Below, in pieces: positions 1 through 64,000 of a DNA stretch of 64,000 bases. The notes beneath the pieces were generated by a model. The model worked only from the letters and a program-made list of their open reading frames with translations. It had not been told where the DNA came from and did not search any database. Origin of the DNA: Undaria pinnatifida (Eukaryota > Sar > Phaeophyceae > Laminariales > Alariaceae); assembly GCA_012845835.1 (NCBI GenBank), contig JABAKD010000016.1:16013625-16077624 (forward strand). The letters run 5' to 3'. The position numbers and the translations under genes were made by a program. Every line of letters starts with the position of its first letter. Positions within the stretch are counted from its first letter, which is position 1.

Positions 1-1671
1 GATCTGACCTGGTTATGTGTTGAACCTCGCCTAACTTCCGTATACCTGGCATAATTGCATACGCCCCGAGATGAGTGTGCGGTTTTCTCCAAAGCAAGGA
101 GGCCGCGCACGACGGAAATGGTGGCTTTGTGGTTATCTCGTCGAGGTAGAGACTCATCAATCGGTACGAGGAGTTTGCGCTCTCCCCGATGTCGAGAAAA
201 TCTGCTCGGAAAATCGTCCGAGAGGTTGTATTGTCTTTCGTGTTGCCTGGCAGGTACACGGTAAACAGCACTGCATCACACCGATATGCTTGAACGTTGA
301 CGTGTTGCTGTTACGAATTCCCGACCCATAACCACTCCAATGGTGTGATACGGAGTCTATAATGATATTGTTTGCTTTGCGAGCAAGAGGGCTGCCAGTG
401 CTTGGGTGGCGCAAGGTGCCGCCTGTGTTTGCACTGACTGACCTACGGCACGGAATGAAAGGAGCGGTCAGAGGTGTCATAGACTAGAGAAACTCGTCAC
501 ACCTGGTACACGATCTACGACTAATATATGGGCTCAATACGGCAAGAACAACTTTGATCGCCGTCATATTCCTGGTAGGTCGTAGCCCATAGTCCCAGAT
601 CTACAACAGCAGTGAGAAAAAAAGCACACGACTCGATCAAACCCAGTATAGTAAGCGTCATGGTTTTACTGGAGTACCTGTAGGTTATCCCTGGTACATG
701 CTGGTATGCACATCGTATTATACCTGGTACCATATGTGCGAAGTCAAGCGTGCCGCGATGCAGCGATTCGGTGTCAGCAAATGCGATCTAGCCTGTAATG
801 TTTTGCTCCTGGAGGGTTGACTTCTTGTCATGAGTCTATGAATAGAGCTCTATTATTTTTCATTGCTTAATACCCGTACTGCTGTAGACTAGAGCTCAAA
901 TTGTGTTTGCGTCGGAGCATGCCAGACACAGCGTCAGCGTCAGCAGCAGCAGCAGCAGCAACGCCTATGTACTGCTCTGCGTAGTCGCCGCAGATAGTCG
1001 CGGCAGATGCAACCCTAACCTGAATGTTAGCTTTCTGACTACTGTACGGTGCAAATGCAGACGTAAAATCCTGGTGGTTACCTCTGGCGATATTTTGGAT
1101 GCAAGGAGGGCATTCAAAGCGACGTGTTGTTCGATTCGTTGAATTGTAACGGCTGCGGTCGGAGGCTTCCCCCACCCCTACGCAGAGAGCAAGCAGTACC
1201 CTATCTCTCGCGCGGGATTACGTGTAAGCCTCGCCTCCATGGGCTCGATGCCTCTCTACAATTGCACGTACTTGCAACGCGCCGCGGGTAATGCACCTCA
1301 AAATAGCCAGTAACGCCAGCCCATTGTAGTTTCTCGATAAGCAACGCGCGCCGATACCCCCTCCCTGCTGCCTCTCTCCTCTGAATGTTCTCCTGTGCAC
1401 GCGCTTGGAGTTTTGTACAAGCTCTGCACCCGTGAGCATGACACTTTTCTACAATATGCACGTACCGCAACGCGTCCCGGATAATGCCTATAAAAATACC
1501 GGATAATGCTTCCAATAGCCGGGAATTGTTTCCAAAGTAGCCGGTTACGGATTTTGTTTCCTCTTTGTTGAGCACCTCCCGCCGATATACCCTCCCCCCC
1601 TCATCCATGTTATCCTCTTCGCTGAGCAACGCAGGCCGATTTACCCTCCGTCCCTCATCTTCGCTCTGCAG
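1..1671. other. 5' region with diverged tandem repeats; no firm gene
   Basis: No convincing coding exon was found here. A CAG-type triplet run lies near 930-962. From about 1240 to 1665 the sequence repeats itself imperfectly: blocks reading GAGCAACGCAGGCCGATTTA, GAGCACCTCCCGCCGATATA and AAGCAACGCGCGCCGATACC recur, as do pairs of 'gcacgtac..gcaacgcg' blocks. The last repeat ends in a very good 3' splice site (pyrimidine tract then CTCTGCAG at 1664-1671), which probably serves the downstream CCB1 gene. A missing first exon carrying the chloroplast presequence may therefore lie in this region or before the window. Confidence 0.4.
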
Positions 1672-1742
1672 GCGAGCGTGCGGCCGCGCAATCTCGACGG
1701 TCCAGCGGCAACCGGCATTCTACCCCAGCAGCAGCCCTGTCC

Positions 1743-2529
1743 ATGGTCGTCTCCCCGGTCGAAGTGGCGGATGCGGCAGTCGCTGTTCACCACTCGGCAT
1801 CGTTAGCACTTCCGTCGTTTCTACTAGGGGATGAAGAGATAAGCGTGGGTTACTCGAAGTTCAGCTACTACACCACGCTCGGCCTGTACGTGCTTTCGTT
1901 CCCTGGCCTGTGGTCCGTCGTCAAGCGTGCGACGAAGACGAAGTGAGTTAGAGAGGGGTGAGGTCGGTATTACGGTGAAGGGGGGACAGGGGGCGTGAGG
2001 TTGGGGTGGTGGTGGGGGGGGTGTACGGGGTTGAGTTTAGGATGACAATGCGCAATTTCTGGACAGGTGGGGTCAGCGTGCTGTACCAGAGCTGCGGAGG
2101 GGGGGGTCCAAGCGTTCGCGCCAAGTTTGGCGGAGTGACTCGGAACGCGGGGCTCTTGGGGGTTGCGTCCGTACGCATACGTGCTTGATTGGGAATAGTA
2201 GGGGGGATTGGTATCTGGCGCGCAAAGGTTGTGGTGTATGCTTTACACGTGGCAAACGCCCTTTTGATGGCAAAACCGCAAAATATGTACCGAAATATTG
2301 ATGTATAACGAGAATGGCGAGAACCGCCGGTGGCCCAACCGATGAAGACAAGTATAGACCATAACTCTTGCAAGAACGGTTTCATCGAACGCCTTTGTTG
2401 AGTATTTTGGGCTTTCACTGGTCGATTCGTCCTCTCACCACCCCCCTTCCCCCCAGGGATGCGACCATCTATGGTCCGCAAGACTGCGGCCATACAAAAT
2501 GTAATTCGCCCCCCCCCTACCGGGCCCCT

Positions 2530-2569
<40 letters not shown>

Positions 2570-5500
2570 CACCCTCCCCCCCCCCCCGCATCCCACCCCC
2601 ACGCCATGTCCCGACCCCCTTGCACATCAACCCCGTGATTTTCCGTGTTTCCCTGTGTAGGTATAAGGAGGCCACTTACGAGATTCCCGGGCCGGCGTCG
2701 ACGGAGGCGGGAGCGGAATCTGTGAAGCAAACGGCGGCGAAGATTATCGCATATTTCCAAGCGAACAACTACAAAATCCTGGAGGCGGGGGAGGAGATTA
2801 CGTGAGTTAGGCTTGTCGGATGCGGGGTAGATTGTTAAAGGGCAGGCCGGGGCGAGTCTATACCAGGGCACTCGCTATAGAAGAACAAGGAGGGTAGATG
2901 TATTTTATCTCAGGAACATAACGTTTACTTGCGCCGAAAAGGAATCAAAAAGCAATTTCAACCAGTGTTGCCTCATAGCATTGGTGCACATCTAAGAAGG
3001 GTTTAATCTGGCTTTTTCTACCACCGCGGCTGCTGCTACCGTTTTTCCCGCGACCACCGCCGCCACCGCCGATTTCGAGCCGCCTCTGCTGTCGCTGCTC
3101 TCGAACCGCGCTCTCGGTCTGTGCAAAGCGATCCCATACATCGACGACCAACCGCATCGGATGCTTACCTGTCGCCCTCACCGTCTTCGCCTCTTGTCTC
3201 TCGCATGTTTCATTGCTCATCATTGCACAATGAATCCACTCTAACTTCAAGTATGTGGCCACGTAACGCGGGTGCAGTTTTTAGGAGTTTAACCTGGGTG
3301 TTGCTGCCGCTGCGGTTACAGACTCTCTCTAGCCCATTATTTATGTTTTAGTATTTTCTGCGAGTTTTGATAACTTCGCATGTCATCCACCAAAAGGACT
3401 CGAATCTGCTTCAAATTCGCGTAAGTACTAGCACCTACCATGTATGTAATTCACAAGCTATGAAACACACAATGTAGTTTTTTTGGGCGAAAATAGGCAC
3501 GAGCTTGTTGGGTCGAGCTGGTATGCTGTTACTCGTACCGCCTCCGCCACCACGGCCGCTTGCGACCAGCCGCCGCAGCTGTTGACTTATGCTCAAGGGA
3601 GCGGTCTAGGCGAGCAAAGCGATCCCATCCACCGACTAACGACGTCGGGTGCTTACGTGCAGCCTTCGCCGTCTTCGCCCTCTTGCCTCCGAAACCCTTC
3701 TCTGAATATTGCTGCTGCCGCGGCCGCCGCTACTTTTTTTTTATTATTATTATCGTCAGGCAGATGAGTAAAAATGAAGCTGAAGGTATCGTTACCGCCA
3801 CCACACCGCTTCTTGACCCTTTTGCCAACGCGCCCATATTTGGAGGACAAATTACTTGGAATTACGTGTAGTCGCGTTGTTGGGAGACATATTACTTAGT
3901 TTCGGGACACATTATTAGGAATCACGTTTTTAGCAACAAATTTTTTGAAATTTGTTTTGGCTATTTTTCAGCAGTTCTAAAAGGGTTGCCCACCGCTTGA
4001 TACCCGCTGTTGTGCAGGTTCGAGGGGGCGATTCAGGCCAGCAAGAGCCAGGCGTTCTTCCTGGTGTTCTGCACCGCCCTGTCCTTCGCGACATTGGCGC
4101 TGGTGTTGCAGATACAATTCCCCGCCATCGGGAACTACTGGTTCTTGCTCACGTTGCTCTCCCCGTATGCGTGAGTACCCTCGGAGTTTGCATGGAAGAA
4201 GGAGAAGCGAGAGGGGGGAGGGGTTTAGATGAAGACGGAGGGGCGGCCGGAGGTGTGGATGGAGCGGGAAGGGGGGGGGGCGGGGGGGGAGCACGGTGAT
4301 GTTGAGAGCGAGATGACGGTGATACTCCTTTTTTTGTGGTCTTTGATGTTATGGAACCCCGTTGTGTATTGTTTATAATCCTGTAGGTATTGTGGAACCT
4401 AGCCGTCTTGTATGCTGTAGAGTCCTCTGTTAGCGTGGGATACTCGTGTGGGTTTCTTTTCGACGCGTATGTTGGGATGCATTTTTTCTCCCTTCCCTGC
4501 AGCACTAGCGTACCGGCTGCTTGTTACGGGTGAGAGACTCGTGCTGTATTACGGTGGGAGTAGCAGTTTTTGACAGGCTTGTTTCGGCCTGACCAGCTCC
4601 TCAACGGAGGAACCACCCAATAATAATATAGTTGGGGCTAGGTCAGTGTTTTACATTAACATTGGTTGATACCTACGCCACGGATTAGGGCTAGGGTTAG
4701 GGTTAGGGTTGGGGTTGTTCATCCGGCTAAGTGTACAATGTTTCTCGAACACATTTTTTGGGTGAACTTCATAGAGCTCTTCAATTCCGGAGCGTGAGAA
4801 GATGTAGGTGCCTCGACCATAGCGTGCGTCGAGAGGCCGTGCACAGGACGGGGTGGCACTCAAAACAACGCACGTTTGGGCGCATGATATGTGCCCGGCG
4901 CTTTAGTTTACAACTTACTATTTTGGGGCCCAGATTTCGCGATCGAACTATACAGAAGTACGCGGTCCAGTGTGAGCCCGCAGCTGTAAGACTAGTGCCA
5001 TGCTTTGCATATGTCATGACAACCCACGCTACGTTGCAGTTCGCACAGTAAAAGGTGTCATTCTTTAGCCTAGCCCCAGACTGCTCCTTGTGGCTGATGT
5101 TTTTTTTCTTTTCTCGATTTACCAATTTCGTGCAGTTTTTTTGCGCTCTGCTGCCGATTATCCACTGTGTGTGGATTGGATTGGATGAGGCCTCCATTCC
5201 CCGAAGCGCGGGGGGGGAAGGTTCGCCCTGTATAAACACTGCGCTGACTGCGCCCTCAGCGCAGTGTTCATCTCTGAACATGACGCCTCTGTGTTGACCC
5301 TCCCTCCCTTGCTCTCTGCCCCGAATGTCGGCCTTGCAGTGGTGTATACTACTGGCAGAACGGGTCCAGAAACGATAAGGCGAAGGTGCGGCTGGAGACA
5401 TCGGACGACGAGAAGACGACGGAATTGTACATTAACGGGGTGAGAGAAATATCGCGCACATGAGGCAGATCTGTCATGAAAAAAACGTTTTGTAGGATCT

Positions 5501-8195
5501 GCACAGTACAGATCAAGCCCAGGTAACACGTGCTAGATAAAGCAAGCCATACGGCTCGTACTCGGCAACGTGCTCTTTTCCTTGCCCGTCAAATTTGCCA
5601 GGGATGTATCCTCCCTGAGCGGCATAATTCCTGAATGGCGATCTGATCTGTGTGACACATGTGAAAGATACTAGACGCGCGCTACGACAGCGATGGCACT
5701 TTTTCGCCATAAAATGTATGACTCACGCGGCTCCTCAGCCGAAAATTGTCAGGTAAGAGTGGGAGATTGGATTACCTTGTGTGTCTTATAACATGATTTA
5801 GTTATACGTAGGCCATAAGGTTGCTCATTGGGTTGCACCTTCGTTCTTTTTTACGACGGTTAGGTTGTACTTGAGGAATGGAACTCCGTGAGTAATAAGC
5901 CTCAGGATATTGATGTGCCCTCCTAACGCAGCGTGTGCTCATTGCGCCAATCGTTGAATCACGCCCCCCACCATCCTCCCTCCCTCGCCTTAGTCTCTGG
6001 TTGACGAGCCACCGTTTTTTATCGATTGAGAGGGGGTGTTGTTCCACGGACGGTTCAAAGTAGGCACTCCCGTTGTACTTTTTTACGTGTGCGGTACAGT
6101 AAAACGCGATTGACGCATGATATGATATCACGCAGCGTGCAAAAGCTAAATCCCGACTACTTTTTTTTCACTCACAGCTGAGTGACGTATTTTCTAACGT
6201 GAACAAGGCGTCGTATCAGCGTATGTTAGGAGCGTGGCGGCGATATCTGCACACGCTCTGACAATGTTGCACCCGAGTGCATCGCCAGGCAAAGGCAACG
6301 TAGTCTTCAACAGGCAAAAAGTCTGGGTGTACGCCACTCTCGGGGTAAGCTTGGTCAATCCAAAGCGTTCGGAAAGTTTTCGGCCAACAGGAAACAGCTG
6401 TCGAATCTCACACCGACCATATTTGGCTCTTACCACAATATTTTCCCCAAATATGACTAACTTACCCATATTTGGTCATATTTGATTAGGGTTTGATCAG
6501 CCGTCGGTAGCGGAAGAATAGATGAGCTCATTTGGAAGTAGAAAATGTTTTGCGCAGACAGTGTACTCTTAAAAAGAGAACGTTCAATGCGTGAGCGATG
6601 GCGAGCTTTGCGTGATCGTCTTTTTCCCTGCAAGTTGTCTGCATGCCATTGAGCTGGTATTTTTGGGGGGGGTTAGGTGCTTGGAACGGGTTTTTTTAGG
6701 GACTAGTGCTTCTCTGTGTGTAAGTTCTTGGTACATCGTGGAAGGAAACCGGGACGACCTACCATCGTACTTGGCGCCGAGTCAGAAGGCTGTACGTGAC
6801 AATGGAACGATTTGATGCTAGTCTACGGATTATTTTTAAAGGTTCTTCTAAACACGTCAGCTGCGAGTTCTCTATTTTTTTTGTCTTGTGTGAGGCAGTA
6901 TTGATATCTGGGACGCCTATTCTAATCATCTGTGACCACTCAGGTCGTGATTTCGCACAGAGTTCATCTATATAGACTAGCTCTGAGGGACCCCCAAGCG
7001 AGGGAAGGGAGGAAGAGCGGGAGGACTGCGGCCAATGGCCTGGGGTGGGAATGTTGATGAGGATCAGGGTAGACTAATACCTGGAATGGACAGATGTAGG
7101 GAAATGAAGTACAAGTAGTAGAAAAATGAGACGGTGTTGGGAAAGAAAATGGGGAAATGATTGGCAGAAGGTCATAGATACCACACTGCTTTATGGAAGG
7201 ATATTCGATTTGTACATCGGAACGGCATCTACGCTGTTTTGTCGGAGGGCAGTAATAGTAACAATAATATCTGGATGATCCTTTCTCCGTTTTGCATATT
7301 TTCACTAGCGGTTGTGGTATATACGTAGATCGTCTTTCTCCCTCCACGTTAACGCTGTCTACATGTTATTGAGCTGGTATCGCCACATTTTCCCCGTTAG
7401 TGCTTCTCTGTAAGTAACTTCTTCGTATGCTGGAAGTAAACTTGGAGGGGTTTTCCAAGGCACCATCAACGGCGCCTTCCTTTTTCCCTTCGTGAATAAA
7501 ACAATTTCAACGACTCCGTGCAATGGCTTTTTTATTGATGCCAAGTCCCCTTTCGTTTCGCCTAGAAGCGAAGCAGGTTTTCTCAAGACTCTTTTTCGGC
7601 ATTTCTGTTTGTTTAATACACGCAAGTTAGCGGCGGCGCACTTAACTACAGTGTGTTTCGACTATGCATGCCTTCTTTGTTGTATACCCAGGTGTGACGT
7701 TTTTCTGCTGTCAAATGATGACCTTCAGAATCTCATGTTCGTATTAAACTCTTGGCGTTACTTTCAACTTCAACGTCAAATCAGACAGCTACAACTTTTT
7801 TCGTCGAAGTGCTGCCCTGCCCTACCCGTAGTATGGGCGCCGGCGACGAATGCCGGCGCCCATGCGCAGCCCTTGCAATAGCACACGATATCACAGCACT
7901 CTGCACAACGCGCTGGGGGTTTGTCAACGACTGGCCGAGTCTTTCACCTTGGGCAACGCGCTTGGCTTGACATCCGTTTTTTCCTCGGCGTTTTGTATTT
8001 TCCATGAAGGCTGAAGAAGAACTGGACCGCTTGTCTAAGACCATGGGGTTCATGGAGAAGGGGAAGATCCGAGTGAGAGGGCTGCTCGAGCCAGAGGCCG
8101 TCGAGGCGCCGGCGGTGGCAACGCCCGCGGCGGTGGCGGTGGAAGAACCAGCAGCTCAAGGGACGGAAGCAGCACCCCAAGAGGCGGAGGCGTGA
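1743..8195 (+). CDS. CCB1: CCB1, cytochrome b6f heme c_i assembly factor (five exons)
   Basis: Predicted thylakoid membrane protein of the CCB (System IV) pathway, which attaches heme c_i covalently to cytochrome b6 on the stromal side. Exons are 1743-1942, 2661-2801, 4018-4170, 5340-5439 and 8010-8195. All junctions are GT-AG and in phase, giving 259 residues from the first Met. The order matches the plant CCB1 family as I remember it: GYSKFSYYTTLGLYVLSFPG, then LWSVVKR, a soluble KQTAAKIIAYFQANNYKI block, FEGAI, a membrane span FFLVFCTALSFATLALVLQI, NYWFLLTLLSP, GVYYW, and a C-terminal MEKGKIRVRGLLEP. Three hydrophobic segments are visible, and the Ala/Glu-rich tail is extra. The frame stays open upstream to 1626 without another Met, and a strong acceptor ends at 1671, so a presequence exon is probably missing from this model. 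The 2.57-kb last intron may hide a microexon, because about four residues of the family seem absent at the exon 4/5 junction. Confidence 0.9.
2531..2566. repeat. Poly-C run in CCB1 intron 1
   Basis: About 36 consecutive C residues, followed by further C-rich sequence to about 2600. It lies about 95 bases upstream of the exon 2 acceptor. Its length is likely variable and may be misassembled. Confidence 0.9.
3035..3700. repeat. Imperfect direct repeat pair in CCB1 intron 2
   Basis: Two blocks of about 150 bases, near 3050-3205 and 3540-3690, share GCAAAGCGATCCCAT, a 'tgcttac' block and 'ccgtcttcgcc.tcttg'. On the minus strand the first block is open for about 105 codons and rich in Gly/Arg at one end. 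The second block is not open in the same way. This is probably a decayed duplicated repeat rather than a gene. Confidence 0.5.
4687..4716 (+). repeat. Short interstitial telomere-like repeat
   Basis: A run of TTAGGG-like units ('agggctagggttagggttagggttgggg') inside CCB1 intron 3. It is only four to five units long, so it is not a telomere. A matching C-rich relative occurs at 57,250-57,410. Confidence 0.7.
5235..5268. other. Perfect 13-bp hairpin in CCB1 intron 3
   Basis: AACACTGCGCTGA (5235-5247) and TCAGCGCAGTGTT (5256-5268) are perfect inverted copies with an 8-base loop. The structure sits about 70 bases upstream of the exon 4 acceptor. Confidence 0.8.
6625..7440. repeat. Direct repeat pair in CCB1 intron 4
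   Basis: Blocks near 6630-6745 and 7335-7435 share 'attgagctggtat' followed by 'agtgcttctctgt' and a GTAAGT-like donor, then a matching 'tggaag.aaac' tail. They are about 700 bases apart in the same orientation. They look like a diverged duplication, conceivably of a former exon with its donor, and no coding sense was recognised. Confidence 0.5.
7833..7863. other. Perfect 12-bp GC-rich hairpin in CCB1 intron 4
   Basis: ATGGGCGCCGGC (7833-7844) pairs perfectly with GCCGGCGCCCAT (7852-7863) across a 7-base loop. It lies about 150 bases before the last CCB1 acceptor. Confidence 0.8.
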
Positions 8196-10689
8196 CGACA
8201 GACGCGGCACATGAATCGCGTTTCGTTTTTTTGCCAGTCACCAACGGCTTACAGTAGCTTTTCCTCCTCTTTGTTGTGGTTCGGATAGAGTTAAGGTAGC
8301 TCGGATACAGCAGTTACACCGTTACCACTGCTGAGCGTGGTTTGGATGCAGAAGCTGCATCCTTGCTCTCCCCCAGCGTTATTCGGTTACAGCTGTTTCA
8401 CCTTTCTCGTAAGTATGGTTTGGAGCCGTTACACCGTTCCTCCTCTTGAGCGTGGTTGGGTACAGCATTACGCCTTCCCTTTTCCTGAGCATGATTCGGG
8501 TTTGATAGTTGGGCAGGCGCCGTTATCATAGACCAGTATACAGTAGTTGTTTGCGCGATGCGCGGAACGCCTACGTTGGATTTTATGGGGTTTTGGAGGG
8601 ATGGTGGGCGTAGGCTAATGGGCCCTTCCACTATAGGAAAAATAGAACCCACAGTATTTTCAAGTGCTTTTTACCCAAAAACGTGCGTGCAGTTCCACAC
8701 GGGCTAGGGTCCCGCGGAAAACTCGTGCGCTCAAAAATTGTCCGGGAGGTAAATATTGTGCGATTGCGGCCATCCGTAGAGCAAGCTGTATCTCATAGAA
8801 CATTGAACGCGAGAGGTATTCTTGTTGAAAATTATGAGGCCAGCCGACTGTTATGCAGCAACTGCTGTGCGTATCGCTGTGAGCTGTGTCCCGCTTGTTC
8901 GTGGTCGAAAGCGAAAGTAGCCGGGGAAAAAAACGATCAAGCTGAGACATGATGGCGATGAAACGGTTTGGCACATAATACGGACGGTCGTTCATCCATA
9001 GCGACGCTCTACGAAAAGAAAATATCACAATAGAAAAGTTTTCACAATAATTTAGGCTGCAGCTGCTCCTGAAACTGCTAACATGGTGCATTGTTTTGCA
9101 GCGTCAAATGAGCGTGTGGGGTTCTTGCCCCCGTCCAGGGAATAGCGACCTTCACAGGGGGTGCTTCAGACGCGAGGGCAAGCGCAAGAACATACCACGC
9201 AAAAAAAGGACTACCACTCCATCGAATGGGATCGATCGATTATATTGATTTCAGTTACTGTGTACGAAAAATGAGAGGGAGCTGAATCGATTGATTCTAT
9301 TGATTTCAGTTACTGTGTACAAAAAATGAGAGGGAGCTGGAAAAAATGTGCAATGCAAAGATTATGCATGGAGGTCATACCACTAAAAAGTGACGGGATC
9401 GCTCTACTCCCTAAAAATACAGCACGAGAGCTACGAGCCTCGAGCGATCAGCAGCTACAAGAACATGGCGATGCTAACCAGACTGCCCCGCTGTCAATGA
9501 GAACGTTGCAACTCTATTCTCTCTCCGCCTTTTTATCGCCGCGAGCATTGTCCCTTGGTGCGGCGGTAGGCGGTATCTCAACTACGCTTGTTTGCAACCA
9601 CGGCATCTTGGGGAATTCAGAGGGAAATATTGACGATTAAGTACTGACGATAGCAGCATCAGCCACACGAAACACCGCAGTCGGCTAGGTTAGGAGATGA
9701 TGCTTCTTACGTCCGATTCCAGCGCAAGGAATTGTACGACACACACGTAGTAGAATAAACTATCGCAGGCTGCACTCCCACACAATGGTACGGCCGCATA
9801 CATGTCTCAATTGTTTTATTTATCTTACCGATGGGTCCCGAAGGGGTCAGTCACGTAGTAAGGAAACAAATCGTCGTTCTGATAAGTTCAATCACCTGTC
9901 CGTGGCGGGTACGAATGCTACCCATTAACCTGTTGTCACCATATACCACCTGGTGTAAACCATAAACTTCTCTTTCCAGCGTGTTTTAATAACGACCGCT
10001 CCACGCGATGTTCGATGTCACCCTCACCCTCACACAGTCAGACCACAACAAAACAAACAACGACGATTCGCACATTCACGCAACAACAAAGAAGGGCTCG
10101 CAGATCCACGCAACATCGATTGTCTGCAGAAAGATTCAGATCCACACCAAAACAATTCGCAGATCTGCCGGCAGCAAGAAGACTCCACCTACTATTGACA
10201 GTTACTGCTGTGCCAGGTATACACCAATCCCTGGTTACCAATCCCACAAAATTAACTGCTGTACACCGCGACCAACGGTCTGCTGTAAAACACGCATGAG
10301 CATACCTCGTGGGATGATATTCCGCTTATTTTCTCCAAAACGAGAAGGGCACAAACAACCAAGACAGCGTCGCCATGGAAACGTCTGGTCGAGACTTGTC
10401 CATAATCATCGCTTGCTTATCGTTTGCGCTGCACTCTCCCCGTTGGAAAGAAAATCGGCTTGGAAACTCGTCCGAGGGTGTATTTTATTTTGCGCGTTAG
10501 GCACTATTGCTGCTGCTGCTGTAATCCTACAAAAAAAACAAAACCCAACGGACGATGATGAACACGGCGACTAACGCCCTCCGATGGGGACCAATCAACC
10601 GATTAACCAATCAACCAATCAACCAACTTATCGATCATTCATTCAATCAATCAATCAATCAAACGATCAATCAACCAATATCAATCCCA
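8196..10689. other. Intergenic region between CCB1 and the NudC-like gene
   Basis: No gene is supported. From 8300 to 8520 imperfect units of roughly 65 bases recur ('gagcgtggtt..g.tacag..ttac'), probably in the CCB1 3' flank. A 55-base direct duplication lies at about 9230-9340, sharing 'attgatttcagttactgtgtac' and 'aaaaatgagagggagctg'. A segment at about 9615-9760 resembles one at 63,040-63,170. The open frame at 10,008-10,574 has no coding character and lies where the 3' flank of the minus-strand gene is expected. Confidence 0.5.
10597..10682. repeat. CAAT/CAATC microsatellite
   Basis: Degenerate tetranucleotide and pentanucleotide run of 'aatcaacc' and 'caatcaat' units immediately downstream of the stop of the minus-strand NudC-like gene, presumably in its 3' UTR. 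Confidence 0.8.
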
Positions 10690-11784
10690 TTAGTCCCCGT
10701 CTCCCATATTGACGGCGATCTTCCCCTGAGTATTCCTCGCCGCTACCTTTTCCTTAAACATGCCAAGTGCCTCCTCCCATACCGACTTGTGGTTGTTCGC
10801 AGACCGGCCCTGGATGCTGGCAACGTCGATCTCGGGCCCGCCCTTCAGCAAGGACTTCCACCACACAGCTGCATTGGGAACGGGGCAGTGCTTTCTCAGG
10901 ACAATCTCGATTCCGCGGTTATCACGGACCGCCGCCGGACTGCTGGTGCTGCTGCTGCTGCTGCTAGTTTTGGCACCCTGATTGTGCGTTGACTCCGCCC
11001 CTGCCCCTTTCCCCTCCAGCCCCGATGTAGTAGAGGCGTCGTGTAAAGTGGTTCCTCTGGCAACAACCGTCCCCGGGAAATCTTTCAGCTCCCAGTCTGC
11101 ATCCCCTTCCCCGTCCAGCTTCGCCTGAAACGCAAGCTCTCCTTCCAATAAGACCACCTCCCTCCCCCCCCCCACCTCTCCCCCCAACCCCCCACCCTTC
11201 AAAATCGACACCCGTATCAGGTCCGCCACCCCTTCGGCGATGGTGTCGGGCTTGGTCCCGAGCGACACCTTCACCTCCCCCGCGCGCGTCCCCGCCGGCG
11301 CCGGGACCACAACGATGACGTCTGCTCTTGCTTGTCGCCATACGTAGTGCAATCGGTCGCCTACGTCGATAGCTCCGCCTGCTGCGCTAACTCTGTCCGC
11401 GTCGCTGGCTTCGCCGGCTCCACCGCTGCTGGCCTCGCAGGATACAGCAGCCCCGTTAGCTGCAAGCTCGGCATCGCTTATCGGTAGAACAGCCTTCGGG
11501 CGAGATGCAGCTGTTACCGTTGCTGCCTCTGCTGCTACGGGTGGCCTGGAGCCGTCCATCGGCGCAGCAGCAGAGGAGGGCGTTGTTCGGTCGTGGTGGT
11601 TGTTGCCACTGTCACCATCATCCCAGCCTTCTGCAGCTTGAGAGGCGGGCGCGCCGCCAAAGGTGACGGATTGAGGCTCGTCGAAAGTGGTTACTTGAGG
11701 CTTGTTTCTGTCGCCATTGTCGTCGTCGCTGTCGCTCATCTCGTTCGCCATCTTGTCCCATTTAGAGTAGTCCACTCCGCTCAT
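10690..11784 (-). CDS. NudC-like CS-domain protein (HSP90-cochaperone fold), single exon
   Basis: 364 residues from the Met of MSGVDYSKWDKMANEMSDSD. The open frame runs 67 codons further upstream, but this start is preferred because acidic DYSKWD openings are typical of CS-domain and Cdc37-type cochaperones. An Ala/Ser-rich linker (about residues 30-140) precedes a CS domain. There HYVWRQARADVIVVVPAP, KVSLGTKPDTI, VVLLEGELAFQAKLDGE and DWELKD match the NudC pattern, followed after a poly-Ser insert by IEIVLRKH, then WWKSLLKGGPEID and a VWEEALGMFKEK helix. NudC proteins assist HSP90 clients and dynein-pathway proteins such as WD40 repeats, in the cytosol. The poly-Ser insert inside the CS domain, between DWELKD and the final strand, is unusual. 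No introns are needed, in contrast to its neighbours. Which NudC subfamily it belongs to is not clear. Confidence 0.85.
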   Translation of the reverse strand: MSGVDYSKWDKMANEMSDSDDDNGDRNKPQVTTFDEPQSVTFGGAPASQAAEGWDDGDSGNNHHDRTTPSSAAAPMDGSRPPVAAEAATVTAASRPKAVLPISDAELAANGAAVSCEASSGGAGEASDADRVSAAGGAIDVGDRLHYVWRQARADVIVVVPAPAGTRAGEVKVSLGTKPDTIAEGVADLIRVSILKGGGLGGEVGGGREVVLLEGELAFQAKLDGEGDADWELKDFPGTVVARGTTLHDASTTSGLEGKGAGAESTHNQGAKTSSSSSSTSSPAAVRDNRGIEIVLRKHCPVPNAAVWWKSLLKGGPEIDVASIQGRSANNHKSVWEEALGMFKEKVAARNTQGKIAVNMGDGD

Positions 11785-13271
11785 TGTGTGTGCGCTTCCA
11801 GTACTAACTATACCGTGCGCGCAGCTGCTGTGTGTCAGCTTGTGGCCGTGGGGATGGCAGCTTCTGCTGCTAATGTTGAACAAGGAGTTGCATTTTGTTT
11901 CGGAAGCGTTATTGAACAGGGAGATACCAGCATGCCGGCGGCCGTTGATTTTCGATTTTCGATGTTTCGTCTCTCTCGGCTGCACAGTTTATTGTAATGC
12001 CACCCCCCAGCCAATACCTCGGCTTCTTGCTCTATACAGTTTGGTGGTGCCGCAGTTACAAGCGTGTCCTTGCCCCCAACCCCCTTTCCAATGACTTTCG
12101 TGGCAGCATTGAATACAACTCCAATTTCAAGTCCCCAGAAAGTTGTGAGTTGTGGGTGGTGTGTGGGCGCCACTTGGTCGGAAACTGCCGCCACTTCATA
12201 GGGGACACACTACTTGGAAATAGTGTGTGTGTTTTTCCGTGGATTGATAAAAGCGACGGTGCGATCGACGATTGAATGTGGTCAGTAGCGAAGATATATA
12301 TATATATATATATATTGATGATGTGGTCCAAGGCCGCCTGCAAGTTACTAAGCCACGAGGGTAGACAGTGACTGGTTGTGAAGGATACGCATGCTACGAT
12401 ATAATAGAGGCATTAGTCTAAAAATCTACGCACACAATTCTTACTTTTTGCCAATACTAATAATAACATATTTTCGGAATGATGGGGTTCCTTTTCTACC
12501 AAAATCGTCGGAGTGAATGGCATTCTTGTTGTGCAGCGAAACGTTTCAACGTTTTGTATGTGCCTGGGCCGTGGGTTTGTTCGCCGGGTTGGGGTTTCAG
12601 GCTCTTACTCCGCATCGTTTTTTGGGTGAGGTATAGTCTAAAGACCATCCCCCAAAAAAGTGACGAGCCTCAGAAAAAAATGGTGCACCTTTTCTGCCGA
12701 CGAAGAAGCATACTGTTTACTACTACTACTTTGCTTGTTCTGCGGGCACCGATCCTGCAGCAGGGAACACGCTCAAACTCTTTTTTTTCGTGTGTTGTCA
12801 GAGAGAGGTCTCGCTTTAAGGTTCTTTCTGCAAGATGAAACGAGGGAACACACTTCCACATCACCACGCCGCCTGAGAACTGAGTACCATCACAAACCAA
12901 CGTACGCCGTTGAGAAGGCCTTCCCGGGCTTCAAAAGTGCAAGTAAGTATTGTTCGGGTGTCCCGGGTTCCGGGAACCCGCGGTACCCGGAGTCCCGGGA
13001 ACCCGCGGTACCCGGGGTCCCGGGAACCCGGCACTCAAAACCCCGCGGTTCTCCCGAGACGAATCCGGGGCGACTCCACGAAAAGTTACCGGGGTCCCGG
13101 TACCGATTTTTGGTGCCGGGGCGCAACCCTAAGAAGGTATTAATAGTGGGCGAGATAGGTTCGATCGGACATGTTTTTTGCGATTTTTCCGAGGAGAAAG
13201 TTGAAATCCCATCCGAGAGAAAAAATATCGTAAAATTGTATTTCACCTTGTTAACGGCAGTTAACAAACTG
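11785..13271. other. Intergenic region with AT microsatellite and GC-rich tandem repeat
   Basis: The first few hundred bases presumably hold the promoter of the minus-strand NudC-like gene. An (AT)n run lies at 12,295-12,317. At about 12,958-13,037 a 24-25-base unit, GTCCCGGGAACCCGCGGTA followed by CCCGG, is repeated nearly three times and can fold on itself because each unit contains CCCGGG and GGTACC palindromes. No gene was recognised. Confidence 0.6.
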
Positions 13272-13647
13272 TGTTATATTGCTTAGTTTGGGTAAGCTAT
13301 TGGTTAACCTTTAGCAAGTGGTCACACGGACTAATACCCCACTAATTCCTTAACAAATGGCAACGTCGACAGACCATGTTTTTTTCGGGTCGTGGGTTCA
13401 AATCCCACCATCCACAATACTAAGCTTTTTCAGACTTTCCCCATGTCGAACTTGAAAAATACTCTCCCCGGTATCCCCAGGAACTGAAACCACTTGGAGA
13501 TTGACAGGTCCGCCCGTATAATATCCGACCGACCTGATATCCCGCCGTTTCAGGGGGGGAGAGTGTTATAAGGCTTAGTTTGGGTAAGCTGTTGGTTAAC
13601 CTTCTGCAAGCGGTAAAACGGACTAATACCCCAGTAATACCTTAACA
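13272..13647 (+). mobile_element. Miniature LTR element (TRIM-like), 376 bp
   Basis: Two 84-bp direct repeats (13,272-13,355 and 13,564-13,647) begin TGTTATA and end CTTAACA, with about nine in ten bases alike by eye. The 208-bp interior starts two bases later with TGGCAACGTCGACAG, a primer-binding-site-like sequence resembling the one in the young Gypsy element here. It ends in a purine tract AGGGGGGAGAG just before the right repeat, which is the layout of a terminal-repeat retrotransposon in miniature. The interior also contains GTGGGTTCAAATCCCAC, a perfect tRNA T-arm/B-box. It has no coding capacity. No target duplication is visible, and the right edge abuts gag-like sequence of the old Gypsy copy. 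Confidence 0.65.
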
Positions 13648-16600
13648 ATGCCGGCCCCTTGGACTTGGCATATGCGGCGGCGCGGGCCCAGCGGGCGCTC
13701 GACGACGCCAACCAGATGATTCTCCGGCGTGAAGCACGCCGACGTCGGTTTGACGAAGATATCGAGCAGGCGAAGACCGCTGCGCGGGGAGCGTCTCTGG
13801 TAGTGGAGAGGGCGCAACAAGCCCTCGCCCAATCAGTTACGTCGGCTGCGGTAGGAGCTACCGCGGCCCCCTCGCCTTCGACGCGCCCGCAGGGTGTCGC
13901 ATCCCAGCGACCACGACCTGGGGACGCCACCTTTTTCAAGGAAAGCGTCGCGAACATGGCGTCTGCACCGAGGGTAGAGTTCTCCCCAGCGTTGGCGACC
14001 GCGGTGGTGGAAACGGCCTCTGCCCTCCTCACGTCAAAGAGGCCGGCGTCGTGGCAAGTGGACGCCCTTTCAGTGGAAGCGGCCTGGACTCGCACGTTAT
14101 GTACGCCCTATGCCGGACAGACGAGAGCCGCCCCGACCCTTGCCTCGTCAAGGCCCTACTGATGGCCCACGACGAGGCCCACGACCCCGTCTTCTGGCCA
14201 AACCCCGGAGTAAGTGTTGGCGGAACGCAACCGGGGGAAACAGTGACGCAGCGACAGTCGCGACCGCGGGGACCGCAACTCTGGGGGTGGCAGCAAAAAT
14301 GGTGGGGGTGGCGACCACCCACCACCGCCGCGGGGTGGCAGCGGTGGTGGAAGCGGGGGAGGCGCATCGGGTGCTGGTGTGGCTGAGGGCCCCGCCAAGG
14401 GGGAAACTTTGGTCCAACAACCGGGGTAGTTGGCCGCAGCTCTGGCGGAGGCGACGGAGGGCGGAGAAATGGCGCGAGAGGACGTTCAGCGTGGGACGGC
14501 TCGTCAACCTCCTCCCGCTCGTGTTCGTTCTCGAGCACGGACGACCACAGCGAAGTGGCCGAGGTAGCAGGCAAGAGGTGTCAAGAGCCATGGCAGGAGA
14601 GGCATCTGGGCCTGAGGCTTTCACTCTGTTGCGTCTGCTGATGACGCACGTCGACGAGGTTGACACGGAGGAGGGCTACACTAAGTTGCATACTTTTGAA
14701 ATGTGTAACGGCATGCCTTTTTCTGATTTCAGCGGGGAGTTTCGCGTACTTGTGCCGACCGCTACGGGGAGTGGGCGTGTTTTGTCTCGGGGACGGATGT
14801 GATGTTGGAGGTGGTTCGGGTGGCGGCGAATGAGCAATTTCCGGCTCTCATGTCTGCGTTGTACCCTGGTTCCAAGGCAACGGACCCGCGGCCATACGCC
14901 TCGTTGGATGCTATATGGCGGACGTTTGGTGACTAAGCGCATAATAAGACACCTGCCGTCAACGGCGAACCATTTTTTTTCTCTGCCTGTTTCTTCGACG
15001 GGAGCGCGGTCATCCGCCCCGTCGGGGCCCCGGCCCGCCGATCATGGGCGCGGCCAGGGCCGAGTGCCGTCCCAGTCGCTTTCGTGGCAGACGGGATCTA
15101 GCCATCATTCAACTGTCATGCCCATCGATGATTCATCTGAACCTTGGCTTGACCACACATCGAACTGCTGGCCACTAGAAGAGCATCATTATGCAGAAGT
15201 TTTCGCCGTTAATGCCTCGTTTAAGACAGAGGACCCTCCCCTTTGGAGCGGCCTCTTTTCACCTCGCGCTGATGCCCTCCGAGAAAACCGGAGGCGTTGC
15301 CTCAACTGCCACGAAGACCACCATTCCTTCAAGCATTATAGACATCTTTTAATTACTGCGAGTGGCTGCTTAAACCCTGAACTTGGCCAACTTGGCGACG
15401 ATGACGCACACCGACGTTGACAAACACGAATGGTCTGCTACCGCCGAGACGATAAATCTTATTGCCCGAACAACAAGAAAAATCGTCGCCATCTTTAAGG
15501 TCAACCGCGAGGGCACCACCAGCATCAGGGCCAGGTAAACTGTCACAACGATACCACATACACGTCGGATCACCATGTTGGTATCCCGCGCTCGCTCACC
15601 TCTTCTGCCCCCGCTCCTGCTCCTCGGATGCGCTTTGGAGCCGCCCACAACCCGGGCGGAAATACTCACGCGCGCCAGCCTGGTACATTCCGTAACGGCA
15701 ATCGACAGCACGACGGCGGTACGGCACCGTCGATAACACTGTCGGGGGCACCTCTTTTGGTTTCAGAAGATGCTCGTGTTCTGTTGCTAGCCTTTCCTAT
15801 AACGCAGCACAGATTGCCTCTGTCAAGAGCCCACGGGCTCCTACGCCGTCTGCGGGCGATTCTCACGGCGTAGTACCGGCGGGAACTAGCGCTTCGAACG
15901 TGGTTCCCTCCAGCCAGGGAATTTTTCATTTTTCATCGGCGAGAACGCGCGCTTCTAGCGACGTTCCCCTCGGTCATGATCTGAGTTCGGCAACAGGAAC
16001 CGCGCTTCCAGAGCCGCTTCCCTCAGCCGCGGCATAAGCTCGGCAATTTGGGTACGCGCTCCGAACGCCGCCCCCATCAACCACGGCACGGGAGCCTGCG
16101 CTTTGCGTGCTCCCCGCCAGGCACGCGTCGTGCAGCAATATAGCTGCGGTGACGGCGCGTCGCCTTTTTACGTGAACGTGTTCACCCCCTCTCTCCCTGA
16201 CCAGGCGGTGACAGTCGGTTTGAGGGGTGGGACGGTCGACCCTCAAACGCTTTTTTTGACAACGAGGTGGCGGGCGATTTGAGGTGTGGGAAGGTCAACA
16301 CTAAAACACCGAGATCTTTTGTGAGGCTCGATCCGGTGTTTGCTCGCGATAACAGCGGGCGCTCTGTCCTTTTTTCCATCAAGAAGGAGTCGACAAGATT
16401 AGCTACCTCGTCTCCCTTCTCCAAAAGGCGCAAGGTAAAAAAGCCTTCTCGGGTAAAACATTATTGCCATGTGCCCGAGCCCCGATCCAGAAAACGCCCA
16501 CAGGGTCTACTGACCCTGCTTCGTCTTTTAACACGCTAACCCACGTGTTTCAGGCTACGTCTGCCCCAGTAGCACAGGAAGAAGATCCGACACTGCGCGA

Positions 16601-16734
16601 CGGGCCAGTGGTGACGCCACGGCCTCCAGCCTGATCAGCTGGACGCTATTCCCGTAATTTTACGAAAGAATCGCGCCTCTCGTCAAGCAGAAACAGCTCA
16701 GAGCCCCTGCTCTTTCGGGCGCAGTTAGAGCAGT

Positions 16735-17340
16735 CTTCTTGCGATTATATGCCAATGAGTGAAAAGGTCACGACGCGAGAAACCGTGGGTTCGGACCCGC
16801 GTTGTGCTCCCGAGGCCTGGTGTTCCTGAAGGGGACACCACAGACTCAAAGAGCCGAGGACTGGTGTTCCCAGAGGGGGACGTTGCAGACCCAAATGCCC
16901 AACAAGGCTACCGGCGGGTTGGCACCGTCGGTGTCGGGGCTCTTTTTTGGGTGCAGTGAGGGCGGCTTCTTACGATTTTCCGCCAGCGTGTGAGGAGGAC
17001 CCGATGCGAACAACCGCGGGTCAGGACTCGCATCATGCTCCTGAGGCCTGGTGTTCCCGCAAGGGGACACTACAGGCCCAAAGAGCCGAGGACTGGTGTT
17101 CCCAGAATGGGACATTGCTGACCCAAATGTCCAACGAGGCTACCGACGGGTTGGCACCGTCGGTTTTTGATATGTTTCGGGCGCAGTCAGAGCGGATTCT
17201 CGCCTTTTTCTGCCAACGAGCGAAGAAGACTCGAGGCAAGAAACCACGGGTTCGGATTCGCGTCGTGCTCCCGAGGCTTGGTGTTCCCGGACGGGGACAT
17301 TGCAGGCCCAAATTCCAACACGGTTTTTGACCCTTCTCTC
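16735..17340 (+). repeat. Internal tandem repeat in the old Gypsy element
   Basis: A unit of roughly 220-240 bases occurs about 2.5 times. Each unit holds 'gtgctcc.gaggc.tggtgttcc', 'ggggacattgcag.cccaaa', 'caacgaggctaccgacgggttggcaccgtcg' and 'tttttctgccaacg'. The young element has the equivalent linker in shorter form just before its NADAR domain, so the linker has expanded or contracted between copies. Confidence 0.7.
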
Positions 17341-17850
17341 GAACGCTCCACAGACAAAGTGGTGCTATTCTGGTAGCCCTCATCCTATTTTCGACCGTGG
17401 CCCCCTTCGTCGTTTTTGCCGTGGACGACGTGCCATATTCTTGCGCGGAGCAGTACATGATGGCCGAAAAGACCAGGCTTTTCCAAGACCATCGAGCAGT
17501 GGAGCTCATCATGACGTCGCCTAGTCCTAGCACACGCAAACGCATCGGTCGAGGCGTGCGCAACTTTGACTCCGGTGTTGGGGACAGGAAGAAGCAAAAC
17601 GCCGTGTTATCTGGCACCTGCGCCAAATTCACGGAGAATCCAGTCATAAAAAAATACCTTTTGAGCTCTGATAACAAACTTCTGGCTGTATCCAGCCCTC
17701 TAGACCCAGTGTGGGGCATTGATCTCCGGGCGGATGATCCCAGGGCTAACAACCCATGCCAGGGAAGAGGAAAAACTTGCGTGGTGAGGCCCTTTCTGCT
17801 GTTCGCGAAGGTATTCGCGACAGTGAGACCGGGTCGGCGCATCCGGCATC
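17340..17850 (+). other. NADAR-like segment of the old Gypsy element
   Basis: Shows the same block as in the young copy: FVVDDV-type strand, SCAEQ-type motif with MMAEK, SPSTRKRIGRGVRNF-like stretch, NAVLSG, and PLDPVWGIDLRADD. Part of a fossil copy. Its presence here shows that the domain was in the common ancestor of both elements. Confidence 0.8.
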
Positions 17851-20800
17851 CCCTAGTCGGTTCTGCACCTGCACTGCGAATGCAAGAACCAAGAAATCTC
17901 GTCCACGCCGCGGCCGGGCCGTTAAAAGCGGCCAGCGCTCGCAAAGCTTCCCCATCGGCGTTTCCGACGTATTTCTCGGGCGCGGTGGCCGAGTAAAAGC
18001 CGTGAAGTTTTAGAGATAGCTTCCGGCGTCGGTCCTGACCTTGCGCTGTCAGAACACGGCCCCTGTTTCGTCGGGGGTACTGTGACGCTGGACGACGTTT
18101 CGCTCACTATGAAAATCACGTACGTCAGTCGAGCAACGCTCGACACGGAGAGGCACTAGACTCCTCTAGATTTGGGGACCGGCAGCATTATTTGGGATCC
18201 TAAACGCCTCCGAGGGTACTGTGGGCAACAGAGTTCCGCATATCCTCCGGCCACAAGACACAAGAGAGCATTGGCAAAGCGGGGACCCTCAATGCACGAG
18301 TCCAGCGGTAGCTTGAGTTCGTGACCGCGTTCGATTGCACACTCGAGTACCGCAGCCAACGGCATCGCCGATTGTTCTGGCCCGCTTGCCAGAGCCTGCT
18401 ACGGAGTACGACTGCAGTGGCTTCACAAACTTCAATCCCGTGGGGTTGACAAGCCCCAACCCCGTTGGAGATAGCGGTATCTATCTCCTACGGACCGGCG
18501 GACTGCGCGCTCCCTCCTCGCCGATCCCAGGGGTCGGTTTGGGTGGACTCGCGCCCCTCGCCGGAAGCACTGTCTTGGGTGGGCTCTTGCCCCGCACTGA
18601 ACATGCTGCCTGTGGGCTCCCTCTCACCTCTACCGCATTTCGCGATTTACACACACACGAGCCACGTGTAAGGATTGACCGCCTTTCTGCTTCCCCGGGG
18701 AGATTCGTCGCTCGTGTTTCTGCCTCCGTCGCCACTACCGAAGGCTGGGCCGGTCGCGGGTTGATTTCGCCTGCCCCTGACACCGTTTTCGCTTCGTTTT
18801 TTGCCATACCCATCGAGGGCGGCACGGGCTCCGCAGAAGCCCTGGCTGCGGCGACGCCCGTCGCACAGCCGACTTATCTATCAAGGAGTTCTACACAGGA
18901 AACGGCCCCCGCCGCGACCACCGGTTCGACTGTGTCCGTCTCCGCCTTGCTTGGCACTCCAGCCCCTCCGTCGTCGAAGACGCGCTGACGAACAGCAATA
19001 GCAACGGGTATTGCACCCCCGCTGTAAATGATAGATTCGGGCCCGGCGGGGCCCCTCGGCCATCTTCCAGACGAGGTACAACCCCGCCGCGAGTCCCACG
19101 GCCGCGACCGGCTCCATCCGCCGCCGTGACCCCTGCTCTTGCCGACTCGCCGGTCCGCACGGTGCCACTACCGTCCGACCGCGACCACGCAGAGCCTATA
19201 TAGGAACTCCTCTCCTACGGCTCACGCCTTCTCCTGGTGACACGCCGACTGCGCATACAAGGTCGGACGCCCTCGGCGACGCTGCTGATATTACCGTTCG
19301 CTGATTCCGTCGTGCGTTATTCACATGCCGATTGGAAGCGAGGGCAGCACGCTGAGTCGACGTGCCACGCCATGATGCGCTACGTCTCTATCGGCCGGCC
19401 GTCAACCCTGCGGCCCAACTTTTTGGCGTGCTACCCCTCGCACAAGCGTCCCCCCCTCTCAGACATCCAGGAGCTGGCGGGTAAGGGTCGGCTACATACA
19501 ACCGACGACGACATCGTCCTACTCGTCCGTAACCCGACACTGCCGCCAACAAGGTCTGACAAACCCAACTCTGTGGGGCGCGCTGCTTGCTTGCTAAACG
19601 ACGAGCCAGTTCGCATCTACGTTCCCCTGTTCATGCGCCTTTGAATCATTCAAACTTGTCACTCGACGGCCTCTTGTCACCTTGGCACCACGCGCACGTT
19701 GCGGATGCTGGAGCGGTTTTATTGGTGTGTTGACATGAACGTGTGCACCCGGTGGTGGCTTCGCAACTGCTTGAAGTGCCAAGCGCGGAAAACCCCACGG
19801 CTGACTGTCCGCTGGCCCATCATCTCAATGCCTACCGGAAGGTCCAGGTGTCGCCGTCAGTGTTGACTACTTCGGTCCCCTTCCGGTTAAACCACAAGGC
19901 AACACCTACATCCTGATGTTCACCGATCGTTTCAGTCGTCGGGCCGATATGTTCCCCGTCGCTGCCGCTGAGTTCACCGTGGAGGGTACAGCCAATATCC
20001 TGGCATACTAATACATCCCCTTGTGGGGGTGTCCGCGCACCATACTCTCGGACAACGGACTGCAGTTCTGCTCCAAGCTCTCACAAGTTGTATATCAGCT
20101 GTTGGGTGTGCACAAGCTTGCTACAAGCTCCTATCATCCCAACTGTAACGGAGGCGTTGAGCGGGTAAACCACACCATGGCCCAAATGCTGGCTATGGTC
20201 GTCAACGAGCGACAAGACGATTGGGACTTGCATCTGCCCCACGTAGAATTCGGTTACTCGGCGACGGATATGGCGCCCATCGAGGTTTACATGGGCAGAC
20301 TCCCACGGCTCCACCTGACGGTTTTCGACTACACAGGTGTCGTGGGACACCAGAGTCTGGCCTGTGACCACCTGGCCTATTGCGACTTGGCCACTGACCG
20401 GCAAAAGCGCGCGAACGACATTGTCCGCGCACACCACGCCCTCACAGTCTCCCGTGTTAACCGCAGAAACTCCGCCCTCGCCGACGCGCTGCGTCCATCA
20501 CCTAACTTCGCTTCGGGTGGTTGGGCATGGGTGTACAAGTCTGCCTCTACCATCTGCCAGGGTGTGAAGGCGAACACCGACGCCAAGGTACTCAAGGCCA
20601 AACTCGTGCTTATCTGGACGGGCCCGTACAAGATCCTGGCAGTCGGTCCTTGCTCCGCCGCCGAGACCCCGGACGGTTCGCCGCACGGGAGCAACCTTCT
20701 CTATTTGGATCTCCCTTCCGACCTGCTCGGTTGGACGCTCGTCGGCGTGTGGCCATCGAGCGCTGCAAACCCTGCGCCAACCCCCACGACAGCGGGGACA

Positions 20801-22392
20801 TGCTCAAATACCTACCGGCGGGGCTGGCGCAGCACGTGCTCAACAAATTTTCCAAGAAGTCCCCGACGTACCACGTCACTCAAGACGACGTTTAGACTCC
20901 CCTCCAACCGCTGGAGGTGGAGCAGATCACCGGTCATCAGTCGGTACGGGGGCGAGGTGGCGTCATCGCGGTGCTATACAAGACGCATTGGGCGGGACTC
21001 TCCAAACCTTCCTGGAAGCGGGATATGAACCTCCACCTCTCCGCTTCCACATCTTGCGTTCTTGGGCCGGAACCCCGGACCAGCACCGCCAAACCAACCG
21101 CCTCTACCGCCGAATGCGGATCGGGGCGGCACAGCGCGAGCTCTCCCGTCTCCCGCAACAACGGGGAGCGTTTCCTAGCGCCGGGCTACGCCTGCGTTCC
21201 TCGCGCCGATTGGCTCCGTCGCTACCACGAAACAGTACTTCCTAAGGGAGCACACTTTTGGTACAAGGGAGACGATGGGTTGTGTTGGCTTGGAAAAATT
21301 AGCGCGAGCACTACCGAGGACAAGGTATACCTGGTTCGCTTTCTGGACAACCCGAGACCGATTAAACGTCCTCTTCCCCCGGCGCGCTACATGACTTCGA
21401 CGGGAGCCGTACGAGGCTCTTGGTGCCTGCAAGCTCACATCGCCAGTGCGTTTCCTCGGGGGATCCAACGTAACGTAGACGAATCTCGAGGCGAGGCCGT
21501 GGCCAGTTGACTTTCAAGCCGCCACCGCTCCTCGATAATTCTTCATTTTTCGGGGTTATGAGGTTTGAGTATTTGCCTTTGGGTTGTTCGTAGTGTCTTG
21601 AGAGTCTTCGTCGGATTTTGGGCCGGTTCTTTCCATTTTTTTTGTTTTTTTCGTCCTGCCGAGCCCCCTGCTCAGTGCCGGGCCAAGATTCGGGTGAAAC
21701 ACCGCTATCTGAATCACAGGGCTGTCGTTTTTTCGTCGTTGTTCAATTTCGCCCTGCCGACGCCCTCCTCAGCCCAGAGCCGGGGGGGGGGACCAGGGTA
21801 CCCTGTTCGCGCGTAACGGGTCTGTGTGTCATCTTTCATCTTTTGTGTGTTGTATTTTGTTCTACTTTGTTTTTTCGACTAAACACTTTCCCCCCTCGCG
21901 GGGCTGTAGATGTTGCCACCTTCCACCCCAGGTATTTGTCGTTCCCTCGTCTAACCCCCCGCCATGCCGATGGCCCGCAGTAGTTTTTTCGCATGACTTC
22001 TCCCTTGTGTTAGCGCCTGTGTTCCCCTCCATATCGACGAGGGCTCGCCTCGCCATAGTACCTTTTCTGTGATTGGTTTGCCGTAGAGCCTTTCCTGCCC
22101 CCCTCCCGCCACACCGGCGGTATGCGGCAGGTTCTAGAGCCTTTTCTGCCCCCCCCTCGCCACACCGGTGGCACGCGGCAGGTTTTTGGTGGGTGGCTTT
22201 TGCCTAGTTGTAGGGTCTCCGTTTCTTTCAACTGTTTTTCTTCGCGTGTTCCTGGCTCCATAGCCAAACCGTTAGAGGTGTGGGAGTGGGTTTTGAGGAG
22301 CCGCATCTTCGACTCATGGTCTAGTTCGTAGAACCGAAGTTTCTCTGAATCACCCATATTTCTGCATATGCGGCTCATCAGGGTGGGCTAGT

Positions 22393-22660
22393 GTTAAGAT
22401 ACGGCCTCGAAAGGCCTGTAATGATCCGAATTTGATATCGTTTGGGTGGGTTTCGTATGATAAGGTTGGCGTTTTATATTCGGGAAAGTTAGGAAATAGA
22501 TCGAAGGCGCGTGCCTTCGATTTCAGAAGCCATCCGGGGCTCTGGTGGAATCGAATAAAGCTACGTCTCTACGAAGGCAAGGAAAGTGAGTACTCTCCGA
22601 GGACCTGCTCAATTGGCAGACCTGCAGGGGGCGCTCTGTGTCCCCACCAATAATCTTACA
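22393..22660 (+). repeat. 3' LTR of the old Gypsy element (268 bp)
   Basis: Starts TGTTAAGATACGGCC right after the purine tract AGGGTGGG and ends TCTTACA. It contains a TATA-like TTTATATT, a perfect hairpin TCGAAGGC...GCCTTCGA (22,501-22,520) and AATAAA. It corresponds along its whole length to the LTRs at 30,396-30,664 and 44,782-45,050. Confidence 0.9.
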
Positions 22661-22810
22661 TCTCGCGATAGACACACCTGTCCCTTCTGAGGATCATATC
22701 GTCAAGGATTCCTCAAGGCAACACTTTAATACTACTTACCGTAGAGTGTAACATGACAATCCTGTAGTACGGCGTACACCTGAGCACAACAAACACAGCA
22801 CATATATATA

Positions 22811-23967
22811 TGTACAAGGGCTTCGCTCGCGGGCGGCTGGGCGCCGCCCGCTACGCTTGCGGAAGGAGGAATGGACATTCAGTAGGAAGGCGGAAAAGAA
22901 GCACAAATGGCGCAACTGGCGACTTGAAAATGCCAAGAGGTCCATATATAGTACAACGGTACAGGATAGAGACGATTATGATTATGAGTTTGTTATTATC
23001 ATCCATTCGCCCAGTCCATGATGGCCACGTCGGAGGACTTGCTTGGCATATCCTTCCACCTCTCAGGTAGCACCTGTACACTTATTAATAGCTCTCTCTA
23101 AGTCGATCATCAATAATAAATTATCGCAGTGCATAAACACCAGGCACGAGCTTGTCAAGGATAGAGACAGGAAAACTACAACTTAAGATGTAAAGGAGCG
23201 CAGTGCCAAAAAAAACATGCTGGAAGCAGGAACTTGAACGCACACACCGCAAACATGTGAAGTACATTTGTATTCCTGAAAGACGAAGAGCACGCATTTA
23301 GGCATAGTTCTCAAAAAACGATGCTGGTATAATAAACCACAACTTAACGTTCTATAAAGAACGTGCTGTCAACATTGCTTCCGAAGGAGCATGCAGGCTT
23401 GCTTGGACTCTTCCTCCTCAGCGGAGGTACCCAGCACCTTGCACTCTTGTTTTTTGTCGATGATCTTGTGGATCTGTCCACAAACGTTGAAGCATGGCGG
23501 GAGGACGTCGATAAGTATGTGTAAAAAAGTATTCGTACTTCTCTCCAGCAGACGTCGTAACCATCCAAATTATTGGAGCTCCTTTCGTTGTTAGTAATTG
23601 TTGTGGTATTGTTGTACTTGCTCTTGGTACTCGGAAAAAGAGCCGCACTTCATAGACTATATCCGCACGCCATCCCCTAGTCTTGAGCAAGAGACATGGA
23701 TGTTTCGACTCGTGACACATAGGACGCAAGATAAGAGTAGAACGTACCTCGATGTCGAACGCCCTCGTGGCACCGTGGGAATGAAATGCGGGATGTATAT
23801 CGAGCAAGTGGTCGCCTGCCTTCTTCAGGAGGTCACCGACCTTGATGTCGCCGGTGCACTTCGTGTTTATGTCCTCGCCGACTTGGCGGCCCTCGGCGGC
23901 TGCTTCGCAGGGCTTTTGCAAACGACAACAACGGATGGGAATACCTTGCGTTCAGTGAATGTTCAAA
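22811..23967. repeat. Direct duplication, copy 1 (1157 bp)
   Basis: Pairs with 24,030-25,186 at an offset of 1219 bases, with only a handful of differences visible (roughly 99% identity). It begins with TACAAGGGCTTCGCTCGC and an internal perfect hairpin GCGGGCGGC / GCCGCCCGC around a 5-base loop, and ends at TTCAGTGAATGTTCAAA. The two copies are separated by 62 unrelated bases. Confidence 0.95.
23369..23912 (-). CDS. Small cysteine-rich protein, last two exons (copy 1)
   Basis: Two exons in the same phase: 23,748-23,912 (55 codons, opening CEAAAEGRQVGEDINTKC) and 23,369-23,473 (35 codons including stop, ending QACMLLRKQC). They are joined by a GT-AG intron with a GTACGT donor and a pyrimidine-rich stretch before GTGGACAG. 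The middle reads GDIKVGDLLKKAGDHLLDIH. Five cysteines in about 90 residues and a Glu-run (AEEEES) suggest a compact, possibly disulfide-bonded protein. I do not recognise the family. Earlier exons, including any signal peptide, are not visible within the duplication; a possible short exon reading FYKKHFKDVSREFDEFQ lies in the 62-base spacer. Whether it is expressed is unknown. Confidence 0.5.
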
Positions 23968-24029
23968 TTTGAATGTTGACCTGAAATTCGTCGAACTCAC
24001 GGCTGACGTCCTTGAAATGTTTTTTATAA

Positions 24030-25186
24030 AATACAAGGGCTTCGCTCGCGGGCGGCTGAGCGCCGCCCGCTACGCTTGCGGAAGGAGGAATGGACATTCA
24101 GTAGGAAGACGGAAAAGAAGCACAAATGGCGCAACTGGCGACTTGAAAATGCCAAGAGGTCCATATATAGTACAACGGTACAGGATAGAGACGATTATGA
24201 TTATGAGTTTGTTATTATCATCCATTCGCCCAGTCCATGATGGACACATCGGAGGACTTGCTTGGCATATCCTTCCACCTCTCAGGTAGCACCTGTACAC
24301 TTATTAATAGCTCTCTCTAAGTCGATCATCAATAATAAATTATCGCAGTGCATAAACACCAGGCACGAGCTTGTCAAGGATAGAGACAGGAAAACTACAA
24401 CTTAAGATGTAAAGGAGCGCAGTGCCAAAAAAAACATGCTGGAAGCAGGAACTTGAACGCACACACCGCAAACATGTGAAGTACATTTGTATTCCTGAAA
24501 GACGAAGAGCACGCATTTAGGCATAGTTCTCAAAAAACGATGCTGGTATAATAAACCACAACTTAACGTTCTATAAAGAACGTGCTGTCAACATTGCTTC
24601 CGAAGGAGCATGCAGGCTTGCTTGGACTCTTCCTCCTCAGCGGAGATACCCAGCACCTTGCACTCTTGTTTTTTGTCGATGATCTTGTGGATCTGTCCAC
24701 AAACGTTGAAGCATGGCGGGAGGACGTCGATAAGTATGTGTAAAAAAGTATTCGTACTTCTCTCCAGCAGACGTCGTAACCATCCAAATTATTGGAGCTC
24801 CTTTCGTTGTTAGTAATTGTTGTGGTATTGTTGTACTTGCTCTTGGTACTCGGAAAAAGAGCCGCACTTCATAGACTATATCCGCACGTCATCCCCTAGT
24901 CTTGAGCAAGAGACATGGATGTTTCGACTCGTGACACATAGGACGCAAGATAAGAGTAGAACGTACCTCGATGTCGAACGCCCTCGTGGCACCGTGGGAA
25001 TGAAATGCGGGATGTATATCGAGCAAGTGGTCGCCTGCCTTCTTCAGGAGGTCACCGACCTTGATGTCGCCGGTGCACTTCGTGTTTATGTCCTCGCCGA
25101 CTTGGCGGCCCTCGGCGGCTGCTTCGCAGGGCTTTTGCAAACGACAACAACGGATGGGAGTACCTTGCGTTCAGTGAATGTTCAAA
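24030..25186. repeat. Direct duplication, copy 2 (1157 bp)
   Basis: Second copy of the 22,811-23,967 unit in the same orientation. The differences are single bases, for example in the GC hairpin loop near 24,058 and one coding change in the last exon of the minus-strand gene. The sequence after 25,186 is unrelated to that after copy 1. Confidence 0.95.
24588..25131 (-). CDS. Small cysteine-rich protein, last two exons (copy 2)
   Basis: Exons 24,967-25,131 and 24,588-24,692 mirror copy 1 exactly in length, phase and splice signals. One coding difference is seen: the residue after VLG is Ile here and Thr in copy 1 (VLGISAEEEES against VLGTSAEEEES). Upstream exons would lie beyond 25,186 toward 25,400 on the minus strand, where short open stretches exist but none is convincing. 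The family is unrecognised. Because copy 2 has longer unique upstream sequence, it could be the parental gene. Confidence 0.5.
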
Positions 25187-25467
25187 ATAGTAAGGCCACG
25201 TAGCTGTCGTCGATTTCCAAAGTTTGAAAGGAAGTCGTACAATTTAACACTGTTGTAATGAAAGCGGTCGTTTATGGGCAAAGCCCTGCCTGGTAGCACA
25301 ACGTTGCTAACACCTATGAAACCACCACTGGGACAGGAACGAACGGGATTCACAGTCGCAACTGGTAAGCGTAAGCCCCGGTATACTGCTATATAAGGCC
25401 TACCGGCGGAATACCGACAACGAAGGGTAAGAGACAGTACCTGCTGTATATATTGTTCGGTACTACT

Positions 25468-26208
25468 CTACAAGGTTCCCCTTCGGGAGGTGGACACGTG
25501 CCTCCCGGGGGCGACGCAAGTCGAATGACTACAACTGATGATGATGAAGTATTTATGCAGAAGGTGTATATCGGAGGGATGCGTAGTGGAAAGAATGTGG
25601 ATAATATATAGTAAGATATCACAGACATTATTTGGAGGAAGAGGGTTGGGATATTGCTGAGGCTCGGTGTGATAAGTTATTCGAAAGTCCACTCCGTATA
25701 ACTGCGTGGCAGCAACAAATTCTACGTTTGTAGCATATGCGTAAGGCTGTGACATGAAGTGGAGATACTCTTCAACACTCGAATATGTAGTAGGTTGAGA
25801 TCCAGCGACTTCCACAAGTTCTTGATTTGCTCCAGCTAAGATACTGTCGTGGAAAGTGTTGAAACCTGATCTTGGGATAACGGTGTACAAATTGGTTGTG
25901 ATGTGGGCAATAATATGTGCACGGACGATGTGATGTAAAGCTGGGTTGTTGTGCACACGACGCGAGATACATCTTAATAAACATGCACCATCACCAATCT
26001 CGGGAATAATGGACCATTGACCAGAACTGTTATTATTGTTGCCGCTGTTGTTGTCTTGATCATTTTCGCTGTCTGATGGGTTTGTACTGCTGTCGCTGCT
26101 GTTAGAGGAATCATTGGTGTCAATTTGTTGTGTGTTTTCTGTGTCCAGTATTTTTCCCCGCGCGCTTATACCGATGTTTGTTGCCGATATGGTCTGTTGT
26201 GTGCACAT
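25468..26208 (-). CDS. OTU-domain cysteine protease-like protein
   Basis: 246 residues. An Asn/Ser/Asp-rich N-terminus (about residues 25-65) is followed by an OTU-type catalytic block: EIGDGACLLRCISRRV carries the D-G-x-C nucleophile motif, then HHIVRAHIIAHI. A second block, SSVEEYLHFMSQPYAYATNV with EFVAATQLYGVDFRITY, matches the OTU 'Y...M......W.g..E..A.A' region. A late HLLHKYFIII could supply the catalytic His. OTU enzymes cleave ubiquitin chains, and OTU domains also occur in transposable elements. The C-terminal 20 residues look unrelated to the fold, so the true 3' end may differ by splicing. A partial duplicate lies just upstream. This could be a host gene or cargo of a mobile element. 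Confidence 0.65.
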   Translation of the reverse strand: MCTQQTISATNIGISARGKILDTENTQQIDTNDSSNSSDSSTNPSDSENDQDNNSGNNNNSSGQWSIIPEIGDGACLLRCISRRVHNNPALHHIVRAHIIAHITTNLYTVIPRSGFNTFHDSILAGANQELVEVAGSQPTTYSSVEEYLHFMSQPYAYATNVEFVAATQLYGVDFRITYHTEPQQYPNPLPPNNVCDILLYIIHILSTTHPSDIHLLHKYFIIISCSHSTCVAPGRHVSTSRRGTL

Positions 26209-26311
26209 CGTTACTTTTGCTTGAGTTGTGTTGCTACTTTATATCTCTTTATACAGGTTTCTCTACTGCTGTATGGTAACCACCGTGTCAATTGTGAGGG
26301 AGAACTCACAG
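25821..26311. repeat. Direct duplication of OTU 5' half, copy A (491 bp)
   Basis: Covers codons from the first Met through the first OTU block plus about 100 bases of upstream sequence, and pairs with 26,471-26,964. Few differences are visible, among them a three-base insertion in copy B within the coding part. About 160 unique bases separate the copies. Confidence 0.9.
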
Positions 26312-26417
26312 TAAACTTAGAGTCTATGGACTACGTGCTGCTTGCTGGTGGTGCTGCTGACGGAACTTTGCAAGACAAACGGAACTTTTTCGGGCACGTT
26401 GGCGTTGTTTGTTCCGT

Positions 26418-26861
26418 TCAGAAAAATATATTGTCTACACCGACAAATGATTCTTTATTATCTACATGACCTTGATTTGCTCCAGCTAAGATGCTGTCGT
26501 GGAAAGTGTTGAAACCTGATCCTGGGATAACGGCGGTGTACAAATTGGTTGTGATGTGGGCAATAATATGTGCACGGACGATGTGATGTAAAGCTGGGTT
26601 GTTGTGCACACGACGCGAGATACATCTTAATAAACATGCACCATCACCAATCTCGGGAATAATGGACCATTGACCAGAATTGTTATTATTGTTGCCGCTG
26701 TTGTTGTCTTGATCATTTTCGCTGTCTGATGGGTTTATACTGCTGTCGCTGCTGTTAGAGGAATCATTGGTGTCAATTTGTTGTGTGTTTTCTGTGTCCA
26801 GTATTTTTCCCCGCGTGCTTATACCGATGTTTGTTGCCGATATGGTCTGTTGTGTGCACAT
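26418..26861 (-). pseudogene. Partial duplicate of the OTU gene (N-terminal half)
   Basis: 147 codons open. The first about 130 match the neighbouring OTU protein almost exactly, including EIGDGACLLRCISRRV, then the frame runs into unrelated sequence and stops. It lacks the second OTU block and so cannot form the whole domain. It carries the same upstream sequence as the complete gene and could still be transcribed. Duplication appears recent because silent and replacement differences are both rare. Confidence 0.75.
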
Positions 26862-26964
26862 CGTTACTTATGCTTGGGTTGTGTTGCTACTTTATATCTC
26901 TTTATACAGGTTTCGCTACTGCTGTATGGTAACCACCGTGTCAATTGTGAGGGAGAACTCACAG
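26471..26964. repeat. Direct duplication of OTU 5' half, copy B (494 bp)
   Basis: Copy of 25,821-26,311 in the same orientation. Its right end at GGGAGAACTCACAG is followed by unique sequence. Confidence 0.9.
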
Positions 26965-27250
26965 CAGTAATGACATAGTTCACGTCGTTGCAGCGGGTAC
27001 ATATACACCGCGCCCGCGTCTAGCAGTGCGGGAAAATTCTCTCTCAAATACATTTTGATGCCACCCCGATGTACGTGCGAGGACTAAAGTTCCACCGTGT
27101 GTGTAGTAGACGTATTTAAGCCTGACGATATGCCTATATTTTAGGCTCTAAACCAAATTAAGCCCTATCGTGTTTTAAATGTCTACAAAATAGGTCTATT
27201 TTATCGACCTAACGACCACGGCAGACCACGGTGAGATGTGGATTTTCCCA

Positions 27251-27290
27251 AAATATGCACTTGGGCACATTTTGGCCCAAGTGCATATTT
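27251..27290. other. Perfect 15-bp inverted repeat
   Basis: AAATATGCACTTGGG and CCCAAGTGCATATTT are perfect inverted copies around a 10-base loop. No T-run follows either arm, so this is not an obvious terminator. It may be the remnant of a short inverted-repeat element. Confidence 0.85.
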
Positions 27291-28119
27291 GAAGCAATTT
27301 TCCGAGTATTTTCCAGCAAACAACAGCATTTCAGACGACAAAAGCTCGAGGAAACATCAGACGGATGCCTACATTTCGAGGGTGGAAATTGAACCGGGTT
27401 GAGGGCCAGTCCTGCCGTGCTGCTGTACTGACTGCCACACTGAGGCACACCGAAGGCGGCAGACGCCTGCGAGGTATCCTACATATGAAGCGAGTATGGA
27501 GTACGAAGCACTCAATGTTTTTGCCAGGCACCAGTTATTTGTTTTGGCCGTTTGTTCAAGCTCGCACAGCATGGGCAGGGGAGGGTCTTTCTCGAAGTTT
27601 CCACCCACTCATGTGCTGACTGATGACATAAATCCTCGTCTTGCCATCTGCGTCTGGAGTAGTGCAGAAATATCATGGTCTATTTTCAAGTAGTTTGATC
27701 TTTCCTCGGCTTTTCTTTTTATGCGTACTGAAAGAGACCACTATTTCGAGTTTTAGACATATGGTGTTGTTTTTTTTATGCGTTTAAGGTCGAAATATCG
27801 AATGGCCTAGCTCTTCCAGTTGGAAGTACTTAAGACCTAACCTCGAGGCTTAAATACGTCTAGTGTGTGGTTGCCCGGGGACAGAAGTGTCTCATACCCC
27901 GCAAAATAGAGCCAGTCTCGGCGGCTTTCCGCGGCCATAGCTCGCGCCACGGACGTCCCATGAGCCCGGCACACGGCTGATAATATACCGACGGGTAGTC
28001 TGATCGCATTGCAGAAGAAAGCACACAAAAAAACTCTGCGCCGGCGGAGAAAAAGGGACGGACTAGGCAAAAAAATCAAACTGGTACATATGCATATTAC
28101 TGCTGCTATCAACACTATT

Positions 28120-28930
28120 ACGACCGACGTGTACTGCGATTCCTGAAGAGGTTGCGCACCCTACTTGTACTCGTTAATACAAAGAGTTCATGTGGTTGTA
28201 TGAAAAATGAGTAACAGTAGTAGTAGTACACCGCGTCACTACATGAACAACTCGCTAACCCCAATCACGGGACTGCTCTCCAGCATCACCCAGGTTAACT
28301 TCAGCTTCTGTTTACTGCTATATATCAACCTCCAGTGTGTACTGCGACTGGTGCTGAGGTATCATGCTGCTGTGTTATTCATTACTGCGTGGACCATTTT
28401 TACAACCCTGGCTGACCCCCGTGATGAGACTTGCCCGTTTTCATTGCGTCTTACATGCATAGATACCACGTAGTCGTAGTCGTACATCCAAAACGTGTGT
28501 TTATATCACAGCACAAAGCGTCACTGCATGGACCACTTGTCCAACCCCCAACCCCCGCTTACCCCGATGACGGGACTGCCCCGTACTCGTAGTCGTACAT
28601 ACATGAAGTGTGTTTGGCTGTACGTATGAAAAAGAAATCGCATCACACAGCGTCACTGCATAGGTCTACTCGCAGACCTGAGTACTTGTACAATTCCCGC
28701 TTATACCCCGATGACGGGACTGCCCCGTACACGTACTCGTACATGCAAAAGTGTGTTTGTACGCATGAAAAAGAAATCACAGCACACAACTGCGTAGACA
28801 ACTAGTACAACATGCTTACCCCGACGACGGGACTGCCCTCCGTGACCACCAAGGCGAACTTGAGTTTGTTCAGGCTACGCGTCCCCAAGCACAGCTTCCA
28901 CACCGTGTGGTAGTTCGACCACGCTGGTGT
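28120..28930 (-). repeat. Array of diverged exon-like repeats
   Basis: Four to five imperfect units of roughly 120-200 bases share 'gcgtcactgcatgga', 'cttaccccgatgacgggactgcc' and 'cgtacatgcaaa.gtgtgttt'. Read on the minus strand, the most complete unit (about 28,810-28,915) is open as HTVWKLCLGTRSLNKLKFAL followed by VVTEGSPVVG and a GTAAGC donor. The unit near 28,250-28,320 reads LKLTWVMLESSPVIG in the same way. This looks like tandem duplication of an exon with its donor, with later units decayed. The parent protein was not recognised. Confidence 0.45.
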
Positions 28931-29169
28931 AGCACACACATGCTACAGCAGACGTTGCAGACAGGCACACAAGGTCAAACAATGTAAATTTCAATGTGCA
29001 TCATTATTGGAAACAGGATTCGCTTGAGTTCACCAACACCCAAAACCACATACTGGTAGTCTATTGCGCACAACTTGCAGCACACAACTCTCAACATCAT
29101 CAGTAGTATAGTAGCTGACAGCAAACATCAAATTCCAACAACACGAAGAAATGAAACTCACGTTTCGTC

Positions 29170-29535
29170 AAGCTCTCAGCTCCTTCGTTAGGGACGCCGA
29201 TCGAAGGTGAATCACAGGTGTCCGCGTCACACCAGTCACACACACGAGGGTTGTCGCCGCTTCCCCAGTATGAAAAGCTTGGCACGTGGAAGGCTCGTCA
29301 CTCCTGCAGGTGTCGCAGACAGCGTACTGGGAACTCCTGTTTTTCCTATTTCGTGCGATGAGGAAGCCGTCACAACCCTTGCTCGGGCACGGCCAATCAG
29401 GATTGCCAGAAGAAGCTGAGTCCCGTTCTTGCCCGACCAGCTTCCACACGCCTGATCCTGAAACTCCACCACCCCCACTGTTGGCGGAGCCTCCTCCCGC
29501 ACTAGCCTTGGTCCGCTTCGCAAATTCAACTTCAA
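29170..29535 (-). pseudogene. Zinc-binding-like fragment (Cys pairs), unrecognised
   Basis: On the minus strand a Gly/Ser-rich lead is followed by DWPCPSKGCDGFLIARNRKN and YAVCDTC, a CX4C...CX2C arrangement resembling a zinc ribbon. A second set, RVCDWCDADTC, lies downstream in another frame and ends at an AC|GTGAGT donor. The frame difference suggests either a missed small intron or decay. No family assigned. Confidence 0.3.
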
Positions 29536-30395
29536 ATTGTTATTGCCGATCCGGCAAATTTCAAATTCAAATTGTTTGCAGCCGTCAACGGCAATTCCCT
29601 CCCAACAGCCAGCAATTGGCCAACTTCAAAAGTAAAAGTACAAAAAAAAAGTTGCTGAAAAAGCAAAATAAAAATATCAGACAGGAAGCAGTAAAGATCA
29701 GAGAATGAGAGCTAAGTTAGAATGAGACTATTAATAGGGAAAGCAAGGAAGGCAAGGAACTTCGGGACGGTTCTTTTCCCCAGCAACTAATTTTCTTTTC
29801 GGCAATTACGGGCTGAGAAGGGCTGAGAGGGGGGAGGATATGCCGAGCGAGACGTCCGAGGGGGGCGAGGTCTAGGTATATAGTTTTATGACATGTATGT
29901 GTAGGAGAGATTGAAAGCAGCACCACAGCAGCAGCAACACACTCAGCAGCAGCAGCGAGGGCAGAGGCGGCCGATGGCCCATCGAGAAATTTGCGTCACA
30001 CTAGCAGCAGTAGTATAATGGTAGTAGTATCTACATGTAGCACAGCAGCATGTTGTAAAGCGGCGAATATTCAGCACCAAGTAAGTATGGCTATCTTTGT
30101 TTTTATTTGTTTTCTTATTTTGTTTTTGTTTTTTGTTTTTGTTTTTGTTTTTGTTTATTTCGTATTTCTCTCTTCCAATGTATTTCTGTTGCTGACGTAT
30201 GTATGTTGTGCCTGTCGTACCCAGTACTAGGGCATGACATTGCGTTGTCGAATGCATTACGATGCATTATCTCTGTGTCGTGGCTTGTGACCACAGAGCT
30301 GATCTTTCTAGGGTGAAGAATCAGTACGGACACTGGGTGTGCTGGATGTCGACGAGTAGAAGAACGGTTTAATGTGAAGAACACATACACACATG

Positions 30396-30664
30396 TGTGA
30401 AATTAATAGGTGGGGACACAGAGTGCCCCCTGCAGGTCTGCCAATTGAGCAGGTCTTCGGAGAGTACTCACTTTCGTTCCTTCGTAGAGATGTAGCTTTA
30501 TTCGTTTCCACCAGAGCCCGGGATAGCTTCTGAGATCGGAGGCGCGTGCCTCCGATCTAATTCCTAATTTCCCCGAATATAAACCGCCAACCTTATCATA
30601 CGAAACCCATCCAAATGATCTCAAATTCGGATACCTACAGGCCTTTCGAGGCCGTATCTTAACA
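30396..30664 (-). repeat. 3' LTR of the young Gypsy element
   Basis: Minus-strand sequence runs TGTTAAGATACGGCC ... TTTCACA. Contains TTTATATT (TATA-like), a perfect palindromic hairpin AGATCGGAGGC...GCCTCCGATCT (30,533-30,558), then AATAAA. The adjoining purine tract reads AGGGTGGG on the minus strand. Confidence 0.95.
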
Positions 30665-31520
30665 CTAGCCCACCCTGATGAGTCGCATATGCAGAAATAT
30701 GGGAGATTCGGGGAAACTCCGGTTCTACGAACTAGACCATGAGTCGAAGATGCGGCTCCTCAAACCCCACTCCCACACCTCTAACCGTCTGGCTATGGAG
30801 CCAGGAACACGCGAAGAAAAGCAGTAGAAAGAAAAGCAGACCCTACAGCAAGGCAATAGTCACCCATCAAAAACTTGCCGCATGCCGCCGGCGTGGCGGG
30901 GGGGCAGAAAAGGCTCTAGAACCTGCCGCATGCCGCCGGTGTGGCGGGGGGGGGGCAGGAAAGGCTCTACGGTAAACCAACCACAGAAAAGGTACTATGG
31001 CGAGGCGAGCCCTCGTCGATATGGAGGGGAACACAGGCGCTAACACAAGGGAGAAGTCATGCGAAAAACCTCCCGCGGGCCATCGGCAAGGCGGGGGGTT
31101 AGACGAGGAAACGACGAATACCCGGGATGGAAGATGTCAACACCTACAGCCCCGCTAGGGGAGGAAGTGTTTAGACAAAAAAAAACAGAACAAATACAAC
31201 ACACAAAACATAAAAGATGACACACAGACCCGTACACTGGTCGCCCCCCGGCTCTGGGCTGAGGAGGGCGTCGGCAGGGCGAATTCAAACAATGACAAAA
31301 AGGCGACAGCCCTGCGCCTCAGATAGCGGCGTTTTACCCGAACCCTGACCCGGCACTGAGCAGGGGGTTCGGCTGGACAGAAAAGAGAAAAAAAATGGAA
31401 AGAACCGCTCCAAACCTCGATGAAGACCCTCAGGACACTACGAACGACCCAAAGACAAAGACGCAAAACTCATACCTCAAAAAATTGAAGAACTATCGAG
31501 AAGCGGTGGTGGCTTGGAAG

Positions 31521-32108
31521 TCAACTGGCCACGGCCGCGCCTCGAGATTCGTCTACGTTACGTTGGATTCCCCGAGGAAACGCACTAGCGATGTGAACTT
31601 GCAAGCACCAAGAGCCTCGTACGGCTCCCGTTGAAGTCGTGTAGCGCGCCGGGGGAAGAGGGAGTTTAATCGGTCCCGGGTCGTCCAGAAAGCGGACCAG
31701 GTATACCTTGTCCTCGGTAGTGCTCGCGCTGATTTTTCCTAGCCACCATAAACCATCGTCTCCCTTGTACCAAAAGTGGGCTCCCTTAGGAAGTACGGTG
31801 TCGTGGTAGCGACGGAGCCAATCGGTGCGGGAAACACAGGCGTAGCCCGGCGCTAGGAAACGTTCCCCGTTGTTGCGGGAGAGCTCACGCTGTGCCGCCC
31901 CGATCCGCATTCGGCGGTAAAGGCGGTTGGTTTGGCGGTGCTGGTCCGGGGTTCCGGCCCAATAACGCAAGATGTGGGAGCGGGAGAGGTGAAGGTCCAT
32001 TTCCCGCTCCCAGGACGGTTCGGAGAGTCCCGCCCAATGCGTCTTGTATAGCACCGCGATGACGCCACCTCGCCCCCGTACCGACTGATGACCAGTGATC
32101 TGCTCCAC
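31521..32108 (-). other. Chromodomain-like and SH3/Tudor-like tail of the young Gypsy pol
   Basis: GGVIAVLYKTHWAGLSEPSW followed by ILRYW has the spacing of a chromodomain (strand, W, 'TWE' equivalent, then helix). Downstream, GAHFWYKGDDGLWWLGKI with YLVRFLDD resembles a small beta-barrel reader. Chromodomains at the end of integrase are the hallmark of chromoviruses and bias insertion toward marked chromatin. The second barrel is less usual. The same pair is recognisable in the old copy. Confidence 0.65.
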
Positions 32109-32129
32109 CTCCAGCCGTTGGAGGGGAGT

Positions 32130-35100
32130 CTAAACGTCGTCTTGAGTGACGTGGTACGGCGGGGACTTCTTGGAAAATTTGTTGAGCACATACTGTGTCA
32201 GCCCCGCCGGTAGGTATTTGGGCATGTCCCCGCTGTCGTGGGGGTTGGCACAGGGTTTGCAGCGCTCGATAGCCACACGCCGACGAGCGTCCGAACCAGG
32301 CAGGTCGGAAGGGAGATCCAAATAAAGGAGGTTGCTCCCGAGCGGCGAGCCGTCCGGGGTCTCGGCGGCGGAGCAGGGACCGACGGCCAGGACCTTGTAT
32401 GGGCCCGTCCAGTTAAGCGCGAGTTTGGCCTTGAGTACCTTGGCGTCGGTATTCGCTTTCACACCCTGGCGGATGGTAGAGGCAGAATTGTATACCCATG
32501 CCCAACCACCCACAGTGAAGTTAGGTGCTGGACGCAGCGCGTCGGCGAGGGCGGAGTTTCTGCGGTTAACACGGGAAACGGTGAGGGCGTGGTGTGCGCG
32601 GACAATGTCGTTCGCGCGCTTTTGCCGGTCGGTGGCCAAATCGCAATAGGCCAGGTGGTCACGGGCCAGACTCTGGTGTCCCACGACACCTTTGCGGTCG
32701 AAAATCGTCAGGGGGAGCCGTGGGAGTCTGCCCATGTGGACCTCGTTGGGCGCCAAACCCGTCGCCGCGCTGACAGAGTTGTTGTAAGCGAATTCGACGT
32801 GGGGCAGATGCGAGTCCCAGTCGTCTTGTCGCTCGTTGACGACCATAGCCAGCATTTGTGCCATAGTGTGATTTACCCGCTCAACGCCCCCGTTACAGTT
32901 GGGATGGTAGGAGCTTGTAGCAAGCTTGTGTACACCTAACAGCTGATGTACAGCTTGTGAAAGCTTGGAGCAGAACTGCAGTCCGTTGTCCGAGAGTATG
33001 GTGCGCGGGCACCCCCACAAGGGGATGTATTGGTTCACCAGGATATTGGCTGTACCTTCCGCGGTGAACTCAGCGGCAGTGACGGGGAACATGTCGGCCC
33101 GACGACTGAAGCGATCGGTGAACAGCAGGATGTAGGTGTTGCCTCGCGGTGTGGCCGGAAGGGGGCCGAAGTAGTCAACACTGACGGCGACACCTGGACC
33201 TTCCGGCAGAGGCATTGTGATGATGGGCCAGCGGACAGTCAGCCGTGGGGTTTTTCGCGCTTGGCACTTCAAGCAGTGGCGAAGCCACCACCGGGTACAC
33301 ACACTCATGCCAATCCATCAATAAAAACGCTCCAGCATGCGCAACGTGCGCGTGGTGCCAAGGTGGCAGGAGGCCGTCGAGTGGCAAGCTTGCATGATCC
33401 AAGGGCGCATGAGCAGGGGAACGTAGATGCGAACTGGCTCGTTGTTTAGCAAGCAAGCAGCTCGCCCCACAGAGTTCGGTTTGTCAGAGCTTGTTGGCGG
33501 GAGTGTCGGTTTACGGACGAGTAGGACAAAGTCGTCGTCGGTTGTATGTAGTCGACCCTTATCCGCCAGTTCCTGGATGTCTGAGAGAGAGGGACGCTTG
33601 GGCGAGGGGTAGCATGCCAAGAAGTCCGGTGGCAGGGCCGACGGCCGGCCGATAGAGATGTAACGTATCGTGGCGTGGCACGTCGGCTCTGCGTGTTGTT
33701 CGCGCTTCCAATCGGCATGTGAATAACGCGCGACGGAATCCGCGAATCGCAACTCAGCAGCGTCGCCGAGGGCATCCGACCTTGTAAGTGTAGCCGGCGT
33801 TTCACCAGGAGGAGGCGTAAGCCGTAGGAGCGGAGTTCCCATAGGCTCTGCGTGGTCGTGGTCGGACGGAAGTGGTACCGTGCGGGCCGGCGGGTCGGCA
33901 AGAGTAGGGGTCGCGGCGACTGACGGAGCCGGCCGCGGCCGTCGGGCTCGCGGCGGAGTTGTAACTCGTCTGGGCGATGACTGGGGAACCCCGCCGGGCC
34001 CGAAGCCATAGTCGACAGCAGGGGGTGCCTTACCAGCTGCTGTTGCTGAACGCCGGCGCGTCCGAGTGGAGATGCGGTCCGAAAAGGGCGTCATCGTCTG
34101 GGGCGCCGGAGATCCAGGCGAGGTTGGGACCGACGCGGTCGGGCCCATGGGCTCGACGGGGTTTGTCCCTTGTACCGAACTCCGGGAAGGAGTCGGTTGG
34201 GCCACCGATGTCGTGACAGCCGGGGCTTCGGCGGAGTCCTCGTTGGTCACGATGGGTACAGCAAAAACCGAAGCGAAATTGTAGTCGGCTGTACGCGAGC
34301 CCCCGCCTCGGCCGGGCGAGCTATCGACGGTGGCGGTGGATGCAGAAACACGAGCGACGAATCTCCTGGAAGGAGTAGGAAGGTCGTCAAGCCTCATACG
34401 TGGCCCGTGTGTGCGAAAATCGCAAAAGTCGGCGAGAGTGAGAGGAAGCCCACCCAAGGCATTACTTTCGGTGCGGGGCATTAGCCCACCCAAGCCGACA
34501 CCCGGTATCGGAGAAGAAGGAGTGTACAGCCCGCAAGCCCGTATAAGGTATATACCACCATCCTCAACAGGGGTAAGGCTCGTCGAACCATTGCGGTCGT
34601 GTTCCGTGGCAGGCTCCGGCAAGCGAGACAGGAAGTCAGCGTTGCCGTTTGCGCTTCCTTTTCGGTATTCGAGGGTGTAATCGAATGCGGTGAGGAAGTC
34701 GAGCCATCTCTGGACTCGGCCGTTGTGATTCCCCACTTTACCTATGTTTTCCAGAGCCTTGTGGTCTGAGAATATTCGGAACTTGGTGCCCCAAAGGTAG
34801 CCGCGGAGGCGCTTGAGAGCCCAGACGATGCTGCCAGCTTCCAAATCGAGAGGAGTCCAATGCCTTTCCGAGTCGAGCGTAGCTCGACTGATGTATGCGA
34901 TGGGTTTTATGGAGCCGTCCGTCTGCTCCTGTTCGAGAGCGGCTCCGAACCCGTCGATGCAGGCATCGCAGTACACGTGGAACGGGCGAGTGCCGTCGGC
35001 GACGGCGTCCCAATCAGGGAAAACGAGGACCGGCGGGGTCGTGAGCTCCGCCAAGATTTCTCTCACCAACTTCTCCATATCAGGCGTGAAGACAAACTTT

Positions 35101-38100
35101 ACCCCCTTCCGAAGGAGTGCGTTAATAGGACGAAGTCTCTTCGATAAGTCGGGCAAAAATTTGCGGTAATAGTTGATACCACCCATGAGTGCGCGCACCT
35201 GCTTAACGTCAGTGGGCATCGGCATATTGGTCAATGCCGACACTTTTTCCGAATTTGGGCGTAGGCCTGCTGGAGAAATGGAGTGGCCTAGAAAGTTCGC
35301 ATCGGTAGCGCCCAAACGCGCCTTCGAGGGGGAAAGCTTGAGATTGTGCTTTCGAAGGCGTTCGAAGAGAGAGCGAATCGTCCGAACATGCGTTACCGGG
35401 TCGGAGTCGAACACGATGACGTCGTCGAGGTAAGCTGCCACCTGTGTCAAACCTTTGATCACCTCATTGATAACCTTGACGAACCACCCAGGCGAGGCGC
35501 TGCTGCCCTGGGGCATAACGAGCCATTCATAAAGGCCCGTGGGTGTGCAGAACGCTGTAAGGGGAACTGTGTCCTTGTGTGCCGTTATCTGGTGGAACGA
35601 GGAAACCAAGTCGAACAGGGAAAACACCCGACCTGAGCCCAAGGAGTCCAGGACCTGGTCCACGCGCGGAATCGGCAGTTGACTGAGCTTGCTAATTTGG
35701 TTGAGTTTCTTGTAGTTCACCGTGATCCTCACACCGCCAGATTTCTTCGGGATGACCACCAGCGGGCTCGAGTACGGTGAGGTCGAGTGCTGAATCAGCC
35801 CAGCCGCGAGGTACTGGTTAAGGGTCGCGTCCACTTCTCTGGCCAGTATAGGGTTTATGCGATGGGGCCGTGAAGTGACCGGAGCGCTGCCCTCCGGAAC
35901 CGAGATTTCAAAGGGCATTAGGGAGCATGACCCAAAATCCGTCTTCGAGGTGGAGAACACGTCAGAAAAGTCGCAGAGCACATCCCCCAGTTGCTCAATG
36001 GTCGGGGGGTCCCAACCAGGGTCGTGTAAGTCGAACGCAATCTCCCGCAGGTGCGGTGGGAGTCGGGCCCAGACGCGTAGAAATGCAGAACGTTGGACCG
36101 GGTTCAAACGTTCCATAAGCGTCGGCGAGGGCGACGGTACGGCGGGAACTATCTCCTCCGCGCCGGTCGGGCTCGCGACCGCAGAGACCTGGCTGTCCGA
36201 AGTCTGGCCAGGGTGGGGACCCGCAGCCTTGATAGGGTGTTGTAAGGCACCCAGCGGGATGCGCAAAAGTGGGGCGTCGGCGACCCCGATAAGGTCGCCT
36301 GGCTCGAGGTCCGCGACACCTATGACGGGAAGCACCTGTCGTCCTGAAGCAACAAAGTGTTTCTGTCCCGAAAGAACATCCGGCTGCGGCAGTATGTCGA
36401 CAAGATAGTGTCCTGTGAGCGCAGGAGAGCCGTTACTGCGCACCAAGTTGACCTCGAGCAGTTGGGGCTCGTCCGACAAAGAGACGCCTGTAGAGCCATC
36501 ATAGCGAAGGTGGAAAGCACCGTTCGATGCTGCGGGGTCGACGGCATAAGCCGCTACGCCTGCTGTGGCGTGGTGGGACAACGTCAGCTCGCCCAAAACC
36601 CGATTATCGAGAGGACGAGGGGGCAGGGCGCGGTATGAACGGGTGTTGAAGCGCATCCAACTGTCGCGGCCCAGCAAGACAGCGTGCTGCATGACCGAAG
36701 GAGGGACCACGCATGCCCACACCGCGAGAGAGCATGTTGGTTCTTTTTCGAGGAAGAATTGAACGCTCAGACGGATGTGGGTCGCGGTCCGTAAAGGGGC
36801 GGATTCGCCAAAGCCACCCCAGGAGCGAGGGCTGCTAGGCCGCTCGCACGTCGATGAGGCGGCGCCTACCGATAGCATACGATCCAACACGTCACGACGG
36901 ATGAAGGTTTGGGGGGAGCCAGTGTCAAGCAGCGCTGTACATATGTAGGGCGCAATAGCGCCCCCTCCGCTATGTATTGCAATATCGGTAGTGAAAGAAT
37001 CGTCGTCCAGCGTCACGGTACCCCCAACGAGGCAGGGGCCATGTTCTGGCAGTGCGCGGTCTGAGGCGCCGCGAGAAGCTACCGCCAAAACCTCCGGGCT
37101 TTGATCGGCGGGTGTACCCGAAAAATAGGCCGAAGGAGGGCCTTGGGCAGCGCCGACCGCGGTCCCCAAACGCGACTGCTGAGCGGACGAAATTTCATGG
37201 ATTCCAGCATTCCCGGTGGGCCTGCGGAATCGACGAGGGGAGGCCGGGTGTGGCGATCCGTCCTCGCAGTCGCGAATTGCTTCGCGAACGGCAGAGAGTG
37301 CCTCACCGAGCAAATTTTTTCCTCTCCACTTGTGTGGATCCTTGGCGTGGGGGTCGTCCGCCCGGAGACCTATACCCCACACAGTGTCTAGAGGACTGGC
37401 CTCTGCCAGAAATTTGTTGCCAGTGCTCAAAAGGTGATTTTTCATGGCTGGGTTCTGCGTAAATTTGGCATAGTTGCCAGATAACACGGCGTTTTGCTTC
37501 TCCCTGTCCCAAACGGCGGCGTCAAAATTGCGCACGCCTCGACCGACGCGTTTGTGTGTGCTGGGGTCAGACGATGACATGATGAGCTCCACTGCGCGAT
37601 GGTCTTTAAAAAGCCGAGCCTTTTCAGCCATCATAAACTGCTCCGCGCAAGAATATGAGACGTCGTCGACGACAAACGACGAAGGAGACCACTGCGAGAA
37701 AAAGGACGGCGGCTGCCAGAACAACACTACTTTGTCTGTAGAGTATTCGAGGGAAGGGTCAAAAGTCGACGGTGCCAACCCGTCGGAGGCCGTGTTAGGC
37801 ATATGAGCTTGTAATGTCCCCGTCTGGGGACACCAGTCTCTGGCACTTTGGGCCTGCAGCGTCCCCGTCTGAGGACGCCCGGCCTCGGGAGCACGACGCG
37901 AGCCCGAACCCACGGGTGGTCGCGTCGTGGCCTTGTCGCTCTTTGGCGTAAAATCGCAAGGAACTGCTCTCACTGCACCCGAAGGGACAGGGGGCTCGGA
38001 GCTGTTACTGCTTGACGAGAGGCGCGATTCTTCCGTATCTTCACGGGAATAGCGTCCAGCTGATCGGGCTGGAGGCCGTGGCGTCACCACTGGCCCGTTG

Positions 38101-38879
38101 CGCAGTGTCGGATCTATATCCTGTGCCACTGGGGCAGACGTAGCCTGATGCACGTGGGTTAGCGTGCTTAAAGACGGAGCAGGGCCCGTAGACCCTGTGG
38201 GCGTCTTCGAGAGCGGGGCTCGGGCACGTGGAAATAAATTCTTCGCCCGAGAGGGCTCCTTCCCGTTAGCCCTCTTGGAGGAGAGAGACGAGGTAGCTAA
38301 GCTTGTCGGCTCCTCCTTGATGGGAAAAAGGATAGAGCGCCCGCTACTATCGCGAGGAGACACCGACTCAAATCTTGGAAAAGATCTCGGTGCATATGGG
38401 TTGGCTTTCCCACACCTCAAGCCAACCGCCGCTTTACGGTCAGAAAGAAGCGGAGACGAACCCGTTCGCGTATGGAGGCGACGCGTCGTCGCCGCAGTTG
38501 TCTTGCTGCGCGACGCGTGCCTGAGGGGAGCGTGCAAGGTGCAGGCTCCTGAGTCATGGTTAAGGGGGGCAGCGTTAGGGGCGCGTGCCTCCGTTGTCGA
38601 GCTTGAGCCACGGCAGGGGTTAACGGCGTTGGAAGCACTGGTCCCCATTGCCGAACTCGGACCATGATCGAGGGGGGCGTTACTGTGGGCGCGCACCCCC
38701 TTCGTAGAAAATGTAGCCTGGCTGGGGGGGGGCATACTGGGAGCCCTGGTCCCCACCGCCGGCACTGCGCCGTGAAAGTCATCAGGCGACGTAGGAGCCC
38801 TTGGGCTCTTGACAGAAGTAATTTGTGCCGCGCCACGTGTAAGGCGAACGACAGGCACACGAGCATCTTGTGAAATCAA
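32130..38879 (-). other. pol region of the young Gypsy element
   Basis: In order: Ser/Pro/Arg-rich linker (residues 1-380), NADAR (about 383-535), aspartic protease with LLDTGSPQTF (about residue 650), reverse transcriptase (about 1000-1190, with YLDD near 1150), RNase H (about 1300-1420, opening HVYCDACIDG), a long linker, an H2C2-type zinc-binding region, and integrase with SVDYFGPL, SDNGLQF and GGVERVN supplying the D,D,E residues. The reverse transcriptase motif LPIPRVDQVLDSLGSG is typical Ty3/Gypsy. Treated as a recent element with about two interruptions in pol overall. Confidence 0.9.
37275..37733 (-). other. NADAR (YbiA-like) domain within Gypsy pol
   Basis: About 150 residues: VVLFWQPPSFFSQWSPSSF, VVDDVSYSCAEQFMMAEKA, SSSDPSTHKRVGRGVRNFD, AVWDREKQNAVLSGNYAKF, LLSTGNKFLAEASP, VWGIGL, then GKNLLGEALSAVRE. 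Comparison from memory with E. coli YbiA matches the aromatic start, the (S/A)E-(H/Q) motif with its glutamate, the 'QAQK/MAEK' helix, GR, W..K, KF.Q, LL.T, the WG.G turn and the closing GKN.LG..L..(V/L)R. In NADAR enzymes the conserved Glu and the WG..GKN region line the NAD/ADP-ribose-like pocket, and all are kept here. The domain sits between the gag stop and the protease, where no standard Gypsy domain is expected. Confidence 0.88.
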
Positions 38880-38942
38880 AGGAAGTGTCCCCGACAGTGC
38901 CGTCGGCGTACGGGTCGGGTGTGCCGTACCGCCGTCGCCCTG

Positions 38943-41894
38943 TCAGTTGCCAGTGCGAAAGGTACCTGGTTGGCGCGCGTTGGGGTTTCCGCTCGGATTG
39001 TGGGTTGCCCCGAAACGTTTCCCCGGAGCAGACACGGAAGCCGAGGAGGCTGGTGAGGGCGGGACAGAACCTTGTTGGCCAGGCGTGTATGTGCTGTTGT
39101 TGTTACCGCTGTGGCTGTTTGTCTGTCCCTGGTCCCGTGGGTACCCTCGTGATTGGTTTGAACGATTTCGGCGATTTTTGTTGTACGTTTGCGAGCGAGA
39201 AGAGCGTCCGTCGCGGCGGTAGCTAACCATACGTGCTTGCCACCGTCGGAAAACGTCATCATCGCCAAGTTGGCCAAGTTCAGGGTTTAGACAGCCGCTG
39301 GCGTTGATAAAGGGATGCCTACAGTTGCGTAAGGAATGAGTGTCTTCGTGACAGTTGAGGCAATGACCCCTGTTTTCTCGGAGAGCCGCGGCGCGGGCAG
39401 AGGGCGTGAGGAGGCCGCTCCAGAGGGGAGGGTCGTCGGTCTTAAACGAGGCACTAACAGCGAAAACTTCTGCATAGTGTTGTTCTTCTAGGGGCCAGCA
39501 GTTGGACATTTTGTCGAGCCAGGGGTCGGTGGAAGCAACAATCGGCATGACAATCGGATTATGGCTCGAACCCGTCTGCCAAGAAGGCGACTGAGACAGC
39601 ACTCGGCCCTGGCCGCGCCCATGAACGGCGGGCCGGGGCCCCGACGGGGCGGATGACCGCGATCCCGTCGAAGAAACAGGTAGAGTAAAATTTTTTTCGC
39701 CGTTGACGGCAGGTGTCTTATTATGCGCCAAGTCACTGAACGCTTTCCACATGGCATCTAACGAGGCGTATGGCCGTGGGTCCGTAGCCTTCGAGCCAGG
39801 GTATAACGTAGGCATGAGCGTCGGAAACTGCTCGTTGACCGCCATCCTAACCACCTCCAGCACGACATCCGTCCCCGGGGACAAAACACGCTCACTCCCC
39901 GTGACTGCCGATACTAGCACACGGAACTCCCGACTGAAATCAGAAAAAGGCGTGCCGTTACACAATCCAAAAGTATGCAACTTAGTGTAGCCTTCGCCCG
40001 TGTCGACCCGGTCAAAGTGTGTCACGAGCAGGCGTAGCAGGAGGGTGAGAGCCTCGGGCCCAGATGCTCCTCCGTCCAACGCTCTTGACACCTGTCCAAA
40101 AAAACCGTCGATCAAGGTGGTCATGCGAGCGGTCGTGGGCCTGTCAGGTGTTATGGCACGGTTGAATGCCAGGCGGAGGGGGTGGATCCAACCGGGAACC
40201 CACGTGGGGGCACGTACACCCTCTTGGCAACGGTCGTCACAGCGCATGAGTATGTCAGTCATGGCAGACCGAACCGAACGTGTGAGTTGCTGGGTGCCGT
40301 CAGACTTGTTCAAAGAGGCGGGGAACGGTAGCACAGAAATGCGTGATACGTCCTTGTGGGAGAGCTTAACATAGGCGCGCCTAACCGAGTCATCGAGCGT
40401 GGATTTAGCTAGAGCCGCGGCGGTAGCAAGTTCGGCGGTACGCTCGCGAGCCAAATCCGAAGAAACAGGCTTGGTGTGGTCACCCGACACAGTAAGTTTG
40501 CTCAGCCGGTCGGCGGACGAGGCAATATCCACCAGAGAAGGAGTTACTTGCCTCCTGCCAGCTACCACGGTCACCTCGCCGTGGTCCGTGTTGGAGCTCG
40601 AAGACGAGCGGGAGGACGTTGACGACCCGTCCCACGCTGAGGGCCCTCGTGTGCTGTTTCGCCGTCCTCCGGTGCCTCCTCCCGAGCTGCGACCGCCGCC
40701 CCGGTTGGTTCGGGCCTGGTTGCTTCCTTGGCGGCGCTGTGGGCCACCACCAGTACCCGACGCTCCTCCCGCGCTTCCACCACCGTTGCCACCACCGCGA
40801 CGGTTGTGGTGGCCACCACTCCCATCGTTTTCCCCGTTTCCCCCACTCTGGCCGCCACCACCCCCGGAGTTGCCACCTCCACGGTTGCGGTCCCCCCGAT
40901 CACGGCTGCCACCGCGCCGCTGTTTGGTGGAGCGCCTTCCTTCCAGCGCTTCCTTTGGAGTCGGCCACAGGACTGGGTCAGGGGCGTCGTCGTGGGCCAA
41001 TCTTAAGGCTTTGACCAAAGCGAGGGTAGGTGCTCGCCTCATCTGCCCGAAGGCGGACGAGTTGTCCCGGCGAGCCCAGACTGCTCCGACCGAAAGGTCT
41101 TCCGCCTTGAACGACGACCGTCGCTCTGAAGTTAGAAGGGCCTTGGCCGCTGCTATCACTGCCTCCGCCAGATGCGCCGAGAACTCGACCCTCGGCGTGG
41201 TAGCCATGTATTGGACGCTGCCAGACATGAAAACGTCGTCCCCGGGTCGTGTATCTTGGGAGGCAACACTCAGCGGGCGCGCCGAGGAAGGAGCAGCTCT
41301 CGCCGGAGTCGATGTAGCTGAGAGGGCAACGGCTTGGCGTGCCCTTTCGACCGCACGGGATGCCTCACGAGCAGCGGCTCTCGCCTGGTCGATGGCGTGA
41401 TCCTCACGGCGTCGACGTTCGTCGTCTAACCGTTTGCGTTCCTCTCGTCGAAGCAGGGTCGCGTTGGCTTCGTCGAGAGCTCTTTGGGCCCGAGAAATTT
41501 CAGACTCTGAGTCTGAGGGGCCAGCATGGGAGCGCTGGTCTCCGTAGCTCTGGGGAAGGCGCTCTGTCGAGCGCGGAGAGGTCTGATGTCGACGGTGGTG
41601 CTCTGAGGACAGCTGGAGATGCTCCCTCGAGGCTGGGGATATTTGTCGTCGTGATGTCTCCGCACCCGGTAGGAGTTTTTCCGCCTCGTCGACCGGCGAG
41701 TCGGGGTGGTCGGACCGTGTGCCGTGTTGTTGACTGGTGTTGGAGTCACTATCGTCGTCCAGGTTTTCGGCGCGTCCACCTCGTCTCGATTCGCGGGACC
41801 TCGAGCGTTCCCGTCCTTCTCCCTGGGCCTCCTGGATGGGGCGCGCGGAGGACCGCATCCTGCCCGAGTAGCCCCCATCGTCGCTGGTGGACAT
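38943..41894 (-). other. gag of the young Gypsy element (983 codons, open)
   Basis: Begins MSTSDDGGYSGRMRSSARP, with an Arg/Ser/Glu-rich N-terminus, a predicted coiled region (RAQRALDEANATLLRREERK), a Gly/Arg-rich low-complexity stretch, a capsid-like middle, and a CCHC zinc knuckle CLNCHEDTHSLRNC near the C-terminus. Larger than ordinary Ty3/Gypsy gag. Only 63 bases separate it from the first pol Met, in a different frame, so pol expression probably uses a recoding or separate-initiation mechanism known for the family. Remnants of the same protein open the old copy. Confidence 0.85.
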
Positions 41895-44623
41895 GGTGCC
41901 TAGGAGCAGTGAAGGGGGGGGGGATACGAACGACGCGTGAAGAAGCTATGGAGACAGATAAATTGTTGTGGTGTTCCTGCTCCAAGGGGCGGTATATCTG
42001 TGTTTCAGCAAACAGCAACAATATGGGCCTTAAAGCCGTCCAGCCTTAGTGATGGTAGCAGCCACGTCAACTAGCCGTATAAGAGGAGTACAGCAGTAAC
42101 AAGGTACCAATCATCATAACCGCAACATAAGAGCAGCGCCCAGTCTGACCGTAGGGTATATGGGTAACGCCCGCACGACCCGCAGCACAAGGAGCCAAAA
42201 CTGGGCAGCACTGACCCCAACCGCAGTGCAGGGGGTGCAACACAGTAAGGGTACGTCTGCAGCCATCGCACTTAAACAGGCATCATTCGACCTAGGCTGG
42301 GGGAGGTAGCACAGGAGAGCGTCGCCCAAAACGCCCACGCTCATCGGACCAAAACAGGCAGCATTTACCCTAGGTGTAGTGTAGGGGTGGAAGCACAGTG
42401 TAAGATCGCCCAACACGCCGTCGCTCATCGCACCAAAACAGGCAGCATTTACCCTAGGTGTAGTGTAGGGGTGGAGCACAGTGTAAGATCGCCCAACACG
42501 CTGACACTCAGCGCACCAAAACGGGCAGCATTTACCCTAGGTGTAGTGTAGGGGTGGAAGCACAGTGAAAGGTCACCCAACACGCTGACACTCGTCGCAC
42601 CAAAACAGGCAGCATTTACCCTAGGTGTAGTGTAGGGGTGGAAGCACAGTGAAAGATCGCCCAACACGCTGACACTCATCGCACCAAAACGGGCAGTATA
42701 ACCCCCCCAACGAAGTAGTTTCCCCCGACCGCACTAAAGGGGGACGGTCGCGCCTGCAGTAGTGCTGATTGCTGCAGTATCACTGCTGTGTTCACAGGTA
42801 ACGGTAATTTCAACCGCACCAAGATGGGTAGTGTAGTACCAACACCAGCTGTAGAAAAATGTGCACGCCCACAGTCAAATAGAAAGGCTGTTTGCCCCCA
42901 AAGGTACCGCATTAAACGGGCTGTTCTCCACTGCACTAGTAAAAACTGTGAAGCGCAGTATCTCCGCGAACTGTGTAGTAAGCGCTCTGTAACGGGCAGT
43001 AGCTGTCCGAACATGTGCAGAGAAGAAGAAAAAAAAAATTCCAGCGTAGACCCTAGCAATATCGTGAAGGGCAGCACATGTACGGGCAGGAAGACGGCCT
43101 AACGCCCGTACAGCTGAAAAAAAAAATCCGTACCCGCTCCCACCGATAAAGGGACAGTTACGTTGACAGCAGTGCGGAGTGCCGCACGGTCACAGCTGTG
43201 CATACACAGAAAGTGGTATTATAGTCCCCGCGTACCCATGAATGGGAGAATATAGGGCATCGCACATACCAACAGCCTTGCCCAAACAGCCAGCACAGAG
43301 TTTCAGCGTTCACTAGGTTCAAGTTCTAGTCACGGAGGGGCCAGGACGAAAAAAAAACTCTCGAATCGAACTTGCAAGGAGCACTCGCACAGCAGTGGGG
43401 GGTGTCAGAGCTGCGGTGCTGTAACTGTGGACGCTGGGGCAGTGAAGGGTCGAGCTATGTGGTGTATGAGCAGGAGCAAAGTAGGCGGCTTGGCTGCTGT
43501 ACAGTGACTTCTACAGCAGAGAATCCGGCGGTATATGGCAGGCATTGACAGCGAGCCCATTGTGCTGCACTGTAGTTGGCACCTCTGCAAAAATGATGGT
43601 GGTTGAAGCTACGCGACGGACAGCAGTAGTGGAACGCTGTTGATCGAGAAAGATCGGAGAGGGGTCCGAGGTGCCAAATTCGTAGCTGGTACTAATTTCG
43701 GCAGAAAGGGGGCACAAGGGCAGCTGCTTGTTCGACGCACAAGAATGATCGACGTACGTACTGAAACCCATACGATAACGCGTGTACTGGAAAATTTGCC
43801 AAACGAAAAAGCCCAAACATTCCACGAGCACCGCCTGTTTCTTCCCAGGTAGATCACAAAGAAGGAGCCCCGACATGAGCTCCTAGAGCACGGTGCCCGT
43901 AGTCCAAGGGGTCCCGCGAAGGACGGTCTGGCACCGACAGCAAGGATGTGCTGGGCGATGGGCTCTCTCAGCGAGCGAAGTCCCCTTCGAATGTCATTCG
44001 AAGGGTTGATTCCAGTATGCTTGTGGCATGTCGTGCATATGCCTCCGAGCCCCAAAGCGCGAAAAAAAAAGTACGAGTCGATGGCCGATCTTGGGGCTTG
44101 TGCTGGCAACTCGCGGATATGTGCTGTGCAACATGCTGGCAGAGCGCGGAGCAAACAAGTCTGATGGGTGGGGCTCGGGCAGTTCCACTGCGGAGTGGTC
44201 TATGACCAGCTGGCGGTGAACTGATGCGGCCAAAGGCCGGGACGAGGGGTGTGCTCCGAAGAGCAGTGTCGTCCGCCTGTACTCGGAAAGTGTCCTCTGT
44301 GTGGTGCGTGCCCAGCAACCAACAGGAGGGACCAAAATTCGAGACGAGGAGTGTGCTCCGCAGAGCAGAGTCGTACGCACGTACTTGGAAGGTGTCGTCC
44401 GTGTGGTACGTGCGCGGCGACCAACAGGAGGGGCCCCCGCCATCTCACTGCTGTTGTGGTCGCCGTTGTAGGAGGAAGGGCGCTCCCTCCATTGAGAAGC
44501 CACCCGAGAAGGAACAGGGGTTGTGGGCTCGATGGAAAGCAAAAGCAAAATCGCTACGAAAAAAAAATCGGAGAAACCGGAAGAACGCTGCCACAATAGC
44601 ACATCAAGCTCGACGACGCCACT
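41895..44623 (-). other. Long leader of the young Gypsy element
   Basis: About 2.7 kb between the 5' end repeats and gag. No protein is recognised. It contains the 84-bp tandem repeat (42,270-42,700), a perfect 10-bp hairpin CCCTTCGAAT / ATTCGAAGGG (43,983-44,005), and a roughly 100-base unit present twice at about 44,235-44,430 ('gtgtgctccg.agagcag..tcgt', 'accaacaggaggg'). Confidence 0.7.
42270..42705. repeat. About 84-bp tandem repeat in the Gypsy leader, four full units plus partials
   Basis: Units contain CAGGCAGCATTTACCCTAGG, TGTAGTGTAGGGGTGGAAGC, 'acagtgaaagatcgcccaacacgctgacactcatcgcacc'. Full units start near 42,350, 42,433, 42,516 and 42,599, with degenerate edges on both sides. 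The period is close to 28 codons and is open on the minus strand (HPYTTPRVNAACFGAMSV per unit), though no long frame crosses the whole array. Confidence 0.9.
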
Positions 44624-44762
44624 TGTGAAGTTAATAGGTGGGGACACAGAGTGCCCCCTGCAGGTCTGCCAATTGAGCAGGTCTTCGGAGAGTACTCACT
44701 TTCGTTCCTTCGTAGAGATGTAGCTTTATTCGTTTCCACCAGAGCCCGGGATAGCTTCTGAG
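44624..44762 (-). repeat. Partial LTR (R-U5-like) next to the 5' LTR
   Basis: 139 bases matching the downstream half of the LTR, from CTCAGAAGCTATCCC just after the hairpin to the CTTCACA end. They are followed, like the full LTR, by AGTGGCGTCGTCG. One base difference from the full LTR was seen. Nineteen bases containing a second primer-binding site separate it from the complete LTR. Confidence 0.9.
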
Positions 44763-44781
44763 TCCTGCCGACGACGCCACT
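44763..44781 (-). other. Primer-binding site of the young Gypsy element
   Basis: Minus-strand TGGCGTCGTCGGCAGGA begins two bases after the LTR end. It has the obligatory TGG complementary to a tRNA CCA end. The same TGGCGTCGTCG occurs after the partial LTR at 44,624, and a related TGGCAACGTCG occurs in the miniature element at 13,358. The tRNA was not identified. Confidence 0.7.
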
Positions 44782-45050
44782 TGTGAAATTAATAGGTGGG
44801 GACACAGAGTGCCCCCTGCAGGTCTGCCAATTGAGCAGGTCTTCGGAGAGTACTCACTTTCGTTCCTTCGTAGAGATGTAGCTTTATTCGTTTCCACCAG
44901 AGCCCGGGATAGCTTCTGAGATCGGAGGCGCGTGCCTCCGATCTAATTCCTAATTTCCCCGAATATAAACCGCCAACCTTATCATACGAAACCCATCCAA
45001 ATGATCTCAAATTCGGATACCTACAGGCCTTTCGAGGCCGTATCTTAACA
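44782..45050 (-). repeat. 5' LTR of the young Gypsy element
   Basis: 269 bases, no difference found from the 3' LTR. The adjoining flank begins CATG (45,051-45,054), matching CATG at 30,392-30,395 on the other side. Hairpin copy at 44,919-44,944. Confidence 0.95.
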
Positions 45051-45120
45051 CATGGCACGAGAGAGCGGATTGTAATTCCGCTGACGTTGTGAGCAGCAAC
45101 GGCTGCTCGGGAAAAAACGA

Positions 45121-45380
<260 letters not shown>

Positions 45381-45394
45381 ACATAATGCCCCAT

Positions 45395-45957
45395 GGCGCT
45401 GCTCTCTGGCCCCGTTTCGCTCGCTAATCTGCGGAAGTGATAGCTCTCGCGCCTGTCGATCCCGCCATTCGCTGGAGTGCTCTGCACTTTTTTTCCGTCT
45501 TCCGTTCTTCGTTTGAGGTTTTTGCTGTAGTAGCATTTTCCCTGAGGCTTTGTAGCCTCGCAGGGTAGAGGTGTGGGAGTAGGTTGTGAAGAGGCCGCAT
45601 CTTCGAGTCATGTTGTAGACCGTGGAACCGGTGCTTCCCCGAATCTTCCATATTTCTGCGTATACGGCTCATCAGGGTGGGCTAGTGATATGGTATTCCC
45701 CTGGGAGCCTAACAAGGCGTAATATATGGGGTGTGGCTGGGTATAAAAGGGGTTCACATGCCTGAAGGCATGTGTGTGTATTAATAGGAAAAAGAGGATG
45801 ATGCTTTTGCCTCGCGGAATTGAACGCTATTCAGTTCGTCAGTGGCGTGTGCGGAACTAATGCAAGAGCTTATCTAGTACTACGGAGTACAAGCGAGTGA
45901 TCAACGTGGAACCTGCCTAGTAGAGAAACCTGCAAAGAGTGGCCCGTGTTTGTAACA
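45395..45957 (+). mobile_element. 3' end of a third LTR element (272-bp LTR)
   Basis: An LTR at 45,686-45,957 (TGATATGG ... TGTAACA) follows the purine tract AGGGTGGG. The 140 bases before it (from about 45,548) match the 3' untranslated ends of both Gypsy copies: AGGTGTGGGAGT, GCATCTTCGA.TCATG, CATATTTCTGC, GGCTCATCAGGGTGGGCTAG. The LTR itself is a different sequence: TATAAAA at 45,742, perfect hairpin CACATGCC / GGCATGTG at 45,755-45,774. No coding part is recognised nearby. The young element sits in sequence just upstream and may have interrupted it. A fossil fragment. Confidence 0.8.
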
Positions 45958-47751
45958 GCCTCTTAATCTTATTATAGAGCTCACAAAACCTTGTACTCGT
46001 ACGAGCAGGCGCGTTTCCACATGATACCTGGTGCATGCTACATACGACGAACATGAAGCCTGTTGTTATTGCGCTGTAAATAACGTAAGCACCCGATGAC
46101 GTACGTGAAGGCGTAACATTACTGCATTTTGTGTTACGCTGTTGGAGTGCTTGCTTGTACCACGTTTAGGTAGTATGAGTTCTGCACATTGAACCGTTCT
46201 TTCTACCCATCGACATCCAGCACACCCAGTGTCCGAGGTGATTATTCCAGTATTCATCATAGTAGAGAGATACTGGTACGTACAAGCTTTGTGTCCACCA
46301 ACCACGAGACAAAGTGATACCAGCGGCACATCGCCAAATAAACGCGATTAGCCAGTACAATGCCAAACGTCTAAACCAATAGGGCGCTGAAGAGCAGCAG
46401 TAGACTTAATCCCGTCCGTAATATATATATATCTGTATTCTATCCTCCGGCGGATGGGGAAAAATGAAGTTTGAGCTCACCACATGTAAGCATCCGTTCG
46501 AATATCAACAACAACTATGCAACCAGAACGGGGGATTCCATCACATACAATGGCGGCGGGGACGCCGTGAGGGTTGACTGAGAAAATCAATACTTCGTGC
46601 ACGCACGCATACTGAACCTATGAAAAACGGTCCAGACAGAGTTGCCTATAGAGTATATAGACTACGTAAAACTATTCAATTACCGGTACGCAACAAATAT
46701 CGGTCGCCATTTCTTTCCTGAATCTCTTTAAGGCTCGTCTTGAAAATCGGGGCAAATTCTAAATCTAGAAGAGCGTGAAACAAAGTGGACGTGAGCTACG
46801 AGTGGCAGTCCCTATATACCAGACTCTTCCCACGGCGGAGTTGCCCCCAAAGCTGCAGAAAGCAAAACGCCGAGTCTACAACGGCTACATAACGGGGGGA
46901 ATCGCCTTCGTTCATCCTTGGATACATCCTCAGAGCAGATATCTACCCACTGAGACCTACGGCACAGCGGTACTACTGCGCGCGTTTCACCGCGTTTCAA
47001 GCATTTTTGGTGCGGGTTTCTCTCCATGGTCCACACTGCACACACCAACCATCCTATTCCCACCATTCACGAGAACACCAAAATATCAAAATATCAAATA
47101 TCAAAATACCAATATACCCATGCCGCCCGCCTTTTTTGACAGGTCGATGCCACCCGTAAAAGGTGTGTATAATACAATACGGTGGTCGGTGCCGACGCCA
47201 ATAAAAAAAACACGAGGTGCTGTAAGTACGGAAAACTCAGACAAGTGAAACCACGTCCATCTGCTCGCGGCGGGAACACGAGCCGTGTATACGACTTGGC
47301 ACAAACGTTCGATGCATACTGGTACTTGCCAACTGACAATATACACAGTCCTAGTAACCCCGATCGCCCGGGAAAGTTGTCGGAAATAAAAGTTACAGAC
47401 TGAGGAGTTTTTGTGCACCATCAACCATTTTGTCGAAGCTCGACCAAGCCGTATACACTACTGAAAGCGAAAACTTATAATTCGTCGTTTGGATTTTGAA
47501 CATGCCGAGCGGCTATGCCAATGCTGGGGCATGTTTATCGAGCCCCTGCGCCTCCACCTTTCATCGCGCCCAACCAACCATACCCTTTTCTCGCTCTCGC
47601 ATATTAATAGCCGTGGGGGCGGGCCTGAACTGTATCACAGCAGTCGGCATATATTACTGCAGCAGTAGGTTCAAGCTCCCTCCCGCCCGCTACACCACGC
47701 CCCCCCCCCTCCTTCCCATGCAGTGTGCCACATCAACAGCGATAGTCCAAA
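45958..47751. other. Intergenic region without recognised gene
   Basis: Contains an inverted relative (46,170-46,330) of the dispersed repeat at 30,262-30,395, an AT run near 46,420, and a short AAATATCA cluster near 47,083-47,110. The 157-codon + strand frame at 46,775-47,248 runs through this cluster, lacks any recognisable domain and is not called as a gene. Confidence 0.5.
46170..46330 (-). repeat. Dispersed repeat, inverted relative of 30,262-30,395
   Basis: On the minus strand it reads CGGACACTGGGTGTGCTGGA, TGTCGATGGGTAGAAAGAAC, GGTTCAATGTG. At 30,322-30,378 the + strand reads the same with few differences. Weaker similarity extends about 70 bases further ('tctcgtgg.ttg...accac'). Confidence 0.65.
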
Positions 47752-47919
47752 TCACATATTCCTCTCTTCCAGAGCCACCACAGCCGCTTCAATCTGATCC
47801 ATTGCTTCCATGAGCGTTGCGAGGGCCATATCATTAACCCGCTGGCACACTTCTTCCGTTTCGCTGGCAGACCACCCGCCAACGCCGGTCAGAGCGAAGA
47901 CCTCAGCGCCACCAGCAAC
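47752..47919 (-). CDS. Probable terminal exon of an unrecognised protein
   Basis: On the minus strand a pyrimidine-rich stretch ending ACGGTCCAG is followed by 56 codons to a stop: VAGGAEVFALTGVGGWSASE, TEEVCQRVNDMALATLMEAM, then DQIEAAVVALEERNM. The composition is that of an ordinary folded protein: a glycine-turn strand followed by a long amphipathic helix. Preceding exons were not found with confidence; a candidate at about 48,125-48,250 (LSGAARAAGIVGSSTNAHLA) ends in a weak donor. The family is not recognised. Confidence 0.4.
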   Translation of the reverse strand, partial: VAGGAEVFALTGVGGWSASETEEVCQRVNDMALATLMEAMDQIEAAVVALEERNM

Positions 47920-49482
47920 CTGGACCGTGAAAACCAGACCGATTCCAAACGGGGGGTGGATGAAAACAATCACAAAAGCACAGTACGCGACATCAATTAA
48001 CCCTACGTACGAGATTTCTTCTCACGGTTTAGGGGACAAACTACTTGGGATTAGAGTGGGAGCCTTTTCGCAGTAGTAGACGGCTTAATTGACTATTTCG
48101 GGACCCAGGTGCAGCGACCTGCAATACCTTGAGTGCGGTCTTATCTACCGGTTGGGAAGAGCGTGGAGAAGTGCAGCTATCAGCAAGATGCGCGTTTGTC
48201 GAGGATCCCACTATCCCGGCAGCCCGGGCTGCTCCGCTTAGCCGATGCTGCAACTGTCATTTTGAGCCAGGCTCAAATCATGATGTGAGGAAGGGCGTCC
48301 TGCACTAATTTCAGTGTAAAAAAAGTTTTTCTTAGTCTTGATGCAAACTTCGAGCCGAATTTTTTGAACTCCCAGTTTCTTACGGGCTGTCGCGTACTGT
48401 TTGAGAGTACGGCTGCGCCCAAGTACCAAATAAATTGTACATAAAACAACCGCATCGGGTGCTTGGTACACTGCTACTGCTGTCACCAATGTCGCACTTG
48501 AGGTTCATTATGTACGGACATAAATCACTGCCTGTACGCCTTAGACTACAGCAGTGATTCCTCCATAGTGCCCCTATGTGCCAGCCGGAAGTACCGGTAC
48601 TGTAGCGGCAACCAGCACTACTCCGCGTATTGCCACTACTGGTATTTTCCCACCTGTGCCAAACGATTTCACAGGCACTATAGCGGGCAACCGGCACTAA
48701 AGAGGGGCCACTACTGCTGTATATATACCTATACACGGAGAGGCTACATCTATTTAAAAGTGTAGCTTGCGGTGACTGCATTGTTTCTGAAACTTTCTCC
48801 TGGGTGGATTCAGACCGAGGCGTCAGTTGAATGCGTTTAAAAAAAACAATGCTTTTAATTAAAAGTAGCGTTGAACATTACCATCAATTCTAAAAATGAA
48901 ATAACAACGGGTCTACATAACGCATGCGTCAGCTGAGGCGAGAGATGTTCTAGGTCACGGAGAAAACCCTCCATTGATAAGTAAGTTTACTGAAGCACAG
49001 CAGTAAGAAGAAGAAATGAGCGAATCGATCTTATTTGGAACTCCTTACTCCATAGCGGGAAGCCAGTCGTGCCAGTCGTGACGAATCAAACAATATCAGG
49101 TAGTAGGAATCGGGGGGCAGGATATTTGCAACCGTCGTCACATTGTGTACGTTGATTCAGATGTTTGCATCTCGGTCGCCGGACAAAAAACAGGCTTTGG
49201 CCATCTCGAAAGGGGTCCTTTTTTTTTGGCGCCGTCAAAATTATCAACTCGCGTTCGCTCGAAAACACAGACGTGACCGACCGGTGGTGGCGCGGAGAAA
49301 AATGTCGCATTTTCTCCACAGCAAAACGTTACCGGGGAAACATATGGTCAACGCCACAATACCTCAACGACACACACAAGCGCGATGGACCAAGGAGAAA
49401 AAAAGATGTAAATACGTGGGTGTGTCGGGGGGGGGGTGTAGAGGGCGTGATTAGGGCTAACTAACTTGCTTTTCTCGTCTAT
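47920..49482. other. Region without recognised gene
   Basis: May hold earlier exons of the minus-strand gene ending at 47,752. Two imperfect units near 48,560-48,700 share 'gccag/caggcactatagcgggcaacc.gcacta'. Otherwise nothing convincing was seen. Confidence 0.4.
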
Positions 49483-50948
49483 TCAGCGTTCAACAAAATA
49501 AGGCACCACCCACCAATGTCGACAGCCGTCTCTCACCGTTGGATAGTCCGCGTGCAGGCGAAAGGAAGCCACGATGCCCACAGGCATAGTGATCGTAACC
49601 TCGCGGGAGTGGGCGCGGTATCCCACCAGATACCTTCGCCGCATGAGCCGCACGTGCTCACCACGCAGCGCGGCACACCTCGCGCGACTCATGGCCTCAC
49701 GTATGAGTACCCGCAGATTTCCGGGCGCGGGAATCGCATCGGCGTTGCTCACCAACTCCTCCAGCTCCGACGGCGTTATCAACGCCCCCACAACAGCGTT
49801 GTTTTGAGGAGGACACAACTGCGCAGACCGCAACCCCCCATCCGCAGAAGACACGGTGACCTCCATAACCTGGTCCGAACCTAGGTCCACCATCAGCTCC
49901 AGCCCCTCCACGCCCCCACCTCCATCCGTACCAAAAAGCAGTCTGTGAGAAATTCGAAAGCCTCCGATCTGTTCCAGGTTGGCCACGGTAACCCGGTACC
50001 ACTCGCCGATGTCACTTTTTTTTCTTACTTGTGTCTTTTCCTCTTCTACGACAAGGTCTAGCTGTGCCTCCGACATGTCAACGACGCCCACCAACGCCTC
50101 CGTTCCTTTGGCAGCGTCTGCTCTCCTCTTCGCGTCTGCTGCCGCTGCCGACGCCTCGGCTACCTCCTCCTCCCGTTCCAGCACGGCCACTTCTTGTTGC
50201 TGTACAGCGAAGGCCTCTCGCTGGGCGGCCAACTCCGCCACTAAGGCGGCCTTCCGCGCCTCACCCGCGGAAATAGTGTCCGCCAACTCTCCGAGAATTT
50301 GCTCGTTTTTGGAGTCGGCTTCCGTCAAGGACGTGTTTTTGTCAGTGTAGGGCACATCCAGCACAGAGATCCCGGCACCGGACGCGGGGTCTGCCTGAAG
50401 CTCAAGGTCCGCCAGTCGCTCGTGCAGGAGCGTTGCTTGCTCCACGACCCGCTTTGAGGCTGCCTGCAGTTGGACTTGCTCGGCGTGAATGCGGTCGGTG
50501 GTCTCATCCACCCGGCGTCGCCCGCGGGTGATCTCTGCTGTTCGGTCCCGTACGTCGTCTGCTCGGGGGGCGCGATGGACGGTGGTGGTGGTAAGGGAGG
50601 GGGGGGGGGTGAGGGTAGCTGCCGCAGCGACGGCGGTCGTGGAGGAGGGTTGGTTCCTGGTGCGTGAGAGCATCGCGACCGCAGATTGTTAAACCCTTCA
50701 GCTGATAGCATATCTAAACGGCAAGCCAGCGAGTGTCCGTGTGAGACACAAAAGGACAACTCGAGCAAGAGTACGGATTGCCGCTGGAGTGCACAGAATA
50801 AGAAGCAAAGCAGAGCTCACTCACTGTTGAGGTTGGGAGGAGCCAAAGGGTCGTCGTCTCTCGTGAGGTTCTCCAGCACAGAGGCTTGAAAGCAGGGTCG
50901 GAAGAACGAGTCGGCCGACTTCAGGAACCGCGTTTCAGCGTCAGCCAT
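49483..50948 (-). CDS. Coiled-coil protein with possible RWD-like C-terminus (kinetochore candidate), two exons
   Basis: Exon 1 is 50,821-50,948 (MADAETRFLKSADSFFRPCF...), with donor GA|GTGAGC. Exon 2 is 49,483-50,656, with acceptor CACCAG. Joined in phase they give 433 residues. The large exon is also open by itself from a Met at 50,673, so that shorter start is an alternative. After a Ser/Thr/Ala-rich stretch, residues of about 85-240 form long charged helices (TDRIHAEQVQLQAASKRVVE, AAQREAFAVQQQEVAVLERE) of coiled-coil type. The C-terminal 180 residues are globular, with WYRVTVANLEQIGGFRISHR, a strand-rich middle and FRLHADYP near the end. That layout, coiled coil then RWD-like domain with a 'YP', is seen in Spc24/Spc25, KNL1 and CENP-O/P kinetochore proteins. 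Assignment to one of them is a guess. Transcribed divergently from DHX37. Confidence 0.65.
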
Positions 50949-51584
50949 CGCCTCCGTTGCATCGGGGGCAGCATTTGACTCCAGCCGTAGCGCCGCCGGC
51001 GTCTGAGCGTCGAGTACCTGAGGGATTCTGGAAGGCGAGAAAAATGGGGGGGGGGGCGCGCGTGCATATCACGTGCTGAATATGAGGCTCTGTCGGCAAC
51101 CGGTTAACTCTGTAGAGAGGCCGCTGTTGAGTTGGCAAGGCAGGGCAAGGAGAGAGAGGCTGGAGCAGCGGCACGGTCAACAACGGCAGTGACGATGAAG
51201 CACGCAGCCAATGGGGACGTCGTCGCTGTGATACGTGTCTTATGTATTATACGTGATCCAATTCGAAGTTGGTCAATGCAGGTGGCACTTACGCTTGTAA
51301 TAGCTGCCGCAGCGTACCCGGCGTACAGCTAGAAGGCGGGGCCTCGTTCTTCACGGCAGTAGTCGCCATGGCGATGCTCCGGTGTGGGCGCGAGCTTGCG
51401 TCGTTCGCGCCAGGTCGACGACCCCCAAACCTCCAACGGCCAAACAAGAACGCCCTTCATCTGGTTCGGAAACCCCATTGAGGTTCCGCCGCATTGTTGA
51501 ATTTTGTGTTTTTCCTCCTCCTGGCCACCCGCTCTTCGTACGTCGCACCTTGCAGCTCGCAAGCGGCATTGCCACCGTGATCCC
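50949..51584. promoter_or_regulatory. Shared upstream region of a divergent gene pair
   Basis: 636 bases separate the start codons of the coiled-coil gene (-) and DHX37 (+). No TATA box at a convincing distance was found. A G-run at about 51,045-51,055 is the only notable tract. Both promoters and 5' UTRs must lie here unless an upstream noncoding exon exists. Confidence 0.5.
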
Positions 51585-54500
51585 ATGGCGCGACCCTCCA
51601 AGAAGAAAGGTAAGGGCCCCAAAAATGGTGGTGGTGGAAGATCTGGTTGTAGTGGTCGTGGTGGTGCGGCTTCTGTTCCAAGTGAAACTGCTACGAGTAC
51701 CGGCACCAACCTTCTCTCGGCTGAGTTGATGGCGGAGCTTGGAGGGGGTGACATAGCAAGAGCTGGCGGAGCTGTAGCGGTGACCGCAGGGCCGAGCAAG
51801 GGGAAAAAGAGGGGCCGGGGGGGAGAGGCGGGAGGAAAGGTGAGCAACGAGACCCGGGCGCTGGCCGCGACGATCAGCAAGAGCAAGGCCAAGAAACTTA
51901 AGCAGCTAGAGGACAAGAAGGTCAAAGACGGCCGGCGGGCTGAGCTGTACCTCAAGCTCGAAACCAACAGGATGTCGCAGCAGCAACTGTCCCTCCTCCA
52001 GTCATCCAAGACTATAAGCCAGAACCAGGACACCCTGCGGTCGAGGATTAAGCAAGCTGTTCAACGTGCCGTAGCTGGGATTGCTCTGGGTGAGGAGGTT
52101 GTAGCTGAGCTGGTGACCCACCCTCAGGTTGTTGCTGACATCGAGGAGACCCTGTCTCTCCCGGTCGGGGGCGCCATGGCAGCAGCTACGAGGAAGACTT
52201 CAGCTGCTGCAGCGGGCAAGGGTGGTGGTGGTGGTGGAAGAGGGGGCTTGGAGAGCACGGGAGGAAGAGGAGGAGGAGGGGGGGGGGGGGGGGGGGGGGG
52301 GTGCTGTTACCATGGTACGCCGGGAGGCACCGGCGGGAGGAGTCGGTGCCGAGGTCAGCAAGCTAGGCAGGTCTAGTTCATGCACCACGGCGCTCGCTCG
52401 TGGTGCGCCGCCGAAGCCGGTGCAAGTTTCGACCGTGAGCAGCAAACGCAGCGAAGGCGTCGGCAGCAGCGACAGCAGCAGTGTGGACAGCAGTCCTGGC
52501 GAGAGCGAGAGCGAGGGTGAGGGCGAAAGCAAGCCCAAGCGGGGGAGCAAAGCGACAAGGAAAGCCCCCGCCGCCGCCCCAGCAGCAGCAGCAGCAGCAA
52601 CAGCAGCAACAGCAGCAACAGCAGCAACAGCAGCCGATTCTCGGGGCGAAGCACACAAAAACAGCGCCTCTGTGACGGCAACACCGACGAGCAAGTTCGC
52701 CCCGGTGGAAAGAAAAAGCAACCGCCGTGATGGCGTGGGAGGGAAAAAAAACAAGGGAGCCCCGGACGCATGGACTGACGTCGCTGCTGCCGATTGGACA
52801 GCGGTGGCACCGATAGCGGGCCAGGCTGGAGCCGAAATCGCGCAGCAACAATGCTCCACGGAGAAGGAAGAGGGGGGCAACGCGACCGGCGGGGAGGGCG
52901 CTGCAGAGGCAACCACAACCAGCGGCAGCAGCTGGGCGGCCAAAATGATGTTCTCTTTGGCACACTTACCGACGAATGCAAGCGTGTCATCGTTTTCGAC
53001 GCGAACGAAACCCGCCTCTGCCATGCCGGCCACGACCAAAAAAGGCAAAGAAGGAAACACGCCGTCTGCCTCAGCGATGGACGACTCCGACGCCGAGGAG
53101 GACGATCGCGCTGAGGATGATGAAGCTGGTGCAAAGCCGGATGATACGGAAGCGGTGGCGTCGTACCCCCCGCCGCCCAGCTGGCTGGAAGGCAACGTCC
53201 CTGTCTATCACGCTGTAGAAACCCCGCTTCCTTCGGTCTCCGGGGATACCGGCGGCAGAGGTGGCGGTAAGGGTAGCGTTGGAGGGTCGGGTAAGAGCCT
53301 TCCGCGGCCCGAAAGGTGGGTGCCGGTGGTGCGGCCGGTTGAACTACAAGCCGCGCGCATGCAGCTCCCGGTTTGCGGCATGGAACAGGAGATCATGGAG
53401 GCCATCCACGACAATGACGCAGTCATCCTGTGCGGCGAGACGGGCTCTGGAAAGTCGACTCAAGTTCCTCAGTTCTTGTACGAGGCAGGTTATGCTGCGC
53501 ACGGGCTGATAGGTGTTACCCAGCCGCGGCGGGTCGCGGCGGTGGGTACGGCGGAGAGGGTCGCGGTAGAGTTAGGCACAAAGTGTGGGCGCGGCGGGGC
53601 GGTGGCGTACCAGATCAGGTATGACGCATCCGGGGTCGGGGAGAAGACCCGCGTGAAGTTTATGACGGATGGGGTGCTGCTGCAGGAGATAACCTCGGAC
53701 TTGCTCTTGCGGAAGTACAGCGTTGTGCTCTTGGACGAGGCGCACGAGAGGAACTTGAACACGGACGTTTTGTTGGGCATGCTGTCCAGGTCCATTCCGC
53801 TGAGGTGAGAGCGGGGACTTGGAAGACGGAGGGCCGGATGGGAAGACGATGCCCCCCCCCGTAAGGGTATGATCGAGGGGGGGGGGGGAGGGGGGTACTC
53901 GTTTGCGGCTTGCCTTAGTCATTTGACCGTTGACCACGCATCTATTTCGAGAAGGAGCACCGTTCCTACTCCTAATAGAAACACCTGCAACATATGGGCG
54001 CACGCTACGTTTCTTCCCTGTAGTCATCGTCATGCATACCCGTGGTCTTGAGACGCTGTACCCTCGCATCCCTACAATGCTAAAAGACGGATCACATCGG
54101 GCTTTCACCGGCCAGGCAGACATTGCCCTTATCAAGCGCGAAGCGACGTGAGGCGTTTTCTCGGGAGGATAGGAGCGATGCCCCCCCCGCCTCAGGCTAT
54201 CCTCGTGTACCGCCCGGGCAATGGAAACTGGGAATCCCAGGGCAGGAGGGAAACACACCTGGCATTTCTTTTTTGTCGCACCGATTGAGTATTTTGTTTT
54301 TTGGTTTTCGGTTTCAAAGTTCTTGGAGTATTTTGTGTTGTGTGTGTTTTCACCTGCCTCATTTGTGGCAGGGCGACCTTAGCCGCACCTCCGTCTGTAA
54401 CTACATTCATTGCCCGTTTTGACACTGCCAACGTGATCCCGCCCTAATTCCAACTAGTTGTCCCGAAAAACGTGGATGGGCTTCTAACGGGGAAGCCGCG

Positions 54501-57500
54501 TTAGTTTTTGGCTGTGCGAGACACCCGCGCCGCTGCATAGCAAATGCACCATCGTGGGGGGATATCGCTCCCCCTCCCTTCGCCTCCCAATTTGTTTCCG
54601 CGACCCAACTCACGCGCTATTCAAACTGTACTTTTGTGTGTTTGTGTAGGCGGCAAGTGGCGGAGGAGGAGCAAAGATCGTGGGAGATGCTCAGCGAGGA
54701 TCGCAAGAAGGCGGTCAAGGTGAGTCGATAATCACCCCCCTGGCGGTGACACATCCTTATTGTTTTTGTTATGTTTTTCCTGCGAGACATTTTTCGACTT
54801 CAGACTTATGGGAGCCTGTCCTGTGACCACGGACGAGATTACGGTGACGATGAACTAATGTGACAACAGCAAACAACGCATCGCGCATTTAGCGCATTTA
54901 GCGCATTTAGAACGTGTAGAGCGTTTAGAGCTGTTAACGCGACATGTGCTACGTAGAGGCGGCCAACTCGTCGATCTCGTCAGGCTTCGAGCCGGACCGC
55001 GTCGCCCGCATTGCGCAGCACGGCCTCACGGGAGGGGCTGTAAAGTAAGTCGGTTGATGGGACGCGTTCTGATTTTGGAATATTACCGTGTGTGGAAAGA
55101 AACTATTCGACACCTGACCCACCTCACCTAACGAAACACGCGTCTGGGGGCATTTTTCTTGGAGCTGGCGGGCCCTGGGGAAGACTGGAACACTGCGCGC
55201 CGCGATATGCACTCTGCTATTGCTGCCGTGGATAGAATGACAATTGGTATGATACGAGCGCGTGCAAAGGACAATCCAAGTTCAAAGACCGTTGTCTGAC
55301 GCCGCCCGTTTTGCTTTGTCGTGAGCGCTCTCTTCCCCCTCCCCCCCGGCGATTCATCACTCTCCCTTAATGCCTTTTCGCGCTGGGACCCCCCCCCGCT
55401 CCTTTCGCGCTGAAACCCCCCCTCCGCCATCACCTCCTTCTATCAGCCTCCGCTGCGGCCCCTGAAGCTGGTGATCATGTCTGCTACGCTTCGGGTGACC
55501 GACTTCACGGAGAATACGGCGCTGTTTCCGACACCACCGCCCGTGATCAGTGCTACGAGCCGGCAGCACCCTGTTACCGTGCACTTCAGCAAGCATACCG
55601 AGCTGTACGACTACCTCGGCGAGACCTTCAAGAAAGTTAGTTAATTTCGTCGCGCGCAAGTACGCCGAAAATTGGGTGACGTTAATGTTGGGTACACAGC
55701 ACGTACACGGCAAACTTGTTTGCATTGTTGGATACGGCGGCCGTGCTTTTTCCCATGGTTCGAAATATGCGGGTGGCGCGGCTTGGGGTTATAAGCGGCA
55801 TGTTTTTGGCGTGTGAGGCGAGGGGTGCGGGGGGCGCGTCCTGGGCTCATGAATGACGCGTTTTTTGGCGAGCAAGGCGAGAGGTTACGTGGGCGGGCTT
55901 GGGCATATGGGCGAAGTTTTGTTGGCGAGCGACGGAGTGTGTATTGAAGTCGGAGCTTCGCGCCGTGCAACTGCATACCTGGTACTACTGCTGTGCCCTG
56001 CGCGGGGATGTAGGAAGGCGAGTTCGCTTCTGTTGCGCACTGATGGTTGAATCACGTGTATTTGTGTTTGCTCGCGTTTTGTTTTGCGTTTTACGTTGCT
56101 CTCGTCCTCCAACCAGGTCTGCAAGGTGCACCAGCGGCTGCCGGAGGGCGGCGTCCTCGTGTTCCTCACCGGTAAACGCGAGATCGTGCACATGTGCGAC
56201 AAGCTCCGACGCGAGTTTCCCCTCCCCAAAGCTAGGGCCGGCCGCGGCGGCAAGAGCACGCGCGGTCGCCGCGTCGAGGAGGGTGGTTGCGGTGATGGCG
56301 ATGCACTCCCCGGAAGTGCCTTCCAGGGCGAAAAGAAAGCGAAGGATGACAGCGAAGACCGAGACAACGATGGGAAGGAGGAATATGGCAGTGAGGGTGG
56401 GGGTGAGGGTAGGGGTAAGGAGGGGGTGGAAGGGGGGGGGCGGGCGGGGAGCGAGGAGGGGGTCGGGGACGGGGTGGTAACGGCATCGGCAACGGAGAAG
56501 ATGCCGCGAGAGAAACCGAGAGAGACGGACAGAGAAGCCCTCCTGTACCGAGAGGCGGACGACGATGAGGAGGACGCCGCTCGTCTGGCGGACATGGAAG
56601 GAGGCAACGACGACGGCGACGGTAACGACAACGATAACGACAACGACAATAATAACGGTAAAGCGGCAGTCGGTGATAGCGTCGGTAGCGAAAAGCGACG
56701 AAACAGCGACCGCAACGGTGGCGGAGAAGGGGACGGGGAGCTGAGCAGCGGCAGCGAGGCCGAAGACGACGGAGATCACGAAGGCGTTTCTTCAAGCGGG
56801 AGGGAAAGCGGGGGTAGAGAGAGCGGTAACGCGCTACCCCCAGTGCACGTTGTGCCCCTCTACGCAATGCTGACCGCGGACGAGCAGGCGAAGGTGTTCC
56901 GCGCGCCGCCGGAGGGTCACCGGCTTATCGTCGTAGCGACGAACGTTGCGGAGACGAGTATCACCATCCCGGGCATCTCGTACGTTGTGGACTGTGGGCG
57001 GCAGAAGAGGAGGGTGGTTCAGCGCGGGAGCGGGATCAGCCAGTTCGAGGTCGGCTGGGTTTCGAAGGCTTCGGCCGACCAGCGGGCGGGGAGGGCGGGT
57101 CGAACTGGCCCGGGCCACTGTTACCGGTGAGCTATATGAGCTATATTAGCTCCCTCTCGCAGGGAAAATAGTACAGTGAATACGCGACAGCATCTAACAA
57201 ATGGGATTTATTTTTTGGAGGGGTCGAAATACTGCGCGAAGCATATCCCCCCAGTTCCCCAACCCCGACCCTGCCACCAACCCTAGCCTCAACCCCGACC
57301 CCACCCTACCCTAACCCTAACCCTTCCATGCCCCAATCTCAACCCCTACCACCATACCCCAGCCCTATCCCAATCCCAACCCTGACCCCCGTGCGGGCCA
57401 AACGCTCTCCATCAGCATTTTTATTATTCCCGCCGACCATACAGAGACTGTACGACAGCGCCCTGTACATCCAGACCCTTGAAACCTATGCAGGTCCGGC

Positions 57501-60500
57501 GGTGCTAGCACGCCCCCTGGAGGGCGCAATCGTACCCAACGCCAACCCCCAACCCGACCCAACGCAAACCCAAACTTTACCCCAATCCCAATCCCAACCC
57601 TAACCCCCCACGTTCCCCTCGCACTAAACGCTCTCCGCCCGCTTTTTTTGTATCCCGTTGGCCACGCGCAGGCTGTACAGCAGCGCCGTGTATACCCAGA
57701 CCCTTGAAGCCTTTGCTGCCCCTGAAGTGCTCACGCGCCCCCTCGAGGACGTAATGCTGCAGATGAAGGCCATGGGGGTGGTCGATGTCTCCCGCTTCCC
57801 ATTCCCCACCCCTCCCGACGCGGATGGTCTGCGCTCCGCGGCCACCCTCCTCGCGAACCTCGGCGCTACCGCTGGTCGCGGCAACGTTGGAGGCGGTGAG
57901 ATGAGGGGGGTTGGAGATGGCACCGGCGAGATCACTGCGGTTGGGAAAGCGTTAGCTCTGCTCCCGGTGGGCGCGCGGTACGCTAAGATGCTCCTGCTTG
58001 CGGTCCAGGGGGGGCTGCTCGACCACGCTACTGCCCTTGTCGCGATGCTGACCGAGGGTGACCCCTTTGTCAGACCAAGCTCGGCTGTGAAGGATGGTGA
58101 TGAGGAGGCGGAGGACGGGGTGAGGCGGGAGGAGTTAAGGGGGGGGACGGGGGCGGCGCAGGGAGGAAGCGGCGAAGCGGATGCGGAGGAGATGCGCCGG
58201 AAGAAGGCACAGTGGTTACACCCGAGCAGCGATGCGCTAGCTAGGTGAGAGAGGAGCAGCGTTTTTTTCATGAATAAATTCACGACCGCCGCAACTGATT
58301 GTGTTGCGATGGCGAGGTTTTGATTTTTATCTGTCGTCTTTTTCGTCGATCCGATCGTACCGTACTACACGGTAATGTACTGTTACTCCAATATGCTCAA
58401 CCCTACCCTACTCTTCTCTGCCCTCTCCCCTCCCCTCCCCTCCCCTCCCCGCCTGCCCGGTCCCTTCCCCCCCTAAAAACCACCTCTTTTCAGGTTAAAA
58501 GCGGCAGGGGCTTACGCCTACGCCACTTCCGGGGGCACCGCTACTGGTGGGGGCGAATTTTGCCGCGACAACTTCCTTCACGGTCCGACCATGGAACGTG
58601 CCCAGCAGCTCCGGAGGCAGCTGTCGCGTCTAGTAGACCTCCGGTTCGGAACTGACCCCGGCTGGAAAGGGGGCGACGACAACGCGAAGGCGCTCCGGCC
58701 GCCAAACCGGCGACAGTCGGCGGCGCTACGGCAGGCGAGTTGGGAGAGGGGGGGAGGAGGAAGCGGGGGGGGGGGGGTACTCATTTCATGCACAGCCGTA
58801 GTCGGATGACCGTAGACCCTCGCATACCTACTATGCCGGGACGGAGCACGTCCTGTTTTCACCAACCAGGCAGGCATTGCTTGCACCAGGCGCTAGGCCC
58901 AGTAGGGTGTTCGGCGTGTCGCGTAAAGGGTGAGCCGCATCCTTCTATGAACCGCTTGTGAGGCGGACGCTTGATGGCGTTTGGTTGGCTGATACATATT
59001 ATAGGTACCGGGTACGTCCTCAAGGTAGCTTAGACAACATGCCAGTTTAGTGCGATTAGAATCGCTTGTTACTACCTCGTGCTACTATTTCGGGATAGTT
59101 CGGGGTTGGGGTCCCTCTATAATGCGGTTGCAGTATTGCCTTTTGGCAAAACACCGGACTATTGGGAGATCGCGATTACACCCCCCCGATATTACCCCTA
59201 AACGAAAGGAGAGACCACGATTTTCACCCTAACCCCATGCCTAAGTCATCCCACGCTAGGAGGGGGCGCGGATTCTAGGAATTTTCTGGGTTCCCAACAT
59301 GAGGAGCTCAATGAAAATCTCGCCCGAAACATGACTTCGAAGGCGTTCGTTCGCGCAACCCGACCGACGTTTCTATGCGCTAGTCCTAAAATCAACCATT
59401 GCTCTCGTAAAAAGTTCATGCTGACATATAGTTACACGCTTGAGGGGCTCAACCGGTCATTACATTTTGGCCCAAAGAGCACCACCCCTACCGCGGTATA
59501 TAGAGGAATGACTCCCCTGACCCTGTTTTCTTCGCGAAAAAAAAAAACAGGTTCTGCTCTCTGGATTGGTCGACAACGTCGCAAGGAGAGCGCCGGCGGG
59601 GACGGTGAAGGCCGGCAGCAAGCTAATGAAGGACTGCGCCTACCTCAGCTCCAACGAAGCCATCACGGAGCCGCTGTACATTAAGAGCACCTCGGTCCTC
59701 TTCTCGCGAGACCCGCAGGAGTTGCCGGAGTGGGTGGTCTACCAGGTGAAGAATGCGAAGCAAGAAGGCAAAAGGCAGAACGGCTGTGCCGGTGACGCGT
59801 GCTGCGGTAGAGATGCGTCTAAGTTTTCCTCGCCTCCCGACTTGCGGAGCTCCGAATCTCACCAAAAAACTGATTTTGAGTAAACCGAAAATGAAAACCG
59901 ATGAACAAAACCCATTTCCTTTGCATAAAAACAAATAAGATGCAAAGCAAAAATCGACATTCTGACCACTTTGAGTTACGGACCCCCGTCATTCTGACAA
60001 TATTTTCTCCAAAAAGAGGTACAGTACGTCAATTGTAGCTCGCGTCCGTTCCGCTGGCACATACACGAGCGCCTGAGCTGTTATTCCCCCCCCCTTTTTC
60101 CCGATTCGATTCCTTACGTGAGGCTTTTGGTCGGAAGCAATATCATGGCGATCAGCCACAACTGCCACGAGGTTGTTCCGTCTTTTTGTGTCTTATGTGG
60201 TGTACCACCCACTCCGGCAACTCCTGCCAGTGTTGGACTTGGTATCGAGAGCTTCTGTACGGCAGTGATCCTTCATTAGTTCAATGCGTTTCCAGTTGGC
60301 AATACCCGCACAATAGTGGGACCCCCAAACCCTGAACTATCTCGGGTTAGTGCTTAACTCTGTAGGATTATATCGTAACAAGCGGTTTTCAACGCACTAA
60401 ACGGGTAAATCGCACTAAAGGGTGCCGTGCTATTAACAACGCGGGACCACGGCTGTGATCGAAATAGAGCATTTTTGACGTGTCGTATCGAACGTGCGTT

Positions 60501-62378
60501 GCCCTCCACCCCCCCCCCCCGGCATCCCCGTGTTTTTTTATGATGGTAACTGAACAGAAGCTGCGATGTATCTCTTTTGTCGCCGACAAGACGATCCCAC
60601 CCCACTCCACCCTACTCCACCCCACCCTATCCCACCCCCCATCTCCCTACCGCCTCCTTTCTGCCCAACGACGCGACGTTCAGGACATCGTGCGCGGCGA
60701 GCGCGAGGGCGCGCCGGCGAACATGACGTGCGTGTCCGCCATCGAAGCCGCGTGGCTACCCTCCCTCGCGGAGGGGTCCCCCCTTCTCTCGTTCTCGCCG
60801 CCTCTAAACTCGCCGGCACCTACCTACGACGCCTCGAAACACGCGGTTGTTTGCCGTGTCACCCCACGATACGGGGTCCACGCGTGGGAGCTGCCCCCCC
60901 ACCCAACGGAGCTCGCCACCGCGGCGCCGGCTAACAGGCCCGACATGGTTTTCCGCTGGTTCGGGAGGCTTTTGTTGGAAGGGGGGGTTGTAGATGGGTG
61001 TCTGTCGGAGCTCAAGGCGAAGGAGATGCTGAACGATCCCCCGTCTCTGGTCACGAGGGAGAGGCCCGCGAAGAAGGTGTGGTTTGCCAGCCTTTTTTTC
61101 TTCATTTGTTATTTTTGTTGTTTTTTGTTTATTTATCAAGGTTCATGGTTGTTCGGTTTTTGGGTTAGGTTTTTGGTCAATGACTGCTTGTTTTTTGCTA
61201 CTTTTTTTTCATTGGGTATGCGCCGGGGGGGGGGGGGGGGCGGGGGGGGTTGAAGTTGATTGTTGGGGAGGGAGGCGGTAATTTGTTTGCTATTCCGTGA
61301 CGGATTTTGGGTTTTGTCCGTGCTGACGCACTGTGCAGTGCCGACTAAACATGCCTCAGAGGTGATTTATTGTTTGGTTTCGCACCGCATCGAGAGTGCA
61401 GCATGTCGATTGTGTTCCAACCTTCTCCTTTCCCTCTACCGCTACCCCCGCACCCCCTAACCCACATTAAATAGTTGGCCTCGGTTGGCACCGACGCTTT
61501 AAAACATTATATGTATATTGGGGTTGGCGTTGGTTGTCAACGACGCTGTAAAACATGCCATTCACCGCGTGAACTAGACAACCATGAGACGTTTTTTTTT
61601 TTGGCTTGTTTTTTGGCGGTCCATAATGGTTATCGAGTAGATCATATTATGCGGGGTGGAGAACCCTAACTTCGCACAAGGGGAATGATCGCATCACGTA
61701 CTGTGAATATGGTAAGGCACCCACGAGGCAGTTACAAAGTAATACCCATTGCTGTCTCTGGAGTGATAACACCAGAAAACAAAGTATAACTCACTGGCGC
61801 TGTCATCCATAAGCAAGAAAGCAGGCACAAGGTGCCGAAGTCCGTCTTACGAGCGTTTCTTGGAAGGATTCAGTTCACCCTTCACGCGACTCGCCGAACA
61901 CCTCACGGCGCTTCGCGCTTGGTGCAAGCAATATCTGCCTGGTTGGTGAAAACCCGACGTGCTCCGTCCCGGCATAGTAGGAATGCAAGGGTCTATGGTC
62001 ATACGACTACGGCCATACACAAACTGAGTATACCCCCCCCCTCTCCCGTTAACCCCCTACCGCCTCTCGGTTCCCAACCTCTGCGGTGTGACGGTTATGA
62101 TGATGCAGGTGGCCATCTTGGTGCTAGAACTCCGACAAAAAAGCGTCTGCTCCCTCCCGGCCCTGGTGCAGCAGTGGCGCCTAGACCCGACGTACCTCAA
62201 GGGGCCCGTCGAGCTTTGGGTGAAGCTGGGTTGCAAGCAAGGGTTCGAGAAAGTGTGGGCGAACGCCATCAAGACGGCCGTCCTCGCGTTGGCCGCAAGC
62301 GCTGGCGGAGGGGCTCGCGTTGGCGCTGGTACTCAGGCGGAAGGTGGAGAAAGACCGACAAAGAAACCCAGAGCGTGA
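51585..62378 (+). CDS. DHX37: DHX37/Dhr1-type DEAH-box RNA helicase (nine exons)
   Basis: Nucleolar helicase that releases U3 snoRNA from pre-18S rRNA in the small-subunit processome. Exons are 51,585-53,804; 54,650-54,719; 55,447-55,635; 56,117-57,126; 57,672-58,244; 58,494-58,734; 59,551-59,745; 60,684-61,076; 62,109-62,378. All junctions are in phase and total about 1,720 residues. Motifs in order: GETGSGKST (I), TQPRRVAA (Ia), DEAH (II), SAT (III, in [11 protein letters not shown]), [12 protein letters not shown] (V), QRAGRAGR (VI). These are followed by helicase-associated and OB regions, with [19 protein letters not shown]-type block, and a C-terminal tail. [20 protein letters not shown] closely resembles human DHX37. 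The N-terminus is long and low-complexity (poly-Ala, Glu/Ser/Lys-rich), and an acidic insert sits in exon 4, as in the family. The frame shifts across a G-run at 52,278-52,301 in exon 1. Intron 6 starts with GC. The [11 protein letters not shown] start fits a basic nucleolar N-terminus. Confidence 0.93.
52278..52301. repeat. Poly-G run inside DHX37 exon 1
   Basis: About 24 G residues, encoding poly-Gly. The reading frame before the run (from the start codon) and after it (leading into the helicase core) differ by one base. A length error in the assembly or true length variation is the simplest explanation. No GT-AG intron fits. Confidence 0.85.
54040..54165 (+). repeat. Intronic dispersed repeat, diverged copy (DHX37 intron 1)
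   Basis: Contains 'accctcgcatccctacaatgc', 'cggatcacatcgggctttcaccggccaggcagacattgc' and 'aagcgcgaagcgacgtgagg', matching the better copies at 58,785-58,975 and 61,835-62,035. Confidence 0.7.
57250..57610. repeat. C-rich telomere-like arrays around a decayed exon copy
   Basis: Two stretches (57,250-57,395 and 57,535-57,605) of CCCAACCCTGA / CCCTAACCC-like units, including CCCTAACCCTAACCC at 57,307-57,325, flank the exon 5 copy. The C-rich stretch and the exon copy together seem to have duplicated. Confidence 0.7.
57447..57533 (+). pseudogene. Partial copy of DHX37 exon 5 within intron 4
   Basis: Reads [20 protein letters not shown] then ARPLEGAIV, against [29 protein letters not shown] at the start of the real exon 5 (57,672). 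The upstream intron sequence also matches ('aaacgctctcc.....tttttattcccg..gacca'). The copy keeps an AG in the correct phase but loses similarity after about 87 bases and has no good donor, so it is probably not used. Confidence 0.85.
58735..58740 (+). other. GC-type 5' splice site of DHX37 intron 6
   Basis: Exon 6 ends CGGCAG and the intron begins GCGAGT. The rest of the site matches the donor consensus perfectly, as is usual for GC-AG introns. No in-phase GT donor lies nearby and the next exon (59,551) joins in frame. Confidence 0.75.
58785..58975 (+). repeat. Intronic dispersed repeat, SINE-like (DHX37 intron 6)
   Basis: About 170 bases: 'cacagccgtagtcggatgaccgtagaccctcgcatacctactatgccgggacggagcacgt', 'caccaaccaggcaggcattgcttgcaccaggcgc', 'ggtgttcggcgtgtcgcgtaaagggtgagc'. 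Found inverted at 61,835-62,035 with about nine in ten bases alike. Sequence TGGCCGTAGTCG in the other copy resembles a pol III A box, but no clear B box was found. Confidence 0.8.
60190..60412 (-). pseudogene. Inverted, shrunken copy of intron 6 end plus exon 7 of DHX37
   Basis: On the minus strand, 60,412-60,270 matches 59,046-59,160 of intron 6 ('tttagtgcg......cgcttgttac', 'gatagttc.gggttgggg'). It runs on into 'aactaatgaaggatcactgc' and CAGGAGTTGCCGGAGTGGGT, which are the middle and end of exon 7 ([10 protein letters not shown]). The central part of the intron and exon is missing. The copy lies in intron 7, head to head with the original. Confidence 0.8.
61835..62035 (-). repeat. Intronic dispersed repeat, SINE-like (DHX37 intron 8)
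   Basis: Inverted relative of 58,785-58,975, and the longest copy, extending at its 3' end to 'gaatccttccaagaaacgctcgtaagacggacttc' on the minus strand. Flanks show no clear target duplication. Confidence 0.8.
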
Positions 62379-64000
62379 TGTGACAGACGCTCTACCTTAT
62401 TTTGCCCCCAAAAACGTTTTTTGGGGATAAACTTGGGATTTGAAGAGGGGTTAATTTTTGGAGTGATAGAAGGCGGGGGTTGGGGTTGGCGGTGGGTGTG
62501 CCGATGCTCCCGTCGTCACCGTTACCAGTGCTAAGTGCTAAGGCAGAAGAGGGAGGAAGACCGACGAAAAAAGAGGAGCGCGAGATGTAACGCCTTCCTC
62601 AAAACGACCGCGAAACATTGCTTGGGAGGGGGGCAGGTGTGATCGCACGGCGCATTGTCGCATTGTGGGAAATAGACGCGTGCGTCTGCTGTCAAGACTG
62701 GGTGGGCATGGCCGGGACTAGTCGTCTGCAGGGTTTACTTTGCATATTTTTTGTATGTTCTCCACATGACGCGCCGGGCTTGTCTCTCCTGCACGCGGTG
62801 CCTCCTGCGCGGCTGCTACTGTTGCAGCGGCGAGAATGCAGAATATAGTGACTATCTAGAGAGGCGTACGTGAGAGTCCTCCTCGCGTTTGGCGGGTCGA
62901 AGGTGTCGGCGTGAGGTCCGAACCATACGTACTTCTGCCGAGCGTTTTTGAATGAAGGAATAGCAGAGATAATCGTTTGCTAGACACGTACTTGCCCGTT
63001 TTGTCTGCCGAACGTCGTTAAATTAGCCCTATCGGGGCTTGAGAGGGAAAAATGACGAATAAAACTGACGATTGCAGCATCCTTAAACACGAAAGCAACT
63101 CTGGCTACTAACGTAGGTTGCGACGACCTTCACTGTCGAACTCCAATGCAAGCACCGTGTAGGACACGCGCACAGCTTGCGCTACTGCTGTCGTGTGCTG
63201 CATGCGTGCGCCATGACGAAACCACGCGTTTGTACTTGGTTTTATGGCTGTACAAGGGCCCCAAAGGGGCTAAGGAAGAGCAAAGCGAAGCGTTTTCCGG
63301 ACGCTTATTACGTGCGCGTTCTTGTTTTTTGTGGCGACAGGGTTAGCGTCGTCGTCCTCGTTCATTAGCTACAGACGGCATGACTTTTTTCCCAAGGCCG
63401 CACGGTAGGGAGAGACCACGCGCTTTTTCACTCTTATACCGAGCATGTAGGCCACTGGCGTGAGTGGTTCTATACCTTGCCCGAAAATGGACTTTGAAAC
63501 ATTTTTTAGGCGAAGCGTTAACAAACAAAACCCATGGCCGCGGTACATATATCGCGATTGCGAGAGTCACAAGAGCTCAAGACTGCCAAGAAATAAGGTG
63601 GTAGCAGCTGGCGCTAGCCCTAAAAGCGACCCCCATACCGCTGTCTTGGGCGCTTAGCCGCTACCACCGGCGAGCACCTCTAGAACTTGTGGCGGCAGCC
63701 ATGATGCTCGTCGCGCGCCTGGATGCGTGCCGGTCGTCGAGGCGGTGGTAGCCGGTGATGAGAGGCTTCAACAAGGAGGCATGTTTGGTCGGTTGAGCTT
63801 TTGCCGCGAGGTTTGGGAATAGAGGAGGTATGTTTGGTCGGTTGAGATTTTGCCGCGAGGTTTGGGAATGAAGGAGGCATGTTTGGTCGGCGGAGCTTTT
63901 GCCGCGGGGTTTGGGAACGGAAGGTGTTCGAAAGCGCAAGCGGGCGGTACTGGTGAGAATTTTACGGTACGTGAACTACAAGCAAACACCATGATCACTT
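62379..64000. other. Region downstream of DHX37; no gene recognised
   Basis: Contains the segment at 63,040-63,170 that resembles 9,615-9,760, and a 49-bp tandem repeat near the end. Open frames here are short and of no recognisable family. Confidence 0.5.
63780..63926. repeat. 49-bp tandem repeat, three units
   Basis: Units begin CATGTTTGGTCGGTTGAGCT and end 'tttgggaa...gaagg/gagg', at 63,780, 63,829 and 63,878. The period is not a multiple of three, so the open minus-strand frames give the same peptide in shifted frames, arguing against a coding repeat. Confidence 0.95.

Follow-up and report, generated by a model that had tools for sequence, protein, structure and literature searches.

The window analysed here, a 64,000-nucleotide stretch of the Undaria pinnatifida genome (contig JABAKD010000016.1), contains a 14,655-bp Ty3/Gypsy element (30396..45050) on its minus strand, as do all features of this element given below, delimited by a pair of long terminal repeats (LTRs) and a flanking 4-bp direct repeat. 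The 5' LTR (44782..45050), which starts with TGTTAAGATA and ends with TAATTTCACA, and the 3' LTR (30396..30664) are each 269 bp long and do not differ from one another, indicating that the insertion is recent. The LTR termini are TG...CA, and CATG on both sides of the element is a 4-bp target-site duplication of the kind made by Ty3/Gypsy elements. A likely primer-binding site (44755..44781), in which two bases precede TGG, could pair with the 3' CCA end of a tRNA. At 44611-44920 a tandem duplication of 158 bp (99% match) takes in the primer-binding region together with the LTR end next to it, which leaves the window copy with one and a half LTR ends at the 5' side. There are also 84-bp tandem repeats (4.7 copies, 42300-42696) in the leader between the 5' LTR and gag, and a TTA microsatellite of 83 units (45125-45373) adjoins the 5' end of the element.

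The gag ORF (38943..41945) encodes 1000 amino acids and reached no Pfam family. A TGA (38943..38945), a likely read-through site, stands between it and the pol ORF (33318..38942; 1874 amino acids from stop to stop) in a single frame. The pol ORF encodes in succession a NADAR domain, a protease, a reverse transcriptase (RVT_1, 35277..35753, amino acids 1064-1222; Pfam E 1.5e-26) and an RNase H (RT_RNaseH, 34683..34991, amino acids 1318-1420; Pfam E 2.3e-30). The protease was recognised in the translation by the sequence ALLDTGS at amino acid 670 (36915..36935), which we take to be the aspartic protease motif; hmmscan of the pol ORF gave no Pfam protease match. The pol ORF ends at an in-frame TGA (33318-33320) that is absent from the 2473-amino-acid frames of other copies. 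In the window copy this stop and another at 32130-32132 bound the next piece of pol (32130..33317), which contains the integrase core (Pfam rve at amino acids 40-139, E 2.2e-8), and the last piece (31521..32129) encodes 202 amino acids for which neither a Pfam nor an NCBIfam family was reached. The order ALLDTGS, RVT_1, RT_RNaseH, rve is the pol order of Ty3/Gypsy elements (Metaviridae), and the whole 2473-amino-acid frame is open in 9 of the 150 matches listed elsewhere in the genome. We interpret it as a Ty3/Gypsy element of autonomous type, belonging to a brown-algal lineage in which Pol starts with a single, unextended NADAR domain of the YbiA type.

An initial annotation made from the letters of the window had proposed that a NADAR domain lies between gag and the protease of a Ty3/Gypsy polyprotein, and its family, motifs and placement are all borne out. 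In hmmscan the pol ORF matches PF08719 (NADAR) over profile positions 2-163 of 163 (E 4e-50), scoring 170.7 bits where the cut-off is 35.1, and the best NCBIfam match of the domain is the YbiA-type model TIGR02464 (153.2 bits against a cut-off of 73.7). The motifs SCAEQ (37638-37652), WGIGL (37365-37379) and GKNLLG (within 37305-37328) are present, with the gag TGA upstream and ALLDTGS downstream. The limits of the domain need a slight adjustment: Pfam places it at 37272..37721, amino acids 408-557 counted from the gag stop, instead of about 383-535. Its relatives by sequence in the PDB are 8BAU (E 6.8e-15) and YbiA itself (2B3W, E 1.1e-4), and it belongs to the PF08719 superfamily with the YbiA-like alpha+beta fold. 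A search of the 511-Mb genome (68 contigs) yielded at least 150 NADAR matches, a lower bound because 150 of 1454 first-look candidates were scored, and every scored match was above the Pfam cut-off; these matches and the E-values exclude a chance match. In this genome the domain is found in the reverse-transcriptase frame of two diverged element families, A and B, the window element being a member of family A. The domain is complete, with the fold of ADP-ribose-binding NADARs and with its catalytic pocket kept.

The residues E43, K50 and E125 are described as mechanistically relevant in NADAR proteins, and R79, W89, R93, W133, D130, K75, Y84 and D86 as contact residues (PMC11543638). In a sequence alignment to its PDB relatives, the window NADAR retains E43, K50, R79, W89, E125, D130 and W133, with substitutions of Lys for R93 and, as judged by eye, Phe for Y84 and Ala for D86; neither of the outcomes that the initial annotation had named as contrary to NADAR, a lack of significant Pfam match or a lost pocket when aligned to YbiA structures, was observed. 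Counting the window copy, E43, R79, W89, D130 and W133 are each kept in all 29 family-A copies, K50 and E125 in 28 of the 29, and each of the seven residues in 12 of 12 family-B copies. Across 80 bacterial loci, E43, K50, W89, E125, D130 and W133 are present in all 80 and R79 in 77. Read by eye, D86 is replaced by Ala in family A and by Gln in family B, and Y84 by Phe. Since D86 in 8BAU holds the adenine-side ribose, its replacement would suit a NADAR fold with a binding or structural role in the Gag-Pol particle, such as binding ADP-ribose or nucleic acid, with enzymatic activity incidental, as would the fact that the pol sequence adjoining the domain is under weak constraint over a long stretch (pN/pS 0.76); however, the two families, which differ at 52% of NADAR residues, both retain all seven catalytic or phosphate/ribose contacts, and we consider such a role distinctly unlikely.

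The YbiA subfamily is reported to be marked by Glu at position 125, where other NADARs have Asp or His (PMC11543638, PMC11125620), and the Glu found there in 28/29 family-A and 12/12 family-B copies predicts that they belong to that subfamily. The NADAR antitoxins linked to DarT1 belong to the same family and have the pocket Glu and Lys in common with the window NADAR, but they are described as having Asp in place of E125 and adjoin a DarT1 toxin gene, whereas the window NADAR has Glu and a search of the host genome for DarT gave 0 candidates. The evidence supports a NADAR that is predicted to be a competent hydrolase of the YbiA subfamily and is part of Pol.

NADAR domains in the same arrangement have been reported in Gypsy elements of Ectocarpus (Gypsy-12_Ec32 and its kin; PMC12477816, Genome Biol. 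2025), the one such report that was found in the full-text literature. The arrangement itself is thus already published for Ectocarpus, and the novelty that the initial annotation had implied for a NADAR-bearing Gypsy lineage in brown algae is not supported. Kinship to the Ectocarpus lineage was tested through one Ectocarpus polyprotein of the protein database, P0121, which is identical to family A at 61% of NADAR, 74% of reverse transcriptase and 75% of RNase H residues. The window element differs from that lineage in coming from another, larger genome (511 Mb) with two families. Its last pol piece matched no chromodomain family in Pfam or NCBIfam; for Gypsy-12_Ec32 a C-terminal chromodomain following the integrase is described (PMC12477816). 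The present analysis adds the fold and pocket, the maintenance of the domain, the two diverged families within one genome, and an unrelated Gypsy with the same arrangement; these additions make a functional reading more testable and are not new in kind. The unrelated Gypsy is P0122, a polyprotein of 1415 amino acids from an ENA metagenome contig, which has NADAR directly before the protease, followed by reverse transcriptase, RNase H and integrase in one frame. Its reverse transcriptase is 36% identical to that of the window element, compared with 74-80% within the brown-algal set, and its NADAR takes a different position in the tree, one that no starred branch supports. NADAR is likewise described as built into the replication polyproteins of positive-strand RNA viruses of animals (PMC9503650) and into ORF1 of Tx1 LINEs of Crassostrea gigas (PMC12477816); these too are parasites that copy RNA, but are unrelated replicons.

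Stand-alone relatives include 8BAU, the NADAR of Phytophthora nicotianae, which has a fold extension, is 31% identical to the window NADAR over 160 residues, and has D86 and R93 where family A does not. YbiA of Escherichia coli (2B3W, TIGR02464) is also a stand-alone enzyme, with a described role in clearing riboflavin intermediates. A metabolic damage-control enzyme of this type, acting on reactive riboflavin intermediates and carried without any link to copying, would account for TIGR02464 being the best NCBIfam match, but would gain nothing from fixation inside Pol and would not lead one to expect the same NADAR site in two families of one lineage and in P0122; we regard it as improbable. 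Two proteins that look stand-alone, P0118 of Ectocarpus fasciculatus (227 amino acids, with a Cys/His-rich N-terminus) and P0065 of EukProt (209 amino acids), are sisters to the Gypsy domains; they were judged to be host genes by length alone, and either may be a truncated element read as a gene. With P0118 as query, the best 150 of 1658 candidates in the window genome were only element copies or undecided pieces, and one piece singled out for its identity, C36:830804, proved to be a decayed family-A element. A host NADAR gene with introns, or outside the best 150 of the 1658 candidates, is possible. Among viral contigs, family-A NADAR has relatives at 7 viral loci (46-50% identity), none nested near family A in the tree, and tblastn with family-B NADAR and P0122 confirmed no viral relative.

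Family B (L043, L044, L046-L055; longest open frame 2371 amino acids) has the same domain order as family A. The two families are 48% identical in NADAR, 55% in the protease region, 80% in reverse transcriptase and 75% in RNase H, and a diverged family-B copy, L138, is 90% identical to family B in NADAR and 94% from reverse transcriptase to RNase H; thus, the divergence between the A and B NADARs exceeds what the polymerase domains would lead one to expect. Either replacement of the domain or fast change on the B branch would explain the excess. In a tree of 95 rows chosen from 371 extracted NADAR domains, a starred set (97/87) unites family A with P0121 and related proteins from ENA metagenomes, and a second one (99/93) also takes in P0118 and P0065. 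Both fall within a larger set of 45 rows (99/94), in which each of the 14 bacterial rows that bear a name belongs to Myxococcota or Planctomycetota. Family B forms a starred set with three ENA proteins (100/99) on the opposite side of the tree, a starred branch (99/94) separating A from B, and the path length from A to B is 1.79, compared with 0.96 from A to the Ectocarpus element. The tree agrees with the bacterial origin proposed in PMC12477816 and narrows the source. It also adds a stand-alone NADAR of a brown alga, which may have served as go-between or may itself derive from an element.

Constraining the NADARs of A, B and Ectocarpus together was not rejected (p-AU 0.132, or 0.186 with the two stand-alone proteins). 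The tree of reverse transcriptase plus RNase H joins A with B at only 83/82, and its other two orders were not rejected either (p-AU 0.175 and 0.15). There is therefore no proven conflict between the two trees, and a separate origin of the family-B NADAR is suggested rather than demonstrated. A broader scheme, in which brown-algal Gypsy elements take up and exchange NADARs at one fixed site in Pol, family A having drawn on a pool comprising the Ectocarpus stand-alone protein, Myxococcota and Planctomycetota, family B having had its domain replaced from another source, and the unrelated P0122 having done likewise, is doubtful. If it were true, such repeated capture would imply a defence not yet known, in which eukaryotic hosts attach ADP-ribose to the nucleic acid of retroelements, and that the elements carry the eraser.

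Selection on the domain was examined in 28 family-A and 12 family-B copies, 40 in total, namely the first 43 rows of the ranking by NADAR score minus the window copy and two rows with stops. The ratio pN/pS was calculated by the Nei-Gojobori method with pairs pooled and a bootstrap over codons. In family A it is 0.33 (0.16-0.72) for NADAR, 0.35 (0.22-0.63) for reverse transcriptase and 0.30 (0.11-1.29) for RNase H, pN in the latter two being raised by frame slips in a few copies; for the protease it is 0.95 (0.47-2.18) and for the N-terminal 400 amino acids of pol 0.76 (0.51-1.15). The 12 family-B copies give 0.42 (0.16-1.27) for NADAR and 0.26 (0.13-0.64) for reverse transcriptase, and in both families the pairs share history. 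The ranking by NADAR score selects copies whose NADAR has changed little in amino acids, and so lowers pN in that domain. When the NADARs of A and B are compared with each other, pN is 0.38 and pS, at 0.75, is saturated, a contrast that fits long-term constraint, partly outside the element if the domains had separate sources. Judging by these sequence comparisons, the NADAR domain looks functional and maintained. Many genome copies are decayed, and several of the 150 scored matches contain stops, as might be the case if NADAR had been picked up a single time by chance and simply had yet to disappear; yet its pN/pS in this sample is as low as that of reverse transcriptase and it is present in Ectocarpus elements as well as in families A and B, which makes a passenger highly improbable. 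The window itself contains a second element of this lineage, now decayed, which the initial annotation of the NADAR domain does not mention (13761..22660, plus strand; several pieces, 67-85% nucleotide identity to the first element). Its NADAR (17421..17774, plus strand; Pfam E 1.1e-27, profile positions 32-148) has, by eye from the translation, Gly for W89 and Val for E125, losses that are expected without selection.

Of the 28 family-A copies retrieved, 20 have the gag TGA directly upstream of pol (as AAC TGA CAG), and so do 8 of 12 family-B copies (as AAC TGA AGA), the nearest upstream in-frame stop of the remaining copies being another one. The codon before the TGA is AAC, and gag ends in RTGN or RTN, with RTDN in one family-A copy. 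A TGA kept in this way across families that differ in 20% of reverse transcriptase residues fits stop-codon read-through. Pol would be made by occasional read-through of this codon, and NADAR would enter the particle with the protease, reverse transcriptase and integrase. Should a host ADP-ribosyltransferase place ADP-ribose on guanine of the element's RNA or single-stranded cDNA, NADAR could hydrolyse the N-glycosidic bond of the guanine-linked ADP-ribose within the particle, such that copying would not be blocked. Removal of ADP-ribose from guanine of element RNA or cDNA by the predicted NADAR hydrolase is the most likely function, with a probability of roughly 0.4; the proposal of the initial annotation that the element may erase ADP-ribose from its RNA or cDNA is consistent with the sequence evidence. 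Hydrolysis of guanine-linked ADP-ribose is reported for NADARs from several contexts (PMC11543638, PMC11125620). Bacteria are known to fight mobile elements by ADP-ribosylating DNA or RNA; the literature examined has no algal case. Several observations count against ADP-ribose erasure: DarT-linked NADARs are reported to have Asp where the window NADAR has Glu, and those from other contexts to rescue DarT1 toxicity poorly; the adenine-side ribose contact D86 is not kept and Y84 is Phe; the copies compared for pN/pS came from the top of the NADAR-score ranking, and the family-B interval for NADAR extends to 1.27; and the search of the host genome for PARP gave a single exon-sized match (33.6 bits), so that with no DarT candidate either, a defence that ADP-ribosylates nucleic acid is not known in this host.

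A further point against it is that small molecules may be the substrates of many NADARs (PMC9503650). The domain might instead be active on small or terminal substrates, such as NAD-capped RNA, ADP-ribose derivatives that arise when RNA ends are repaired, or ADP-ribose that serves a host defence as a soluble signal. Soluble derivatives and by-products of RNA repair have been proposed as targets of many viral NADARs (PMC9503650), and RNA processing as the role of the domain in Ectocarpus elements (PMC12477816); the NADAR activities that we found published, however, are on guanine-linked ADP-ribose and riboflavin intermediates, not on caps, and this alternative is possible but less probable than not by a wide measure. 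A retrotransposon lineage whose Pol retains a NADAR with an intact pocket points to an ADP-ribose chemistry of importance for the copying of stramenopile retroelements, and it offers a definite enzyme and a definite host in which to seek that chemistry.

The remainder of the window contains two near-perfect local duplications (22813-23967 with 24032-25186, 99.4%; 25821-26311 with 26471-26964, 97.8%). On the plus strand, an ORF at 52117-53808 has a weak DEAD helicase match below the cut-off and an ORF at 56051-57130 has a Helicase_C match above it; the ORFs in this region (52117-57130) are perhaps one helicase gene or element.
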